Of a DNA stretch of 64,000 bases, positions 1-64,000 are shown piece after piece (the stretch's first letter is position 1; every line of letters begins with the position of its first letter). The stretch covers positions 32,058,554-32,122,553 of the forward strand of contig NC_092562.1 of NCBI RefSeq assembly GCF_037975245.1. The letters run 5' to 3'. Under the pieces are notes generated by a model that was not told where the DNA came from, did no database searches, and worked only from the letters and a program-made list of their open reading frames with translations. The stretch comes from Apostichopus japonicus. Taxonomy: Eukaryota > Echinodermata > Holothuroidea > Aspidochirotida > Stichopodidae. Position numbers and translations under genes: made by a program.

Positions 1-61
1 CCCTGTTGTAACTTCTGATTAATTATGTTAACTTGCACAACTACAATTTTTGCTGTCATAG

Positions 62-3000
62 AATCTCATGAGCGTTATGACTCGAGTAAGTCATCAACCT
101 ATTATCCAAACGGCACAAAAATAGAAATAGAGTATGGGTCAGGCAGCATGGCTGGATTTCTCAGTACTGATGTAACCACAGTAAGTATGTATTCACTAAC
201 ATTCTCTATAGATTTCATTGAGTTAATCACATTAAATTCAATTAACAAACTGAATTTACCTTATTTCAGATCCCTACCAATCCCATGAGCTTCTAATTAC
301 TCCCTGATCTTTCAACTAATCTCTCAGGTTCCCACCAATCCCCTGAGTTTCTGACCAGATCTCTGAGCCTTACCAATCCCTGGGGCTATCTTCCTTCCAA
401 TGCTTGGAGCTTCATTCCAATCTTATGAGTTTCTATGATAACCTAGGTATCCTATCCAATCTAGATGGCTTCTTACTGTTTCATTATACAGTTACAAGGT
501 GTAGCTATTAAAAACCAGACATTTGCTGAAGCTACACAGGAACCAGGTGAATCATTTGTTATTGCCAAGTTTGACGGTATCCTAGGAATGGGCTTCCCTG
601 AGATTGCTGAGTTAGGAGTGACTCCGGTCTTCAACAATATGATTATTCAGCAGCTCGTAGACCAACCTGTCTTCTCCTTCTATCTTGACAGGTAAAATAT
701 TTCTGTGGTTTACTGGGAAAGTTTAAAAGATGGTGAAGAATATGGAACTGTGAAACTTTAAATTCAATTGTGGATTGTTTCACATTTGAATTACATTACA
801 CGTATAACCAGAAGCTCTCAGGCTGATCCAAATCCAGCCCAAGTATCATGCTTCTGCTTCTGTCTGCTCATAGAATAATAAACTATGTGTTACATAGCAC
901 CATGCTTGGCCAGAGGATCTCCACTTAGTTGAATATAATTTGAACAGTACAGTGGTTTTGAAAGTCCATTATAATGAGAAAGTAAAAAGTTTTACATTTT
1001 GCCATTCTGCTGTGTTTTGTGAAAGGTATGATAAACTACACTGTTAGAAGTGCCAGGAACATATCAACAGCCATAGCTGTTAGTACAATATCAATATAGC
1101 CAATTGTATAATGAATGACAGCAGATTGATAGTACAGGAGTTGAAAATGACACCCTGAATTCATTGTAACACCAGTATTCTGAAGGAAGGTTTAATTAGG
1201 TGATGACATCATACTTTTAAGAGAACTGGTAAAGTAAAGTTGGAGGTACTGACACCAAAGCTGAGGTATTGACATCATTTGATACCCTGTATGTACAGAG
1301 GTTATTAGAAACAAGGTTGAGGTAATGACACCATTAATGTACATATAATGGTGTTGATAATAACAAAGGTGAGGTATTGACACCATTAATATGTAGCATC
1401 ATCACAAAAGCCGTCTATACAGATGCAGTATGAAAAAAATACTAAATGTAGCTCATGGTGTTAAAGTGCTGCTGGGTGAACCAGATCTTTACACTTGATC
1501 ATTGACTGTCTTTTAGAAATGCAAATGATACCCATGGTGGTGAGATGGTGCTAGGTGGATCAGATCCTTACACTTGCTCATTGATTGTCTTTTAGAAATG
1601 CAAATGATACCCATGGTGGTGAGATGGTGCTGGGTGGATCAGATCCTTACACTTGATCATTGATTGTCTTTTAGAAATGCAAATGATACCCATGGTGGGG
1701 AGATGGTGCTGGGTGGATCAGATCCTTACACTTGATCATTGATTGTCTTTTAGAAATGCAAATGATACCCATGGTGGTGAGATGGTGTTGGGTGGATCAG
1801 ATCCTTACACTTGATCATTGATTGTCTTTTAGAAATGCAAATGATACCCATGGTGGTGAGATGGTGCTGGGTGGATCAGATCTTTACACTTGATCATTGA
1901 TTGTCTTTTAGAACTGCAAATGATACCCATGGTGGTGAGATGGTGCTGGGTGGATCAGATCTTTACACTTGATCATTGATTGTCTTTTAGAAATGCAAAT
2001 GATACCCATGGTGGTGAGATGGTGTTGGGTGGATCAGATCCTTACACTTGATCATTGATTGTCTTTAAGAAATGCAAATGATACCCATGGTGGTGAGATG
2101 GTGTTGGGTGGATCAGATCCTTACACTTGATCATTGATTGTCTTCTAGAAATGCAAATGATACCCATGGTGGTGAGATGGTGTTGGGTGGATCAGATCCT
2201 TACACTTGATCATTGATTGTCTTTAAGAAATGCAAATGATACCCATGGTGGTGAGATGGTGTTGGGTGGATCAGATCCTTACACTTGATCATTGATTTGT
2301 CTTCTAGAAATGCAAATGATACCCATGGTGGTGAGATGGTGCTGGGTGGATCAGATCCTTACACTTGATCATTGATTGTCTTCTAGAAATACAAATGATA
2401 CCCATGGTGGTGAGATGGTGTTGGGTGGATCAAATCCTTACACTTGATCATTGATTGTCTTTTAGAAATGCAAATGATACCCATGGTGGTGAGATGGTGT
2501 TGGGTGGATCAAATCCTTACACTTGATCATTGATTGTCTTTTAGAAATGCAAATGATACCCATGGTGGTGAGATGGTGCTGGGTGGACCAGATCCTTACA
2601 CTTGATCATTGATTGTCTTTTAGAAATGCAAATGATACCCATGGTGGTGAGATGGTGTTGGGTGGATCAAATCCTTACACTTGATCATTGATTGTCTTTT
2701 AGAAATGCAAATGATACCCATGGTGGTGAGATGGTGCTGGGTGGACCAGATCCTTACACTTGATCATTGATTGTCTTTTAGAAATGCAAATGATACCCAT
2801 GGTGGTGAGATGGTGCTGGGTGGACCAGATCCTTACACTTGATCATTGATTGTCTTTTAGAAATGCAAATGATACCCATGGTGGTGAGATGGTGCTGGGT
2901 GGATCAGATCTTTACACTTGATCATTGATTGTCTTTTAGAAATGCAAATGATACCCATGGTGGTGAGATGGTGCTGGGTGGATCAGATCTTTACACTTGA

Positions 3001-6000
3001 TCATTGATTGTCTTTTAGAAATGCAAATGATACCCATGGTGGTGAGATGGTGCTGGGTGGATCAGATCCTCAGTATTACACAGGAAACTTCACTTATGTG
3101 GAAGTTTCTAGAGATGGCTACTGGCAGTTCAATGTTGATGGGTGAGTTAATACTATGTGTGAATTGGTCATTACTTCTGTGAGCCACCTTCGTATTTGAT
3201 TTATAGGAATTCTGACCAAACTTCAGGGTAATTTAAACAAGAATAATTGTTAACCATCAAAATCAGGTAAAGTGTTTTATACTTTGTATGAAGTAAATTG
3301 CAGTACTGATTTCATCCTTCAGTAGTGTAGTTATTAAGCCGATGATGGACACAATCTTTAAAGTATAAACAGCTGCTTTATCTTAACTTTAGCAATTAAG
3401 TTTGAAATTATTTAGTGATGGGAGTTACTGAACTCTGCAGTGAGGGAGCAATCAATTTATCTGCCTGAAATGCTCATCATAACAGCAAAATAATATGAGG
3501 AGGAAATACCTGCACATTACAATTCAGTCAGCTGTGACATCTCCTATATGCATGGCAACTGTGACATCTCATATATATATACATGGCAACTGTGACATCT
3601 CATATATACATGGCAACTGTGACATCTCATATATATGGCAACTGTGACATCTCATATATATATACATGGCAACTGTGACATCTCATATATACATGGCAAC
3701 TGTGACATCTCATATATATATACATGGCAACTGTGACATCTCATATATACATGGCAACTGTGACATCTCATATATATGGCAACTGTGACATCTCATATAT
3801 ATATACATGGCAACTGTGACATCTCATATATACATGGCAACTGTGACATCTCATATATACATGGCAACTGTGACATCTCATATATACATGGCAACTGTGA
3901 CATCTCATATATACATGGCAATTGTGACATCTCATATATGCATGGCAACTGTGACATCTCATATATACATGGCAACTGTGACATCTCATATATGCATGGC
4001 AACTGTGACATCTCATATATATACATGGCAACTGTGACATCTCATATGTGCATGGCAACTGTGTCATCTCCTATATGAATGGCAACTGTGACATCTCATA
4101 CTGTATGTACATGGCAACTGTGACATCTCATATATGCATGGCAACTGTGACATCTCATATATATATATACATGGCAACTGTGACATCTCATATATACATG
4201 GCAACTGTTACATATATGCATGGCAATATATATGGTGATGATTACACCATTCTTGATGTGTACCATTGTCATTATTAACAGATATCACGCACATTACAAG
4301 TTCAACCTGGTTAGTCCTTGCTTGGTATATACACGAAAAAACAGTGATTTTCCAGGTATCTCGCGATTTACAAAATAATATTATATTACTCTAGCAGATG
4401 TCAACACAATAAGTTCAGACGGTAAGTGTGACTTACGCTGTCCAAAGTAAGATAAGGACAACAGCTTTCGTTACTTCCTACATCATGTGATACTCGGAAA
4501 ATGTCTGTTTTTTCTGGTTATAAACCAAGGAGTGCTATCTGATTGAACTCGTAATGATTTGTGACAATTCACTATCAATGTTTACTTAATTGAACCATGT
4601 ACTGTAACTTGAATTATTTATAACTATTGTGAATTCTCTCCTAGAATGTTGATTAATGCACAAAAATCTGACTACTGCTCAGGAGGGTGTGAAGCTATAG
4701 CTGATACAGGGACCTCTTTGTTAACAGGACCTAGTAGTGAAATTACCAAACTTAACAACCAGCTTGGTGCCCACTCAGAAATGGGGCAGGTGAGATCCCA
4801 CTAATCATATATAAAGAAATGGGACAGGTGAGATCCCACCTGTGATAACATAAATAGAGAAATGGATCAAATGAGATCCCACCTATCAGATCTTCCTTTC
4901 TTCTGTTATGTGTAAGGATCAAGACAGGTTTGTGTAGCCATATTTGGTTTTGTGTGACACAATTGATAGGTTAAGTACACAGTAAGTATAACTGCATTAT
5001 TATGATTGGTCAGTCAAGTTTTCATTCTAGTTTGTCATGTTCTCTAGGGTTTAGACTATTTTCAAAGATTTTGTTTTTGCCTTTTTCAAACATTTGAAAT
5101 CTCAAAGGTTAAGGGGAAAAATTACTGTGTTGTTGAATTAAAATGGAACCTTGAGGAGGGAGCTGAAAATCTTAAATACAATTAACGCATAGTTCATTTC
5201 TACAAATCTCCATTATCCTACTGTTATTCCCACTTACATATTATGGTTTGGTTTGATGTACTGTTACTTGTTTATGTTTCAAGGTCTTCTAACATCAGTT
5301 GACCTTTGGCATGCTGCTCTTGAAGCTCTAGGTAACAATGTCATTTCACTATGGTTGGGTTTGATATTTATGATTAATGTTCGGTGCATTCCCAAATAAA
5401 GATTTGGTTGTTATTTTTATTCTGATAATTGAGTAAACACAAGATGGCACGTTAGAATGCTTCATTTTATTGTTGGTGACAATTTTGCATGCTCGCATGT
5501 GTGTGTGTTTACTCATAAACTTTGTGGCATGTGGCTGCCCCATAATTAGTAGAAGAACTCGTTGGATGTCAAAGATCATTTAGGGTCAGCAGAGGCCAAA
5601 ACGTGAAAATTTCAAAAAAGCTGTATCTCCAGAACCTGAAAATCAATAGGAGCTCATATATGCATGGTAGGATAGCCTTATGTAGTGTAAAGTGCTTACA
5701 CAGTTTGGTGTAGGTTAGAGTTCATTAAGGGTCCCCAGGGGTAAAGCTATCTCAAGATAGGTTCTCTGCAGTTCTCATATTTGGCATGTAGCTTCCCTAT
5801 TAATAGTACAAAAAACCTTTTGTTTTTGGTGGAGGTCAAAGGTCATTTGGGGTCAGCAGAAGGCAAAATATGAAAATCTCAAAAATGATATCTCCATATT
5901 TCTAACTTAAGTGGCTGTCATATTTTGCATGTGGCTTCCGGCTTTTCAATTGGTTGCTCCATAAGTTGCTGTGCAAACAGCTTATTTATTCACAAGCTGC

Positions 6001-9000
6001 TGTTATATTGGGGGAAAAGTCATAGCTATGGAAGCTTTTAAGTTCTTGCCAGGTGCTTATGCTCTATTAAACTAAACTGCTCATGGATACTAGGCATGAT
6101 GGATGAGTTGCTGTCATAATATTGTGTTTCACCTGTAGACTTAAAGAAGTGGTTTACTGCCAGTCAAATACAGGTAGGAGGCAAGAGGAATAGTATTGTC
6201 TTTTATTTACATTGTTTCAATTCATTCTTTCTCCAGGGCACTAATTTATCTATCATTTTCCACACAATTTATTGATTCATCATTAAGTCCTAATAACTTT
6301 GTTGTCTTTATTTTCCAGTTTATGTTTGACTGCAGTCAGATCGCTTCACTCCCAACGGTGACCTTCATTATCAATTCGCAGAAGTTTTCATTGACTTCAA
6401 AGGACTATGTTCTTGTGGTATGAGTTTGACTTTTACAAAAGTTGATGCCTTAAGTAATATTTGCTCAAACTTTTCTGATGTGAGCATAACAGTAACATAC
6501 AAGAAGGTTAAGGAACATGCTAGCAGTGGTGTGGGATTATGACCAGGCTAAGAGTGGTGTGGGATTACGAACACACATAGCAGTGGTGTGGGATTACCAA
6601 CACGCTGGCAGTGGAGTGGGATTATGAACATGCTAGTAGTGGTGTGGGATTATGAACATGCTAGCAGTGGTGTGGGATTACGACCACACTAGCAGTGGTG
6701 TGGGATTACGAACACGCTAGCAGTGGTGTTGGATTACGAACACGCTATCAGTGGTGTGGGATTATGAACATGCTAGCAGTGGTGTGGGATTATGAGCATG
6801 CTAGCAGTGGTGTGGGATTACGAACACGCTAGCAGTGGTGTGGGATTATGAACACGCTTGTAGTGGTGTGGGATTACGAACATGCTAGCAGTGGTGTGGG
6901 ATTACGAACACACTAGCAGTGGTGTGGGATTACGAATACGCCAGCAGTGGTGTGGAATTACGAATACGCTATCAGTGGTGTGGGATTATGAACATGCTAG
7001 CAGTGGTGTGGGATTACGAACACGCTAGCAGTGGTGTGGGATTACGAACACGCTAGCAGTGGTGTTGGATTACGAACACGCTATCAGTGGTGTGGGATTA
7101 TGAACACGCTAGCAGTGGTGTGGGATTATGAGCATGCTAGCAGTGGTGTGGGATTACGAACACGCTAGCAGTGGTGTGGGATTATGAACACGCTTGTAGT
7201 GGTGTGGGATTATGAACATGCTAGCAGTGGTGTGGGATTACGAACACGCTAGCAGTGGTGTGGGATTACGACCACGCCAGCAGTGGTGTGGAATTACGAA
7301 TACGCTATCAGTGGTGTGGGATTATGAACATGCTAGCAGTGGTGTGGGATTATGAGCATGCTAGCAGTGGTGTGGGATTACGAATACGCCAGCAGTGGTG
7401 TGGGATTACGAACACGCCATCAGTGGTGTGGGATTACGAACACGCCAGCAGTGGTGTGGGATTACGAACATGCTAGCAGTGGTGTGGGATTACGAACACG
7501 CCAGCAGTGGTGTGGGATTACGAACACGCCAGCAGTGGTGTGGGATTACGAACACGCCAGCAGTGGTGTGGGATTACGAACACGCCAGCAGTGGTGTGGG
7601 ATTACGAACACGCCAGCAGTGGTGTGGGATTACGAACACGCCATCAGTGGTGTGGGATTACGAACACGCTAGCAGTGGTGTGGGATTACGAACACGCCAG
7701 CAGTGGTGTGGGATTACGAACACGCCAGCAGTGGTGTGGGATTACGAACACGCCAGCAGTGGTGTGGGATTACGAACACGCCAGCAGTGGTGTGGGATTA
7801 CGAACACGCTAGCAGTGGTGTGGGATTACGAACACGCCAGCAGTGGTGTGGGATTACGAACACGCCAGCAGTGGTGTGGGATTACGAACACGCCAGCAGT
7901 GGTGTGGGATTACGAACACGCTAGCAGTGGTGTGGGATTACGAACACGCTAGCAGTGGTGTGGGATTACGAACACGCTAGCAGTGGTGTGGGATTACGAA
8001 CACGCTAGCAGTGGTGTGGGATTACGAACACGCTAGCAGTGGTGTGGGATTACGAACACGCTAGCAGTGGTGTGGGATTACGAACACGCTAGCAGTGGTG
8101 TGGGATTACGAACACGCTAGCAGTGGTGTGGGATTACGAACACGCTAGCAGTGGTGTGGGATTACGAACACGCTAGCAGTGGTGTGGGATTACGAACACG
8201 CTAGCAGTGGTGTGGGATTACGAACACGCTAGCAGTGGTGTGGGATTACGAACACGCTAGCAGTGGTGTGGGATTACGAACACGCTAGCAGTGGTGTGGG
8301 ATTACGAACACGCTAGCAGTGGTGTGGGATTACGAACACGCTAGCAGTGGTGTGGGATTACGAACACGCTAGCAGTGGTGTGGGATTACGAACACGCTAG
8401 CAGTGGTGTGGGATTACGAACACGCTAGCAGTGGTGTGGGATTACGAACACGCTAGCAGTGGTGTGGGATTACGAACACGCTAGCAGTGGTGTGGGATTA
8501 CGAACACGCTAGCAGTGGTGTGGGATTACGAACACGCTAGCAGTGGTGTGGGATTACGAACACGCTAGCAGTGGTGTGGGATTACGAACACGCTAGCAGT
8601 GGTGTGGGATTACGAACACGCTAGCAGTGGTGTGGGATTACGAACACGCTAGCAGTGGTGTGGGATTACGAACACGCTAGCAGTGGTGTGGGATTACGAA
8701 CACGCTAGCAGTGGTGTGGGATTACGAACACGCTAGCAGTGGTGTGGGATTACGAACACGCTAGCAGTGGTGTGGGATTACGAACACGCTAGCAGTGGTG
8801 TGGGATTACGAACACGCTAGCAGTGGTGTGGGATTACGAACACGCTAGCAGTGGTGTGGGATTACGAACACGCTAGCAGTGGTGTGGGATTACGAACACG
8901 CTAGCAGTGGTGTGGGATTACGAACACGCTAGCAGTGGTGTGGGATTACGAACACGCTTGCAGTGGTGTGGAATTATGAACAGGCTAGGAGTGGTGTGGA

Positions 9001-9465
9001 ATTATGAACACGCTTGCAGTGGTGTGGGATTACGAACACGCTAGCATATTCAGTGCTGTAGGTCATTATGGTGTACTGGTGGCTGCAGTTGACCTTTAAC
9101 CCAGTTGCACCATTGAAAATCCCTAATTATTCTCATTGCATGTTTGATGTTACAATATATGAGAATATTTTATGATGATAATTTCTACTACACTGTGTTC
9201 AGGAAGAAGAAGGAGGAGAGCAAATTTGCCTGAGTGGTTTCATGCCTCTGGACATTCCCCCTCCCGCTGGCCCCCTCTGGATATTTGGGGATGTCTTCAT
9301 TGGGGCCTACTACACAGAATTTGACTTTGGCAAAAATCGTCTTGGATTTGCCAAAGCAAAGTAAGTCCATCATTTCTAAACTAAACTGAATGTTAATCAA
9401 TATTCATTTGACTCCTACAATTGACAGAAATTATTCCAAGAATCCATATTTTTACTTGCAGTTAA
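62..9465 (+). CDS. CTSD: Cathepsin D-like lysosomal aspartic protease, 3' part (5' exons outside window)
   Basis: Pepsin-family (A1) endopeptidase, expected in lysosomes. Exons with GT-AG borders and matching phases: 62-180, 492-691, 3019-3141, 4645-4789, 6319-6417, 9203-9360, and probably 9462 onward; about 281 residues. Seen in order: NGT sequon and flap segment [44 protein letters not shown]; the second catalytic motif [15 protein letters not shown] following [17 protein letters not shown]; and the end [22 protein letters not shown] with [12 protein letters not shown]. The DIPPPxGPLW loop and CxxGC before the DTGTS point to cathepsin D rather than pepsin or renin. The first N-glycosylation sequon of cathepsin D is kept; the usual second one is replaced by a nearby NFT. 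Exon 9203 ends at a good donor (GTAAGT at 9361). Spliced to 9462 the next complete codon is TAA at 9463-9465; unspliced, TAA follows at 9362-9364. Signal peptide, propeptide and first DTGS lie upstream of the window. Assignment is firm at family level. Confidence 0.9.
284..455. repeat. Degenerate short repeats in intron
   Basis: The intron between the first two visible exons holds several imperfect copies of a word like 'ccaatcccctgagctt' at irregular spacing. It looks like an old, decayed tandem array. No coding potential is evident. Confidence 0.4.
1190..1400. repeat. Degenerate tandem repeat (gaggtattgacaccat family)
   Basis: Imperfect copies of 'gaggtattgacaccatt' recur about five times with 30-60 bp spacing. 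The array lies in the same intron as the 79-bp array, but its unit is unrelated to that one. The rest of 692-1480 holds nothing recognisable. Confidence 0.5.
1482..3062 (+). repeat. 79-bp minisatellite, 20 units, made of a splice acceptor plus the start of the next coding exon
   Basis: The distance from the first to the last 'cagatc' landmark (1482 to 3063) is 20 x 79 + 1 bp. Each unit contains 'ttgattgtcttttag' followed by the first ~50 nt of the cathepsin D exon that begins at 3019 (AAATGCAAATGATACCC...), then 'cttacacttgatca'. Acceptor copies start at 1517 and repeat to 3019; only the last runs into the complete exon. Every unit keeps the AG, including variants ending 'taag' or 'ctag'. One unit has an extra base. 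In the exon reading frame each truncated copy reaches TGA shortly after GGSDPYT, so a transcript spliced to a decoy would end early. Confidence 0.95.
3019..3141 (+). CDS. CTSD: Cathepsin D-like exon adjoining the acceptor array
   Basis: This is the authentic exon at the right edge of the 79-bp array. It enters in phase 2 (AG from 691 plus A), encodes [20 protein letters not shown] and then [20 protein letters not shown], and leaves through GG|gtgagt. It joins the exon at 4645 to give [14 protein letters not shown]. The first ~50 nt are nearly identical to the array units; everything after GGSDP is unique to this exon. Confidence 0.93.
3535..4225. repeat. Minisatellite of 'catggcaactgtgacatctc' with variable TA-rich linkers
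   Basis: About 25 copies of a conserved 20-bp core (catggcaactgtgacatctc) are separated by 'atata(ta)n' linkers of variable length, giving periods of about 23-33 bp. The open frames on both strands here follow the repeat and have no protein features. Intronic. Confidence 0.9.
5540..5950 (+). repeat. Dispersed repeat, tandem monomers with direct AGGTCA half-sites
   Basis: Two related monomers share 'gtcaaag(g/a)tcatttggggtcagcag', 'gaaaatctcaaaaa..tatctcca' and 'catgtggcttcc'. At 5831-5848 the second monomer holds 'ggtcaaaggtca' within gAGGTCAAAGGTCAt, a direct repeat spaced by one base. The same family occurs in the opposite orientation at 62205-62650, so it is dispersed and not a local satellite. 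It lies in the intron between 4789 and 6319. Confidence 0.7.
6500..9050. repeat. 28-bp minisatellite, about 90 units
   Basis: The unit is 'gctagcagtggtgtgggatt' + 'acgaacac' (28 bp), filling most of the last long intron of the protease gene. Units from ~6500 to ~7400 vary at several positions (atgaacatg, tatcagtgg, aatacgcc). Units from ~7920 to ~8950 are essentially identical. Because 3 x 28 = 84, open frames pass through several units; these are repeat artefacts. Confidence 0.95.
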
Positions 9466-9470
9466 CCGGA

Positions 9471-9476
9471 AATAAA
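9471..9476 (+). terminator. Candidate poly(A) signal AATAAA
   Basis: AATAAA lies five bases after the TAA at 9463-9465. If used, the 3' UTR of the protease mRNA would be only some tens of bases. Alternatives farther on are at about 12585 (gaataaatt) and 12649 (caataaatg), and a strong acceptor-like 'tttactttgcag' at 11782-11793 could belong to a further non-coding exon. Confidence 0.35.
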
Positions 9477-9599
9477 GAACTTCCAGGGGTGCTTCAATGG
9501 TAGGGGCTTATCTACTGTGTTGCTCTAAGTTACTTTAAGGATGTAAGTACAATATCACATTTACATCACAGAGAGCTTTAGGTATCAAAAAGAATAAGA

Positions 9600-11765
9600 A
9601 GTGTTAAACAGTTGTAGTATCAAGAGAACAATCAGCTTCTTGTAATATCAAGAGGACCATCAGCTTCTTGTAATATCAAGAGAACCATCAGCTTCTTGTA
9701 ATATCAAGAGAACCATCAGCTTCTTGTTACATCAAGAGAACCATCAGCTTCTTGTAGCATCAAGAGAACCATCAGCTTCTTGTTACATCAAGAGAACCAT
9801 CAGCTTCTTGTAATATCAAGAGAACCATCAGCTTCTTGTAATATCAAGAGAACCATCAGCTTCTTGTAATATCAAGAGAACCATCAGCTTCTTGTAATAT
9901 CAAGAGAACCATCAGCTTCTTGTAATATCAAGAGAGCCATCAGCTTCTTGTAATATCAGAGAACCATCAGCTTCTTGTAATATCAAGAGAACCATCAGCT
10001 TCTTGTAATATCAAGAGAACCATCAGCTTCTTGTAATATCAAGAGAACCATCAGCTTCTTGTAACATCAAGAGAACCATAAGCTTCTTGTTACATCAAGA
10101 GAACCATCAGCTTCTTGTAATATCAAGAGAACCATCAGCTTCTTGTAATATCAAGAGAACCATCAGCTTCTTGTAATATCAAGAGAACCATCAGCTTCTT
10201 GTAATATCAAGAGAACCATCAGCTTCTGGTAACATCAAGAGAACCATCAGCTACTTGTAGCATCAAGAGAACCATCAGCTTCTTGTAATATCAAGAGAAC
10301 CATCAGCTTCTTGTAACATCAAGAGAACCATAAGCTTCTTGTTACATCAAGAGAACCATCAGCTTCTTGTAATATCAAGAGAACCATCAGCTTCTTGTAA
10401 TATCAAGAGAACCATCAGCTTCTTGTAATATCAAGAGAACCATCAGCTTCTTGTAATATCAAGAGAACCATCAGCTTCTTGTAACATCAAGAGAACCATC
10501 AGCTACTTGTAGCATCAAGAGAACCATCAGCTTCTTGTAACATCAAGAGAACCATCAGCTACTTGTAGCATCAAGAGAACCATCAGCTTCTTGTAATATC
10601 AAGAGAACCATCAGCTTCTTGTAACATCAAGAGAACCATCAGCTACTTGTAGCATCAAGAGAACCATCAGCTTCTTGTAATATCAAGAGAACCATCAGCT
10701 TCTTGTAATATCAAGAGAACCATCAGCTTCTTGTAATATCAAGAGAACCATCAGCTTCTTGTAATATCAAGAGAACCATCAGCTTCTTGTAATATCAAGA
10801 GAACCATCAGCTTCTTGTAACATCAAGAGAACCATCAGCTTCTTGTAATATCAAGAGAACCATCAGCTTCTTGTAATATCAAGAGAACCATCAGCTTCTT
10901 GTAATATCAAGAGAACCATCAGCTTCTTGTAATATCAAGAGAACCATCAGCTTCTTGTAATATCAAGAGAACCATCAGCTTCTTGTAACATCAAGAGAAC
11001 CATCAGCTTCTTGTAATATCAAGAGAACCATCAGCTTCTTGTAATATCAAGAGAACCATCAGCTTCTTGTAACATCAAGAGAACCATCAGCTTATTGTTA
11101 CATCAAGAGAACCATCAGCTTCTTGTAATATCAAGAGAACCATCAGCTTCTTGTAATATCAAGAGAACCATCAGCTTCTTGTAATATCAAGAGAACCATC
11201 AGCTTCTTGTAATATCAAGAGAACCATCAGCTTCTTGTAACATCAAGAGAACCATCAGCTTCTTGTAATATCAGAGAACCATCAGCTTCTTGTAATATCA
11301 AGAGAACCATCAGCTTCTTGTAACATCAAGAGAACCATCAGCTTCTTGTAATATCAAGAGAACCATCAGCTTCTTGTAATATCAAGAGAACCATCAGCTT
11401 CTTGTAATATCAAGAGAACCATCAGCTTCTTGTAACATCAAGAGAACCATCAGCTTCTTGTTACATCAAGAGAACCATCAGCTTCTTGTAATATCAAGAG
11501 AACCATCAGCTTCTTGTAATATCAAGAGAACCATCAGCTTCTTGTAATATCAAGAGAACCATCAGCTTCTTGTAACATCAAGAGAACCATCAGCTTCTGG
11601 TAACATCAAGAGAACCATCAGCTTCTTGTAATATCAAGAGAACCATCAGCTTCTTGTAATATCAAGAGAACCATCAGCTTCTTGTAATATCAAGAGAACC
11701 ATCAGCTTCTTGTAATATCAAGAGAACCATCAGCTTCTTGTAATATTAAGAGAACCATTAGCTAC
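9600..11765. repeat. 28-bp minisatellite (atcagcttcttgtaatatca / agagaacc), about 77 units
   Basis: The unit 'aagagaaccatcagcttctt' + 'gtaatatc' is 28 bp. Frequent variants are gtaacatc, gttacatc, gtagcatc and ctacttg, some recurring in blocks. The period equals that of the preceding array at 6500-9050, but the unit sequence is unrelated. It lies just after the protease stop codon, in the 3' UTR or downstream spacer. Confidence 0.95.
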
Positions 11766-11809
11766 TTACACATCTTTTTTTTTTACTTTGCAGATAGCTT
11801 CATCTTTGC

Positions 11810-11930
<121 letters not shown>

Positions 11931-11947
11931 TCTATAAGCTGTCAAAT

Positions 11948-12085
11948 TTAGAGGGCCTGAAGATAGAGGGACTGAAATAGAGGGCCTAAAGTTGGAGGGT
12001 CTGAAGATAGAATGCCTGAAGATAGAGGGCCTGAAGGTAGAGGGCCTGAAGATAGAGGGCCTGAAGATAGAGGGCCCGACATGAA
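11948..12085. repeat. About 16-bp tandem repeat (agagggcctgaagat)
   Basis: Around eight imperfect copies of 'agagggcctgaagat' follow the ATC run directly. Confidence 0.85.
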
Positions 12086-13180
12086 GTTTCGATCCCAGCA
12101 GGATATTCTTCAGAGGCTAACTGATATCAAAACAAACTAAGAACATCTCAGTGACACAGATGGACAGACAAGTATAAACCCTAACCGTAACCTGTATCTA
12201 TAAACTCACAGAGATCTTAGCCCTGCAACACTCTCTATGAAGCTTTTAAGTCAATTCAATTCAGGTTTGCAGTTTGAGCAATTTCTCTCACTACTGCTAT
12301 CTTCAAATTACTTATTCCTTTTTTTTTTATTTCGTTGTTATTTTAGAATCTCTCATAAATTTGCTCTCTTACAATAGAAAATAGGAAACAAATACTCTTG
12401 ATTGATAAGTGGATAAGCAGTTTGCTAACAGTTTTGTTTTATTTTGACACACATCATGACATAGTTTAAAGCTGCTAGTTGAGGCTTCAATTTTTAAACT
12501 CTGGTATTGTGGAGTACATATGACACTTTTAAGGCTATATTCAGCAAATTTAATACTGTTGAATATTTTTTTAAGAGTTTATGGAATAAATTTCCAAGGG
12601 AATGTTTTGTGTTTTTCTTCGTTTTTTCATGAAATATTGGGAGGAAGCAATAAATGCATAGATTGTCATCTTGTTTGACTTTCTTCTTGACTCCTGTTCT
12701 GTTTTGCTGTCACTTAATTCATTCAAGATAATTAGCAAAGGACGTGTTTATGCATTTATTTATGAAAGTTAATTAGTAATAAGTACCAATAGATGAAGCA
12801 TTAACAGTTTATTTATCAATTACATCTTCTCTTGAGGATCAAATCCTGGCTTTGGTAAAAATTTGAGTTAGCAAAGGGATTTTATTTTCTTCATTGCATC
12901 ACACTTTCACACTGTTGTTTGCAATGCAATCTGGGATGTCTGGTAGCTAAAGTTGGAAACACGTGAGATGAATTGCAACCCAGGGATGGTACTTGGCTGC
13001 CATCTGTGCTTCTATTGTGCCCTTAATAACCCTTATCGTGGTAATTCGTGGTACCCTGATAAGGATTTTATATGTAAGACGGAACAATAGGTAAATATGA
13101 AAGCTTACATACAGTTGTGAAGGGACACATAAGTGAATATCCGGCTGTCAGTTAAAGTGTTCAGATGATATCATCAAATA
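12086..13180. other. AT-rich spacer with no gene recognised
   Basis: No coding exon, RNA gene or repeat is recognisable. Two AATAAA motifs (about 12585 and 12649) could serve as distal poly(A) signals for the protease gene if its 3' UTR crosses the arrays. Confidence 0.5.
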
Positions 13181-13184
13181 ATTT

Positions 13185-13850
13185 CTGTTATCGTATTTTG
13201 CTGATATCAACAATTATTGCTGATATCAGTAAATTATTGCTGACATCAACAAATAATTAGACAACAGATATCAGCAAATGAATTGCTGATGTCAGCAAAT
13301 GAATTGTTGATATCAACAATTCTAACATATCACTAATCAATTGGTGATATGAGGTACAGAATTGTTGATATCAACAATGATTTGGTGATATCAGCCATAC
13401 ATTCGATGATATCTACAATTTAAAGGAATTGAAGACTCGCCCCAAACCGTGTGCGGCCATCTGAAAAAGTTAACTTTCTGTTGCTTGCAAGTGACGTTTT
13501 GTTCGTGTCGCTACAAAATGCAGACAGTAGTGAAACGTGATACCTTGTTATCTTTAGCAGGACCTGAGATGTCCATCGCTGTATAGTTTATACACTGTGC
13601 TGTGGGTATTGACCGCAGCTGTATGTACTGACTGTACACTAGTGTCTAATTACCGACAGTAGCAGCTGTGTGCGTATTTTCTGGGGTCGATGGTGGTGTC
13701 TTACACTTCTGTTACACCTCATTCGAAACTAGGTCAGATTACCGGCATTAGACGTTTCTTTTTGCGCGAGTCTTCACACCCTTTAATTAGCGATATGTTG
13801 GACTTGCTGATATCAACAATTGATTTGCTGATATCAGTAATTCCAGAGTA
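13185..13850. repeat. Degenerate palindromic repeat cluster (ttgctgatatcaacaa), split by a MITE
   Basis: Many imperfect copies of 'ttgctgatatcaacaa' lie at 13185-13419 and again at 13800-13850. The word is self-complementary around GATATC; 'attgttgatatcaacaat' near 13363 is a perfect 18-bp palindrome. The two parts are separated by the inverted-repeat element at 13420-13786, which appears to have inserted into the cluster. Confidence 0.75.
13420..13786. mobile_element. MITE-like element flanked by TTAA
   Basis: The left end is TTAA then AGGAATTGAAGACTCGC (13424-13440). The right end, reverse-complemented, is AGGGTGTGAAGACTCGC (13766-13782) followed outward by TTAA. The 17-bp terminal repeats match at 14 positions. 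A TTAA duplication is typical of piggyBac-type elements. No transposase frame is present in the 359-bp interior, so it would be non-autonomous. Confidence 0.65.
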
Positions 13851-14717
13851 AATACCGAACGTTTCTTGTTATATTGAAGACAAGTCCACAACAACAATGC
13901 CGCGAATTCTTAATACTGTATAAGGATGTATATTAGGCCTGCTGTTTGGTTCCATAGCATAGAACGCGAAAAGGGAAAACAAACTTGTTTTCTAAAATAA
14001 GTTTGTTGTTGTCTAAACTAAGTTTGTTGTTGCTGCTGTTTTACCATGCTGTTGCTTAAACTCACGTTGATGTCTTAACTTCCGTTGTCTAAACAGTTCA
14101 TCATTACGATGGTTTGGCAGATCCTCTTCCCCATGGAAATTAGCTGAAGGTATATAATACTATTAGCGTAGTACAATCTGAATGAACACTGTGTGGAGTA
14201 CAGACTGAAAGAAAAAGAATAAAATAAGCAAGTGTCCGGTTTTAACAAACAGTCCAGTACAATTAGACTGGTCGGAGTCTACGTAAAACAAGCGCCCAAA
14301 TGCCCGGAAAGCAAGACAGACCACAGACGCGATAGTCCCCTATTCTATGTGAATGAGACCCCTACCCCCCCCCTCCGCCCGCACCCAATACACCGCCACC
14401 CTCAAGTGACCACGAGTAATCGTCGTTAATATTTCTCTGTGTCTGACTTCCAAGCCAAAGCACAAATCCTACTTAATGAAAGTTCCAGCCGACCGTTTAT
14501 CGTACTGTATGGAGCGGAGGCAAATATCATGATCCCTAAAAATAATATCAAATCTATATTGTGAAAATTTTTATCTTCGAACCTGTACATGCCCCTAATT
14601 TTAGAATCCCTATTATTGTTCCAAATTTATTGGAAACTGCCTTTTTTTCAGACTGACTGATATTACCACCACACCCTAAGATTTTAAGATCCCTGGGACT
14701 CCTCTGGTTCATTCATC
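13851..14717. other. Spacer, nothing recognised
   Basis: Unique-looking sequence with only short open frames lacking any familiar motif. A C-rich stretch occurs at about 14360-14395. Confidence 0.4.
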
Positions 14718-15560
14718 CTCCCCACGGGGACGTAGCTAAGGCCTGATGATGGGGGGGGAGGGGGTGTAGTGGCTGTTTCATGAAAATCCAGCTGCATGGG
14801 TTTTGAAGCCAGAAATTTCCGACTGCTGCCTTGTACCCCACCCCGCCCCGCGCTACTCGTCAACGATATGGTCAGTGTCAGTCAGACACCACATCTTTCG
14901 CGACTGCACTTTTGTTCCGAACTTTTTTCGAAACATTTGTACCCACTGGCACTCACTTAACAAACTTATTAGCCCCATCCCCCTCTACCAACCCCCCCCC
15001 AAACCAAATTATTTTGTGAAAATTCGGGCAATATGCTGATAAATTTTCGGGCACCTACTGAAAGAAAGATAATTTGCAATGTGTTTTTCAATGGTTAAAG
15101 TAATATTATTATTACCATTAATATTGTAACGATTTCCCCAATAATTATAACCAATACGGAAGGGTAGTAACACGTAAAATGATTGTATGTTATTGGCATG
15201 CGATGTAAAAACCGATGCATGCCTATATGATATGCACATTCGGGGGAGGGGCTCATTAGGCCTTTTTTTTTTTTTTGAGTATTGAAAATTATACGAAGTT
15301 TGTTATGGTGGTGTATAAGAATCGCGATACAATTTCTCAAAGTGGCAAGAAAGTATGACTGATCAAAGGTCAATTTTGAACGAAATTTTTCAATTTTTAG
15401 GTCATTCACGATCACAGGAATATATGAATAGGCCTAGATAAACTAGAGTGCGACAGTCGGAAATTCCGACTGTCACACTCCAATTTTCCAACTATCGTCA
15501 GTTTACCAAGATTGGGGGGGGGGGGTGAGACACCCCCCTCTAGCGACGTCCCTGCCTCCC
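14718..15560. mobile_element. Possible inverted-repeat element with G-rich ends
   Basis: The left end has 'acggggacgtagctaagg' followed by a long G run. The right end has a G run, then 'cccccctctagcgacgtccc', which reads 'gggacgtcgctagagggggg' on the other strand. The shared GGGACGT(a/c)GCTA words in opposite orientation suggest a decayed element of about 840 bp. No coding frame is recognised inside, and the ends are short and imperfect. Confidence 0.3.
15446..15480. repeat. 35-bp near-perfect inverted repeat (hairpin)
   Basis: 'gagtgcgacagtcgga' is followed within three bases by 'tccgactgtcacactc', its reverse complement with one mismatch. The word 'ggaaatttccgactg' also occurs at 14812-14826. 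Confidence 0.8.
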
Positions 15561-17100
15561 ATTCAACACTCTCCCCTCCCCAATATCAAGAAGCAAATGT
15601 TAGGCAATATCTTCAAATTAGATAAAGACTATATACGAATAAGATTTTTTACTTGCACCCAATACCACATGAAGAAATTTGAGTCGACAGTTTAATGTCC
15701 ATAACTCTGTAAATATATAAGAGTTTTCGGGGCCCATAGATTCCTACCTGTCAGTGGACCAACGAATCACAAAAGGTCTCCTAGCATCTTTCACAGTTTA
15801 TTGAAAGCTCGAGAATGTCTATTTTGCACAGCTGTGTTTTCGGGGCTTTGCCACCTGGACCCAAATCAGGTATCCACTAGGACCTTGACGCAACTAAGGT
15901 TGTCCTGTGAACCAATATTTTTTTCACCACATGTACTTCCAATTATGCTCTTCAACATGCAAGCCACAAAAACTAGTTCATGATTTATAACAGGTCAAAA
16001 AAGATGTTCTCCTGCTGCTTTTTGGCACTTTTTCTGAAACAGGAGAACAATAGACTCTAATAGAAGTATGCCCCCATACGGTCAGATAATCTATGGGGAA
16101 TACCCAATGATCAAGATTTCACGATGTAATGTTTGTGGTTTAGTTCTACGAAACCCATGACGTAACTTCACTGCTTAGATTGCAGTTGCGCTAATTCAAT
16201 TGCTTGTCCAAATTTTTAACCTTTTCTCATATCTCGTACAAGACATTTCTACAATTTGACCTTCACATAGCAACTTTCATCTCTGGAACTTCTTCGTGCC
16301 TACATTTAACCTCTGGAAGTACACCATCAGTGTAAGGTAACCTTACGTCACTGTATGTTACTTGTTAGGCGTCCAAGGCTAACTTCAGTATGGGCAAGCG
16401 TTAGGCATTTTAAAGTTAGGCCTAACACTAAAAGCAGCAGTTACACTTACAGTTCGAATGTCAACCCTAGGCTAAAGGCTTGGACTAGTAGATTTCAATA
16501 CAGTATTACTTTCCTAGCCTACAGTGAGCACAGCTAGACAGAGATTATAACTTCTTCAATCTTCTGAAACAATTATCCATTTGTCAATTGTGCATTCTTT
16601 CTGTTACTAACTGTTACCATACATTGTTCTTTTGTTTGCCTGAGAAATTATCAACAAATTGTTACCAATTAAACCCAAACTGATTTTGGGCAGTGCCACA
16701 GAGGGTCCCAAATTCGTTCACTGTAGCATATAATGTTAGAAAACTTTGTTGTGATCATTAAATGGCTTCACCTTAAATTTGGTCAGTGTACACATGATAT
16801 GTAGTAAAGTGTACTGCGGGGAACCAGTATCAATCATGTGTAAGAATTCACCAATAAGTATTAAAGTATGCCTCAATAATACAAGTATACATAAATATAT
16901 AGAAACGTATATTCTACTCTTGTGTGATTTGTACAGATGTTCTCTATGGAACCTGAAGAAGGGCAAAAGAAGAGAACTGGAACGCCTTGTATATGAACAA
17001 TCTTGTAGTAGTAGTAGTAACGACAATGTTCACATAATAAACATTTCGTAGTACAGCTTTTGTAGTAATACATTTTCTGGTAAGTTGCATTTGGTAGAAA
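15561..17100. other. Spacer, nothing recognised
   Basis: No exon supported by homology or good splice borders could be identified. Short frames on both strands have no recognisable motifs. A 5' non-coding exon of the CLCC1-like gene could lie anywhere upstream of 27300 but cannot be placed by eye. Confidence 0.4.
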
Positions 17101-17104
17101 CAAC

Positions 17105-17310
17105 TTTCATAGTAAATTTTACAGTAGAAACACTCCCTAGACTTAACTGGGATTATTACCGTAGAAACTGTGGGCATTATTACAGTGGAAACACTCCCTA
17201 GACTATGGACATTATTACAGTAGAAACACTCCCTAGACTATGGGCATTATTACAGTAGAAACACTCCCTAGACTATGGGCATTATTACAGTAGAAACACT
17301 CCCATACCAA
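17105..17310. repeat. About 35-bp tandem repeat, 5 units
   Basis: Copies of 'cattattacagtagaaacac' + 'tccctagactatggg', with the first two units more diverged. It abuts the 67-bp array. Confidence 0.85.
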
Positions 17311-20300
17311 CAGACCTTAGTATCAATTAACATATCAGCTGACTACAACTCTAGACATACTATTTCGAACTAAATACCAATTACAGACCTTAGTGATCAA
17401 CATACTGGCTAACTATGACTCTAGACATACTATGTCACACTATTGTACCAACAGACCTTAGTTTCAACATATTAGCTGATTACAACTCTAGACATACTGT
17501 ACTATGTCACACTATTATACCAACAGACCATAGGATCTACATACTGGCTAACTACAACTCTAGACATACTATGTCACACTATTATACCAACAGACCATAG
17601 AATCTACATACTGGCTAACTACAACTCTAGACATACTATGTCACACCATTATACCAACAGACCATAGAATCTACATACTGGCTAACTACAACTCTAGACA
17701 TACTATGTCACACCATTATACCAACAGACCATAGAATCTACATACTGGCTAACTACAACTCTAGACATACTATGTCACACCATTATACCAACAGACCATA
17801 GGATCTACATACTGGCTAACTACAACTCTAGACATACTATGTCACACTATTATACCAACAGACCATAGGATCTACATACTGGCTAACTACAACTCTAGAC
17901 ATACTATGTCACACTATTATACCAACAGACCATAGAATCTACATACTGGCTAACTACAACTCTAGACATACTATGTCACACTATTATACCAACAGACCAT
18001 AGAATCTACATACTGGCTAACTACAACTCTAGACATACTATGTCACACTATTATACCAACAGACCATAGGATCTACATACTGGCTAACTACAACTCTAGA
18101 CATACTATGTCACACTATTATACCAACAGACCATAGAATCTACATACTGGCTAACTACAACTCTAGACATACTATGTCACACCATTATACCAACAGACCA
18201 TAGAATCTACATACTGGCTAACTACAACTCTAGACATACTATGTCACACCATTATACCAACAGACCATAGGATCTACATACTGGCTAACTACAACTCTAG
18301 ACATACTATGTCACACCATTATACCAACAGACCATAGAATCTACATACTGGCTAACTACAACTCTAGACATACTATGTCACACCATTATACCAACAGACC
18401 ATAGAATCTACATACTGGCTAACTACAACTCTAGACATACTATGTCACACCATTATACCAACAGACCATAGGATCTACATACTGGCTAACTACAACTCTA
18501 GACATACTATGTCACACCATTATACCAACAGACCATAGAATCTACATACTGGCTAACTACAACTCTAGACATACTATGTCACACCATTATACCAACAGAC
18601 CATAGAATCTACATACTGGCTAACTACAACTCTAGACATACTATGTCACACCATTATACCAACAGACCATAGGATCTACATACTGGCTAACTACAACTCT
18701 AGACATACTATGTCACACCATTATACCAACAGACCATAGAATCTACATACTGGCTAACTACAACTCTAGACATACTATGTCACACCATTATACCAACAGA
18801 CCATAGAATCTACATACTGGCTAACTACAACTCTAGACATACTATGTCACACCATTATACCAACAGACCATATAATCTACATACTGGCTAACTACAACTC
18901 TAGACATACTATGTCACACTATTATACCAACAGGCAACAGACCATAGAATCTACATACTGGCTAACTACAACTCTAGACATACTATGTCACACTATTATA
19001 CCAACAGGCAACAGACCATAGAATCTACATACTGGCTAACTACAACTCTAGACATACTATGTCACACTATTATACCAACAGACCATAGAATCTACATACT
19101 GGCTAACTACAACTCTAGACATACTATGTCACACCATTATACCAACAGACCATAGAATCTACATACTGGCTAACTACAACTCTAGACATACTATGTCACA
19201 CCATTATACCAACAGACCATAGAATCTACATACTGGCTAACTACAACTCTAGACATAATATGTCACACCATTATACCAACAGACCATAGAATCTACATAC
19301 TGGCTAACTACAACTCTAGACATACTATGTCACACCATTGTACCAACAGACCATAGAATCTACATACTGGCTAACTACAACTCTAGACATACTATGTCAC
19401 ACCATTATACCAACAGACCATAGAATCTACATACTACTAACTACAACTCTAGACATACTATGTCACACCATTATACCAACAGACCATAGAATCTACATAC
19501 TGGCTAACTTACAACTCTAGACATACTATGTCACACCACTATACCAACAGACCATAGAATCTACATACTGGCTAACTACAACTCTAGACATACTATGTCA
19601 CACCATTGTACCAACAGACCATAGAATCTACATACTGGCTAACTACAACTCTAGACATACTATGTCACACTATTATACCAACAGACCATAGAATCTACAT
19701 ACTGGCTAACTACAACTCTAGACATACTATGTCACACCATTGTACCAACAGACCATAGAATCTACATACTGGCTAACTACAACTCTAGACATACTATGTC
19801 ACACTATTATACCAACAGACCATAGAATCTACATACTACTAACTACAACTCTAGACATACTATGTCACACTATTATACCAACAGACCTTAGAATCTACAT
19901 ACTGGCTAACTACAACTCTAGACATACTATGTCACACTATTGTACCAACAGACCATAGAATCTACATACTGGCTAACTACAACTCTAGACATACTATGTC
20001 ACACTATTGTACCAACAGACCATAGAATCTACATACTGGCTAACTACAACTCTAGACATACTATGTCACAGCATTATACCAACAGACCATAGGATCTACA
20101 TACTGGCTAACTACAACTCTAGACATACTATGTCACACCATTATACCAACAGACCATAGAATCTACATACTACTAACTACAACTCTAGACATACTATGTC
20201 ACACTATTGTACCAACAGACCATAGAATCTACATACTGGCTAACTACAACTCTAGACATACTATGTCACACTATTGTACCAACAGACCACAGAATCTACA

Positions 20301-23300
20301 TACTGGCTAACTACAACTCTAGACATACTATGTCACAGCATTATACCAACAGACCATAGGATCTACATACTGGCTAACTACAACTCTAGACATACTATGT
20401 CACACCATTATACCAACAGACCATAGAATCTACATACTGGCTAACTACAGCTCTAGACATACTATGTCACACCATTATACCAACAGACCATAGAATCTAC
20501 ATACTACTAACTACAACTCTCTAGACATACTGGCTAACTACAACTCTAGACATACTATGTCACACTATTATACCAACAGACCATAGAATCTACATACTGG
20601 CTAACTACAACTCTAGACATACTATGTCACACCATTGTACCAACAGACCATAGAATCTACATACTGGCTAACTACAACTCTAGACATACTATGTCACACC
20701 ATTATACCAACAGACCATAGAATCTACATACTACTAACTACAACTCTAGACATACTATGTCACACCATTATACCAACAGACCATAGGATCTACATACTGG
20801 CTAACTACAACTCTAGACATACTATGTCACACCATTATACCAACAGACCATAGAATCTACATACTACTAACTACAACTCTCTAGACATACTGGCTAACTA
20901 CAACTCTAGACATACTATGTCACACTATTATACCAACAGACCATAGAATCTACATACTGGCTAACTACAACTCTAGACATACTATGTCACACCATTGTAC
21001 CAACAGACCATAGAATCTACATACTGGCTAACTACAACTCTAGACATACTATGTCACACCATTATACCAACAGACCATAGAATCTACATACTACTAACTA
21101 CAACTCTAGACATACTATGTCACACCATTATACCAACAGACCATAGGATCTACATACTGGCTAACTACAACTCTAGACATACTATGTCACACCATTATAC
21201 CAACAGACCATAGAATCTACATACTGGCTAACTACAACTCTAGACATACTATGTCACACCATTATACCAACAGACCATAGAATCTACATACTACTAACTA
21301 CAAATCTCTAGACATACTGGCTAACTACAACTCTAGACATACTATGTCACACTATTATACCAACAGACCATAGAATCTACATACTGGCTAACTACAACTC
21401 TAGACATACTATGTCACACTATTATACCAACAGGCAACAGACCATAGAATCTACATACTGGCTAACTACAACTCTAGACATACTATGTGACACTATTATA
21501 CCAACAGACCATAGAATCTACATACTGGCTAACTACAACTCTAGACATACTATGTCACAGCATTATACCAACAGACCATGGAATCTACATACTGGCTAAC
21601 TACAACTCTAGACATACTATGTCACACTATTATACCAACAGACCATAGAATCTACATACTGGCTAACTACAACTCTAGACATACTATGTCACACTATTAT
21701 ACCAACAGACCATAGAATCTACATACTGGCTATCTACAACTCTAGACATACTATGTCACACTATTATACCAACAGGCAACAGACCATAGAATCTACATAC
21801 TGGCTAACTACAACTCTAGACATACTATGTCACACTATTATACCAACAGACCATAGAATCTACATACTGGCTAACTACAACTCTAGACATACTATGTCAC
21901 AGCATTATACCAACAGACCATAGAATCTACATACTGGCTAACTACAACTCTAGACATACTATGTCACACCATTGTACCAACAGACCATAGAATCTACATA
22001 CTGGCTAACTACAACTCTAGACATACTATGTCACACCATTATACCAACAGACCATAGAATCTACATACTGGCTAACTACAACTCTAGACATACTATGTCA
22101 CGCTATTATACCAACAGACCATAGAATCTACATACTGGCTAACTACAACTCTAGACATACTATGTCACACTATTATACCAACAGACCATAGAATCTACAT
22201 ACTGGCTAACTACAACTCTAGACATACTATGTCACACTATTATACCAACAGACCATAGAATCTACATACTGGCTAACTACAACTCTAGACTTACTATGTC
22301 ACACTATTATACCAACAGACCATAGAATCTACATACTGGCTAACTACAACTCTAGACTTACTATGTCACGCTATTGTACCAACAGACCATAGAATCTACA
22401 TACTGGCTAACTACAACTCTAGACTTACTATGTCACACTATTATACCAACAGACCATAGGATCTACATACTGGCTAACTACAACTCTAGACATACTATGT
22501 CACACTATTATACCAACAGACCATAGAATCTACATACTGGCTAACTACAACTCTAGACATACTATGTCACACTATTGTACCAACAGACCATAGAATCTAC
22601 ATACTGGCTAACTACAACTCTAGACATACTATGTCACACCATTATACCAACAGACCATAGAATCTACATACTGGCTAACTACAACTCTAGACATACTATG
22701 TCACACCATTATACCAACAGACCATAGAATCTACATACTGGCTAACTACAACTCTAGACATACTATGTCACACCATTATACCAACAGACCATAGAATCTA
22801 CATACTGGCTAACTACAACTCTAGACATACTATGTCACACCATTATACCAACAGACCATAGAATCTACATACTGGCTAACTACAACTCTAGACATACTAT
22901 GTCACACTATTATACCAACAGACCATAGAATCTACATACTGGCTAACTACAACTCTAGACATACTATGTCACACTATTGTACCAACAGACCATAGAATCT
23001 ACATACTGGCTAACTACAACTCTAGACATACTATGTCACACTATTATACCAACAGACCATAGAATCTACATACTGGCTAACTACAACTCTAGACATACTA
23101 TGTCACACTATTATACCAACAGACCATAGAATCTACATACTGGCTAACTACAACTCTAGACATACTATGTCACACCATTATACCAACAGACCATAGAATC
23201 TACATACTGGCTAACTACAACTCTAGACATACTATGTCACACCATTATACCAACAGACCATAGAATCTACATACTGGCTAACTACAACTCTAGACATACT

Positions 23301-25432
23301 ATGTCACACTATTATACCAACAGACCATAGAATCTACATACTGGCTAACTACAACTCTAGACATACTATGTCACACTATTATACCAACAGACCATAGAAT
23401 CTACATACTACTAACTACAACTCTAGACATACTATGTCACACTATTGTACCAACAGACCATAGAATCTACATACTGGCTAACTACAACTCTAGACATACT
23501 ATGTCACACCATTGTACCAACAGACCATAGAATCTACATACTGGCTAACTACAACTCTAGACATACTATGTCACACCATTATACCAACAGACCATAGAAT
23601 CTACATACTGGCTAACTACAACTCTAGACATACTATGTCACACCATTATACCAACAGACCATAGAATCTACATACTGGCTAACTACAACTCTAGACATAC
23701 TATGTCACACTATTATACCAACAGACCATAGAATCTACATACTGGCTAACTACAACTCTAGACATACTATGTCACACTATTATACCAACAGACCTTAGAA
23801 TCTACATACTGGCTAACTACAACTCTAGACATACTATGTCACACTATTATACCAACAGACCATAGAATCTACATACTGGCTAACTACAACTCTAGACATA
23901 CTATGTCACACTATTATACCAACAGACCATAGGATCTACATACTGGCTAACTACAACTCTAGACATACTATGTCACACTATTATACCAACAGACCATAGA
24001 ATCTACATACTGGCTAACTACAACTCTAGACATACTATGTCACACCATTATACCAACAGACCATAGAATCTACATACTGGCTAACTACAACTCTAGACAT
24101 ACTATGTCACACCATTATACCAACAGACCATAGAATCTACATACTGGCTAACTACAACTCTAGACATACTATGTCACACTATTATACCAACAGACCATAG
24201 AATCTACATACTGGCTAACTACAACTCTAGACATACTATGTCACACCATTATACCAACAGACCATAGAATCTACATACTGGCTAACTACAACTCTAGACA
24301 TACTATGTCACACTATTATACCAACAGACCATAGAATCTACATACTGGCTAACTACAACTCTAGACATACTATGTCACACTATTATACCAACAGACCTTA
24401 GAATCTACATACTGGCTAACTACAACTCTAGACATACTATGTCACACCATTATACCAACAGACCATAGAATCTACATACTGGCTAACTACAACTCTAGAC
24501 ATACTATGTCACACCATTATACCAACAGACCATAGAATCTACATACTGGCTAACTACAACTCTAGACATACTATGTCACACTATTATACCAACAGACCTT
24601 AGAATCTACATACTGGCTAACTACAACTCTAGACATACTATGTCACACCATTATACCAACAGACCATAGAATCTACATACTACTAACTACAACTCTAGAC
24701 ATACTATGTCACACTATTATACCAACAGACCATAGAATCTACATACTGGCTAACTACAACTCTAGACATACTATGTCACACTATTATACCAACAGACCAT
24801 AGAATCTACATACTGGCTAACTACAACTCTAGACATACTATGTCACACCATTATACCAACAGACCATAGAATCTACATACTGGCTAACTACAACTCTAGA
24901 CATACTATGTCACACCATTATACCAACAGACCATAGAATCTACATACTACTAACTACAACTCTAGACATACTATGTCACACCATTATACCAACAGACCAT
25001 AGAATCTACATACTGGCTAACTACAACTCTAGACATACTATGTCACACTATTATACCAACAGACCATAGAATCTACATACTGGCTAACTACAACTCTAGA
25101 CATACTATGTCACACTATTATACCAACAGACCATAGAATCTACATACTACTAACTACAACTCTAGACATACTATGTCACACTATTGTACCAACAGACCAT
25201 AGAATCTACATACTGGCTAACTACAACTCTAGACATACTATGTCACACTATTATACCAACAGACCATAGAATCTACATACTGGCTAACTACAACTCTAGA
25301 CATACTATGTCACACTATTATACCAACAGACCATAGAATCTACATACTGGCTATAACTACAACTCTAGACTTACTATGTCACACTATTATACCAACAGAC
25401 CATAGAATCTACATACTGGCTAACTACAACTC
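17311..25432. repeat. 8.1-kb satellite array of a 67-bp unit (~120 copies) with higher-order structure
   Basis: The unit is 'ctacatactggctaactaca' + 'actctagacatactatgtca' + 'caccattataccaacagacc' + 'atagaat' (67 bp). Variants include ccatta/ctatta/ctattg, agaat/aggat, a deletion of 'ggcta' giving 'atactactaac', and a duplicated 'caggcaacag'. Between ~18069 and ~18670 the 'aggat' variant returns every third unit (about 201 bp). Around 20440-21225 a 360-bp block is repeated without visible change (20461-20820 equals 20821-21180 apart from array phase). The leftmost units (17311-17520) are the most diverged. It lies between the protease and CLCC1-like genes. Confidence 0.97.
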
Positions 25433-25960
25433 ATGCATGAAAACTAAGAGCACTGTATTACTGTTTTGTTATTCTGAAAGATTGTTCTGCCCTTTAAAAA
25501 GAACATGTAGAGAATTAATAGTTGAGAATGTCCCAGGCTTAGTTACCCTTGGTTACCCACATGTCTTATTTCAAGGGAATGGGATAATAAATTTAAATCC
25601 CATTGTCCACTTCTAAGACACTTTCCTGAATGTGGTGGCCCCTGAAAAAATACAGTAGGAATGATATAGGAGCCACCACTGTGTAATGTAACATTGCCAT
25701 CTCACAGGAGCACAGGAGTATCAGGTAACATATTAAGGTTGTGGCCAACTGTTTAAGTTCAAACTTTCACTGTTTCTTACAAGAATAATTTAGTGCTGAT
25801 CTCTTTGTTAGATACATGCATTTATGTACAAGTACATGTGTGGTCTATTAAATCATTCACTTTTGTAAGATATATATATGCATTTCTGTTTGTACATGCG
25901 GTCTATTAGATCATTCATCGTTGTTTGTTGTTGACTTACTGTGGAAAATAATGTGCACAT
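25433..25960. other. Unique spacer between two arrays
   Basis: AT-rich single-copy-looking sequence with no recognised exon or RNA gene. 'acatgcatttatgtacaagt' and 'atatgcatttctgtttgtac' are loosely repeated at ~25812 and ~25878. Confidence 0.4.
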
Positions 25961-27185
25961 GATAGAAACCTGAGCCTAAGGAACAATGTCAACTGGTGGC
26001 TCATTCTAAGGTTCTGTGCACATGATAGAAACCTGAGCCTAAGGAGCAATGTCAACTGGTGGCTCATTCTAAGGTTCTGTGCACATGATAGAAACCTGAG
26101 CCTAAGGAGCAATGTCAACTGGTGGCTCATTCTAAGGTTAGAAACCTGAGCCTAAGGAGCAATGTCAACTGGTGGCTCATTCTAAGGTTAGAAACCTGAG
26201 CCTAAGGAACAATGTCAACTGGTGGCTCATTCTAAGGTTCTGTGCACATGATAGAAACCTGAGCCTAAGGAACAATGTCAACTGGTGGCTCATTGTAAGG
26301 TTAGAAACCTGAGCCTAAGGAACAATGTCAACTGGTGGCTCATTCTAAGGTTCTGTGCACATGATAGAAACCTGAGCCTAAGGAACAATGCCAACTGGTG
26401 GCTCATTCTAAGGTTCTCTGCACATGATAGAAACCTGAGCCTAAGGAACAATGTCAAGTGGTGGCTCATTCTAAGGTTAGAAACCTGAGCCTAAGGAACA
26501 ATGTCAACTGGTGGCTCATTCTAAGGTTCTGTGCACATGATAGAAACTTGAGCCTAAGGAACAATGCCAACTGGTGGCTCATTCTAAGGTTCTCTGCACA
26601 TGATAGAAACCTGAGCCTAAGGAACAATGTCAACTGGTGGCTCATTCTAAGGTTCTGTGCACATGATAGAAACCTGAGCCTAAGGAACAATGTCAACTGG
26701 TGGCTCATTGTAAGGTTAGAAACCTGAGCCTAAGGAACAATGCCAACTGGTGGCTCATTCTAAGGTTCTGTGCACTTGATAGAAACCTGAGCCTAAGGAA
26801 CAATGTCAACTGGTGGCTCATTCTAAGGTTCTGTGCACATGATAGAAACCTGAGCCTAAGGAACAATGTCAACTGGTGGCTCATTCTAAGGTTCTCTGCA
26901 CATGATAGAAACCTGAGCCTAAGGAACAATGTCAACTGGTGGCTCATTCTAAGGTTCTGTGCACATGATAGAAACCTGAGCCTAAGGAACAATGTCAACT
27001 GGTGGCTCATTCTAAGGTTAGAAACCTGAGCCTAAGGAACAATGTCAACTGGTGGCTCATTCTAAGGTTCTGTGCACATGATAGAAACCTGAGCCTAAGG
27101 AACAATGTCAACTGGTGGCTCATTGTAAGGTTAGAAACCTGAGCCTAAGGAACAATGTCAGCTGGTGGCTCATTCTAAGGTTCTG
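25961..27185. repeat. Minisatellite with two unit lengths, 63 bp and 50 bp
   Basis: The long unit is 'gaaacctgagcctaaggaac' + 'aatgtcaactggtggctcat' + 'tctaaggttctgtgcacatg' + 'ata'. The short unit lacks 13 bp (ctgtgcacatgat) after 'aaggtt'. Short and long units are interspersed over about 20 copies. As 63 is divisible by three, runs of long units give open frames up to ~109 codons on both strands; these are artefacts. Confidence 0.93.
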
Positions 27186-27345
27186 GGAATTGTTGTTGCT
27201 ATAGTTACCATAATTTGAAGATCTTAAATAGTTTTATTTTCCCTTTCCAATAGTTTTCCATGTACAGTTTTCATATGTGGATTCTTTTCTCTTTGTACAG
27301 GTTGTGTGTTACAGTTGGGGCTGTAGTAGGCTATCTGATGGTGTC

Positions 27346-30300
27346 ATGAGGGTAAAATACTGTGCAGTGGTATTTGTGTTCACTCATCTATGTCTTCTTA
27401 CTATTGGTGATGTGGGAGATGAAGGCACTGATGAATATGTTAATCCGTATGGCGACATGTATGACTCTGTTACACAGAAAGAAGAAAGTAATACAGATGG
27501 AACTAAGACTGAGGTGAGACAAGACACTTTCATGAATCCTTCTATTTCATTGTCATATTGTCAGCTCTCTGTGTCTCTCCACACTAATATACACATATCT
27601 GCAGATGCACACACATATCTAAATTGTAGATATATGAGACCATGGCTGTATGATTTGCTAGTCCAGCAGTTGGTACTCAGTACTCCTGTAGCCTGGAGTT
27701 GTTGTACCTTGTCCTGCAGTGTGAACCCAGTACTCCTGTAGCCTGGAGTTGTTGTACCTAGTCCAGCAGTTTGTACCCTGTAGCCTGGAGTTGTTGTACC
27801 TACTCCAGCAGTTTGTATCCAGTACTCCTGTAGCCTGGAGTTGTTGTACCTACTCCAGCAGTTTGTACCCAGTACTCCTGTAGCCTGGAGTTGTTGTACC
27901 TACTCCAGCAGTTTGTACCCAGTACTCCTGTAGCCTGGAGTTGTTGTACCTACTCCAGCAGTTCGTACTCAGTACCACTGTAGCCTGGAGTTGTTGTACC
28001 TACTCCAGCAGTTCGTACTCAGTACCACTGTAGCCTGGAGTTGTTGTACCTACTCCAGCAGTTTGTACCCAGTACTCCTGTAGCCTGGAGTTGTTGTACC
28101 TACTCCAGCAGTTTGTATCCAGTACTCCTGTAGCCTGGAGTTGTTGTACCTACTCCAGCAGTTTGTACCCAGTACTCCTGTAGCCTGGAGTTGTTGTACC
28201 TACTCCAGCAGTTCGTACTCAGTACCACTGTAGCCTGGAGTTGTTGTACCTACTCCAGCAGTTCGTACTCAGTACCACTGTAGCCTGGAGTTGTTGTACC
28301 TACTCCAGCAGTTTGTACCCAGTACTCCTGTAGCCTGGAGTTGTTGTACCTACTCCAGCAGTTTGTATCCAGTACTCCTGTAGCCTGGAGTTGTTGTACC
28401 TACTCCAGCAGTTTGTACCCAGTACTCCTGTAGCCTGGAGTTGTAGTACTAGGGATTGATGTATCCCACATGTATACCTCTCATATTGGCTAGTAAATAC
28501 TTTCTTCTGAACACAGAACAAACAAGATTGTACATCAGAACTGAAGGCAGATTGCAAACACTGTGGATTTAGTTTGAAGAATGATGATGGTGATGATGAT
28601 GATGGTGATCTCCAGGGTGTTACTGAGGAGTCTCAGTTTGACCAGAGCTCTTGCCCTTCCTCTGATCATCTTATTCTGCACTTTGCCCGGTCACTTCTGA
28701 AGGTAAGTTATTGTGAAACTAACATCATACAATAAATAGCAGGCTTAGGAACTTAAATTGAACTAACTGTACATGTTCAGCTATTGGGATCTCTCCAAGT
28801 GGATTTATTATCACATGAACAAGGATTTGAATGATATACATAAGGATGGATTAAATGGTCATAGAATCCTTACCAAGAACAATTTGACTAAAGCAACCTC
28901 TCACCACATTCTATTCAAGTGTATGCAAGTGTATGCAAGTGTAGACAAGAGCTGTAGTCTACAATAGTCTCTTTTTGTCCAAAGAAGTTTAATTAGTTTG
29001 TTAGTATTGTTGATAGTATCATAAGGTTGTTATGTATAAGGAGTTCATGATTATGTACAGCAGTAAACAGAACTCCTGGAATTTTTGATATATTCATTCA
29101 TAAGTGAGTAGATGGCTTTGTTTTACGACTGAGCCTTGTGCACACCAGACAAAGTTGAGAAGACTGTAGATATTTAGTACATAACACTAATATTCTTAAC
29201 AAGGTATGTTATTGCAATGTCATGATCAAGGGTTAGCTCAGCTGCTGTGATGCTCCACTATGGAGTGTTTATGTACCACTTAACTGCATTGCCGTTAATT
29301 TTAATACATCAAGAACAATGAGATTGCATAATGGCCTGTTAACTTTACTAATGAGAATGGTTGAAACTTAATTCACCGTTCCAAACATGAATTAAGCAAA
29401 GACGAATGGTCTAAAAGGGAACTCTGAAGTTTTCATTAATCTTAAAAATCGTAGATTTGAGAAGCCTCTTTGGCCTTGTTCACACTTACTCAAGAATGCA
29501 CCCGCACTTCAAGTCCACAAGGGAGATTAATTCCCTTAGTGTGAACGCTCGCATTCTTGTACTTCCAGTCTGCGTGCAGTCTTCAAAATAATCCTCCTTT
29601 CGGGGTCCCTTCAATCCTTCTTGCGTTCCTAATAAATGTAATGTGAACGGTCAAAGCCGCAAGCTGACTGAAGTCAGTCTCTTAGATTCATATTTAACGT
29701 CCATGATTATGGATTGTCAATTGTCAACAACTCTGTAACTGGACGACATACATTAATCTTGGAGTGACTCGAACCAGGGACCTTATGATTGGAAGGCACC
29801 GGCGTTAACCACTGAGCTAACGCTCCCAGCACTACTTGAAGGGTTTGGAAGAAATTTGAATCTGGGTCAACTTGTAGTGGTAGTGGTAAGGAGTGGTTGA
29901 ATACAGTATACTGCTTATGTGCGATGATTGAACATTGCGGCTAAGTGGTGTACGGAGTAGTACATACTTAATTAGTACAGCACATGTGGCAATGGCAATC
30001 ATAGGGAAAAGGTAAACAGCTGATACGACCTTTCACGCCTGCGCAGTATATTAAAATCGCAAGCGGACTTAATAAGAAACTCACTCGTTCTCAAATGTGA
30101 ACGCATCTTGTTCTTAATTAGATGATTCTCCTCGCGGACTTAATATCACTAATGTCCCTTTCTCAAATGTGAACAAGGGCATTATTCCATAGTTACTGAT
30201 TTTTGTTTTTGATTCTCTTATAGACCATGGAATCCTCAGAGTCTAATCAAGTAGTAATCAAGTTAAGCAATCGCCAGAAAGAGAAGTTAAAGGAGTATAT

Positions 30301-33300
30301 CAATGATTATAATCAACCTGCTGGAAACATCAAAGACATGCTGGCAGCTTCCATGGATCCATATTATAATGAGGCAGTATCTGACTTCAACAGAAGCTAT
30401 GGTGCACCAACCAACAAAGTAAGAAGTATGGACATGTTGGTGAAGACTACAATTCCAATATCTCTGTTTGTAGTAGAAGTATGGACATGTTGGTGAAGAC
30501 TCAATTCCAATATGTCTGTTTGTAGTAGAAGTATGGACATGTTGGTGAAGACTTAAATTCCAATATCTCTGTTTGTAGTAGAAGTATGGACATGTTGGTG
30601 AAGACTACAATTCCAATATCTCTGTTTGTAGTCAAAGTATGGACATGTTGGTGAAGTCTAAAACTCCTTTCTTCTACTCTTAAACAATTAATTCCCAACC
30701 TTGTCTCATTGCTGTTTGCTCTATGTATCTTCCATACCACCTGTATTGTTTGTCTGTCCTCTCCATTGAATTACTACCTACATAAGTATTCATAAATCTC
30801 TTTCTATTTTTCAGTTCCTCATTGGTCTCTTGATGATGACTGTGTCTGTCTGTGTGTTCATAATGCTCCTGAACTGTCAATTTTCTTTCTGGCGTGTAAC
30901 ATTGGCAGTGCTAATGACAGCTTTCTTCACCAGCTGTTTCTTCAGTTACATGTACCTACATGCGGTAAGTGGAAGTGATGTCATCATTTCACCTCTTTCC
31001 CTAATATGTCCATCGTACCTCTCTCTGTCCAATACAGGGTACATCTATCACCTCTCTCTGTGCCAGACAGGGTACACCTATCACCTCTCTCTGTCCAATA
31101 CAGGGTAACCCATCCACCCTCTCTGTCCAAGACAGGGTACATCCATCACCTCTCTCTGTCTAAGACAGGGTACACCCATCACATCTCTCTGTCCAATACA
31201 GGGTAACCCATCCCCCCTCTCTGTCCAAGACAGGGTACATCCATCACCTCTCTCTGTGCCAGACAGGGTACACCCATCACCTCTCTCTGTCCAATACAGG
31301 GTACATCTATCACCTCTCTCTGACTAAGACAGGGTACATCCATCACCTCTCTCTGTCTAAGACAGGGTACACCCATCACATCTCTCTGTCCAATACAGGG
31401 TACACCCATCACATCTCTCTGTCCAAGACAGGGTACATCCATCACATCTCTCTGTCCAAGACAGGGTACATCCATCACCTCTCTCTGTCTAAGACAGGGT
31501 ACACCCATCACATCTCTCTGTCCAATACAGGGTACACCCATCCACCCTCTCTGTCCAAGACATTTATCCACCTCTTACCCTAATATGTCCATCGTACCTC
31601 TCTCTGTCCAAGACAGGGTACATCATTCACCTCTCTCTGTGCCAGACAGGGTACACCCATCCCCTCTCCAATATAGGGTTACCCATCCACCCTCTCTGTC
31701 CAAGACAGGGTACATCCGTCACCTCTCTATTTGTCTTCTTTGTCTTTACAGAAAGAGAGCGCAAGGAGAATGAATGATGATGCTAAAAGACAAGCTTTTA
31801 GTGATGCTTGTTTTCCTCTCCAAAATGGGACATTCCTTACTAATATTGGACAGTTCTTCAGAGGGTTGGTGACCAAAGATGATCCCTGTCTCAAAGAATT
31901 TGAAGATCACCAGATAGATATTATCTATGCTGTTCTTCCCATTGATGTGAGTAGGTCATATTTAAGATTAATATGTAGACAAGATTCTCTTAGCTGTTGT
32001 GCATGATGGTTAGATGATGGACCTTATTCTAGTACAGGCTTTACGAGAGACCAGTGCCCTCTTCCTAGTACCTTTATGGGAGACCAAGGCCCTCACCTAA
32101 ATCCCTCAACCTAATACCTTTATGGGAGACCAATGTCTTCTTCCTAGTACCTTTATGGGACACCAAGGTCCTCATCTTAGTACCTTTATTGGAGACCAAA
32201 GCCCTCACCTAAAGCCCTCATCCTAGTACCTTTATGGGAGACCAATGCCCTCATCCTAGTAACTTTATGGGACACCAAGGCCCTCATCTTAGTACGTTTA
32301 TTGGAGACCAAAGCCCTCACCGAAAGCCCTCATCCTAGTACCTTGATAGGAGACAAAATCCCTCATCCTAGTAACTTTATGGGACACCAAGGCCCTAACC
32401 CTAGTACCTTTTAGGGGGACCAAGGCTTTCACCCTAGTACCTTGAAAGGAGATCAAGGCCCTCACCCTAGTTCCTTTAAATGAGACCATGGGCCTCACCC
32501 TAGTACCTTTAAGAGAGATCAAGGCCCTTAACTAGTACCTTCAAGGAGACCAAAGCCCTCACCCTAGTACCTTTAAATGAGACCAAGGGCCTCACCCTAG
32601 TCCCTATAAGGGAGACCATAGCCTCCACCCTAGTGCCTTTAGGGGAGTCCAAGGGGCTCACCCTAGTACATTTAAGTTACACCAAGGCCCTCACCTAGTA
32701 CCTTGAAGGGAGACCAAGGCCCTTACCTAGATTCTTTAAGGGAGACCAAGGCCCTCACCTTGGTACCTTTAAGGGAAACCAAGGGACACACCCTAGTATT
32801 TTCATGGGAGATCAAGTCCCTAACCCTGGTACCTTTAAGAGAGACAAAGGCCCTTACCCTCTTCCTTTTAAGTATGTATGATGGTAATTATTGAGGGGAG
32901 ACCAAGGCCATCACCATATTTACTTTTAAGTAAGGTGAAATCAGTGTTGTCATTCTAGTACCTATAAGTAACGACCAAGATTGTTATTGCAGCTGCAATG
33001 TGTCACACTTATGTTATATGACATTGTTTTCATTGCCATAGTAACACCTTAGATTTTCCTGAGTTAATAGTGACATCTTCTTTCCTTCTTTTAACAGGCG
33101 GTAACACACACTATTGGCTCTGTTTTTAAAGGTCTTAGCCTCGCATCAGGCAGTAGCCTTTCAGGATTCATAAGTAACTTTTATGATGGTCTACCAGTGT
33201 TGATGTGGATTCCTGCTTCTTTGGTTTTGCTGCTTGCAGTAGTATTGATCATTGCTGTATGTTTGTACTGCCAACCTAGAAAGGTTATCATCAGAGAAAT

Positions 33301-33637
33301 CCAAGAACAACCTCAGATTAGAAGGAACGTACCACCTCCAAGAGTCCAGGACATCAGCCATCATAATTCTGCAGTAACAGATGGAGATGCTGTTACCAGA
33401 AATGACAGTACATCTGATCCTGCTGGAAGTGTTCAGAGGGTAGAAAATGTAATAGTACCAAAGATAGCCAGTGATGAAAGTAGCCAGGACATAGTTGAAA
33501 AGCAAACAGATATGAAAGACAGAACTGAACAGCAACAAGATATAAAAGACAGAACTGAAAAGAGCTTGATATCTAGTCATGAAGGTGATGAAGATGATGA
33601 TGACTTTGAGGTGATATCAGAGGATGAACAGAAGTGA
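27346..33637 (+). CDS. CLCC1: CLCC1-like (chloride channel CLIC-like protein 1) ER membrane protein, complete, 6 coding exons
   Basis: Coding exons 27301-27513 (ATG at 27346), 28517-28702, 30224-30418, 30815-30964, 31752-31946, 33098-33637; all introns are phase 0; 477 aa (human about 550, from memory). Residues 1-20 form a signal peptide-like start (MRVKYCAVVFVFTHLCLLTI), followed by acidic DEYVNPYGDMYD, comparable to the DDW.DP.DMLNYD start of CLCC1. A luminal region of ~165 aa includes an Asp-rich run (exon 2) and MDPYYNEAVSDFNRSYG. Then come hydrophobic segments at about 184-205 and 210-231, the family hallmark KDDPCLKEFED (exon 5), and a third hydrophobic segment at about 331-355 (PVLMWIPASLVLLLAVVLII). 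The tail is long, polar and acidic, ending DEDDDDFEVISEDEQK. The match rests on domain order and short conserved words recalled from the family. CLCC1 acts at the ER membrane in ion homeostasis. A non-coding 5' exon is implied by the acceptor at 27300 ahead of the ATG. Confidence 0.82.
27655..28446. repeat. 50-bp minisatellite with a five-unit (250-bp) higher-order repeat
   Basis: The unit is 'cctgtagcctggagttgttg' + 'tacctactccagcagtttgt' + 'acccagtact'. A variant pair with 'gttcgtactcagtaccact' occurs at 27961/28011 and again at 28210/28260, giving a 250-bp period. First intron of the CLCC1-like gene. Confidence 0.93.
28703..29472. other. Intron sequence, nothing recognised
   Basis: Second coding intron of the CLCC1-like gene up to the inverted-repeat element. 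No repeats other than 'gtgtatgcaa' doubled at ~28919 were noticed. Confidence 0.4.
29473..30180. mobile_element. MITE-like element with GCC(C)TTGTTCACA ends, hosting a SINE
   Basis: The left end is 'ggccttgttcacactt' (29472 on); the right end, reverse-complemented from 30162-30180, is 'gcccttgttcacatttgag'. Additional 'tgtgaacg' words at ~29540, ~29641 and ~30098 look like subterminal repeats. The interior has no transposase frame, and a tRNA-derived SINE occupies 29636-29828. A target-site duplication was not identified, so boundaries are approximate. It ends 43 bp before the exon at 30224. Confidence 0.45.
29636..29828 (-). mobile_element. tRNA-derived SINE, copy 1
   Basis: Read on the minus strand from 29828, the head is 'gggagcgttagctcagtggt' + 'taac...', with a polymerase III A-box-like TTAGCTCAGTGG, then a B-box-like GGTTCGAGTCAC about 40 bases later. 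The body matches copy 2 (43110-43343) through 'gtcgtccagttaca.agttgt', 'aatcatggac.ttaaatatga' and 'cagcttgc.gctttga'. The tRNA-like head is not followed by a proper acceptor stem, so it is not a functional tRNA. Confidence 0.75.
30420..30662. repeat. About 55-bp tandem repeat, 4-5 units, starting at the splice donor
   Basis: Copies of 'agtatggacatgttggtgaa' + 'gactacaattccaatatctc' + 'tgtttgtagtaga' follow each other. The array begins within a few bases of the GT at 30419 of the third coding exon. Confidence 0.85.
30995..31735. repeat. About 33-bp minisatellite (cacctctctctgtccaagac agggtacatccat), ~21 units
   Basis: Pyrimidine-rich units with alternatives 'gtctaag', 'gtccaat', 'gtgccag' and length variants. 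They fill the intron before the exon at 31752 and reach its polypyrimidine tract. Open frames on either strand follow the period and have no protein character. Confidence 0.93.
32030..32960. repeat. About 33-bp minisatellite (tagtacctttaagggagacc aaggccctcaccc), ~25 diverged units
   Basis: Imperfect copies with many substitutions, noticeably more diverged than the other arrays. The array fills most of the last intron of the CLCC1-like gene. Confidence 0.88.
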
Positions 33638-34141
33638 TCTGCTATGGTACTTACAATATGTAAACTGATAGAGATCAATAACAATAACTGCTTAGGCTTT
33701 CCATTCCAAGAGAGGCAATTATATATATATATATGTATATATATATTAATATATATTATTAGAGAAAACCAGAGAAATAAGATATGACTCATAATTGACA
33801 AATAAGGAGTAAGTTTTAGAAAATATATTGGAATTTTCGGTCCCCCTGGGACCTTCGTCAGCAATACTTGGCAGTCGAATGAGAAGTACAAAATGTGACA
33901 CAATGAAAGTATGATGCTAGATAAGTGTAAGTTGCATTGATGGAATTAGAACCAAATAAACCATGACTATACAGGAAGCGGATTAAGGAGCAAAGAACGG
34001 ATTACATATGTTTGTAGAACTGGTAGTTGTTAAGGGGTCCCAAGTCTTTGTTGAGGCCGGTGATGTGAGACTTAATACGAAAGATCCAATCGATTTCTTT
34101 ACATAAAGAAAATCGATTGGATCTTTCGGAACTATGGATCC

Positions 34142-34406
34142 TACCTTAGGTCGACAGTTACATTGACTTACACACTAAATTTAATCTAACCCTAACCCTT
34201 TTTTCTAACCCTAACCCTGAACCGACCCTAACCAAAACTTTTAAATGAACGTTTTAGAGGACGGAGAACATTATAAAGCTATTTGCGACAATAAAAAAGT
34301 GTCTTAAAATGGTAGTGAAAACATTAGGTCGACACTGAAATGTCGACCTAAGGTACACTGTTGACCTAAGGTACACTTTTTTACCATAAACTGTCGACCT
34401 AAGGTA
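34142..34406. mobile_element. MITE-like element with 18-bp perfect terminal inverted repeats and TTAGGG-like hexamers
   Basis: The left end TACCTTAGGTCGACAGTT (34142-34159) is the exact reverse complement of the right end (34389-34406). Further 'gacctaaggtacac' copies lie near the right end. Inside, 34185-34235 carries several CCCTAA hexamers (ctaaccctaaccc), matching the complement of the animal telomere repeat. No open frame is present. A TA duplication is possible but not distinguishable from the repeat itself. Confidence 0.6.
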
Positions 34407-34417
34407 CATATCATGAG

Positions 34418-34423
<6 letters not shown>

Positions 34424-34483
<60 letters not shown>

Positions 34484-34486
34484 AAT
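34424..34486. repeat. (AT)n microsatellite
   Basis: Alternating AT with an 'acacac' interruption. A shorter AT run lies at 33719-33765. Confidence 0.95.
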
Positions 34487-34626
34487 AAGGAGTAGAGTTT
34501 TAGAAAATATATTGGAATTTTCGGTCCCCTGGGACCTTCGTCAAGCAATACAGCAATATATATTTTCTAAAACTTTACTCCTTATTTGTCAATTATGAGT
34601 CATATCTTATTTCTCTGGTTTTCTGT

Positions 34627-34646
34627 AATATATATATATATATAAA

Positions 34647-34711
<65 letters not shown>
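34627..34711. repeat. (AT)n microsatellite
   Basis: About 85 bp of nearly pure AT dinucleotides right after the retroelement tail. Confidence 0.95.
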
Positions 34712-34713
<2 letters not shown>

Positions 34714-36090
34714 GATGATTCTGATGGCTTTACTGTAATAAGGAATACATTGCACTATACAGTCAGATGTATTACTTTGTTTCTGCCAATACTGTTGTTA
34801 TTATGTCTCTCCTCAGCAGTCATTTATAACAACAAGGTCAGCCCTGAGTCTTGTATGCAAAGTAGGTTAGTATATACGCATATGCTGTGAAATTATTATG
34901 GTCCAATTGATGGTATTGACAAATAATGGTTTTCATGAAGTTTCAACTAGCTGTTATCACAATTATGCTGTACATTAGAAATGTTATATTTTTACTGATG
35001 AATGTGCCTGGAGACAACATACCAGCAAAAGCAACTGTATGTCTTTCAATAATAAGAAAAAAACCCTGGTTATATACTTCTTTATGTATAACTCTCCCAA
35101 AAGCAACTGTTTGTCTTGAAGTAATCAGTATGGACCCTGGTTATAAACTTCTTTAAGTACAACCCTCCCAAAAGCAACTGTTTGTCTTGAAGTAATCAGT
35201 ATGGACCCTCGTTGCACAATTCTCTCAAGTTCCACTTTTCTTCATTGGAAAAGCGATTCTCACTCTGGTAGCTCTGGTTTCATGAATGACATGGTGGACA
35301 TATTGTTTATGTTTTCACCTGCTAGTTGTAGCAATTTGTGTAATAAGTCTCAATAACTATAAGAGTAAACAAGTAACAAACATGTTCTGTCCCAGAACAT
35401 TTATTTAAGTATAAGTTTTCCATATCCTAAGTTGGAAGTTGAGATCTGTACACTGTACATGTTTTGAACTAGTACAGTACACTGCAGTACACATTGTAGC
35501 CTTAATATTGTTTGATTCACACCTCCTGTGTGGATAGAGTCTTCTTAAAGTACCATGGTAACCGTGTTTTGTAAGTAATTGTAAGAATGTTTCATTTGGA
35601 GTGTGCTGTCAAGTTTTATGTATCTCTAATGTAACTTCTTTCTTTTTTTTGCCATTGATATACTTTATGCAACTCCTTTGCCAAAAATGTAGGATTTAAT
35701 ATAAGTGATTGATGGCACATCTCTTCGTGTTTGTGTCATTTTTGTGAATTTATGTAGAACTGACTCAGCAGTTCATTGAGCATGCAGACACCTTGCTTTC
35801 ATTATTTCCCAGCTTCCATAGAAACATGATGAAAACTTATGTTTCTTAAGTTTCACTATTCTGATGATGAAATGTTTGAAACACACAGTTAACCACTTCT
35901 ACACTAGCAAATATCCATAGGAATATGTACTGTTTTGTAAAGGATAATTATATGCATCAAAGTGTGTTCATTTGTTCATTGTATGCACTACTATAGGATA
36001 CCCCTAATTTTATGCCTGCTGTGTTAATAGAGTGTTTGAATTACCTTCATTAGCCTCAGGTACTTTTGAAGCACTTTTCAATTTGTAGGA
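34712..36090. other. Spacer or 3' UTR of the CLCC1-like gene, nothing coding recognised
   Basis: AT-rich sequence with no recognised exon. At 35026-35225, 'ccaaaagcaactgtttgtct' + 'tgaagtaatcagtatggacc' recurs 2-3 times with a period of about 75 bp. No clear poly(A) site for the CLCC1-like gene could be assigned. Confidence 0.45.
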
Positions 36091-36116
36091 TCAAGATTAA
36101 ACAAAAGGAAAATGTC

Positions 36117-36500
36117 AATCAGTCTAGGAAGTCTACTAGACTGATCGGATGCAGCATCAAGAACTGTGGTGGGGGACATGGGTGTACCCACCCACCCTCT
36201 AGGAAGTCTACTAGACTGATCGGATGCAGCATCAAGAACTGTGGTGGGGGACATGGGTGTACCCACTCACCCTCTAGGAAGTCTCCTAGACTGATCGGAT
36301 GCAGCATCAAGAACTGTGGTGGGGGACATGGGTGTACCCACCCACCCTCTAGGAAGTCTCCTAGATTGATCGGATGCAGCATCAAGAACTGTGGTGGGGG
36401 ACATGGGTGTACCCACCCACCCTCTAGGAAGTCTCCTAGACTGATCGGATGCAGCATCAAGAACTGTGGTGGGGGACAGGGGTGTACCCACCCACCACAG
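36117..36500. repeat. 75-bp minisatellite, 5 units
   Basis: The unit is 'taggaagtctcctagactga' + 'tcggatgcagcatcaagaac' + 'tgtggtgggggacatgggtg' + 'tacccacccaccctc'. The units are almost identical. As 75 is divisible by three, frames stay open on both strands; the peptides resemble no known protein. 'tctcctagactga' contains the inverted pair agtct/agact. Confidence 0.93.
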
Positions 36501-38290
36501 AAGTGACAGACTTGCTCCTATTGTTGATAAAAATCCCTCTTCCACTGCGGTAATGAACGAAGTGATTCTTTTTGAAAATGAAATTAAGGAAATTGTAATG
36601 ATAGCAAGTATCCTTTTGATGAAACACATTCATATACTGAAATTTGTGGAACAGAATGCGATACATGCACCAATCAAGTTCATTTTGTAAATACGTTTTG
36701 ATGTGATTTTGTGGTTTGCTTCCTTTAATGAAAGTCACATATGTCCAACTGCCCCCTCCCTCCCCAAATGGAGCCGTTTTTCACCACCACTGCTTTTGTT
36801 GGTTTGCGGCAATTAAGTGACTTCTCAACATCTGACCTCAGACAAGCTCCTAATTATATACCACAGGTTGCTATCATCAGCCCAATGTTTTGACAAAGGC
36901 CAATAAAAAATAATAAAATTAATGCTGCCCTGAGCTTAGTAACTTTCTATTAAGCAAACCTCCAAAGAATTAACCCCGCCTCTGTTTCAAGTCCCATGAT
37001 TATGCATGGAGAAGATAATGCTTTCAAAGTGACAGTAATACAGTTGAATGAAGAATATTTTCCTCTGTCATGACAAACGAGGCTGCTTTTTCTTCAAGGC
37101 TTGGCTTTGATATAAATATATTGCAGGATGTAGGCTACTTGTAAACCACTTTTGATAATTAAGAAGTAGCTCTTTAAACAGCTGGTGATAGTTAATTCCT
37201 TGACTACGTCTAACACACTTAAGTGGCATGCACAGGGGGGGGGGGGGGGAGAACATGGCCCCATTAAATTTCATGCAGTTGGGGAAGTGGTTAAGCCAAG
37301 GGGGTGGCTATGATAGGGGGGCCAGGAGGACCTAGTGTTCCCAAAATTGTCACAGCACCTTCCACCCCCTCCCCATGAATGGATGGACCAATTATAAATA
37401 AAGAAATGGTACACAAAGAAAAGAAAATATGGAAAGGCAAGGAGACGATAAAAACTAGGAGGGAACTTTAGTTATTTAGGATAAATTTTGCAATTTATAT
37501 TACTAAAATGTCTAAACAAAATGCTATTTATAGGCGCACTTTGCGTGCACCCATTGTAGTTAGTTGCCTTATTATTACTTCCTAATTTTGGACAGCTTGA
37601 GTGGAATTATTGTTCCAAAGCACCATACATGTGACACAAGCATACAAGCATATTATACATATGGCATGGGCAAATTAATTTTTAATGTCCTTCAAGTGTA
37701 CAGGGTTCAGTATTGTTGTTCGATTATGACCTCTGGAATTTTTCGATAAGTAAAAGTAGAAGTTATAGACTCTATTTATTGGCCTATCGCAAGTTTAACT
37801 CAAACTCTTCTACGTTTTGTATTATAAGTTCCTCAAAATTGCGACTATTTTATTTCAAAAGTTCAACTTTTGTAAGTTAAGGAAATTTCGGAAATTTAAT
37901 TGGATGCGGAATGCTTTATTCAAGTATAAATATGGAATTTTATCTCGAAATTTCAACTTTTGTCACATAGTGTAATTTCGAAATGATCGGTATCTCCCCA
38001 TCTCCCCCTTGTGAGACTCCCTTCCCATACTCCCCCTACACGTACTTATTTCTATAACTATACATGCAGTACCAGTCATCACAAGCGGTAGTATTAGATA
38101 TAAAATGATGCAAGCAGTGTTAGATACGGTAATATCGTATTGATGAAAGTATTGTCGGGTCTTACATAATAAATGTGTTATCAAAACAATAATGGTAGAT
38201 TCCATAGCAGACGACGAACCTGAGACTGACCCTGGATTGAGCTGTACAGATCGTAGTCTGTTGCATGCCTAGCCTAGCCAGCTTGACTAT
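36501..38290. other. Intergenic spacer, nothing recognised
   Basis: No exon or RNA gene recognised. A 14-15-nt G run lies at about 37236-37250. Short frames on both strands lack motifs. Confidence 0.4.
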
Positions 38291-38411
38291 TGACAGAGCG
38301 CGAACAATTACAGTTTCAATGGTTCTACCTCCTCTGTACTGTAGCAAAGCCTCGTTAATCCCTCAAATGTGTATAAGTCTATCCATTCCAAGACGGCGTA
38401 GTGTGATTTAG
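38290..38411 (+). promoter_or_regulatory. Possible non-coding first exon of the MCCC2-like gene
   Basis: The coding exon of the MCCC2-like gene has an acceptor 10 bases before its ATG, so a non-coding 5' exon is needed upstream. At 38389-38411 'aagacggcgtagtgtgattt' + 'ag' is followed by a consensus donor gtaagt (38412). AAGAYGGCG is a motif often found at transcription starts of housekeeping genes. The position suits, but no transcript supports it and the left border is arbitrary. Confidence 0.3.
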
Positions 38412-39339
38412 GTAAGTTTGGTGGCTGTACAGCAAAGGGTAATTCCAGTAACACTAGGCCAATGCTAATTCAGCTATCCTAGTAATATACTAATACTGGC
38501 CTACACATTCTGTATATTTTTGTAGTATTGTCTCGCGTATATGGGGCGTTTCAAATGTACAATTTCTTTTGCCAAATCGAAATCATATACTTCAGAAGAT
38601 GCCAGGTTGCAAGCCTGTCTGGATTAAAAGTAGTTGGGTGATAACAGGCAACTGTGGAGCTGAACTTAATGTTCTACATCAAGTACCCCAAACAAATAAC
38701 ATTTATGGTTTAAGCTCTGCCTAGGCTATATCAATAACCTAAACTTTGGCCTAAATAGTACGTTGTTATTGTTAAGGTAACATTGGCCTACGCAATAATA
38801 TTTCTTTCAAGTGCGTTATGTATACTGTACATAATACAGCATATATATAAACGTGGGTAAAGATACAAAATATGAGAGAAACTTAAACTAAGCAGGTGTT
38901 TTATTGAACTGTATTGAATAACTGATACAGAAAGTAACTTAATGTATGACCCAAGATGAATCATTTCGAAGAACTAGAACAGAACCACCGAATTGAACCA
39001 GTCATTCTGTTCAATATGTATACTACACGTTACACACTAAATTGTCAAGCTAATATTAATATTTTTTCACCAGGTTATAGATGGTAGTTAGTGTGTTACT
39101 GGGCTGGATAAGTCCCTAATCAAAGGGAGGAACTTCCTGGGCTCAGAGAGTAAGAGTTAAGAAGTTGAGCAGAAGTGTTGGTCATTGAAGCGCACACACG
39201 TACTTACAGGAGCTCTTTAAATTCATTCATTCCTGGGATCGTTTTATCATAAAAATATTTTGAGATTCATTATGGTCTCAGGGATGGCAAATGCTTTTTA
39301 ATTTGATAAATTTCTAAGGTGATGCATATATAGTAGTAG

Positions 39340-39870
39340 TAGTAACAAAAAATTTACTGTAGACCTCATCTGGAGTATGTTGTGCAGGCTTCAGTGGAAC
39401 CCATATTTTGCTAAGCATAAGGAAGTACTCGAGAAGGTCCAGAGGAGGGCTACTAGGATGATTAGTTCCTTAAAGGGTGTTCCTTATGATAGGTGGTTAC
39501 GACAGTTGAATCTCACCACACTGGAGCTTAGGAGGTTACATGGTGACTTGATTCAGGTTTTCAAGATTGTGTATGGACTTGACAAGTTATCCTTCACTGA
39601 CTTTTCATGTTTGCTAATAGTAGTTGTACCAGAGGTCATTGGCTTAAACTCCAGAAGATACAAAGTAGGATTAATATTCGACATAACTTTTTTTCTAATA
39701 GGGTTGTGAATGAGTGGGACGGTTTGCCTGAGAAAGTTGTACTTGCAAGTAGTGTCAATGGGTTAAAGAATCCTTTGACAAGCAATTTAAGCATTGTAAT
39801 CGGGTATGTTTTTTGTGTCTTCAGTTTTTTTTTCACTTCCATAGGGTCCTTGATGGGGACTTGAGTGTCC
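39340..39870 (+). mobile_element. 5'-truncated CR1/L2-type LINE fragment (end of reverse transcriptase ORF)
   Basis: Frame pieces read RPHLEYVVQAS, then WNPYFAKHKEVLEKVQRRAT with LTTLELRRLHGDLIQVFKIV, then RGHWLKLQKI and FFSNRVVNEWDGLPEKVV. This is the standard order for the C-terminal part of CR1/L2/jockey-group reverse transcriptases. At least two frame changes (about 39395 and 39610-39650) show that it is a dead copy. It lies upstream of the first coding exon of the MCCC2-like gene, probably inside its first intron. Confidence 0.85.
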
Positions 39871-40244
39871 CTCCTGATCCATTTTTCTACTTAACTAAAC
39901 TAAGAAGAGTCAAAGATTAGGCTGACAATAAGAAATTGTATTAATTTATTCATTTAGTGTGTTGGTCAGTTTATTAGCTACAGAGGTTATAACCACTTGA
40001 ATGTAAAAAGTAGCTCAACAAATACAAAGATGTTTAATATACTACTAGACAAGATTGATCGATGGTTTATACGCTGGCCTATGGAATATGGTGACCTTCC
40101 GTGGCCTAGTGTTTCTTTTGCTCTTTGAAGCTTATATTATTTAAGAGTGAGACAGATTGATAGCTGGAAACATAACTATAATCACCCAAACCTGTTAGGA
40201 ATTGATGTTCATTTATTAAATTGGTATTTTTTTCCTTTTGACAG
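39871..40244. other. Sequence between LINE fragment and first coding exon
   Basis: AT-rich, nothing recognised apart from the acceptor 'tttccttttgacag' ending at 40244. Confidence 0.5.
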
Positions 40245-40254
40245 GATCTTCAAA

Positions 40255-43200
40255 ATGTCTGTTGTCAAGTTTCTTCCCATTAATGGATTAAGATCATTTT
40301 GCTGCCAAAGAAATCGTTTTCATACTGCAGCAGTTGTGTGGTCAAGTAAATCAGTGCAGAATTATCAGTTTAAAGAGCTGGACGGTGTGATAGATCCTTA
40401 CTCCTCATCAATCGTGAGGAATGATAGATATAACAGCAAGGCAGAGCAGGAAGTCAAAGAGACATTAGTCAGAGTACGTCATGGTGGCAGTAAATCAGCT
40501 CATGAGAGACACACCATGAAGAACAACAAGTTGTTTGCAAGGGACAGATTGAAAAAGCTCTTAGATCCAGGGACAGAAGAAGACTTTCTAGAAATAGCCC
40601 CATTTGCTGGACTTGGCATGGAGTATGGTGATGTTCCAGCAGCTGGCATTGTGTCAAGTAAGCATTTCATTTATTCTAACTTATTCTCCAAGATGTACCC
40701 AAATATCACAGGGGTGTGCAGGAAACCTTAGTGTACAAATTTTCAATCGAAATTATCATTAATCAAAATTGGCAAATGCAACGGATGACAATTAAATCAA
40801 TGTTCAAGGTTGAAAGAAATGATTTCAAGCATACATGTTGCTTATGTCAAACACTGCGTACTGCAAATATGATATTCTCAAAGCAGAAAAAGGCTAAGGT
40901 TAATTTCTCCTTTAAATCTTGGTCAAATTGAACTCACTTGCTCTATTCTAGTCAGATAGTTACATGAATTTTGAGCAAATTGTATGGCTAACTGGCTTTA
41001 TGGTGTATTTATCCAACAGTTATTGGTCGTATTCACAACAAATGGTGTTTGGTGGGTAACAATGATGCAACAGTGAAAGGTGGTACCAGCTTTCCCATCA
41101 CAGTAGAGAAGCAGATAAGAACTCAGGATATTGCTCTGCAGAACTGCTTGCCGGTGATCTATGGGGTGGACAGTGGAGGAGCATTCCTTCCTCTTCAGGT
41201 AGAATATCAATACCAGAATATCAATCATACATTTAAGGTTTGCTTTTGTCATACTTGTTTGGACCAAATTACTGCAATGTCAGAGTGTATAAGACTGCCC
41301 TACTCTACCCATATAAGCTTCTACTGCAATGCCATAGTGTATAAGACTATCCCTGCCCTACTATTACAATGTCTGGAGTTTACAAGACTATCCCTGCTGA
41401 AGTTGCTATTCAACTAGCTAAGAGTCAGAGTAGCTCCTAGTGTAGTTTTATTGGCTGTGACAGAGGTAGCTTGTTATGGTATAAAGTAGCTCCTAGTGTA
41501 GTTGTATTGGCTGTGACAGAGGTAGCTTGTTATGGTATAAAGTAGCTCCTAGTGTAGTTGTATTGGCTGTGACAGCTTAATTTTAAGGATAATTTGCATT
41601 TTCTTTAAAATGACCGACTGTTTGTCACTATGACCTGAAAAGTTATATTGAAAAGGACAGTAAGCAACTTTTCAATTTACTGATTGTTGGGGTTTAACTT
41701 AGTCAGTTAAAAGAAATCCATACATGACAGAAATGAATTGGTTAGATCTCACTTATTGGCAGGGAAAGTGTTTAATATTGGCCTGCATAGTTGGCAATTA
41801 TTATTGGACTATAGATAATCCCTCAAGTGGACAAAATACCTGCTTACACCAGTGCCGTAGTTCACATTACACATTTGACATGTTCTCTTTCTTCAACAGG
41901 CTTCTATCTTTCCAGATAGGAAACATGGCGGTAGAGTATTTTACAATGAAGCTATCTTATCCTCTCTAGGAATTCCACAGGTTAGTGAAATAGTGAATCC
42001 CTCTCTGATATCCTGGGCTATCACACTGTTTGTATTTGCCTGCTAGATCTGAATATTCATAATATGTGGGGTCATTGGTCAAATACTGCCTACCATCTGC
42101 TGCCCTCTAGTTTACCAAGGTCTTTCAAAATATTGGATTAAATTAGTTGAAAGTTTCCACATAATTTCCATACTGTGTGTTACTCTGCATAGGAACATGC
42201 ACAGTAAGTTCCCTACTCTTCATTCATCAAGGGTAGTGTTTGCACTGGGTATCCGGGTACCCACCCAACGCGATACTACCCGGCTCCTAAATTATGACAC
42301 GAATCCAACGCAGTGTGTGAATTTTTTTTTTTTATTGCAAACCCAATCGTTCATTTGTCTACACAAACCTTGTTATTGCCCTTACACCTTGTCCTCGCAT
42401 ACCGTAGCTTGTCCTCGCATACCGTAGCTTGTCCTCGCATACCGTAGCTTGTCCTCGCATACCGTAGCTTGTCCTCGCATACCGTAGCTTGTCCTCGCAT
42501 ACCGTAGCTTGTCCTCGCATACCGTAGCTTGTCCTCGCATACCGTAGCTTGTCCTCGCATACCGTAGCTTGTCCTCGCATACCGTAGCTTGTCCTCGCAT
42601 ACCGTAGCTTGTCCTCGCATACCGTAGCTTGTCCTCGCATACCTTAGCTTTTCCTCGCATACCGTAGCTTGTCCTCGCATACAGTAGCTTGTCCTCACAT
42701 AGCTTGTGCTCACTTATTTCCAATTATTGAAGCATAGTTTTCACCTTTTTACCTTTGTATGGTAACTCTAAGCTAGGTTAGAAGGATTGACAGTTCCAAA
42801 TTCATAGTTTCATTTCCTTTTCTGTGAAACAGATTGCAATTGTATGTGGTTCCTGTACAGCAGGTGGTGCATATGTGCCTACCATGGCAGAAGAAACAGT
42901 TATAATTGATAAAACTGGAACCATTTTCCTTGGTGGACCACCTCTAGTATTTGCTGCTACTGGTGAAAAGATCAGTTCTGAAAATCTTGGGGGAGCTACA
43001 CTCCATTGCAAGTAAGTTGACAAGCTATCTATTGTTTCATTATTAACTCATGTAGTTTACTGAGAAAAGACTTTGAAAGTGCGGAATGGGATGCAGAAGT
43101 TAGCCAAGGTGGAATGCCGCAGGAGTGTTAGCTCAGTGGTTAATGCCTCTGCCTTTCAAGCAAGATTAATGTCGTCCAGTTACAAAGTTGTTGAAAATTG

Positions 43201-46200
43201 ACATAAACATAATCATGGACATTAAATATGAATCTAATAGACTGACTTTGGACAGCTTGCAGCTTTGATAAGCCAATGATGGCTTCTTCGCGAGTTCCTG
43301 ATTGCAGGAGGTTTTAAAATACATAGATACAATACATACAGATGTTAGCCAAGGAATGGCATGCAGATGTGAGTCAGGGTTGGGTGTGGTGGGGATGTGG
43401 GTTGAGGGGGGATAGGATACAGATGTGCATCAGAGTGGGATTGGGTGAATATGTGGGTCAGGGTGGGATGGGTAAATATGTGGTTGGAGGGGCATAGGAT
43501 TCAGATGTGGGTCAGGGTGGGATGGGGTGAAGATGTGGTTAGAGAGGGGATAGGATGCAGATGTGAGTCAGGGTGGGATGGGGTGAAGATGTGGGTCAGG
43601 GTGGGATGGATTAAGATGTGGGTGGAGGGGAAAAGGATGCAGATGTGAGTCAGGGTGGGATTGGGTGAAGATGTGGGTGAAAGGGGTATAGTATGCAGAT
43701 GTGAGTCGGAGTGGGATAAGGTGAAGATGTGGGTCAGGGTGGATGGGTAAATATGTGGTTGGAGGCGCATAGGATGCAGATGTGGGTCAGGGTGGGATGG
43801 GGTGAAGATGTGGGTGAAGGGGGATAGGATACAGATGTGAGTCAGGGTAGGATCGGGTGAAGATGTGGTTGGAGGGGGGGGATAGGATGCAGATGTGGGT
43901 CAGGGTGGGGTGGGGTGTAGGTGTGGGTGAAAGGGGAAGGATGCAGATGTGGGTGAAGAAGAATAGGATGCAGATGTGAGTCAGGATGGGATGGGGTGAA
44001 GATGTGGGTCAGGATGGGATGGGTAAAGATGTGGGTGGAGGGGGGATAGGATGCAAATGTGAGTCAAGGTGGGAGGGGTTGAAGATGTGGGTGAAGGGGG
44101 ATAGGATGCAGATGTGAGTCAGGGTGGGATGGGGTGAAGATGTGGGTCAGGGTGGGATGGGTGAAGATGTAGGTGGAGGGGGTATAGGATGAGTCAGGAT
44201 GGGATGGGGTGAAGATGTGGGTGGAGGGGGATAGGATGCAGTTGTTAGTCAGGGTGGGATGGGATCCAGAAATGGTCGGAGGGGTAGGATGCAGATGTGT
44301 GCCAGGTGATCTTTGGTTCTTTAACATTTGATGTGCTTGAGATCATCTGGGTTGTATTCTGAATTTGTTTATATGTCCCACTATATCACTTTTGTATTAA
44401 ACAGTGTGCCATACCAGCACTAGTTGTTGCTGCTGCTAGTGTACAGTACAAACCAGTCCTATGTGCAGTTTCTGGCGAGTGTTCCTTCTAACACTATGTG
44501 TTGGTACTGATTAACTTTGTGTGTTATACCAAGTTGGTATGACACACTAGCAAAGACCAGCATATAGTGTTATTAGGGTACAGTAGCACAAAAAAGTGCC
44601 CAACACTTTGTGTTTTTGCTAGGGTACTGTAGTAAAAATGTTTGCTGGTACTGGCTAGTAATTACATCTCCACCAGCCTGTTTGGTATACAAAAGTTGGT
44701 TGTGCTACGAATAGTTTGCATATACGGTACAATGTGAGCTGTTGTACTCATTTCTCTGATGTTGTTACAATGTGAGTGGTTTAACTACTATGATTGCATT
44801 ATTTATTGGCATGAGTGTTTGTACTAATATATTTGGTTTTGTTGAATGTTTTACAGAGTGAGTGGTTGCACAGATTACTTCGCTAGAACTGAAGATGAAG
44901 CATGGCAGTTTGGAAGGGACATTGTATCAACCTTAGATGTGGTACCCCCTGAGGATCCAGTAGAGTGGGAAGAACCCCTCTATGACCAGGAAGAGCTGAG
45001 AATGTTGGCACCAACTCCCTATGATCAGTCATATTATTCCATCAAGAAAGTAAGCCTGTCCTAGTAGTCTGCATTTAACTCCTCCTCACTTTAAAAGGAT
45101 ATTCAAATCTATTTATTAAGTACCTTTGAATTCATTTCACTTCAATTAGTTTTTTAATAGTTTGCATTAATATGTTTTTCATATGCAAACTTACAAATTC
45201 ATTATTTTTCTTTTGTGTAGTTATATAAGTGGTAAGTATGTGAAGATACAGAAGAACATATTACAATCAATGCTGAAAATAATATTTATTACTATGCTTT
45301 CTTTCTTTGAGATTCTTGCCAGATTAGTGGATGGAAGTAAAATGCATGAGTTTAAATCCCTTTACGGACCAACTCTTATCACAGGTTTCGCACACATAAA
45401 AGGGTAAGGACAACATTCATGCTGCATTAACATGTTCCTTTCTTCTGAAATGTTGGCTGGGTGTTTGTAATATTGTTACCAATAATATGTAATATTTAGA
45501 TTAGATGTTATAATCAGTATGTTTATGTACAATGTAATAGTATTACTTAGATGTTGTGTTTCTAATGTTCATGTAATGTGTTACAGTATTAAGATGTTAT
45601 ATGTAGTATGTTGACATAATGTGTTAGTACTAACATGTTATGTTAGTAATTGCTATATTTAATAGTATTAAATGTACTAAATGTTATGTTAGTAATTGCT
45701 ATATTTAATAGTATTAAATGTACTAACATGTTATGTTAGTAATTGCTATATTTAATAGTATTAAATGTACTAACATGTTATGTTATTAATTGCTATATTT
45801 AGTAGTATATAAATGCTATGTTGAGTATGTTTATTATTATGTAACAGTATTAAGATGTTATATGTAGTATGTTGACATAATGTGTTATAGTACTAACATG
45901 TAATGTTAGTAATTGCTATATTTAGTAGTATATTGAGTATGTTTATTATTATGTGTAACAGTATTAAGATGTTATATGTAGTATGTTGATATAATGTGTT
46001 ATAGTACTAAAATGTTATGTTAGTAATTGCTATATTTAGTAGTATATAAATGCTATGTTGAGTATGTTTATTATTATGTAACAGTATTAAGATGTTATAT
46101 GTAGTATGTTGATATAATGTGTTATAGTACTAAAATGTTATGTTAGTAATTGCTATATTTAGTAGTATATAAATGCTATGTTGAGTATGTTTATTATTAT

Positions 46201-49200
46201 GTGTAACAGTATTAAGATGTTATATGTAGTATGTTGATATAATGTGTTATAGTACTAAAATGTTATGTTAGTAATTGCTATATTTAGTAGTATATAAATG
46301 CTATGTTGAGTATGTTTATTATTATGTGTAACAGTATTAAGATGTTATATGTAGTATGTTGATATAATGTGTTATAGTACTAAAATGTTATGTTAGTAAT
46401 TGCTATATTTAGTAGTATATAAATGCTATATTGAGTATGTTTATTATTATGTGTAACAGTATTAAGATGTTATATGTAGTATGTTGATATAATGTGTAAT
46501 AGTACTAAATGTAATGTTAGTAATTGCTATATTTAATAGTATATACACGCTATATTGAATATGTTTATGTCTTCCAGGTCAAGTGTCAGTATTTTGATGG
46601 TGACTATTTTACAAGAATAACTAAGGTTTAGTCACAAGTTTCAAATCATTAATATCCATGTACTATTTATTATCGACTGGGTATGTGATTTACAAATTTA
46701 CTCATATTATTTCGGCAGCCATATTGTTGGAATTCTTGCCAATGATGGGACCATTACAGCAGATGCAGCTCTCAAAGGGGCTCATTTTATCTCAATATGT
46801 CAACAACGTCACATTCCTCTGGTTTTTCTTCAAAATGTAACATCTGAGGAAGAAGTTAGTAGCCCAGAAGAAGCTGGTGAATTATTGAAAGCCAGAGCTA
46901 AACTACTGATGGCCACAGCTTCATCTACAGTACCAAAGATAACCCTAATTGTTGGGAATAGTTTTGGACCTAATAACTACATCATGGTAAGACCATCATT
47001 ATCTACTTCATAATCATATTAGCACATAAGGATGTGAAGACATTACCCTATAGAACTATATCTTGTAATATCCACTTGTACCTCTGTGATTGTCAGTTCA
47101 AGTACTTAAGTATTGCTTTTCAACTTGTTACTTGCTTGTCAACGCATTGTACAGTAAGCTTCTGCCTGGTGTTCATATTGCAGTATACAGGCTGGTGCAT
47201 CAGGTGTGCTGTGTCTAGGGATGCTTCATTGTACAGTTAGCTTCTGCCTGGTGTTCATATTGTGGTATACAAGCTGGTGCATCAGGTGTGCTGTGTCTAG
47301 GGATGCTTCATTGTACAGTTAGCTTCTGCCTGGTGTTCATATTGCAGTATACAGGCTGGTGCATCAGGTGTGCTGTGTCTAGGGATGCTTCATTGTACAG
47401 TTAGCTTCTGCCTGGTGTTCATATTGCAGTATACAGGCTGGTGCATCAGGTGTGCTGTGTCTAGGGATGCTTCATTGTACAGTTAGCTTCTGCCTGGTGT
47501 TCATATTGTGGTATACAAGCTGGTGCATCAGGTGTGCTGTGTCTAGGGATGCTTCATTGTATAGTTAGCTTCTGCCTGGTGTTCATATTGCAGTATACAG
47601 GCTGGTGCATCAGGTGTGCTGTGTCTAGGGATGCTTCATTGTACAGTTAGCTTCTGCCTGGTGTTCATATTGCAGTATACAGGCTGGTGCATCAGGTGTG
47701 CTGTGTCTAGGGATGCTTCATTGTACAGTTAGCTTCTGCCTGGTGTTCATATTGCAGTATACAGGCTGGTGCATCAGGTGTGCTGTGTCTAGGGATGCTT
47801 CATTGTACAGTTAGCTTCTGCCTGGTGTTCATATTGTGGTATACAAGCTGGTGCATCAGGTGTGCTGTGTCTAGGGATGCTTCATTGTATAGTTAGCTTC
47901 TGCCTGGTGTTCATATTGCAGTATACAGGCTGGTGCATCAGGTGTGCTGTGTCTAGGGATGCTTCATTGTACAGTTAGCTTCTGCCTGGTGTTCATATTG
48001 CAGTATACAGGCTGGTGCATCAGGTGTGCTGTGTCTAGGGATGCTTCATTGTACAGTTAGCTTCTGCCTGGTGTTCATATTGCAGTATACAGGCTGGTGC
48101 ATCAGGTGTGCTGTGTCTAGGGATGCTTCATTGTACAGTTAGCTTCTGCCTGGTGTTCATATTGTGGTATACAAGCTGGTGCATCAGGTGTGCTGTGTCT
48201 AGGGATGCTTCATTGTATAGTTAGCTTCTGCCTGGTGTTCATATTGCGGTATACAGGCTGGTGCATCAGGTGTGCTGTGTCTAGGGATGCTTCATTGTAC
48301 AGTTAGCTTCTGCCTGGTGTTCATATTGCGGTATACAGGCTGGTGCATCAGGTGTGCTGTGTCTAGGGATGCTTCATTGTACAGTTAGCTTCTGCCTGGT
48401 GTTCATATTGCAGTATACAGGCTGGTGCATCAGGTGTGCTGTGTCTAGGGATGCTTCATTGTACAGTTAGCTTCTGCCTGGTGTTCATATTGTGCTATAC
48501 AAGCTGGTGCATCAGGTGTGCTGTGTCTAGGGATGCTTCATTGTACAGTTAGCTTCTGCCTGGTGTTCATATTGTGGTATACAAGCTGGTGCATCAGGTG
48601 TGCTGTGTCTAGGGATGCTTCATTGTACAGTTAGCTTCTGCCTGGTGTTCATATTGTGGTATACAAGCTGGTGCATCAGGTGTGCTGTGTCTAGGGATGC
48701 TTCATTGTACAGTTAGCTTCTGCCTGGTGTTCATATTGCAGTATACAGGCTGGTGCATCAGGTGTGCTGTGTCTAGGGATGCTTCATTGTACAGTTAGCT
48801 TCTGCCTGGTGTTCATATTGTGGTATACAAGCTGGTGCATCAGGTGTGCTGTGTCTAGGGATGCTTCATTGTACAGTTAGCTTCTGCCTGGTGTTCATAT
48901 TGCAGTATACAGGCTGGTGCATCAGGTGTGCTGTGTCTAGGGATGCTTCATTGTACAGTTAGCTTCTGCCTGGTGTTCATATTGTGCTATACAAGCTGGT
49001 GCATCAGGTGTGATTGGTTTATTCAATGCATCAGTGATGCAGTCGTTTTCAAATTTTATCGAGAAAGTGTATTTTACGCTTGTGATATTTTTAACATTTG
49101 TTTACGTTTCGTTGGATTGGCCTATCACTATGCCTAATGTTAAGCCTAACCTACACCGTTAGAGTAGGCAGGAGCTCATCGATCTCCGTACAATACCGCG

Positions 49201-52200
49201 GTCTATACCGTTGAGCCATGAGACTATCGACCGAATAATTACAAATGGGATTACTGCTACAAATTGCTTTAAAAATCACCGGACAAAGAGAGGAACCAAG
49301 GGGGTGAAAAGGCGGCGGATACCAGTAATTATTACTTCACCTAATTATGAGCTTTCCCGTGGACCTGGATCAAACACTGACAATCTGATTGCTATTGATT
49401 GTACAAAAGCCCCTAAACCCATCCAAACTGTTGTGGGAACCGTGACCATACTAGGTCATATCAACAAAACCGCGGTATCGAAAATCAAAATCTATTGACA
49501 GTAAAGCGAATTTCCTCTTTTCACCGCAATCGCAAACTCTCCTTCAGCCTATGGAATGCCCGGCATCAACAACAAAATTGCGGTCTTGTGTAGTAGCATT
49601 GTTGAGAATGATACAGACATTTTCGCTGTAACAGAAACCTGGATTGGGGAACATCGACAACGTGCTGTGAGCGAATTTAAAGCGTCATTGAGCGGTTATA
49701 ATGTTTATCAGAGTTCCCGCGCAAACTGTAAAGGAGGTGGAGTAGCGCTCATTATTCGCTCCGATTATAAGGTGAAGAAGATGAACTCTGGATTGTTCAA
49801 ATCCTTCGAACATGTTGATCTGACTGTCACAGTCAATGACGTCACCACACGCATCGCACTTATCTACCGGCCCCCACCGTCAAGAACCAATGGTTGCAAA
49901 ACTGAAGACTTTCTGGTTGAATTTGCATCATTTTTGGAGGTTTTAGTAATTGCACCAGGTCGCCTCATTATTCTTGGAGATTTCAACATCCATGTCGACA
50001 ACGCTACAAATGGTGACGCCTTGAAATTCCATGATTTACTCTGTAGTATGAATCTTGTACAACTTGTTCGTGGATCGACCCATGCTAGCGGTCATACTTT
50101 GGACTTGGTAATCACCCGCTCGATCGAATCACCAATCTGCACCATCAGTGATGTCACCAATGACAACAGTATACCTTCTGATCATAGCTTGATAAAATTC
50201 ATCACAGACATTTCACGACCCCACGCGACAAAAACTACATGTGTTATACGGAACAACAACATCTTACCATGACGAATGCCAGAGAGCTAAAACTCAGTAC
50301 CACCGTTCTCGCATACAGTCCGCCAACACCAGGAAGCTGTTTGCCGTGGTTGATGAGATCACAGGATACAAGAAGTCAACTGGTGCCATCCTACCTAAGC
50401 ACAACGATCCCCAGCAAATGGCGCAAGATTTCTCTGACTTTTTCTGTGGGAAGATCAGGAAATTACGTGATACATTCCATTATGTTACAAAGCCAAGTTT
50501 ACCACCGTGCCCACCTAGTCATAGCTTTTCGAACTTCAAGCCAATTACCCGGGACGACACGACCAAACGTATTTCAGCTATGAACTTGAAATCTTCAGCG
50601 CTCGATCCGATGCCAACTCAGCTCGTTAAACTTTGCCTACCAGAACTAGTGGATGATCTCGTTAACATTGCCAACACTTCCTTCGAAGCAGGGACTGTTC
50701 CCCGACGTCATAAACTCGCTCTTGTCAGACCATTATTGAAAAAGCCCGGACTGGATCCTGATGTTTTATCAAATTATCGTCCCGTTTCCAACCTTTTATT
50801 TGAACATAAATTTTTAGAGAACATGTGTTTTAATCAAATTGATGAATATTTTTACCATTTCTCTCTTTATTCGAAATTTCAATCTGCATACCGAAGAAAC
50901 CATAGCACAGAAACCGCGTTGCTTCGTGTAAGAAATGACATTCTAGTTTCAATGGACAATTATAAAGAGTGCATTTTAGTCCTACTCGATCTTACCGCCG
51001 CATTCGATACAATTGACCACAAATTTTACTGCAGCGTGTGGAGCATCGGTTTGGCATAAATGGTATTGCTTTAAAGTGGTTCGATTCATATCTTCGAGGA
51101 CGTACTCAACGTGTCTGTATTGACAATTGTTATTCGGACGATGAACCATTATTTTGCGGTGTACCACAGGGAAGCGGTCTTGGGCCGATTCTTTTTACCT
51201 TGTATACATCCCCACTCGAAGACATTATTTTAGCCAATGATATTGACTTTATGCTTTTTGCCGATGATACACAACTGTATTTTTCGTGTAAAAATCTATC
51301 TGACTGGACATTCATACCTGAAAAATGCATAGATGATATTCGTGAGTTGATGGCATCAAATCGACTTGTACTCAATGATAGCAAAACAGAAGTAATTCAT
51401 TTTCACAGTAAATTCCGAAAAGTTCAAGCAGACATATCTAGTTTCAAAGTTGGTGTTACTCATGTTAAACCCATTTCCGTTGTCAGAAATTTAGGAGTGC
51501 AATTTGATGAATTCAGTTCTATGTCAAGTCATGTTTCAAAAATTTGTCAGTCAGCATCATACTCATTGTATCGTATTAGGAAAATTCGTAAGCTCTTAGA
51601 TCGCACAAGCACAGAAAGATTAATTCATGCATTTGTTACATCGCACCTTGATTATTGTAATAGTTTATTATATGGGATGCTTCATGGTACAGTTAGCTTC
51701 TGCCTGGTGTTCATATTGTGGTATACAAGCTGGTGCATCAGGTGTGCTGTGTCTAGGGATGCTTCATGGTACAGTTAGCTTCTGCCTGGTGTTCATATTG
51801 TGGTATACAAGCTGGTGCATCAGGTGTTCTGTGTCTAGGGATGCTTCATTGTACAGTTAGCTTCTGCCTGGTGTTCATATTGTGGTATACGAGCTGGTGC
51901 ATCAGGTGTGCTGGGTAAAGGGATGCTTTTTCAAGTGAACCATCTTTTATGACAAGGTTTACTTGAACTTGTTGGATAAAGGTGAAAACCACATCCATGA
52001 CATGGTCCTTGAGTATCATCATTGGTGTCATGGTCCTTGAGTATCACCATTGGTGTCTTGGTCTGTGAGTATCACCATTGTTATCCTGTTCCTTAAGTAT
52101 CATCATTGGTGTCATGGTCCTTAAGTATCATCATTGGTGTCATGGTCCTTGCGTATCACCATTGGTGTCTTGGTCTGTGAGTATCACCATTTTTATCCTG

Positions 52201-55200
52201 TTCCTTAAGTATCATCATTGGTGTCATGGTCCTTAAGTATCATCATTGGTGTCATGGTCCTTAAGTATCATCATTGGTGTCATGGTCCTTGAGTATCATC
52301 ATTGGTGTCATGGTCCTTGAGTATCATCATTGGTGTTCCATCATGAGTTTGATACCTGTTCATGAGTATCATGGATACTATCATGGATACTGGTCTCTAG
52401 GTATCATACAGATGTCCATAGTGTTATGTATTCCAATCTTAAGTTTGATGCGATCCTCTTTCCTATTCGTAGTGTGGTCGTTCAATGGATCCAAACTTTT
52501 TATTCTCCTGGCCACTGGCACAGATTGGTCTAATGACACCAACTCAGGCAGCCAAAGCAATGAAACAGGTAATAGCTCCATTATAACATCTCTTCCATTA
52601 AAAGTGCATGAATCATGTTTTAGAATGGGTATTTAAGACATGTTCATGTGGATGGGGAGGTGTGGAGGGGTATTGCTATCATGCTGGGGCAGTTTTCTTT
52701 GATGTATCTATTGTGAAATGATATCAGGGGTGATGTTCCCATGCAACTTATATCAAAGGATGGTGTGTGCTAATGATCTCTTTAAGTGATGATAGTAGGT
52801 GATGATATCAGGGACGGTGTTCTTAGGCTTAAATCAATGGTGTTTTGTGCTAATTATGTATTGTTAATTAACTATATGATAATTCAATTTTGATCTGTCA
52901 CATCCAGTGCATTCAATCTCAGTAGTCTAAAATGATTATGGACATATACACTCAGAAAGTATTGAAGCTGAGAGTGCTTTAGTCGTATTAAAATCTTTAC
53001 TTTTATTATATAGCTGTCAAATGATCCTGCATCTGAAGAAGTCCTTGTCAGTGTCTTCAAGGAAAAGTCTTGTGCCTTGTATTCATCTGCAAACCTATGG
53101 GATGATGGTATCATACTGCCACAAGAGACTAGAAGGGTAAGTAGGCCATTGTAGTTCCTTAGGGATGATGGTATCATACTGCCACAAGAGACTAGGAGGG
53201 TAAGTAAGCCATTGTAGTTCCTTAGGGATGATGGTATGAACCTGCCACAAGAGACTAGGAGGGTAAGTAGGCCATTGTAGTTCCTTAGGGATGATGGTAT
53301 CATACTACCACAAGAGACTAGGAGGGTAAGTAAGCCATTGTAGTTCCTTAGGGATGATGGTATGAACCTGCCACAAGAGACTAGGAGGGTAAGTAGGCCA
53401 TTGTAGTTCCTTAGGGATGATGGTATCATACTACCACAAGAGACTAGAAGGGTAAGTAAGCCATTGTAGTTCCTTAGGGATGATGGTATGATACTGCCAC
53501 AAGAGACTAGGAGGGTAAGTAAGCCATTGTAGTTCCTTAGGGATGATGGTATGAACCTGCCACAAGAGACTAGGAGGGTAAGTAGGCCATTGTAGTTCCT
53601 TAGGGATGATGGTATCATACTGCCACAAGAGACTAGAAGGGTAAGTAAGCCATTGTAGTTCCTTAGGGATGATGGTATGAACCTGCCACAAGAGACTAGG
53701 AGGGTAAGTAGGCCATTGTAGTTCCTTAGGGATGATGGTATCATACTACCACAAGAGACTAGGAGGGTAAGTAAGCCATTGTAGTTCCTTAGGGATGATG
53801 GTATCATACTGCCACAAGAGACTAGGAGGGTAAGTAGGCCATTGTAGTTCCTTAGGGATGATGGTATCATACTGCCACAAGAGACTAGGAGGGTAAGTAG
53901 GCCATTGTAGTTCCTTAGGGATGATGGTATCATACTACCACAAGAGACTAGGAGGGTAAGTAAGCCATTGTAGTTCCTTAGGGATGATGGTATGAACCTG
54001 CCACAAGAGACTAGGAGGGTAAGTAGGCCATTGTAGTTCCTTAGGGATGATGGTATCATACTGCCACAAGAGACTAGAAGGGTAAGTAAGCCATTGTAGT
54101 TCCTTAGGGATGATGGTATGAACCTGCCACAAGAGACTAGGAGGGTAAGTAGGCCATTGTAGTTCCTTAGGGATGATGGTATCATACTGCCACAAGAGAC
54201 TAGAAGGGTAAGTAAGCCATTGTAGTTCCTTAGGGATGATGGTATGAACCTGCCACAAGAGACTAGGAGGGTAAGTAGGCCATTGTAGTTCCTTAGGGAT
54301 GATGGTATCATACTACCACAAGAAACTAGAAGGGTAAGTAAGCCATTGTAGTTCCTTAGGGATGATGGTATGAACCTGCCACAAGAGACTAGGAGGGTAA
54401 GTAGGCCATTGTAGTTCCTTAGGGATGATGGTATCATACTACCACAAGAGACTAGGAGGGTAAGTAAGCCATTGTAGTTCCTTAGGGATGATGGTATGAA
54501 CCTGCCACAAGAGACTAGGAGGGTAAGTAGGCCATTGTAGTTCCTTAGGGATGATGGTATGAACCTGCCACAAGAGACTAGGAGGGTAAGTAAGCCATTG
54601 TAGTTCCTTAGGGATGATGGTATGAACCTGCCACAAGAGACTAGGAGGGTAAGTAAGCCATTGTAGTTCCTTAGGGATGATGGTATGATACTGCCACAAG
54701 AGACTAGGAGGGTAAGTAGGCCATTGTAGTTCCTTAGGGATGATGGTATCATACTGCCACAAGAGACTAGAAGGGTAAGTAAGCCATTGTAGTTCCTTAG
54801 GGATGATGGTATGAACCTGCCACAAGAGACTAGGAGGGTAAGTCGGCCATTGTAGTTCCTTAGGGATGATGGTATCATACTACCACAAGAGACTAGAAGG
54901 GTAAGTAAGCCATTGTAGTTCCTTAGGGATGATGGTATTATACTGCTACAAGAAACTAGAAGGATAAGTAAGCCATTGTAGTTCCTTAGGGATGATGGTA
55001 TGATACTGCCACAAGAGACTAGGAGGGTGAGTAGGCAATTGTAGGTTTTTAGGGGTGATGGCCTCCTTACCCTTGTTGTTTCTTGTAGGGCAATGCTTGC
55101 TGTTCCTCTGATTGTTTGAATTCCTAGCTGTTTGGTAGAGAATTTCAATTCACACAGAAGCAAGAAATGTTGTCTAGAACAAACTATTTCAGATCTATGA

Positions 55201-58129
55201 ACAATAATCTCCACTTACTCTCATCTCTGAATTTTAATGAAATTTGTTACGTTTTTAGTCATGAGAAATTAGTTAACACAGCTCCACAATATAAATGTTT
55301 CGGTGCATAATTAAGTTTTAAGGAGTGTCTATCAGGCTATAAGTAAAACTGTGAAGATTTTGGATTTTTTTCCCTATCCTCTAGAAGTACTTCCAGCTAT
55401 TTCTCTATCATATAGAAGTACTTCCAGCTATTTCTCAATCATATAGAAGTACTTTCAGCTATTTCTCTATCATATAGAAGTACTTCCAGCTATTTCTCTA
55501 TCATATAGAAGTACTTCCAGCTGTTTCTCTATCATATAGAAGTACTTCCAGCTATTATTCTATCATACAGAAGTACTTCCAGCTATTTCTCTATCATATA
55601 GAAGTACTTCCAACTATTTCTCTATCATATAGAAGTACTTCCAGCTATTTCTCTATCATATAGAAGTACTTCCAGCTATTTCTCTATCATATAGAAGTAC
55701 TTCCTGCTATTTCTCTAGCATATAGAAGTACTTCCAGCTATTATTCTATCATATAGAAGTACTTCCAGCTATTTCTCTATCATATAGAAGTACTTCCAGC
55801 TATTTCTCTATCATATTGAAGTACTTCCAGCTATTTCTCTATCATATAGAAGTACTTCCAGCTATTTCTCTATCATATAGAAGTACTTCCAGCTATTTCT
55901 CTATCATATAGTACTTCCAGCTATTTCTCTATCATATAGAAGTACTTCCAGCTGTTATTCTATCATATAGAAGTACTTCTAGATATTTCTCTATCATATA
56001 GAAGTACTTCCAGCTATTTCTCTATCATATAGAAGTACTTCCAGCTATTATTCTATCATATAGAAGTACTTCCAGCTATTTCTCTATCATATAGAAGTAC
56101 TTCCAGCTATTTCTCTATCATATAGAAGTACTTCCAGCTGTTATTCTATCATATAGAAGTACTTCCAGCTATTTCTCTATCATATAGAAGTACTTCCAGC
56201 TATTTCTCTATCATATAGAAGTACTTCCGGCTGTTATTCTATCATATAGAAGTACTTTCAGCTATTTCTCTATCATATAGAAGTACTTTCGGCTGTTATT
56301 CTATCATATAGAAGTACTTTCGGCTATTTCTCTATCATATAGAAGTACTTCCAGCTATTTCTCTTTCATATAGAAGTACTCTCGGCTATTTCTCTATCAT
56401 ATAGAAGTACTTCTAGCTATTTCTCTATCATATAGAAGTACTTCTAGCTATTTCTCTATCATATAGAAGTACTTCCAGCTATTTATCTATCACATAGAAG
56501 TACTTCCTGCTATTTCTCTAGCATATAGAAGTATTTCCAGCTATTATTCTATCATATAGAAGTACTTCCAGCTATTTCTCTAGCATATAGAAGTACTTCC
56601 AGCTATTTCTCTAGCATATAGAAGTACTTCCAGCTATTTCTCTATCATATAGAAGTACTTCCAGCTATTTCTCTATCATATAGAAGTACTACCAGCTATT
56701 TCTCTATCATATAGAAGTACTTCCAGCTATTTCTCTATCATATAGAAGTACTTCCAGCTATTTCTCTATCATATAGAAGTACTTCCAGCTATTTCTCTAT
56801 CATATAGAAGTACTTTCAGCCATTTCTCAATCATATAGAAGTACTTCCAGCTATGTCTCTATCATATAGAAGTACTTCCAGCTATTTCTCTATCATATAG
56901 AAGTACTTCCAGCTATGTCTCTATCATATAGAAGTACTTCTAGCTATTTCTCTATCATATAGAAGTACTTCCAGCTATTTCTCTATCATATAGAAGTACT
57001 TCCAGCTATTTCTCTATCATATAGAAGTACTTCCAGCTGTTATTCTATCATATAGAAGTACTTCCAGCTATTTCTCTATCATATAGAAGTACTTCCTGCT
57101 ATTTCTCTAGCATATAGAAGTACTTCCAGCTGTTATTCTATCATATAGAAGTACTTCCAGCTATTTCTCTATCATATAGAAGTACTTCCAGCTATTTCTC
57201 TATCATATAGAAGTACTTCCAGCTATTTCTCTATCATATAGAAGTACTTCCAGCTATTTCTCTATCATATTGAAGTACTTCTAGCTATTTCTCTATCATA
57301 TAGAAGTACTTCCAGCTATTTCTCTATCATATAGAAGTACTTCCAGCTATTTCTCTATCATATAGAAGTACTTCCAGCTATTTCTCTATCATATAGAAGT
57401 ACTTCCAGCTATTTCTCTATCATATAGAAGTACTTCCAGCTATTTCTCTATCATATAGAAGTACTTCCAGCTATTATTCTATCATATAGAAGTACTTCCA
57501 GCTATTATTCTATCATACAGAAGTACTTCCAGCTATTTCTCTATCATATAGAAGTACTTCCAGCTATTTCTCTATCATATAGAAGTACTTCCAGCTATTT
57601 CTCTATCATATAGAAGTACTTCCAGCTATTTCTCTATCATACAGAAGTACTTCCAGCTATTATTCTATCATATAGAAGTACTTCCAGCTATTATTCTATC
57701 ATACAGAAGTACTTCCAGCTATTTCTCTATCATATAGAAGTACTTCCAGCTATTTCTCTATCATATAGAAGTACTTCCAGCTATTTATCTCTCATATAGA
57801 AGTACTTCCAGCTATTACTTTATCATATAGAAGTACTTCCAGCTATTTCTCTATCATATAGAAGTACTTCCAGCTATTTCTCTATCATATTGAAGTACTT
57901 CTAGCTATTACTCTATCATAAAGAAGCTGCATTTTTTGTTAAATCAATTACCAGTACTGAGCTATTGTTGTATCATATAATGCCGTCACATTTGCTGAGG
58001 AACATGTGTTTTTTCTGTTCTTTCCTGTAGGTTTTGGCCCAGTGCTTGAGCATCACCTCACAAAAGAAATATTGGTATAAAAATGATACCACCAATAATA
58101 CACACAAATTTGGGATCTTTAGAATGTGA
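40255..58129 (+). CDS. Methylcrotonoyl-CoA carboxylase beta chain-like protein, mitochondrial, complete, 10 coding exons
   Basis: Coding exons: 40255-40657, 41020-41198, 41900-41980, 42833-43011, 44857-45049, 45312-45403, 46719-46986, 52473-52568, 53014-53136, 58031-58129; phases fit throughout and give 570 aa, against about 563 for human MCCC2 (from memory). Residues 1-25 are basic and free of acidic residues, suiting mitochondrial import. Carboxyltransferase landmarks in order: [72 protein letters not shown] (about 227-242), [72 protein letters not shown], and the C-terminal FGIFRM. The family beta subunit moves a carboxyl group from biotin to 3-methylcrotonyl-CoA in leucine breakdown. Two usually conserved parts are altered: the segment normally like [20 protein letters not shown] reads [20 protein letters not shown] (417 on), and GSYGAGNYGM reads [10 protein letters not shown] (456-465). 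It may therefore be a divergent paralogue rather than the true MCCC2; no symbol is given for that reason. Confidence 0.88.
41423..41578. repeat. About 56-bp tandem repeat, 2.7 units
   Basis: Copies of 'agtagctcctagtgtagttg' + 'tattggctgtgacagaggta' + 'gcttgttatggtataa' lie in the second coding intron. Confidence 0.85.
42380..42705. repeat. 20-bp minisatellite (cttgtcctcgcataccgtag), about 16 units
   Basis: Very homogeneous; only the last units vary. On the minus strand frames stay open for up to ~120 codons because three units equal 60 bp. The unit does not resemble any neighbour. Third coding intron of the MCCC2-like gene. Confidence 0.95.
43110..43343 (+). mobile_element. tRNA-derived SINE, copy 2, with target-site duplication
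   Basis: The head 'aggagtgttagctcagtggt' + 'taatgcc' carries the A-box-like TTAGCTCAGTGG. The B-box region is missing relative to copy 1 at 29636-29828 (deletion after 'caagca'). The body shares 'gtcgtccagttacaaagttg' and 'aatcatggacattaaatatg' with copy 1. The end is 'ttttaaaatacatagatac'. The 11-bp word gttagccaagg stands at 43099-43109 and 43344-43354, bracketing the element as a target-site duplication. Confidence 0.78.
43360..44310 (+). repeat. G-rich minisatellite with G-quadruplex motifs on the transcribed-sense strand
   Basis: Irregular units built from 'gatgtgggtcagggtgggat' + 'ggggtgaa' and 'gatgtgggtggaggggggat' + 'aggatgca'. Several units contain GGGTCAGGGTGGGATGGGG, which fits the G3+N1-7 quadruplex rule, for example near 43508, 43788 and 43897. 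The G-rich strand is the sense strand of the gene, so the intron RNA would carry the motifs. Fourth coding intron. Confidence 0.9.
44311..44856. other. Intron sequence, nothing recognised
   Basis: Loose repeats of 'tgttggtactg' and 'acactatgtgtt'-like words around 44440-44640, otherwise featureless up to the exon at 44857. Confidence 0.4.
45590..46555. repeat. AT-rich tandem repeat of about 122-125 bp, ~6 units, with shorter subunits at the left
   Basis: The unit contains 'tgttatgttagtaattgcta' + 'tatttagtagtatataaatg' + 'ctatgttgagtatgtttatt' and 'gatgttatatgtagtatgtt'. At 45640-45790 a shorter ~60-bp subunit (taatagtattaaatgtacta) is repeated three times. Sixth coding intron. Confidence 0.88.
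47130..49012. repeat. 82-bp minisatellite, left part, ~23 units, four-unit higher-order repeat
   Basis: The unit is 'gcttcattgtacagttagct' + 'tctgcctggtgttcatattg' + 'cagtatacaggctggtgcat' + 'caggtgtgctgtgtctaggg' + 'at'. Alternate forms read 'tggtatacaagc'. The variant 'gtatagttagc' recurs at about 47559, 47888 and 48216, i.e. every four units (328 bp). The array stops inside a unit at 'gcatcaggtgtg', where the LINE begins. Confidence 0.95.
49013..51672 (+). mobile_element. CR1/L2-type LINE inserted in the 82-bp array; ORF2 interrupted and lacking its 3' end
   Basis: Endonuclease part (49556-50272): [61 protein letters not shown]. Reverse-transcriptase part (50241-51059, then 51038-51670): [77 protein letters not shown], and the catalytic FADDTQLY. 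Frame changes occur near 49558, 50260 and 51045, so it is not functional. It stops right after [11 protein letters not shown], where the family normally continues for another ~150 residues plus a 3' UTR; the 82-bp array resumes there. The frame 49211-49498 upstream may be a remnant of the 5' region. It lies in the seventh coding intron. Confidence 0.9.
51673..51930. repeat. 82-bp minisatellite, right part, ~3 units
   Basis: The array resumes at 'gggatgcttcatggtacagt' almost in phase with its left part; about nine bases of the interrupted unit are missing. The first two units here carry 'catggtac' instead of 'cattgtac'. Confidence 0.93.
51990..52345. repeat. 28-bp minisatellite (ccttgagtatcatcattggt gtcatggt), ~13 units
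   Basis: Units vary between ccttgag, ccttaag, gtctgtgag and ttatcctg. It precedes the exon at 52473 in the seventh coding intron. Confidence 0.92.
52473..52568 (+). CDS. MCCC2-like exon encoding CGRSMDPNF... (easily missed)
   Basis: The acceptor 'tttcctattcgtag' ends at 52472. The exon is in phase 0 and encodes [20 protein letters not shown] then [12 protein letters not shown], leaving through gtaata. It corresponds to the CGRAY.PRFLYIWPNA region of MCC beta subunits. The longer open frame overlapping here is in a different phase and is not the gene. Confidence 0.88.
52569..53013. other. Eighth coding intron, no array
   Basis: Contains a loosely repeated 'gatgatatcagggatgatgt'-like word near 52710-52830 and otherwise nothing recognised. 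Confidence 0.45.
53014..53136 (+). CDS. MCCC2-like exon adjoining the donor array
   Basis: The acceptor 'tttattatatag' ends at 53013. The exon encodes [20 protein letters not shown] then [20 protein letters not shown] and R, phase 0 on both sides. The LWDDGII.P..TR motif is a standard part of carboxyltransferase beta subunits. Its last 37 nt are the part amplified in the array that follows. Confidence 0.9.
53099..55050 (+). repeat. 63-bp minisatellite, 31 units, made of an exon end plus its splice donor
   Basis: The unit is 'ggatgatggtatcatactgc' + 'cacaagagactagaagg' (the last 37 nt of the exon 53014-53136) + 'gtaagtaggccattgtagtt' + 'ccttag'. Donor GT positions run from 53137 (authentic) to 55027, exactly 30 x 63 bp. 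The exon-derived part alternates between 'tcatactgcc' and 'tgaacctgcc', giving a partial dimer pattern. The 'gttccttag' before each copy also creates an AG, so every unit resembles a 37-nt exon with both borders. Reading through the authentic donor meets TAG within seven codons. The 776-codon antisense open frame (52884-55214) exists only because 63 is divisible by three. Confidence 0.95.
55375..57935. repeat. 31-bp minisatellite (atagaagtacttccagctat ttctctatcat), ~82 units
   Basis: Fairly homogeneous, with recurring variants (ttattctatcat, ttctagc, gtacttcctgc, tctagcat). The pyrimidine tracts and CTAT words are not followed by AG in a way that forms acceptors. It occupies most of the ninth coding intron and ends about 100 bp before the final exon at 58031. 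Confidence 0.96.
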
Positions 58130-58189
58130 AGGAGAGTGGGTGAGGTACTAGAAAATGAACTCCTTCGATCCAAGCGATGACAGAACCCA

Positions 58190-58970
58190 CCTTTCTGATA
58201 TTAATTTGAAAGTAATCCTGTGTTGATATTTATCTCTTAGAAATCAGACCGATGAAATATCCTGTGTTGGTATCTATCTCCAAGAAATCAGAACCATGAA
58301 ATATCCTGTGTTGGTATTTATCTCCAAGAAATCAGACCGATGAAATATCCTGTGTTGGTATTTATCTCCAAGAAATCAGACCGATGAAATATCCTGTGTT
58401 GGTATTTATCTCCAAGAAATCAGACCGATGAAATATCCTGTGTTGGTATTTATCTCCAAGAAATCAGACCGATGAAATATCCTGTGTTGGTATTTATCTC
58501 CAAGAAATCAGACCGATTAAATATCCTGTGTTGGTATTTATCTCCAAGAAATCAGACTGATTAAATATCCTGTGTTGGTATTTATCTCCAAGAAATCAGA
58601 CGGATGAAATATCCTGTGTTGGTATTTATCTCCAAGAAATCAGACGGATGAAATATCCTGTGTTGGTATTTATCTCCCAGAAATCAGACCGATTAAATAT
58701 CCTGTGTTGGTATTTATCTCCAAGAAATCAGACCGATGAAATATCCTGTGTTGGTATTTATCTCCAAGAAATCAGACCGATGAAATATCCTGTGTTGGTA
58801 TTTATCTCCAAGAAATCAGACCGATTAAATATCCTGTGTTGGTATTTATCTCCAAGAAATCAGACCGATTAAATATCCTGTGTTGGTATTTATCTCCAAG
58901 AAATCAGACCGATTAAATATCCTGTGTTGGTATTTATTTCCAAGAAATCAGACGGATGAAATAACTTGCT
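58190..58970 (+). repeat. 44-bp minisatellite in the 3' UTR of the MCCC2-like gene, ~17 units
   Basis: The unit is 'ccgatgaaatatcctgtgtt' + 'ggtatttatctccaagaaat' + 'caga'. It starts about 60 bp after the TGA at 58127-58129, so it is expected in the mature mRNA unless the message ends within it. Variants 'gattaaat', 'ggatgaaat' and 'atctcccag' occur. Confidence 0.92.
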
Positions 58971-59755
58971 GTGTTAGTGTTATGTTCAAGGAATCTCTTG
59001 GATATAACTGATGAAAGGAATCGCTCTGTTGATACCAAACTGAGAAGCAACCATTCATTACTACAACCATCACATCGTGGTTTGTTACAGAGATTGCCAA
59101 GATGATGCTGATGTCCACTGGTTTATACCATCAATTTATGCTTTAATCCCCTTTAAGGTTTTGGTCTTTTCTTAAAATGTCCAAATGTAATTTGTTTGGG
59201 CGATCTTGATATGTTCCATGCTAGTTGTTTGCGGGGCTTTGAATGTCACTATTAAACTGTTCCTCTTCTTCCTGTGATCAGAGTTCTTTCCATTACATTA
59301 AGGTAAGCAATGTAAATGTGTACTTATCTTTGGTCTATCTTTATCAAAGTCTAGTCTTTCCGCCCTTCAATTTAAGCAAGTTTTCCATGAAACACACAGA
59401 TTTGCTGTAAACAATGTTCTGAAATCATCAAATTATTCATTATTATGTAAAGATTTGTATAGAGAGTTATTATTCTTATTACAATAGATATTTATTTTCT
59501 GATATTATGAATATTATTATGATGTTACATCCAAATCAATAATATTCTGATATTATTCTGAGTTGATTCAGACTTAATGAGGTTTCTACACAAAGGTTTC
59601 AAAATTACAACCTTTGTAATTATAATCAGAGGTTGTTTTAAATGTGTCCTTTGTATTAAGCATGATAACCCTGCATGTGTTTCCTACTTTGTTAACATAC
59701 AAATTTACCTGCAAATAGCCTTTTGCTTTTCCTGGACATCAAAACCTATTTGTAA
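58971..59755. other. Downstream flank of the MCCC2-like gene, nothing coding recognised
   Basis: AT-rich. ATTAAA at 59251-59256 is a possible poly(A) signal for the upstream gene. No exon is recognised. Confidence 0.4.
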
Positions 59756-60490
59756 GTCTCCCCTACTTAAGACTGCCATGGACATGTGTGATTAACACAC
59801 AGTACTTTATAGGTCTCCCCTAACTGAAGACTGTACCATGGGCATGTGTGATTAACACACAGTACTTTATAGGTCTCCCCTAACTGAAGACTGTACCATG
59901 GGCATGTGTGATTAACACACAGTACTTTATGGTCTCCCCTGACTGAAGACTGTACCATGGGCATGTGTGATTAACACACAGTACTTTATAGGTCTCCCCT
60001 AACTGAAGACTGTACCATGGACATGTGTGATTAACACACAGTACTTTATAGGTCTCCCCTGACTGAAGACTGTACCATGGGCATGTGTGATTAACACACA
60101 GTACTTTATAGGTCTCCCCTGACTGAAGACTGTACCATGGGCATGTGTGATTAACACACAGTACTTTATAGGTCTCCCCTAACTGAAGACTGTACCATGG
60201 GCATGTACATGTGATTAACACACAGTACTTTATAGCTCTCCCCTACTGAAGACTGTACCATGGGCATGTGTGATTAACACACAGTACTTTATAGGTCTCC
60301 CCAACTGAAGACTGTACCATAGGCATGTGTGATTAACACACAGTACTATATAGGTCTCCCCTGACTGAAAACTGTACCATGGGCATGTGTGATTAACACA
60401 CAGTACTTTATAGGTCTCCCCTGACTGAAGACTGTACCATGGGCATGTGTGATTAACACACATTACTTTATAGGTCTCCCCAACCGAGTA
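59756..60490. repeat. 60-bp minisatellite, ~12 units, each with a short palindrome
   Basis: The unit is 'tataggtctcccctaactga' + 'agactgtaccatgggcatgt' + 'gtgattaacacacagtactt'. 'gtgtgattaacacac' inside it is an inverted repeat. Antisense open frames of up to 113 codons follow the period and are artefacts. Confidence 0.95.
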
Positions 60491-60589
60491 CAAAGTTGTG
60501 GACAATTTTTACATTATGACCAAATACAAGGCTTCAAATGATCCACTCACAAGATCTAGTCAATTATAGAAACAGGAATCTGCCATTGT

Positions 60590-61095
60590 ACTTGAGGAAG
60601 AGATTAATCTCATCAATATGCATGAATGTAATCTGTGTAATGAAGGACAAAGAGATTAATCTCATCAACATGTTCATGTAATCTGTGTAATGAAGGACAA
60701 AGAGATTAATCTCATCAATATATTCATGTAGTCTATTGAAGGGGACAGATTAATCTCATCAACATGTTCATGTTGTCTGTGTAATGAAGGGAAAGAGATT
60801 AATCTCATCAACATTTTCATGTATTCCGTCTAATAAAGGGATTAATTTCATCAACATGTTCATATATAGTCTGTCTAATGAAGGGAAAGAGATTAATCTC
60901 ATCAACATGTTCATGTAATCTGTGTAATGAAGGACAAAGATTAATCTCATCAATATATTCATGTAGTCTAATGAAGGGGACAGAGATTAATCTCAACATG
61001 TTCATGTCGTCTGTGTAATGAAGGGAAAGAGATAAATCTCATCAACATTTTCATGTATTCCGTCTAATGAAGGGATTAATCTCATCAACATGTCT
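60590..61095. repeat. Irregular tandem repeat (gagattaatctcatcaacat gttcatgtaatctgtgtaat gaa), ~10 units
   Basis: Unit lengths vary from about 40 to 60 bp through internal deletions. 'gagattaatctc' is a 12-bp perfect palindrome repeated in most units. Confidence 0.88.
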
Positions 61096-62204
61096 AATGA
61101 AATCATTATGGTTGATGAATTGATATTGGTAACAGCTCCCTCTAAATAAAAGTACAGGCAGAGTAGCATTTAAATGGTTAGAACAATGTTATCCATTGCA
61201 GTGCAACCACTGTGACACAAAGGATGTTTTACATTTCTACTGATTCTCAAAGTAATTGACAGCTCATAGATGACTTAAGTGTCCAATCACTTATGCAAAT
61301 ACTTTTTACATATGAGGCCAAACAGAAAGGTATAGCACATCAGTTTTTGGCAACACACATTATGGTTTGTAACTTTGTACTTGTTGCCGTAGATGTTTGC
61401 ACATTCTAGTTTATGATAAATGAGTGCATTGCACCGAGACTGATCACTTATAATTAATGTGAACATGAAATGTTTGTATATGATTGGTATTCAGGGTATA
61501 AACACTGCATTATACCAATTCATTGGTATTCAATGATAGTCATGTTGGCATTAGGTTGGCTGTTGACAAGGCCTTACAAAGATAATTCTAACAAGCAAGA
61601 TATCTGTTCCGTTTATTTGCAAATTAACAGCCACTCTTCCTCCTGTGAACAATGATTAATAAAATACCTTCCAAGTAAGCAACAATCTGAGTACGAGATT
61701 TTCTGCATAAAATATTATACAATAAAATAGAGATAATGAAAGTTTTCCCAAGTCCGCACTATTCCTTCTCAACTGTAAAAATAAGTCTTTTATTTCTTTT
61801 GTTTAATTACTGTTAGCACCCACATATTTAACCTCAAAAGAGAACTCAGCCCCTGTGTAAGGACACATACACCCTATGACAGAAGCTTTGTTACTGCTCA
61901 AGAAATGGCAATATTTTGAAACTAGTGTGGAATATAAGATAGCAGCAATAACATCCACCATAACATGTATTAAAAATAAAATAGTTTGATAAAAGGCAAC
62001 TGATAGGCAGTACTATAGTACACACACTAAAATCACTTAAAACAAAAAGAGTACCAATAACAGTTAACCGGAATAGCATTAAGGTTTTGATAACTTCATA
62101 ACACTAGACTTGTGCTTGTTCACCATAAATATCATAAATATAAAAGTCCTTAACAATTGAGTACTTCTATTCAATATAACATAGCCACATGATAAATATG
62201 AGAA
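61096..62204. other. Spacer, nothing recognised
   Basis: AT-rich, no exon or RNA gene recognised. AATAAA motifs occur at 61145 and near 61659 and 61722 but belong to no identified gene. Confidence 0.4.
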
Positions 62205-62650
62205 GCATCCATGCCTTCTCTCTTGAGATATAGTGTTGACAAGGTTTCCAGTTTTTGACCTCCACCAAAAACAATACGTTTCTACTCAAACGTGCCAAAC
62301 ACGTGCCAAGCATGTAAAATATTCATACATCCCATCATGTGATAACGTCTTTACATGCTTTTCAGTGTTGGTGACCTCAGATAACCTTTGGCCTCCACCA
62401 AAAACAAGAGGGTTCTTTTACACAATATAATGCATCCACATGACAAGTATGCAAAGTAATCATTTGTCCTAACTTGAAATATCATGATTTTAAGGTTTTC
62501 TGGTGACCTCAGATGACCTTTGACCTCCACAAAAAACAATACGACACTTCTACTTTAAAGGAGGCCCCCACATGCCAAGTATAAAAACTATCCATGATTC
62601 CTAATGTGAGATATCGTGTTTTGAAGCTGGGCCTCACACACATACACACG
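62205..62650 (-). repeat. Dispersed repeat, three monomers, same family as 5540-5950 in opposite orientation
   Basis: Each monomer contains 'gacctc(c)a.caaaaacaa' and 'cacatg.caagtat'. On the minus strand the core reads 'tttttgtggaggtcaaaggt' + 'catctgaggtca'. The third monomer holds an exact TGACCTTTGACCT (62515-62527), the reverse complement of AGGTCAAAGGTCA seen at 5836. The other two are degenerate at this position (aacctttggcct, gacctcc only). Confidence 0.7.
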
Positions 62651-63067
62651 CGACTCCATAGGTTTCCCTTGTCATCAAAACCAAAAACAAATGTGAAAGA
62701 TTACAAGAGTACATGATTCTCCCAAGTACTAAAGGAGCCATTGAAAGACATAGCCTAAATATTACTACCTACCCCCCAAACACAAATATGATATACAAAA
62801 CTAAGTACAAAACAGACAGACTCAAAGTTAAGAACAGAAAGTACTGCAAAACAATAAGCTAAAACCTTCAAACTATCACTAAGAAAACAACAGTACATTC
62901 ATAACCTCTTTGAATTCAGCCTAATTTAGTATCCTCTGATACAACCTACAATTAGTATTAAACCTTATTAAATAAACACACTACATAAAGAACAAGATAA
63001 ACTATAACGATGGCAGTATTTCAGAATAATTCAAAACAATGATTCCAGAATGAGCTACAAATATACA

Positions 63068-63300
63068 AGGAATAGACCTCAGGACTGGGGATCCTAGAAA
63101 CTGGGCTAGATGGACCTAACATGGCTTTAAAGCTTAAAGGTCACCACAGTATTGTTCCCAAATATTAGACTTCAGGAATGTGGATCCTAGAAACTAGGCT
63201 AGATGGACCTAACATGGCTTTATAGCTTAAAGGCCACCACAGTATTGCTCCCAAATATTAGACTTCAGGAATGTGGATCCTAGAAACTAGGCTATTATTT
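63068..63300. repeat. About 92-bp tandem repeat, 2.5 units
   Basis: Copies of 'gacttcaggaatgtggatcc' + 'tagaaactaggctagatgga' + 'cctaacatggctttatagct' + 'taaagg.caccacagtattg'. Confidence 0.88.
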
Positions 63301-63704
63301 ATTGCCAGGAATTGTTTATGTTGGTAATCCTAAATTGCTGGGATTAATTTAGAGGATTAGAGCCTCTAGTTAAGTACTTTTGAAACTTTTATTTAACAAT
63401 CTAAGCCAGTACTGATCACTATTAACACATGACCCTTCTTTAGTACTAATTAACAACTCAACCATTTTAATTCATTTTTAAGGAAATTAAAACATGTTTG
63501 ACCACAATTGCCTTTCATAATTGCTTGGATATATCATCTTACAGTTGGTTTATACAAATCACAGATCAAAACAATTGTGTAGCAAAAATAGTGGAAAAAA
63601 CTCCTTTGAAATGGAATCTACAAAGTAAATGAAATCGGGAATTGGTAACACAACATGTGCAGTACATATGCACATTGTGGGAAACTTGGCATAAAAAATG
63701 TGCA

Positions 63705-64000
63705 CCATTAATCCTGATCAGGAACTAATTCCTTTCTTGTCCCTAAGATTTGTCCTGATCAGCAACTAATTCCTATCTTGTCCCTAAGATTTGCCCTGAT
63801 CAGGAACTAATTCTATCTTGTCCCTAAGATTTGTACTGATCAGGAACTAATTCCTATCTTGTCCCTAAGATTTGTACTGATCAGAAACTAATTCCTTTCT
63901 TGTCCCTAAGATTTGTCCTGATCAGGAACTAATTCCTTTCTTGTTTCTAAGATTTGTCCTGATCAGGAACTAATTCTATCTTGTCCCTAAGATTTGTACT
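63705..64000. repeat. 41-42-bp tandem repeat running off the window end, ~7 units
   Basis: The unit is 'cctgatcaggaactaattcc' + 'tttcttgtccctaagatttg' + 't', with a one-base length variant (ttctatcttg). 'cctgatcagg' is a perfect 10-bp palindrome. The array is cut by the window edge. Confidence 0.93.

What the first reader, a model, noticed from the sequence alone, without database searches (positions are those of the whole stretch)
53014..55050. Thirty-one tandem copies of an exon end plus its 5' splice site in the MCCC2-like gene
The 63-bp unit contains the last 37 nt of the exon, a consensus donor GG|gtaagt, and an AG just before the next copy. The authentic donor at 53137 is followed by 30 decoys up to 55027 at exact 63-bp spacing. 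Each unit looks like a complete 37-nt micro-exon; including one would shift the frame, and extending the exon meets TAG within seven codons.
Basis: partly seen in the sequence, partly recalled or inferred. Interest (0 to 1): 0.85.

Follow-up and report, generated by a model that had tools for sequence, protein, structure and literature searches.

The report
Minisatellite copying one exon's end
In what looks like a sea cucumber genome, a repeat array has copied the last 37 letters of an exon and its splice signal 31 times, a kind of structure known from amphioxus ('mirages'), which offers a natural test of how cells pick one splice site among many nearly identical ones.

Summary
Window 53100-55052 holds 31 head-to-tail 63-bp units without an indel; copies 1-29 keep AGG|GTAAGT, copy 30 has ATAAGT, copy 31 GTGAGT. 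Copy 1 is the real end of exon 9 of a complete 10-exon, 570-aa gene resembling methylcrotonoyl-CoA carboxylase beta. It is not alone: an aspartic protease gene in the same window has 20 copies of a 3' splice site plus exon start, and a kinase gene pair elsewhere has 12 and 11 donor copies. Amphioxus has such structures, called 'mirages'. [quoted passage not shown] Donor strength cannot single out copy 1: 28 of 31 copies share one U1 pairing energy. Most likely exon definition picks the site nearest across the exon; a decoy or micro-exon brings an early stop. No RNA data, reads or genome-wide count were available. Probably a tolerated by-product of minisatellite growth, valuable as a natural splicing experiment.

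The parts
53100..55052 (+). 63-bp x 31 array; each unit = last 37 nt of exon 9 + first 26 nt of the intron; donors at 53137 + 63n
53014..53136 (+). exon 9 (123 nt, 41 aa) of the MCCC2-like gene; its last 37 nt are copy 1 of the array
   Evidence: protein collinear with MCC beta across both junctions
58031..58129 (+). exon 10, last exon (VLAQCL...FGIFRM stop)
40255..58129 (+). MCCC2-like gene, 10 exons, 9 GT-AG introns, open for 570 aa
55369..57926 (+). second, purely intronic array in the same intron, 31 bp x 82.6
1470..3070 (+). mirror case: 79-bp x 20 array, each unit = 3' splice site + first 52 nt of exon 3 of an aspartic protease (cathepsin D-like) gene; authentic acceptor is the last copy (exon starts 3019)
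   Evidence: Pfam Asp 1.4e-48 on the joined exons
4777..4888 (+). decayed small case: about 2.8 copies of 43 bp at the donor of exon 4 of the same gene; one near copy (24 of 30) 38 bp downstream
   Evidence: (minus-strand row 59113-59224)

Best explanation
A minisatellite whose repeat unit straddles an exon-intron boundary, the structure called a 'mirage' in amphioxus. It grew by tandem duplication of an exon end with its donor (shown: the array; inferred: the process; growth partly in two-unit steps is suggested by the strongest self-match at a lag of two units). The first copy stays the working exon end, and the 30 others lie in the intron. Nearly all copies are equally good donors by U1 pairing, so the choice must come from position: with an intron of 445 nt before and 4894 nt after the exon, exon definition pairs the 3' splice site with the nearest donor across the exon, which is copy 1 (inferred from a published minigene experiment with two identical donors). 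The same rule picks the last acceptor in the mirror array, where 'first transcribed, first used' would pick a decoy. Decoy use would bring an early stop. The array is therefore most likely a tolerated by-product in a genome with many minisatellites, with at most a little leakage into truncated or decayed transcripts.
For: Unit anatomy, 31 of 31 in register; copies 30 and 31 carry 3 and 5 substitutions found in no other copy, against 1 among copies 1-29 (recounted from its table). Lag-2 self-similarity among inner copies (1.81 mean mismatches against 4.22 at lag 1). With copy 1 as exon end the gene is open to its stop, E 1.6e-142 to a carboxyltransferase and 5.7e-139 to human MCCC2; the decoy readings checked run into stops. 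U1 duplex energy -11.6 in 28 of 31 copies, copy 1 included; predicted local accessibility 0.012 for copy 1, median 0.010 for decoys. Other cases: acceptor array, kinase pair. Published mirages with normal splicing by RT-PCR. Cross-exon proximity rule: with two identical CAG/guaagu donors and flanking introns of 365 nt the upstream one was used exclusively. Intron lengths.
Against: No RNA evidence of any kind. The proximity rule was tested in human-type minigenes with two donors, not 31, and an older in-vitro result quoted in the same paper favours the donor nearest across the intron. Copy 1, the other edge of the array, is not more divergent than inner copies (2 differences from the consensus). 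Naming the species rests on assembly statistics and mitochondrial gene order, with small mismatches (see full report), not on a sequence match to a named record.
Confidence: 0.78

Rival explanations
1. A regulatory device: decoy donors bind U1 and divert a set share of transcripts into stop-bearing forms, so copy number tunes the output of the gene.
For: 28 of 31 donors have the same U1 energy, -11.6, stronger than each of the 18 other donors checked in the window (-4.2 to -11.1); stops on both wrong paths in the copies counted (31 of 31 and 30 of 30).
Against: Homogenisation within an array explains the sameness of donors without selection: among copies 1-29, 24 of 26 intronic and 31 of 37 exonic columns are invariant, not the donor alone. 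Amphioxus mirages are reported not to disturb splicing.
Confidence: 0.1
2. The array is tied to the birth or shift of this intron: tandem duplication of an exon piece made a new intron, which still holds the repeats, as proposed for amphioxus globins.
For: The intron is absent at the matching place of the canonical MCCC2 of the same genome, whose last exon runs through [21 protein letters not shown]. Human MCCC2 has its last intron after c.1574, in codon 525, which matches the last intron of the canonical gene and lies 43 nt upstream in this alignment; the window gene lacks that one. The amphioxus model predicts repeats in new introns.
Against: By eye the gene shares only about 3 of its 9 intron positions with the canonical gene, so a private intron is nothing special here. 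No significant similarity of the intronic part of the unit to exon 10 or to the canonical last exon (970 and 506 of 1000 shuffles as good), of the array tail to the exon 10 region (68 of 1000), or of 55063-55369 to exon 10 (286 of 1000).
Confidence: 0.08
3. Assembly error: collapsed or multiplied reads.
For: Tandem arrays are where assemblies fail; no reads seen.
Against: Assembly statistics fit a HiFi assembly with 14.7-kb mean reads and 64-fold cover, far longer than the 1.95-kb array; copies differ by many shared variants; similar arrays at three other places.
Confidence: 0.03

Closest known systems
'Mirage' minisatellites of amphioxus (Adh3, globins BflGb6 and BflGb9, troponin C; PGBD5 duplications)
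   Same: Tandem units spanning an exon-intron boundary, at 5' or 3' splice sites, with splice signals kept in many copies and a boundary copy left out of homogenisation (passages of PMC3087553; one passage of PMC3902484).
   Different: Another phylum (echinoderm, inferred); 31 and 20 copies here against 6 and 3 in the two haplotypes of BflGb6; normal splicing not tested here.
[quoted passage not shown] potato RdRp case)
   Same: Tandem duplication across a splice boundary (passages of PMC4974935).
   Different: Here an existing boundary is multiplied inside one intron; no sign that the repeats made the acceptor in use.
Cross-exon proximity rule, minigenes with two identical 5' splice sites (Carranza, Shenasa and Hertel 2022)
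   Same: Identical donors compete for one exon between introns of several hundred bases or more (abstract and passages of PMC9225289).
   Different: A works-like comparison only: two donors in transfected minigenes, 31 here.

Membership tests
Amphioxus-type mirage | tandem unit holds both exonic and intronic sequence across a real splice boundary | tested here: met
   37 nt exon + 26 nt intron, exon confirmed by homology
Amphioxus-type mirage | can affect 5' or 3' boundaries | tested here: met
   donor arrays at 53100 and in L025/L026, acceptor array at 1470-3070
Amphioxus-type mirage | many copies keep splice signals | tested here: met
   29 of 31 GTAAGT and 1 GTGAGT; 20 of 20 AG, 18 of 20 with T before it; 11 of 12 and 11 of 11 GTGAGC
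Amphioxus-type mirage | inner copies homogenised, a boundary copy not | tested here: met
   met at the 3' end only: copies 30 and 31 carry 3 and 5 private substitutions; copy 1 is not divergent
Amphioxus-type mirage | regular splicing not disturbed | not testable with these tools
   no RNA data
Amphioxus-type mirage | copy number varies between haplotypes or somatically | not testable with these tools
   one assembly only; the kinase paralogues have 12 and 11 copies
Amphioxus-type mirage | found in a cephalochordate (where described; not part of the definition) | tested here: not met
   mitochondrial gene order and assembly statistics point to an echinoderm, by inference
Intron gain by tandem duplication | intron sequence recognisably derived from neighbouring exon, supplying the sites in use | tested here: inconclusive
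   30 exon-end copies lie in the intron, but the intronic part of the unit and the array tail show no significant similarity to exon 10

The most novel reading that the evidence does not exclude
Exon-edge minisatellites are a standing, genome-wide class in this echinoderm, with donor and acceptor arrays of 10-30 nearly identical sites in many ordinary genes, and their length acts as a slow, heritable dial on splicing output through low-level decoy use.
Probability: 0.12. Interest if true: 0.75.

Novelty: new member of a known kind. Interest (0 to 1): 0.5.

Why it matters
How the splicing machinery chooses among equal splice sites is usually studied with two sites in artificial genes. Here nature offers up to 31 nearly equal donors and 20 nearly equal acceptors in genes of one animal. 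Both array types need the site that gives the shortest exon, which separates exon definition from 'nearest across the intron' (fails for both) and from 'first transcribed, first used' (fails for acceptors). It would also take mirages beyond amphioxus, so tandem growth over splice boundaries may be common wherever minisatellites are rife, and it warns gene annotators.

Tried and rejected
Micro-exon reading: weak decoy acceptors, 26-nt spacers. Donor strength or local RNA folding singling out copy 1: no difference. Origin of the intronic 26 nt from exon 10 coding sequence: not significant. Antisense 776-aa open frame across the array: follows from a 63-bp unit with no stop in that frame; not pursued. 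An automatic search for boundary arrays in the window and the fetched loci gave 20 candidate rows; besides the two window arrays and the first kinase array I judged the other rows unconvincing by eye or wrong-strand readings, without a homology test; it missed the second kinase array and did not flag the decayed donor as a boundary case. Pfam on the exon 9 frame alone gave nothing (frame started one base late); on exons 9+10 only sub-threshold matches, Carboxyl_trans E 0.022. One peptide and the query used a wrong frame for exon 8; corrected. A genome-wide scan for repeated GGTAAGT did not complete, so there is no genome-wide count.

Full report
Anatomy. The array 53100-55052 has 31 units of 63 bp in strict register; 15 of 63 columns vary, and most variation lies in a few shared variants. 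Units two apart are more alike (mean 1.81 mismatches) than neighbours (4.22), over the inner copies. Copies 1-29 carry AGG|GTAAGT, copy 30 AGG|ATAAGT, copy 31 AGG|GTGAGT. One place in the genome matched this array (that search skips very common words).

The gene. Ten exons with nine GT-AG introns from 40255 to 58129 join into an open frame of 570 aa that matches carboxyltransferase chains over residues 66-549 (E 1.6e-142) and human MCCC2 over residues 64-545 (E 5.7e-139). The last two junctions, the one at the array included, lie inside the aligned stretch. So copy 1 as exon end and 58031 as next exon start is the reading that gives the protein. Decoy extension meets TAG at the sixth codon in 31 of 31 copies; the micro-exon start that gives TGA at its second codon is in 30 of 30 decoy copies.

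Not a lone case. In the same window, 1470-3070 repeats the 3' splice site and the first 52 nt of an exon of an aspartic protease gene 20 times; AG is kept in 20 of 20, with T before it in 18 of 20; the authentic site is the last copy. The donor of that gene's next exon has one near copy 38 bp on (24 of 30 bases) and, by eye, a decayed third. I set 38 exon edges of three genes in the window by homology and eye: 2 lie in arrays and 3 have a near copy (24 of 30 bases within 5 kb), against 151 of 300 random positions, positions inside arrays included. Arrays thus mostly spare exon edges, as selection would have it. One edge (acceptor of exon 6 of the MCCC2-like gene) was set 11 bases off; corrected, it has no near copy. 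The name CLCC1-like that I use for the third gene is recalled and comes from no call; its one exon tested in Pfam had no match above cut-off.

Sample outside the window. A kinase family search listed 134 matches (131 of 1182 candidates scored). I fetched 20 regions of 10 kb, chosen by me from the upper part of the list and mostly short matches of split genes; they hold 23 of the 134 matches. Four more regions around three carboxyltransferase genes hold 15 of the 18 matches (the other 3 are in the window). Of these 38 exon matches four had a near copy at an edge (25 of 30 within 3 kb); two are real boundary arrays, one was an AT repeat and one lay in a small array upstream of its exon (my reading of the rows and). 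The two real ones are a pair of related kinase genes on one contig, 12 copies (11 GTGAGC, 1 GTGGGC) and 11 copies (11 GTGAGC), unit about 70 bp with 63 bp of exon. Two blocks before the arrays are 94-95% alike, another of 867 columns 88.7% (list cut at 60 rows). The label CDK10/11-like is recalled; Pfam gives Pkinase 1.8e-36. So this sample holds one independent event, too few for a rate; the window itself was chosen because of its array. More kinase matches could not be fetched.

Which genome. 671,581,487 bases in 35 contigs. The published Apostichopus japonicus assembly has 671,643,915 bases in 34 scaffolds, scaffold N50 29,647,521, chromosomes of 18.21 to 46.02 Mb, HiFi reads of mean 14.7 kb at 64-fold (passages of PMC10344927); contig C4 here is 29,643,483 and C23 18,203,763. 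Against an exact match: the totals differ by about 62 kb, and four contigs here are exactly 10,000 bases while the published shortest contig is 18,165. The 35th contig, 16,099 bp, holds mitochondrial frames in the order cox1, nad4L, cox2, atp6, cox3, nad3, nad4, nad5, nad6 (reverse), cob, trnF, then by eye 12S, tRNAs, nad1, nad2 and 16S; genes identified from recall. I recall this as the sea urchin and sea cucumber order. The species is an inference.

How one donor is chosen. U1 duplex energy is -11.6 kcal/mol in 28 of 31 copies, -10.0 in copy 28, -8.0 in copy 30, -11.7 in copy 31; 18 other donors in the window range from -4.2 to -11.1. Predicted accessibility of copy 1 (0.012) is like the decoy median (0.010). 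So the site itself does not tell. The published cross-exon proximity rule does: with long introns the sites nearest across the exon pair, and in minigenes with two identical CAG/guaagu sites and flanking introns of 365 nt the upstream one was used exclusively (abstract and passages of PMC9225289). The same paper recalls that in short introns the sites nearest across the intron pair. The introns here are 445 and 4894 nt, and 2327 and 1503 nt for the acceptor case. Application to this animal is inference.

Relation to known work. Tandem repeats spanning splice boundaries are called mirages in amphioxus: Adh3, globins, troponin C, and similar duplications in PGBD5 (passages of PMC3087553; one passage of PMC3902484). 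The former reports RT-PCR with regular splicing, 6 and 3 units in two haplotypes of BflGb6, and a model of intron gain. My text searches (1 paper; 2; 1; 20 of 29 listed; 2) listed no title or abstract that reports such structures in an echinoderm; listings only, open-access papers only.

Intron history. The canonical MCCC2 of this genome reads [38 protein letters not shown] in one exon, with its last intron inside the preceding arginine codon; human MCCC2 has its last intron after c.1574, in codon 525, which is that arginine (variant table of PMC3495011, passages; numbering). The window gene lacks that intron and has the array-bearing one 43 nt further on. By eye about 3 of its 9 introns match the canonical ones, so I draw no conclusion on intron gain.

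Noticed in passing
window 1-64000: About half of the window (50.3%) lies in tandem arrays of period 10 or more and 1.9 or more copies; the 20 kinase regions hold 8.2% in arrays of 2.5 or more copies, so the window is unusually rich.
   Followed up: partly
window 30422-30667: A 53-bp x 4.7 array starts at the fourth base of an intron, right beside the donor of an exon ending at 30418, without including the exon.
   Followed up: partly
window 47145-49012 and 51674-51928: One 82-bp minisatellite is split by a stretch with long frames that look like a non-LTR reverse transcriptase (recognised by eye only).
   Followed up: no
window 46719-46986: The MCCC2-like protein reads [19 protein letters not shown] where the best-matching chain reads NISGFMVGRDYEAGGIAK (alignment); it may be a changed or inactive enzyme beside the canonical gene on contig C4.
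   Followed up: partly
window 52887-55214, minus strand: A 776-aa open frame runs antisense across the whole array, since the 63-bp unit has no stop in that frame; probably chance.
   Followed up: no
L025 4117-4951 and L026 4206-4970 (minus-strand genes): Two related kinase genes on contig C11, 3.3 Mb apart, both carry the same exon-edge array with 12 and 11 copies, so the array is probably older than their duplication, unless gene conversion spread it.
   Followed up: yes
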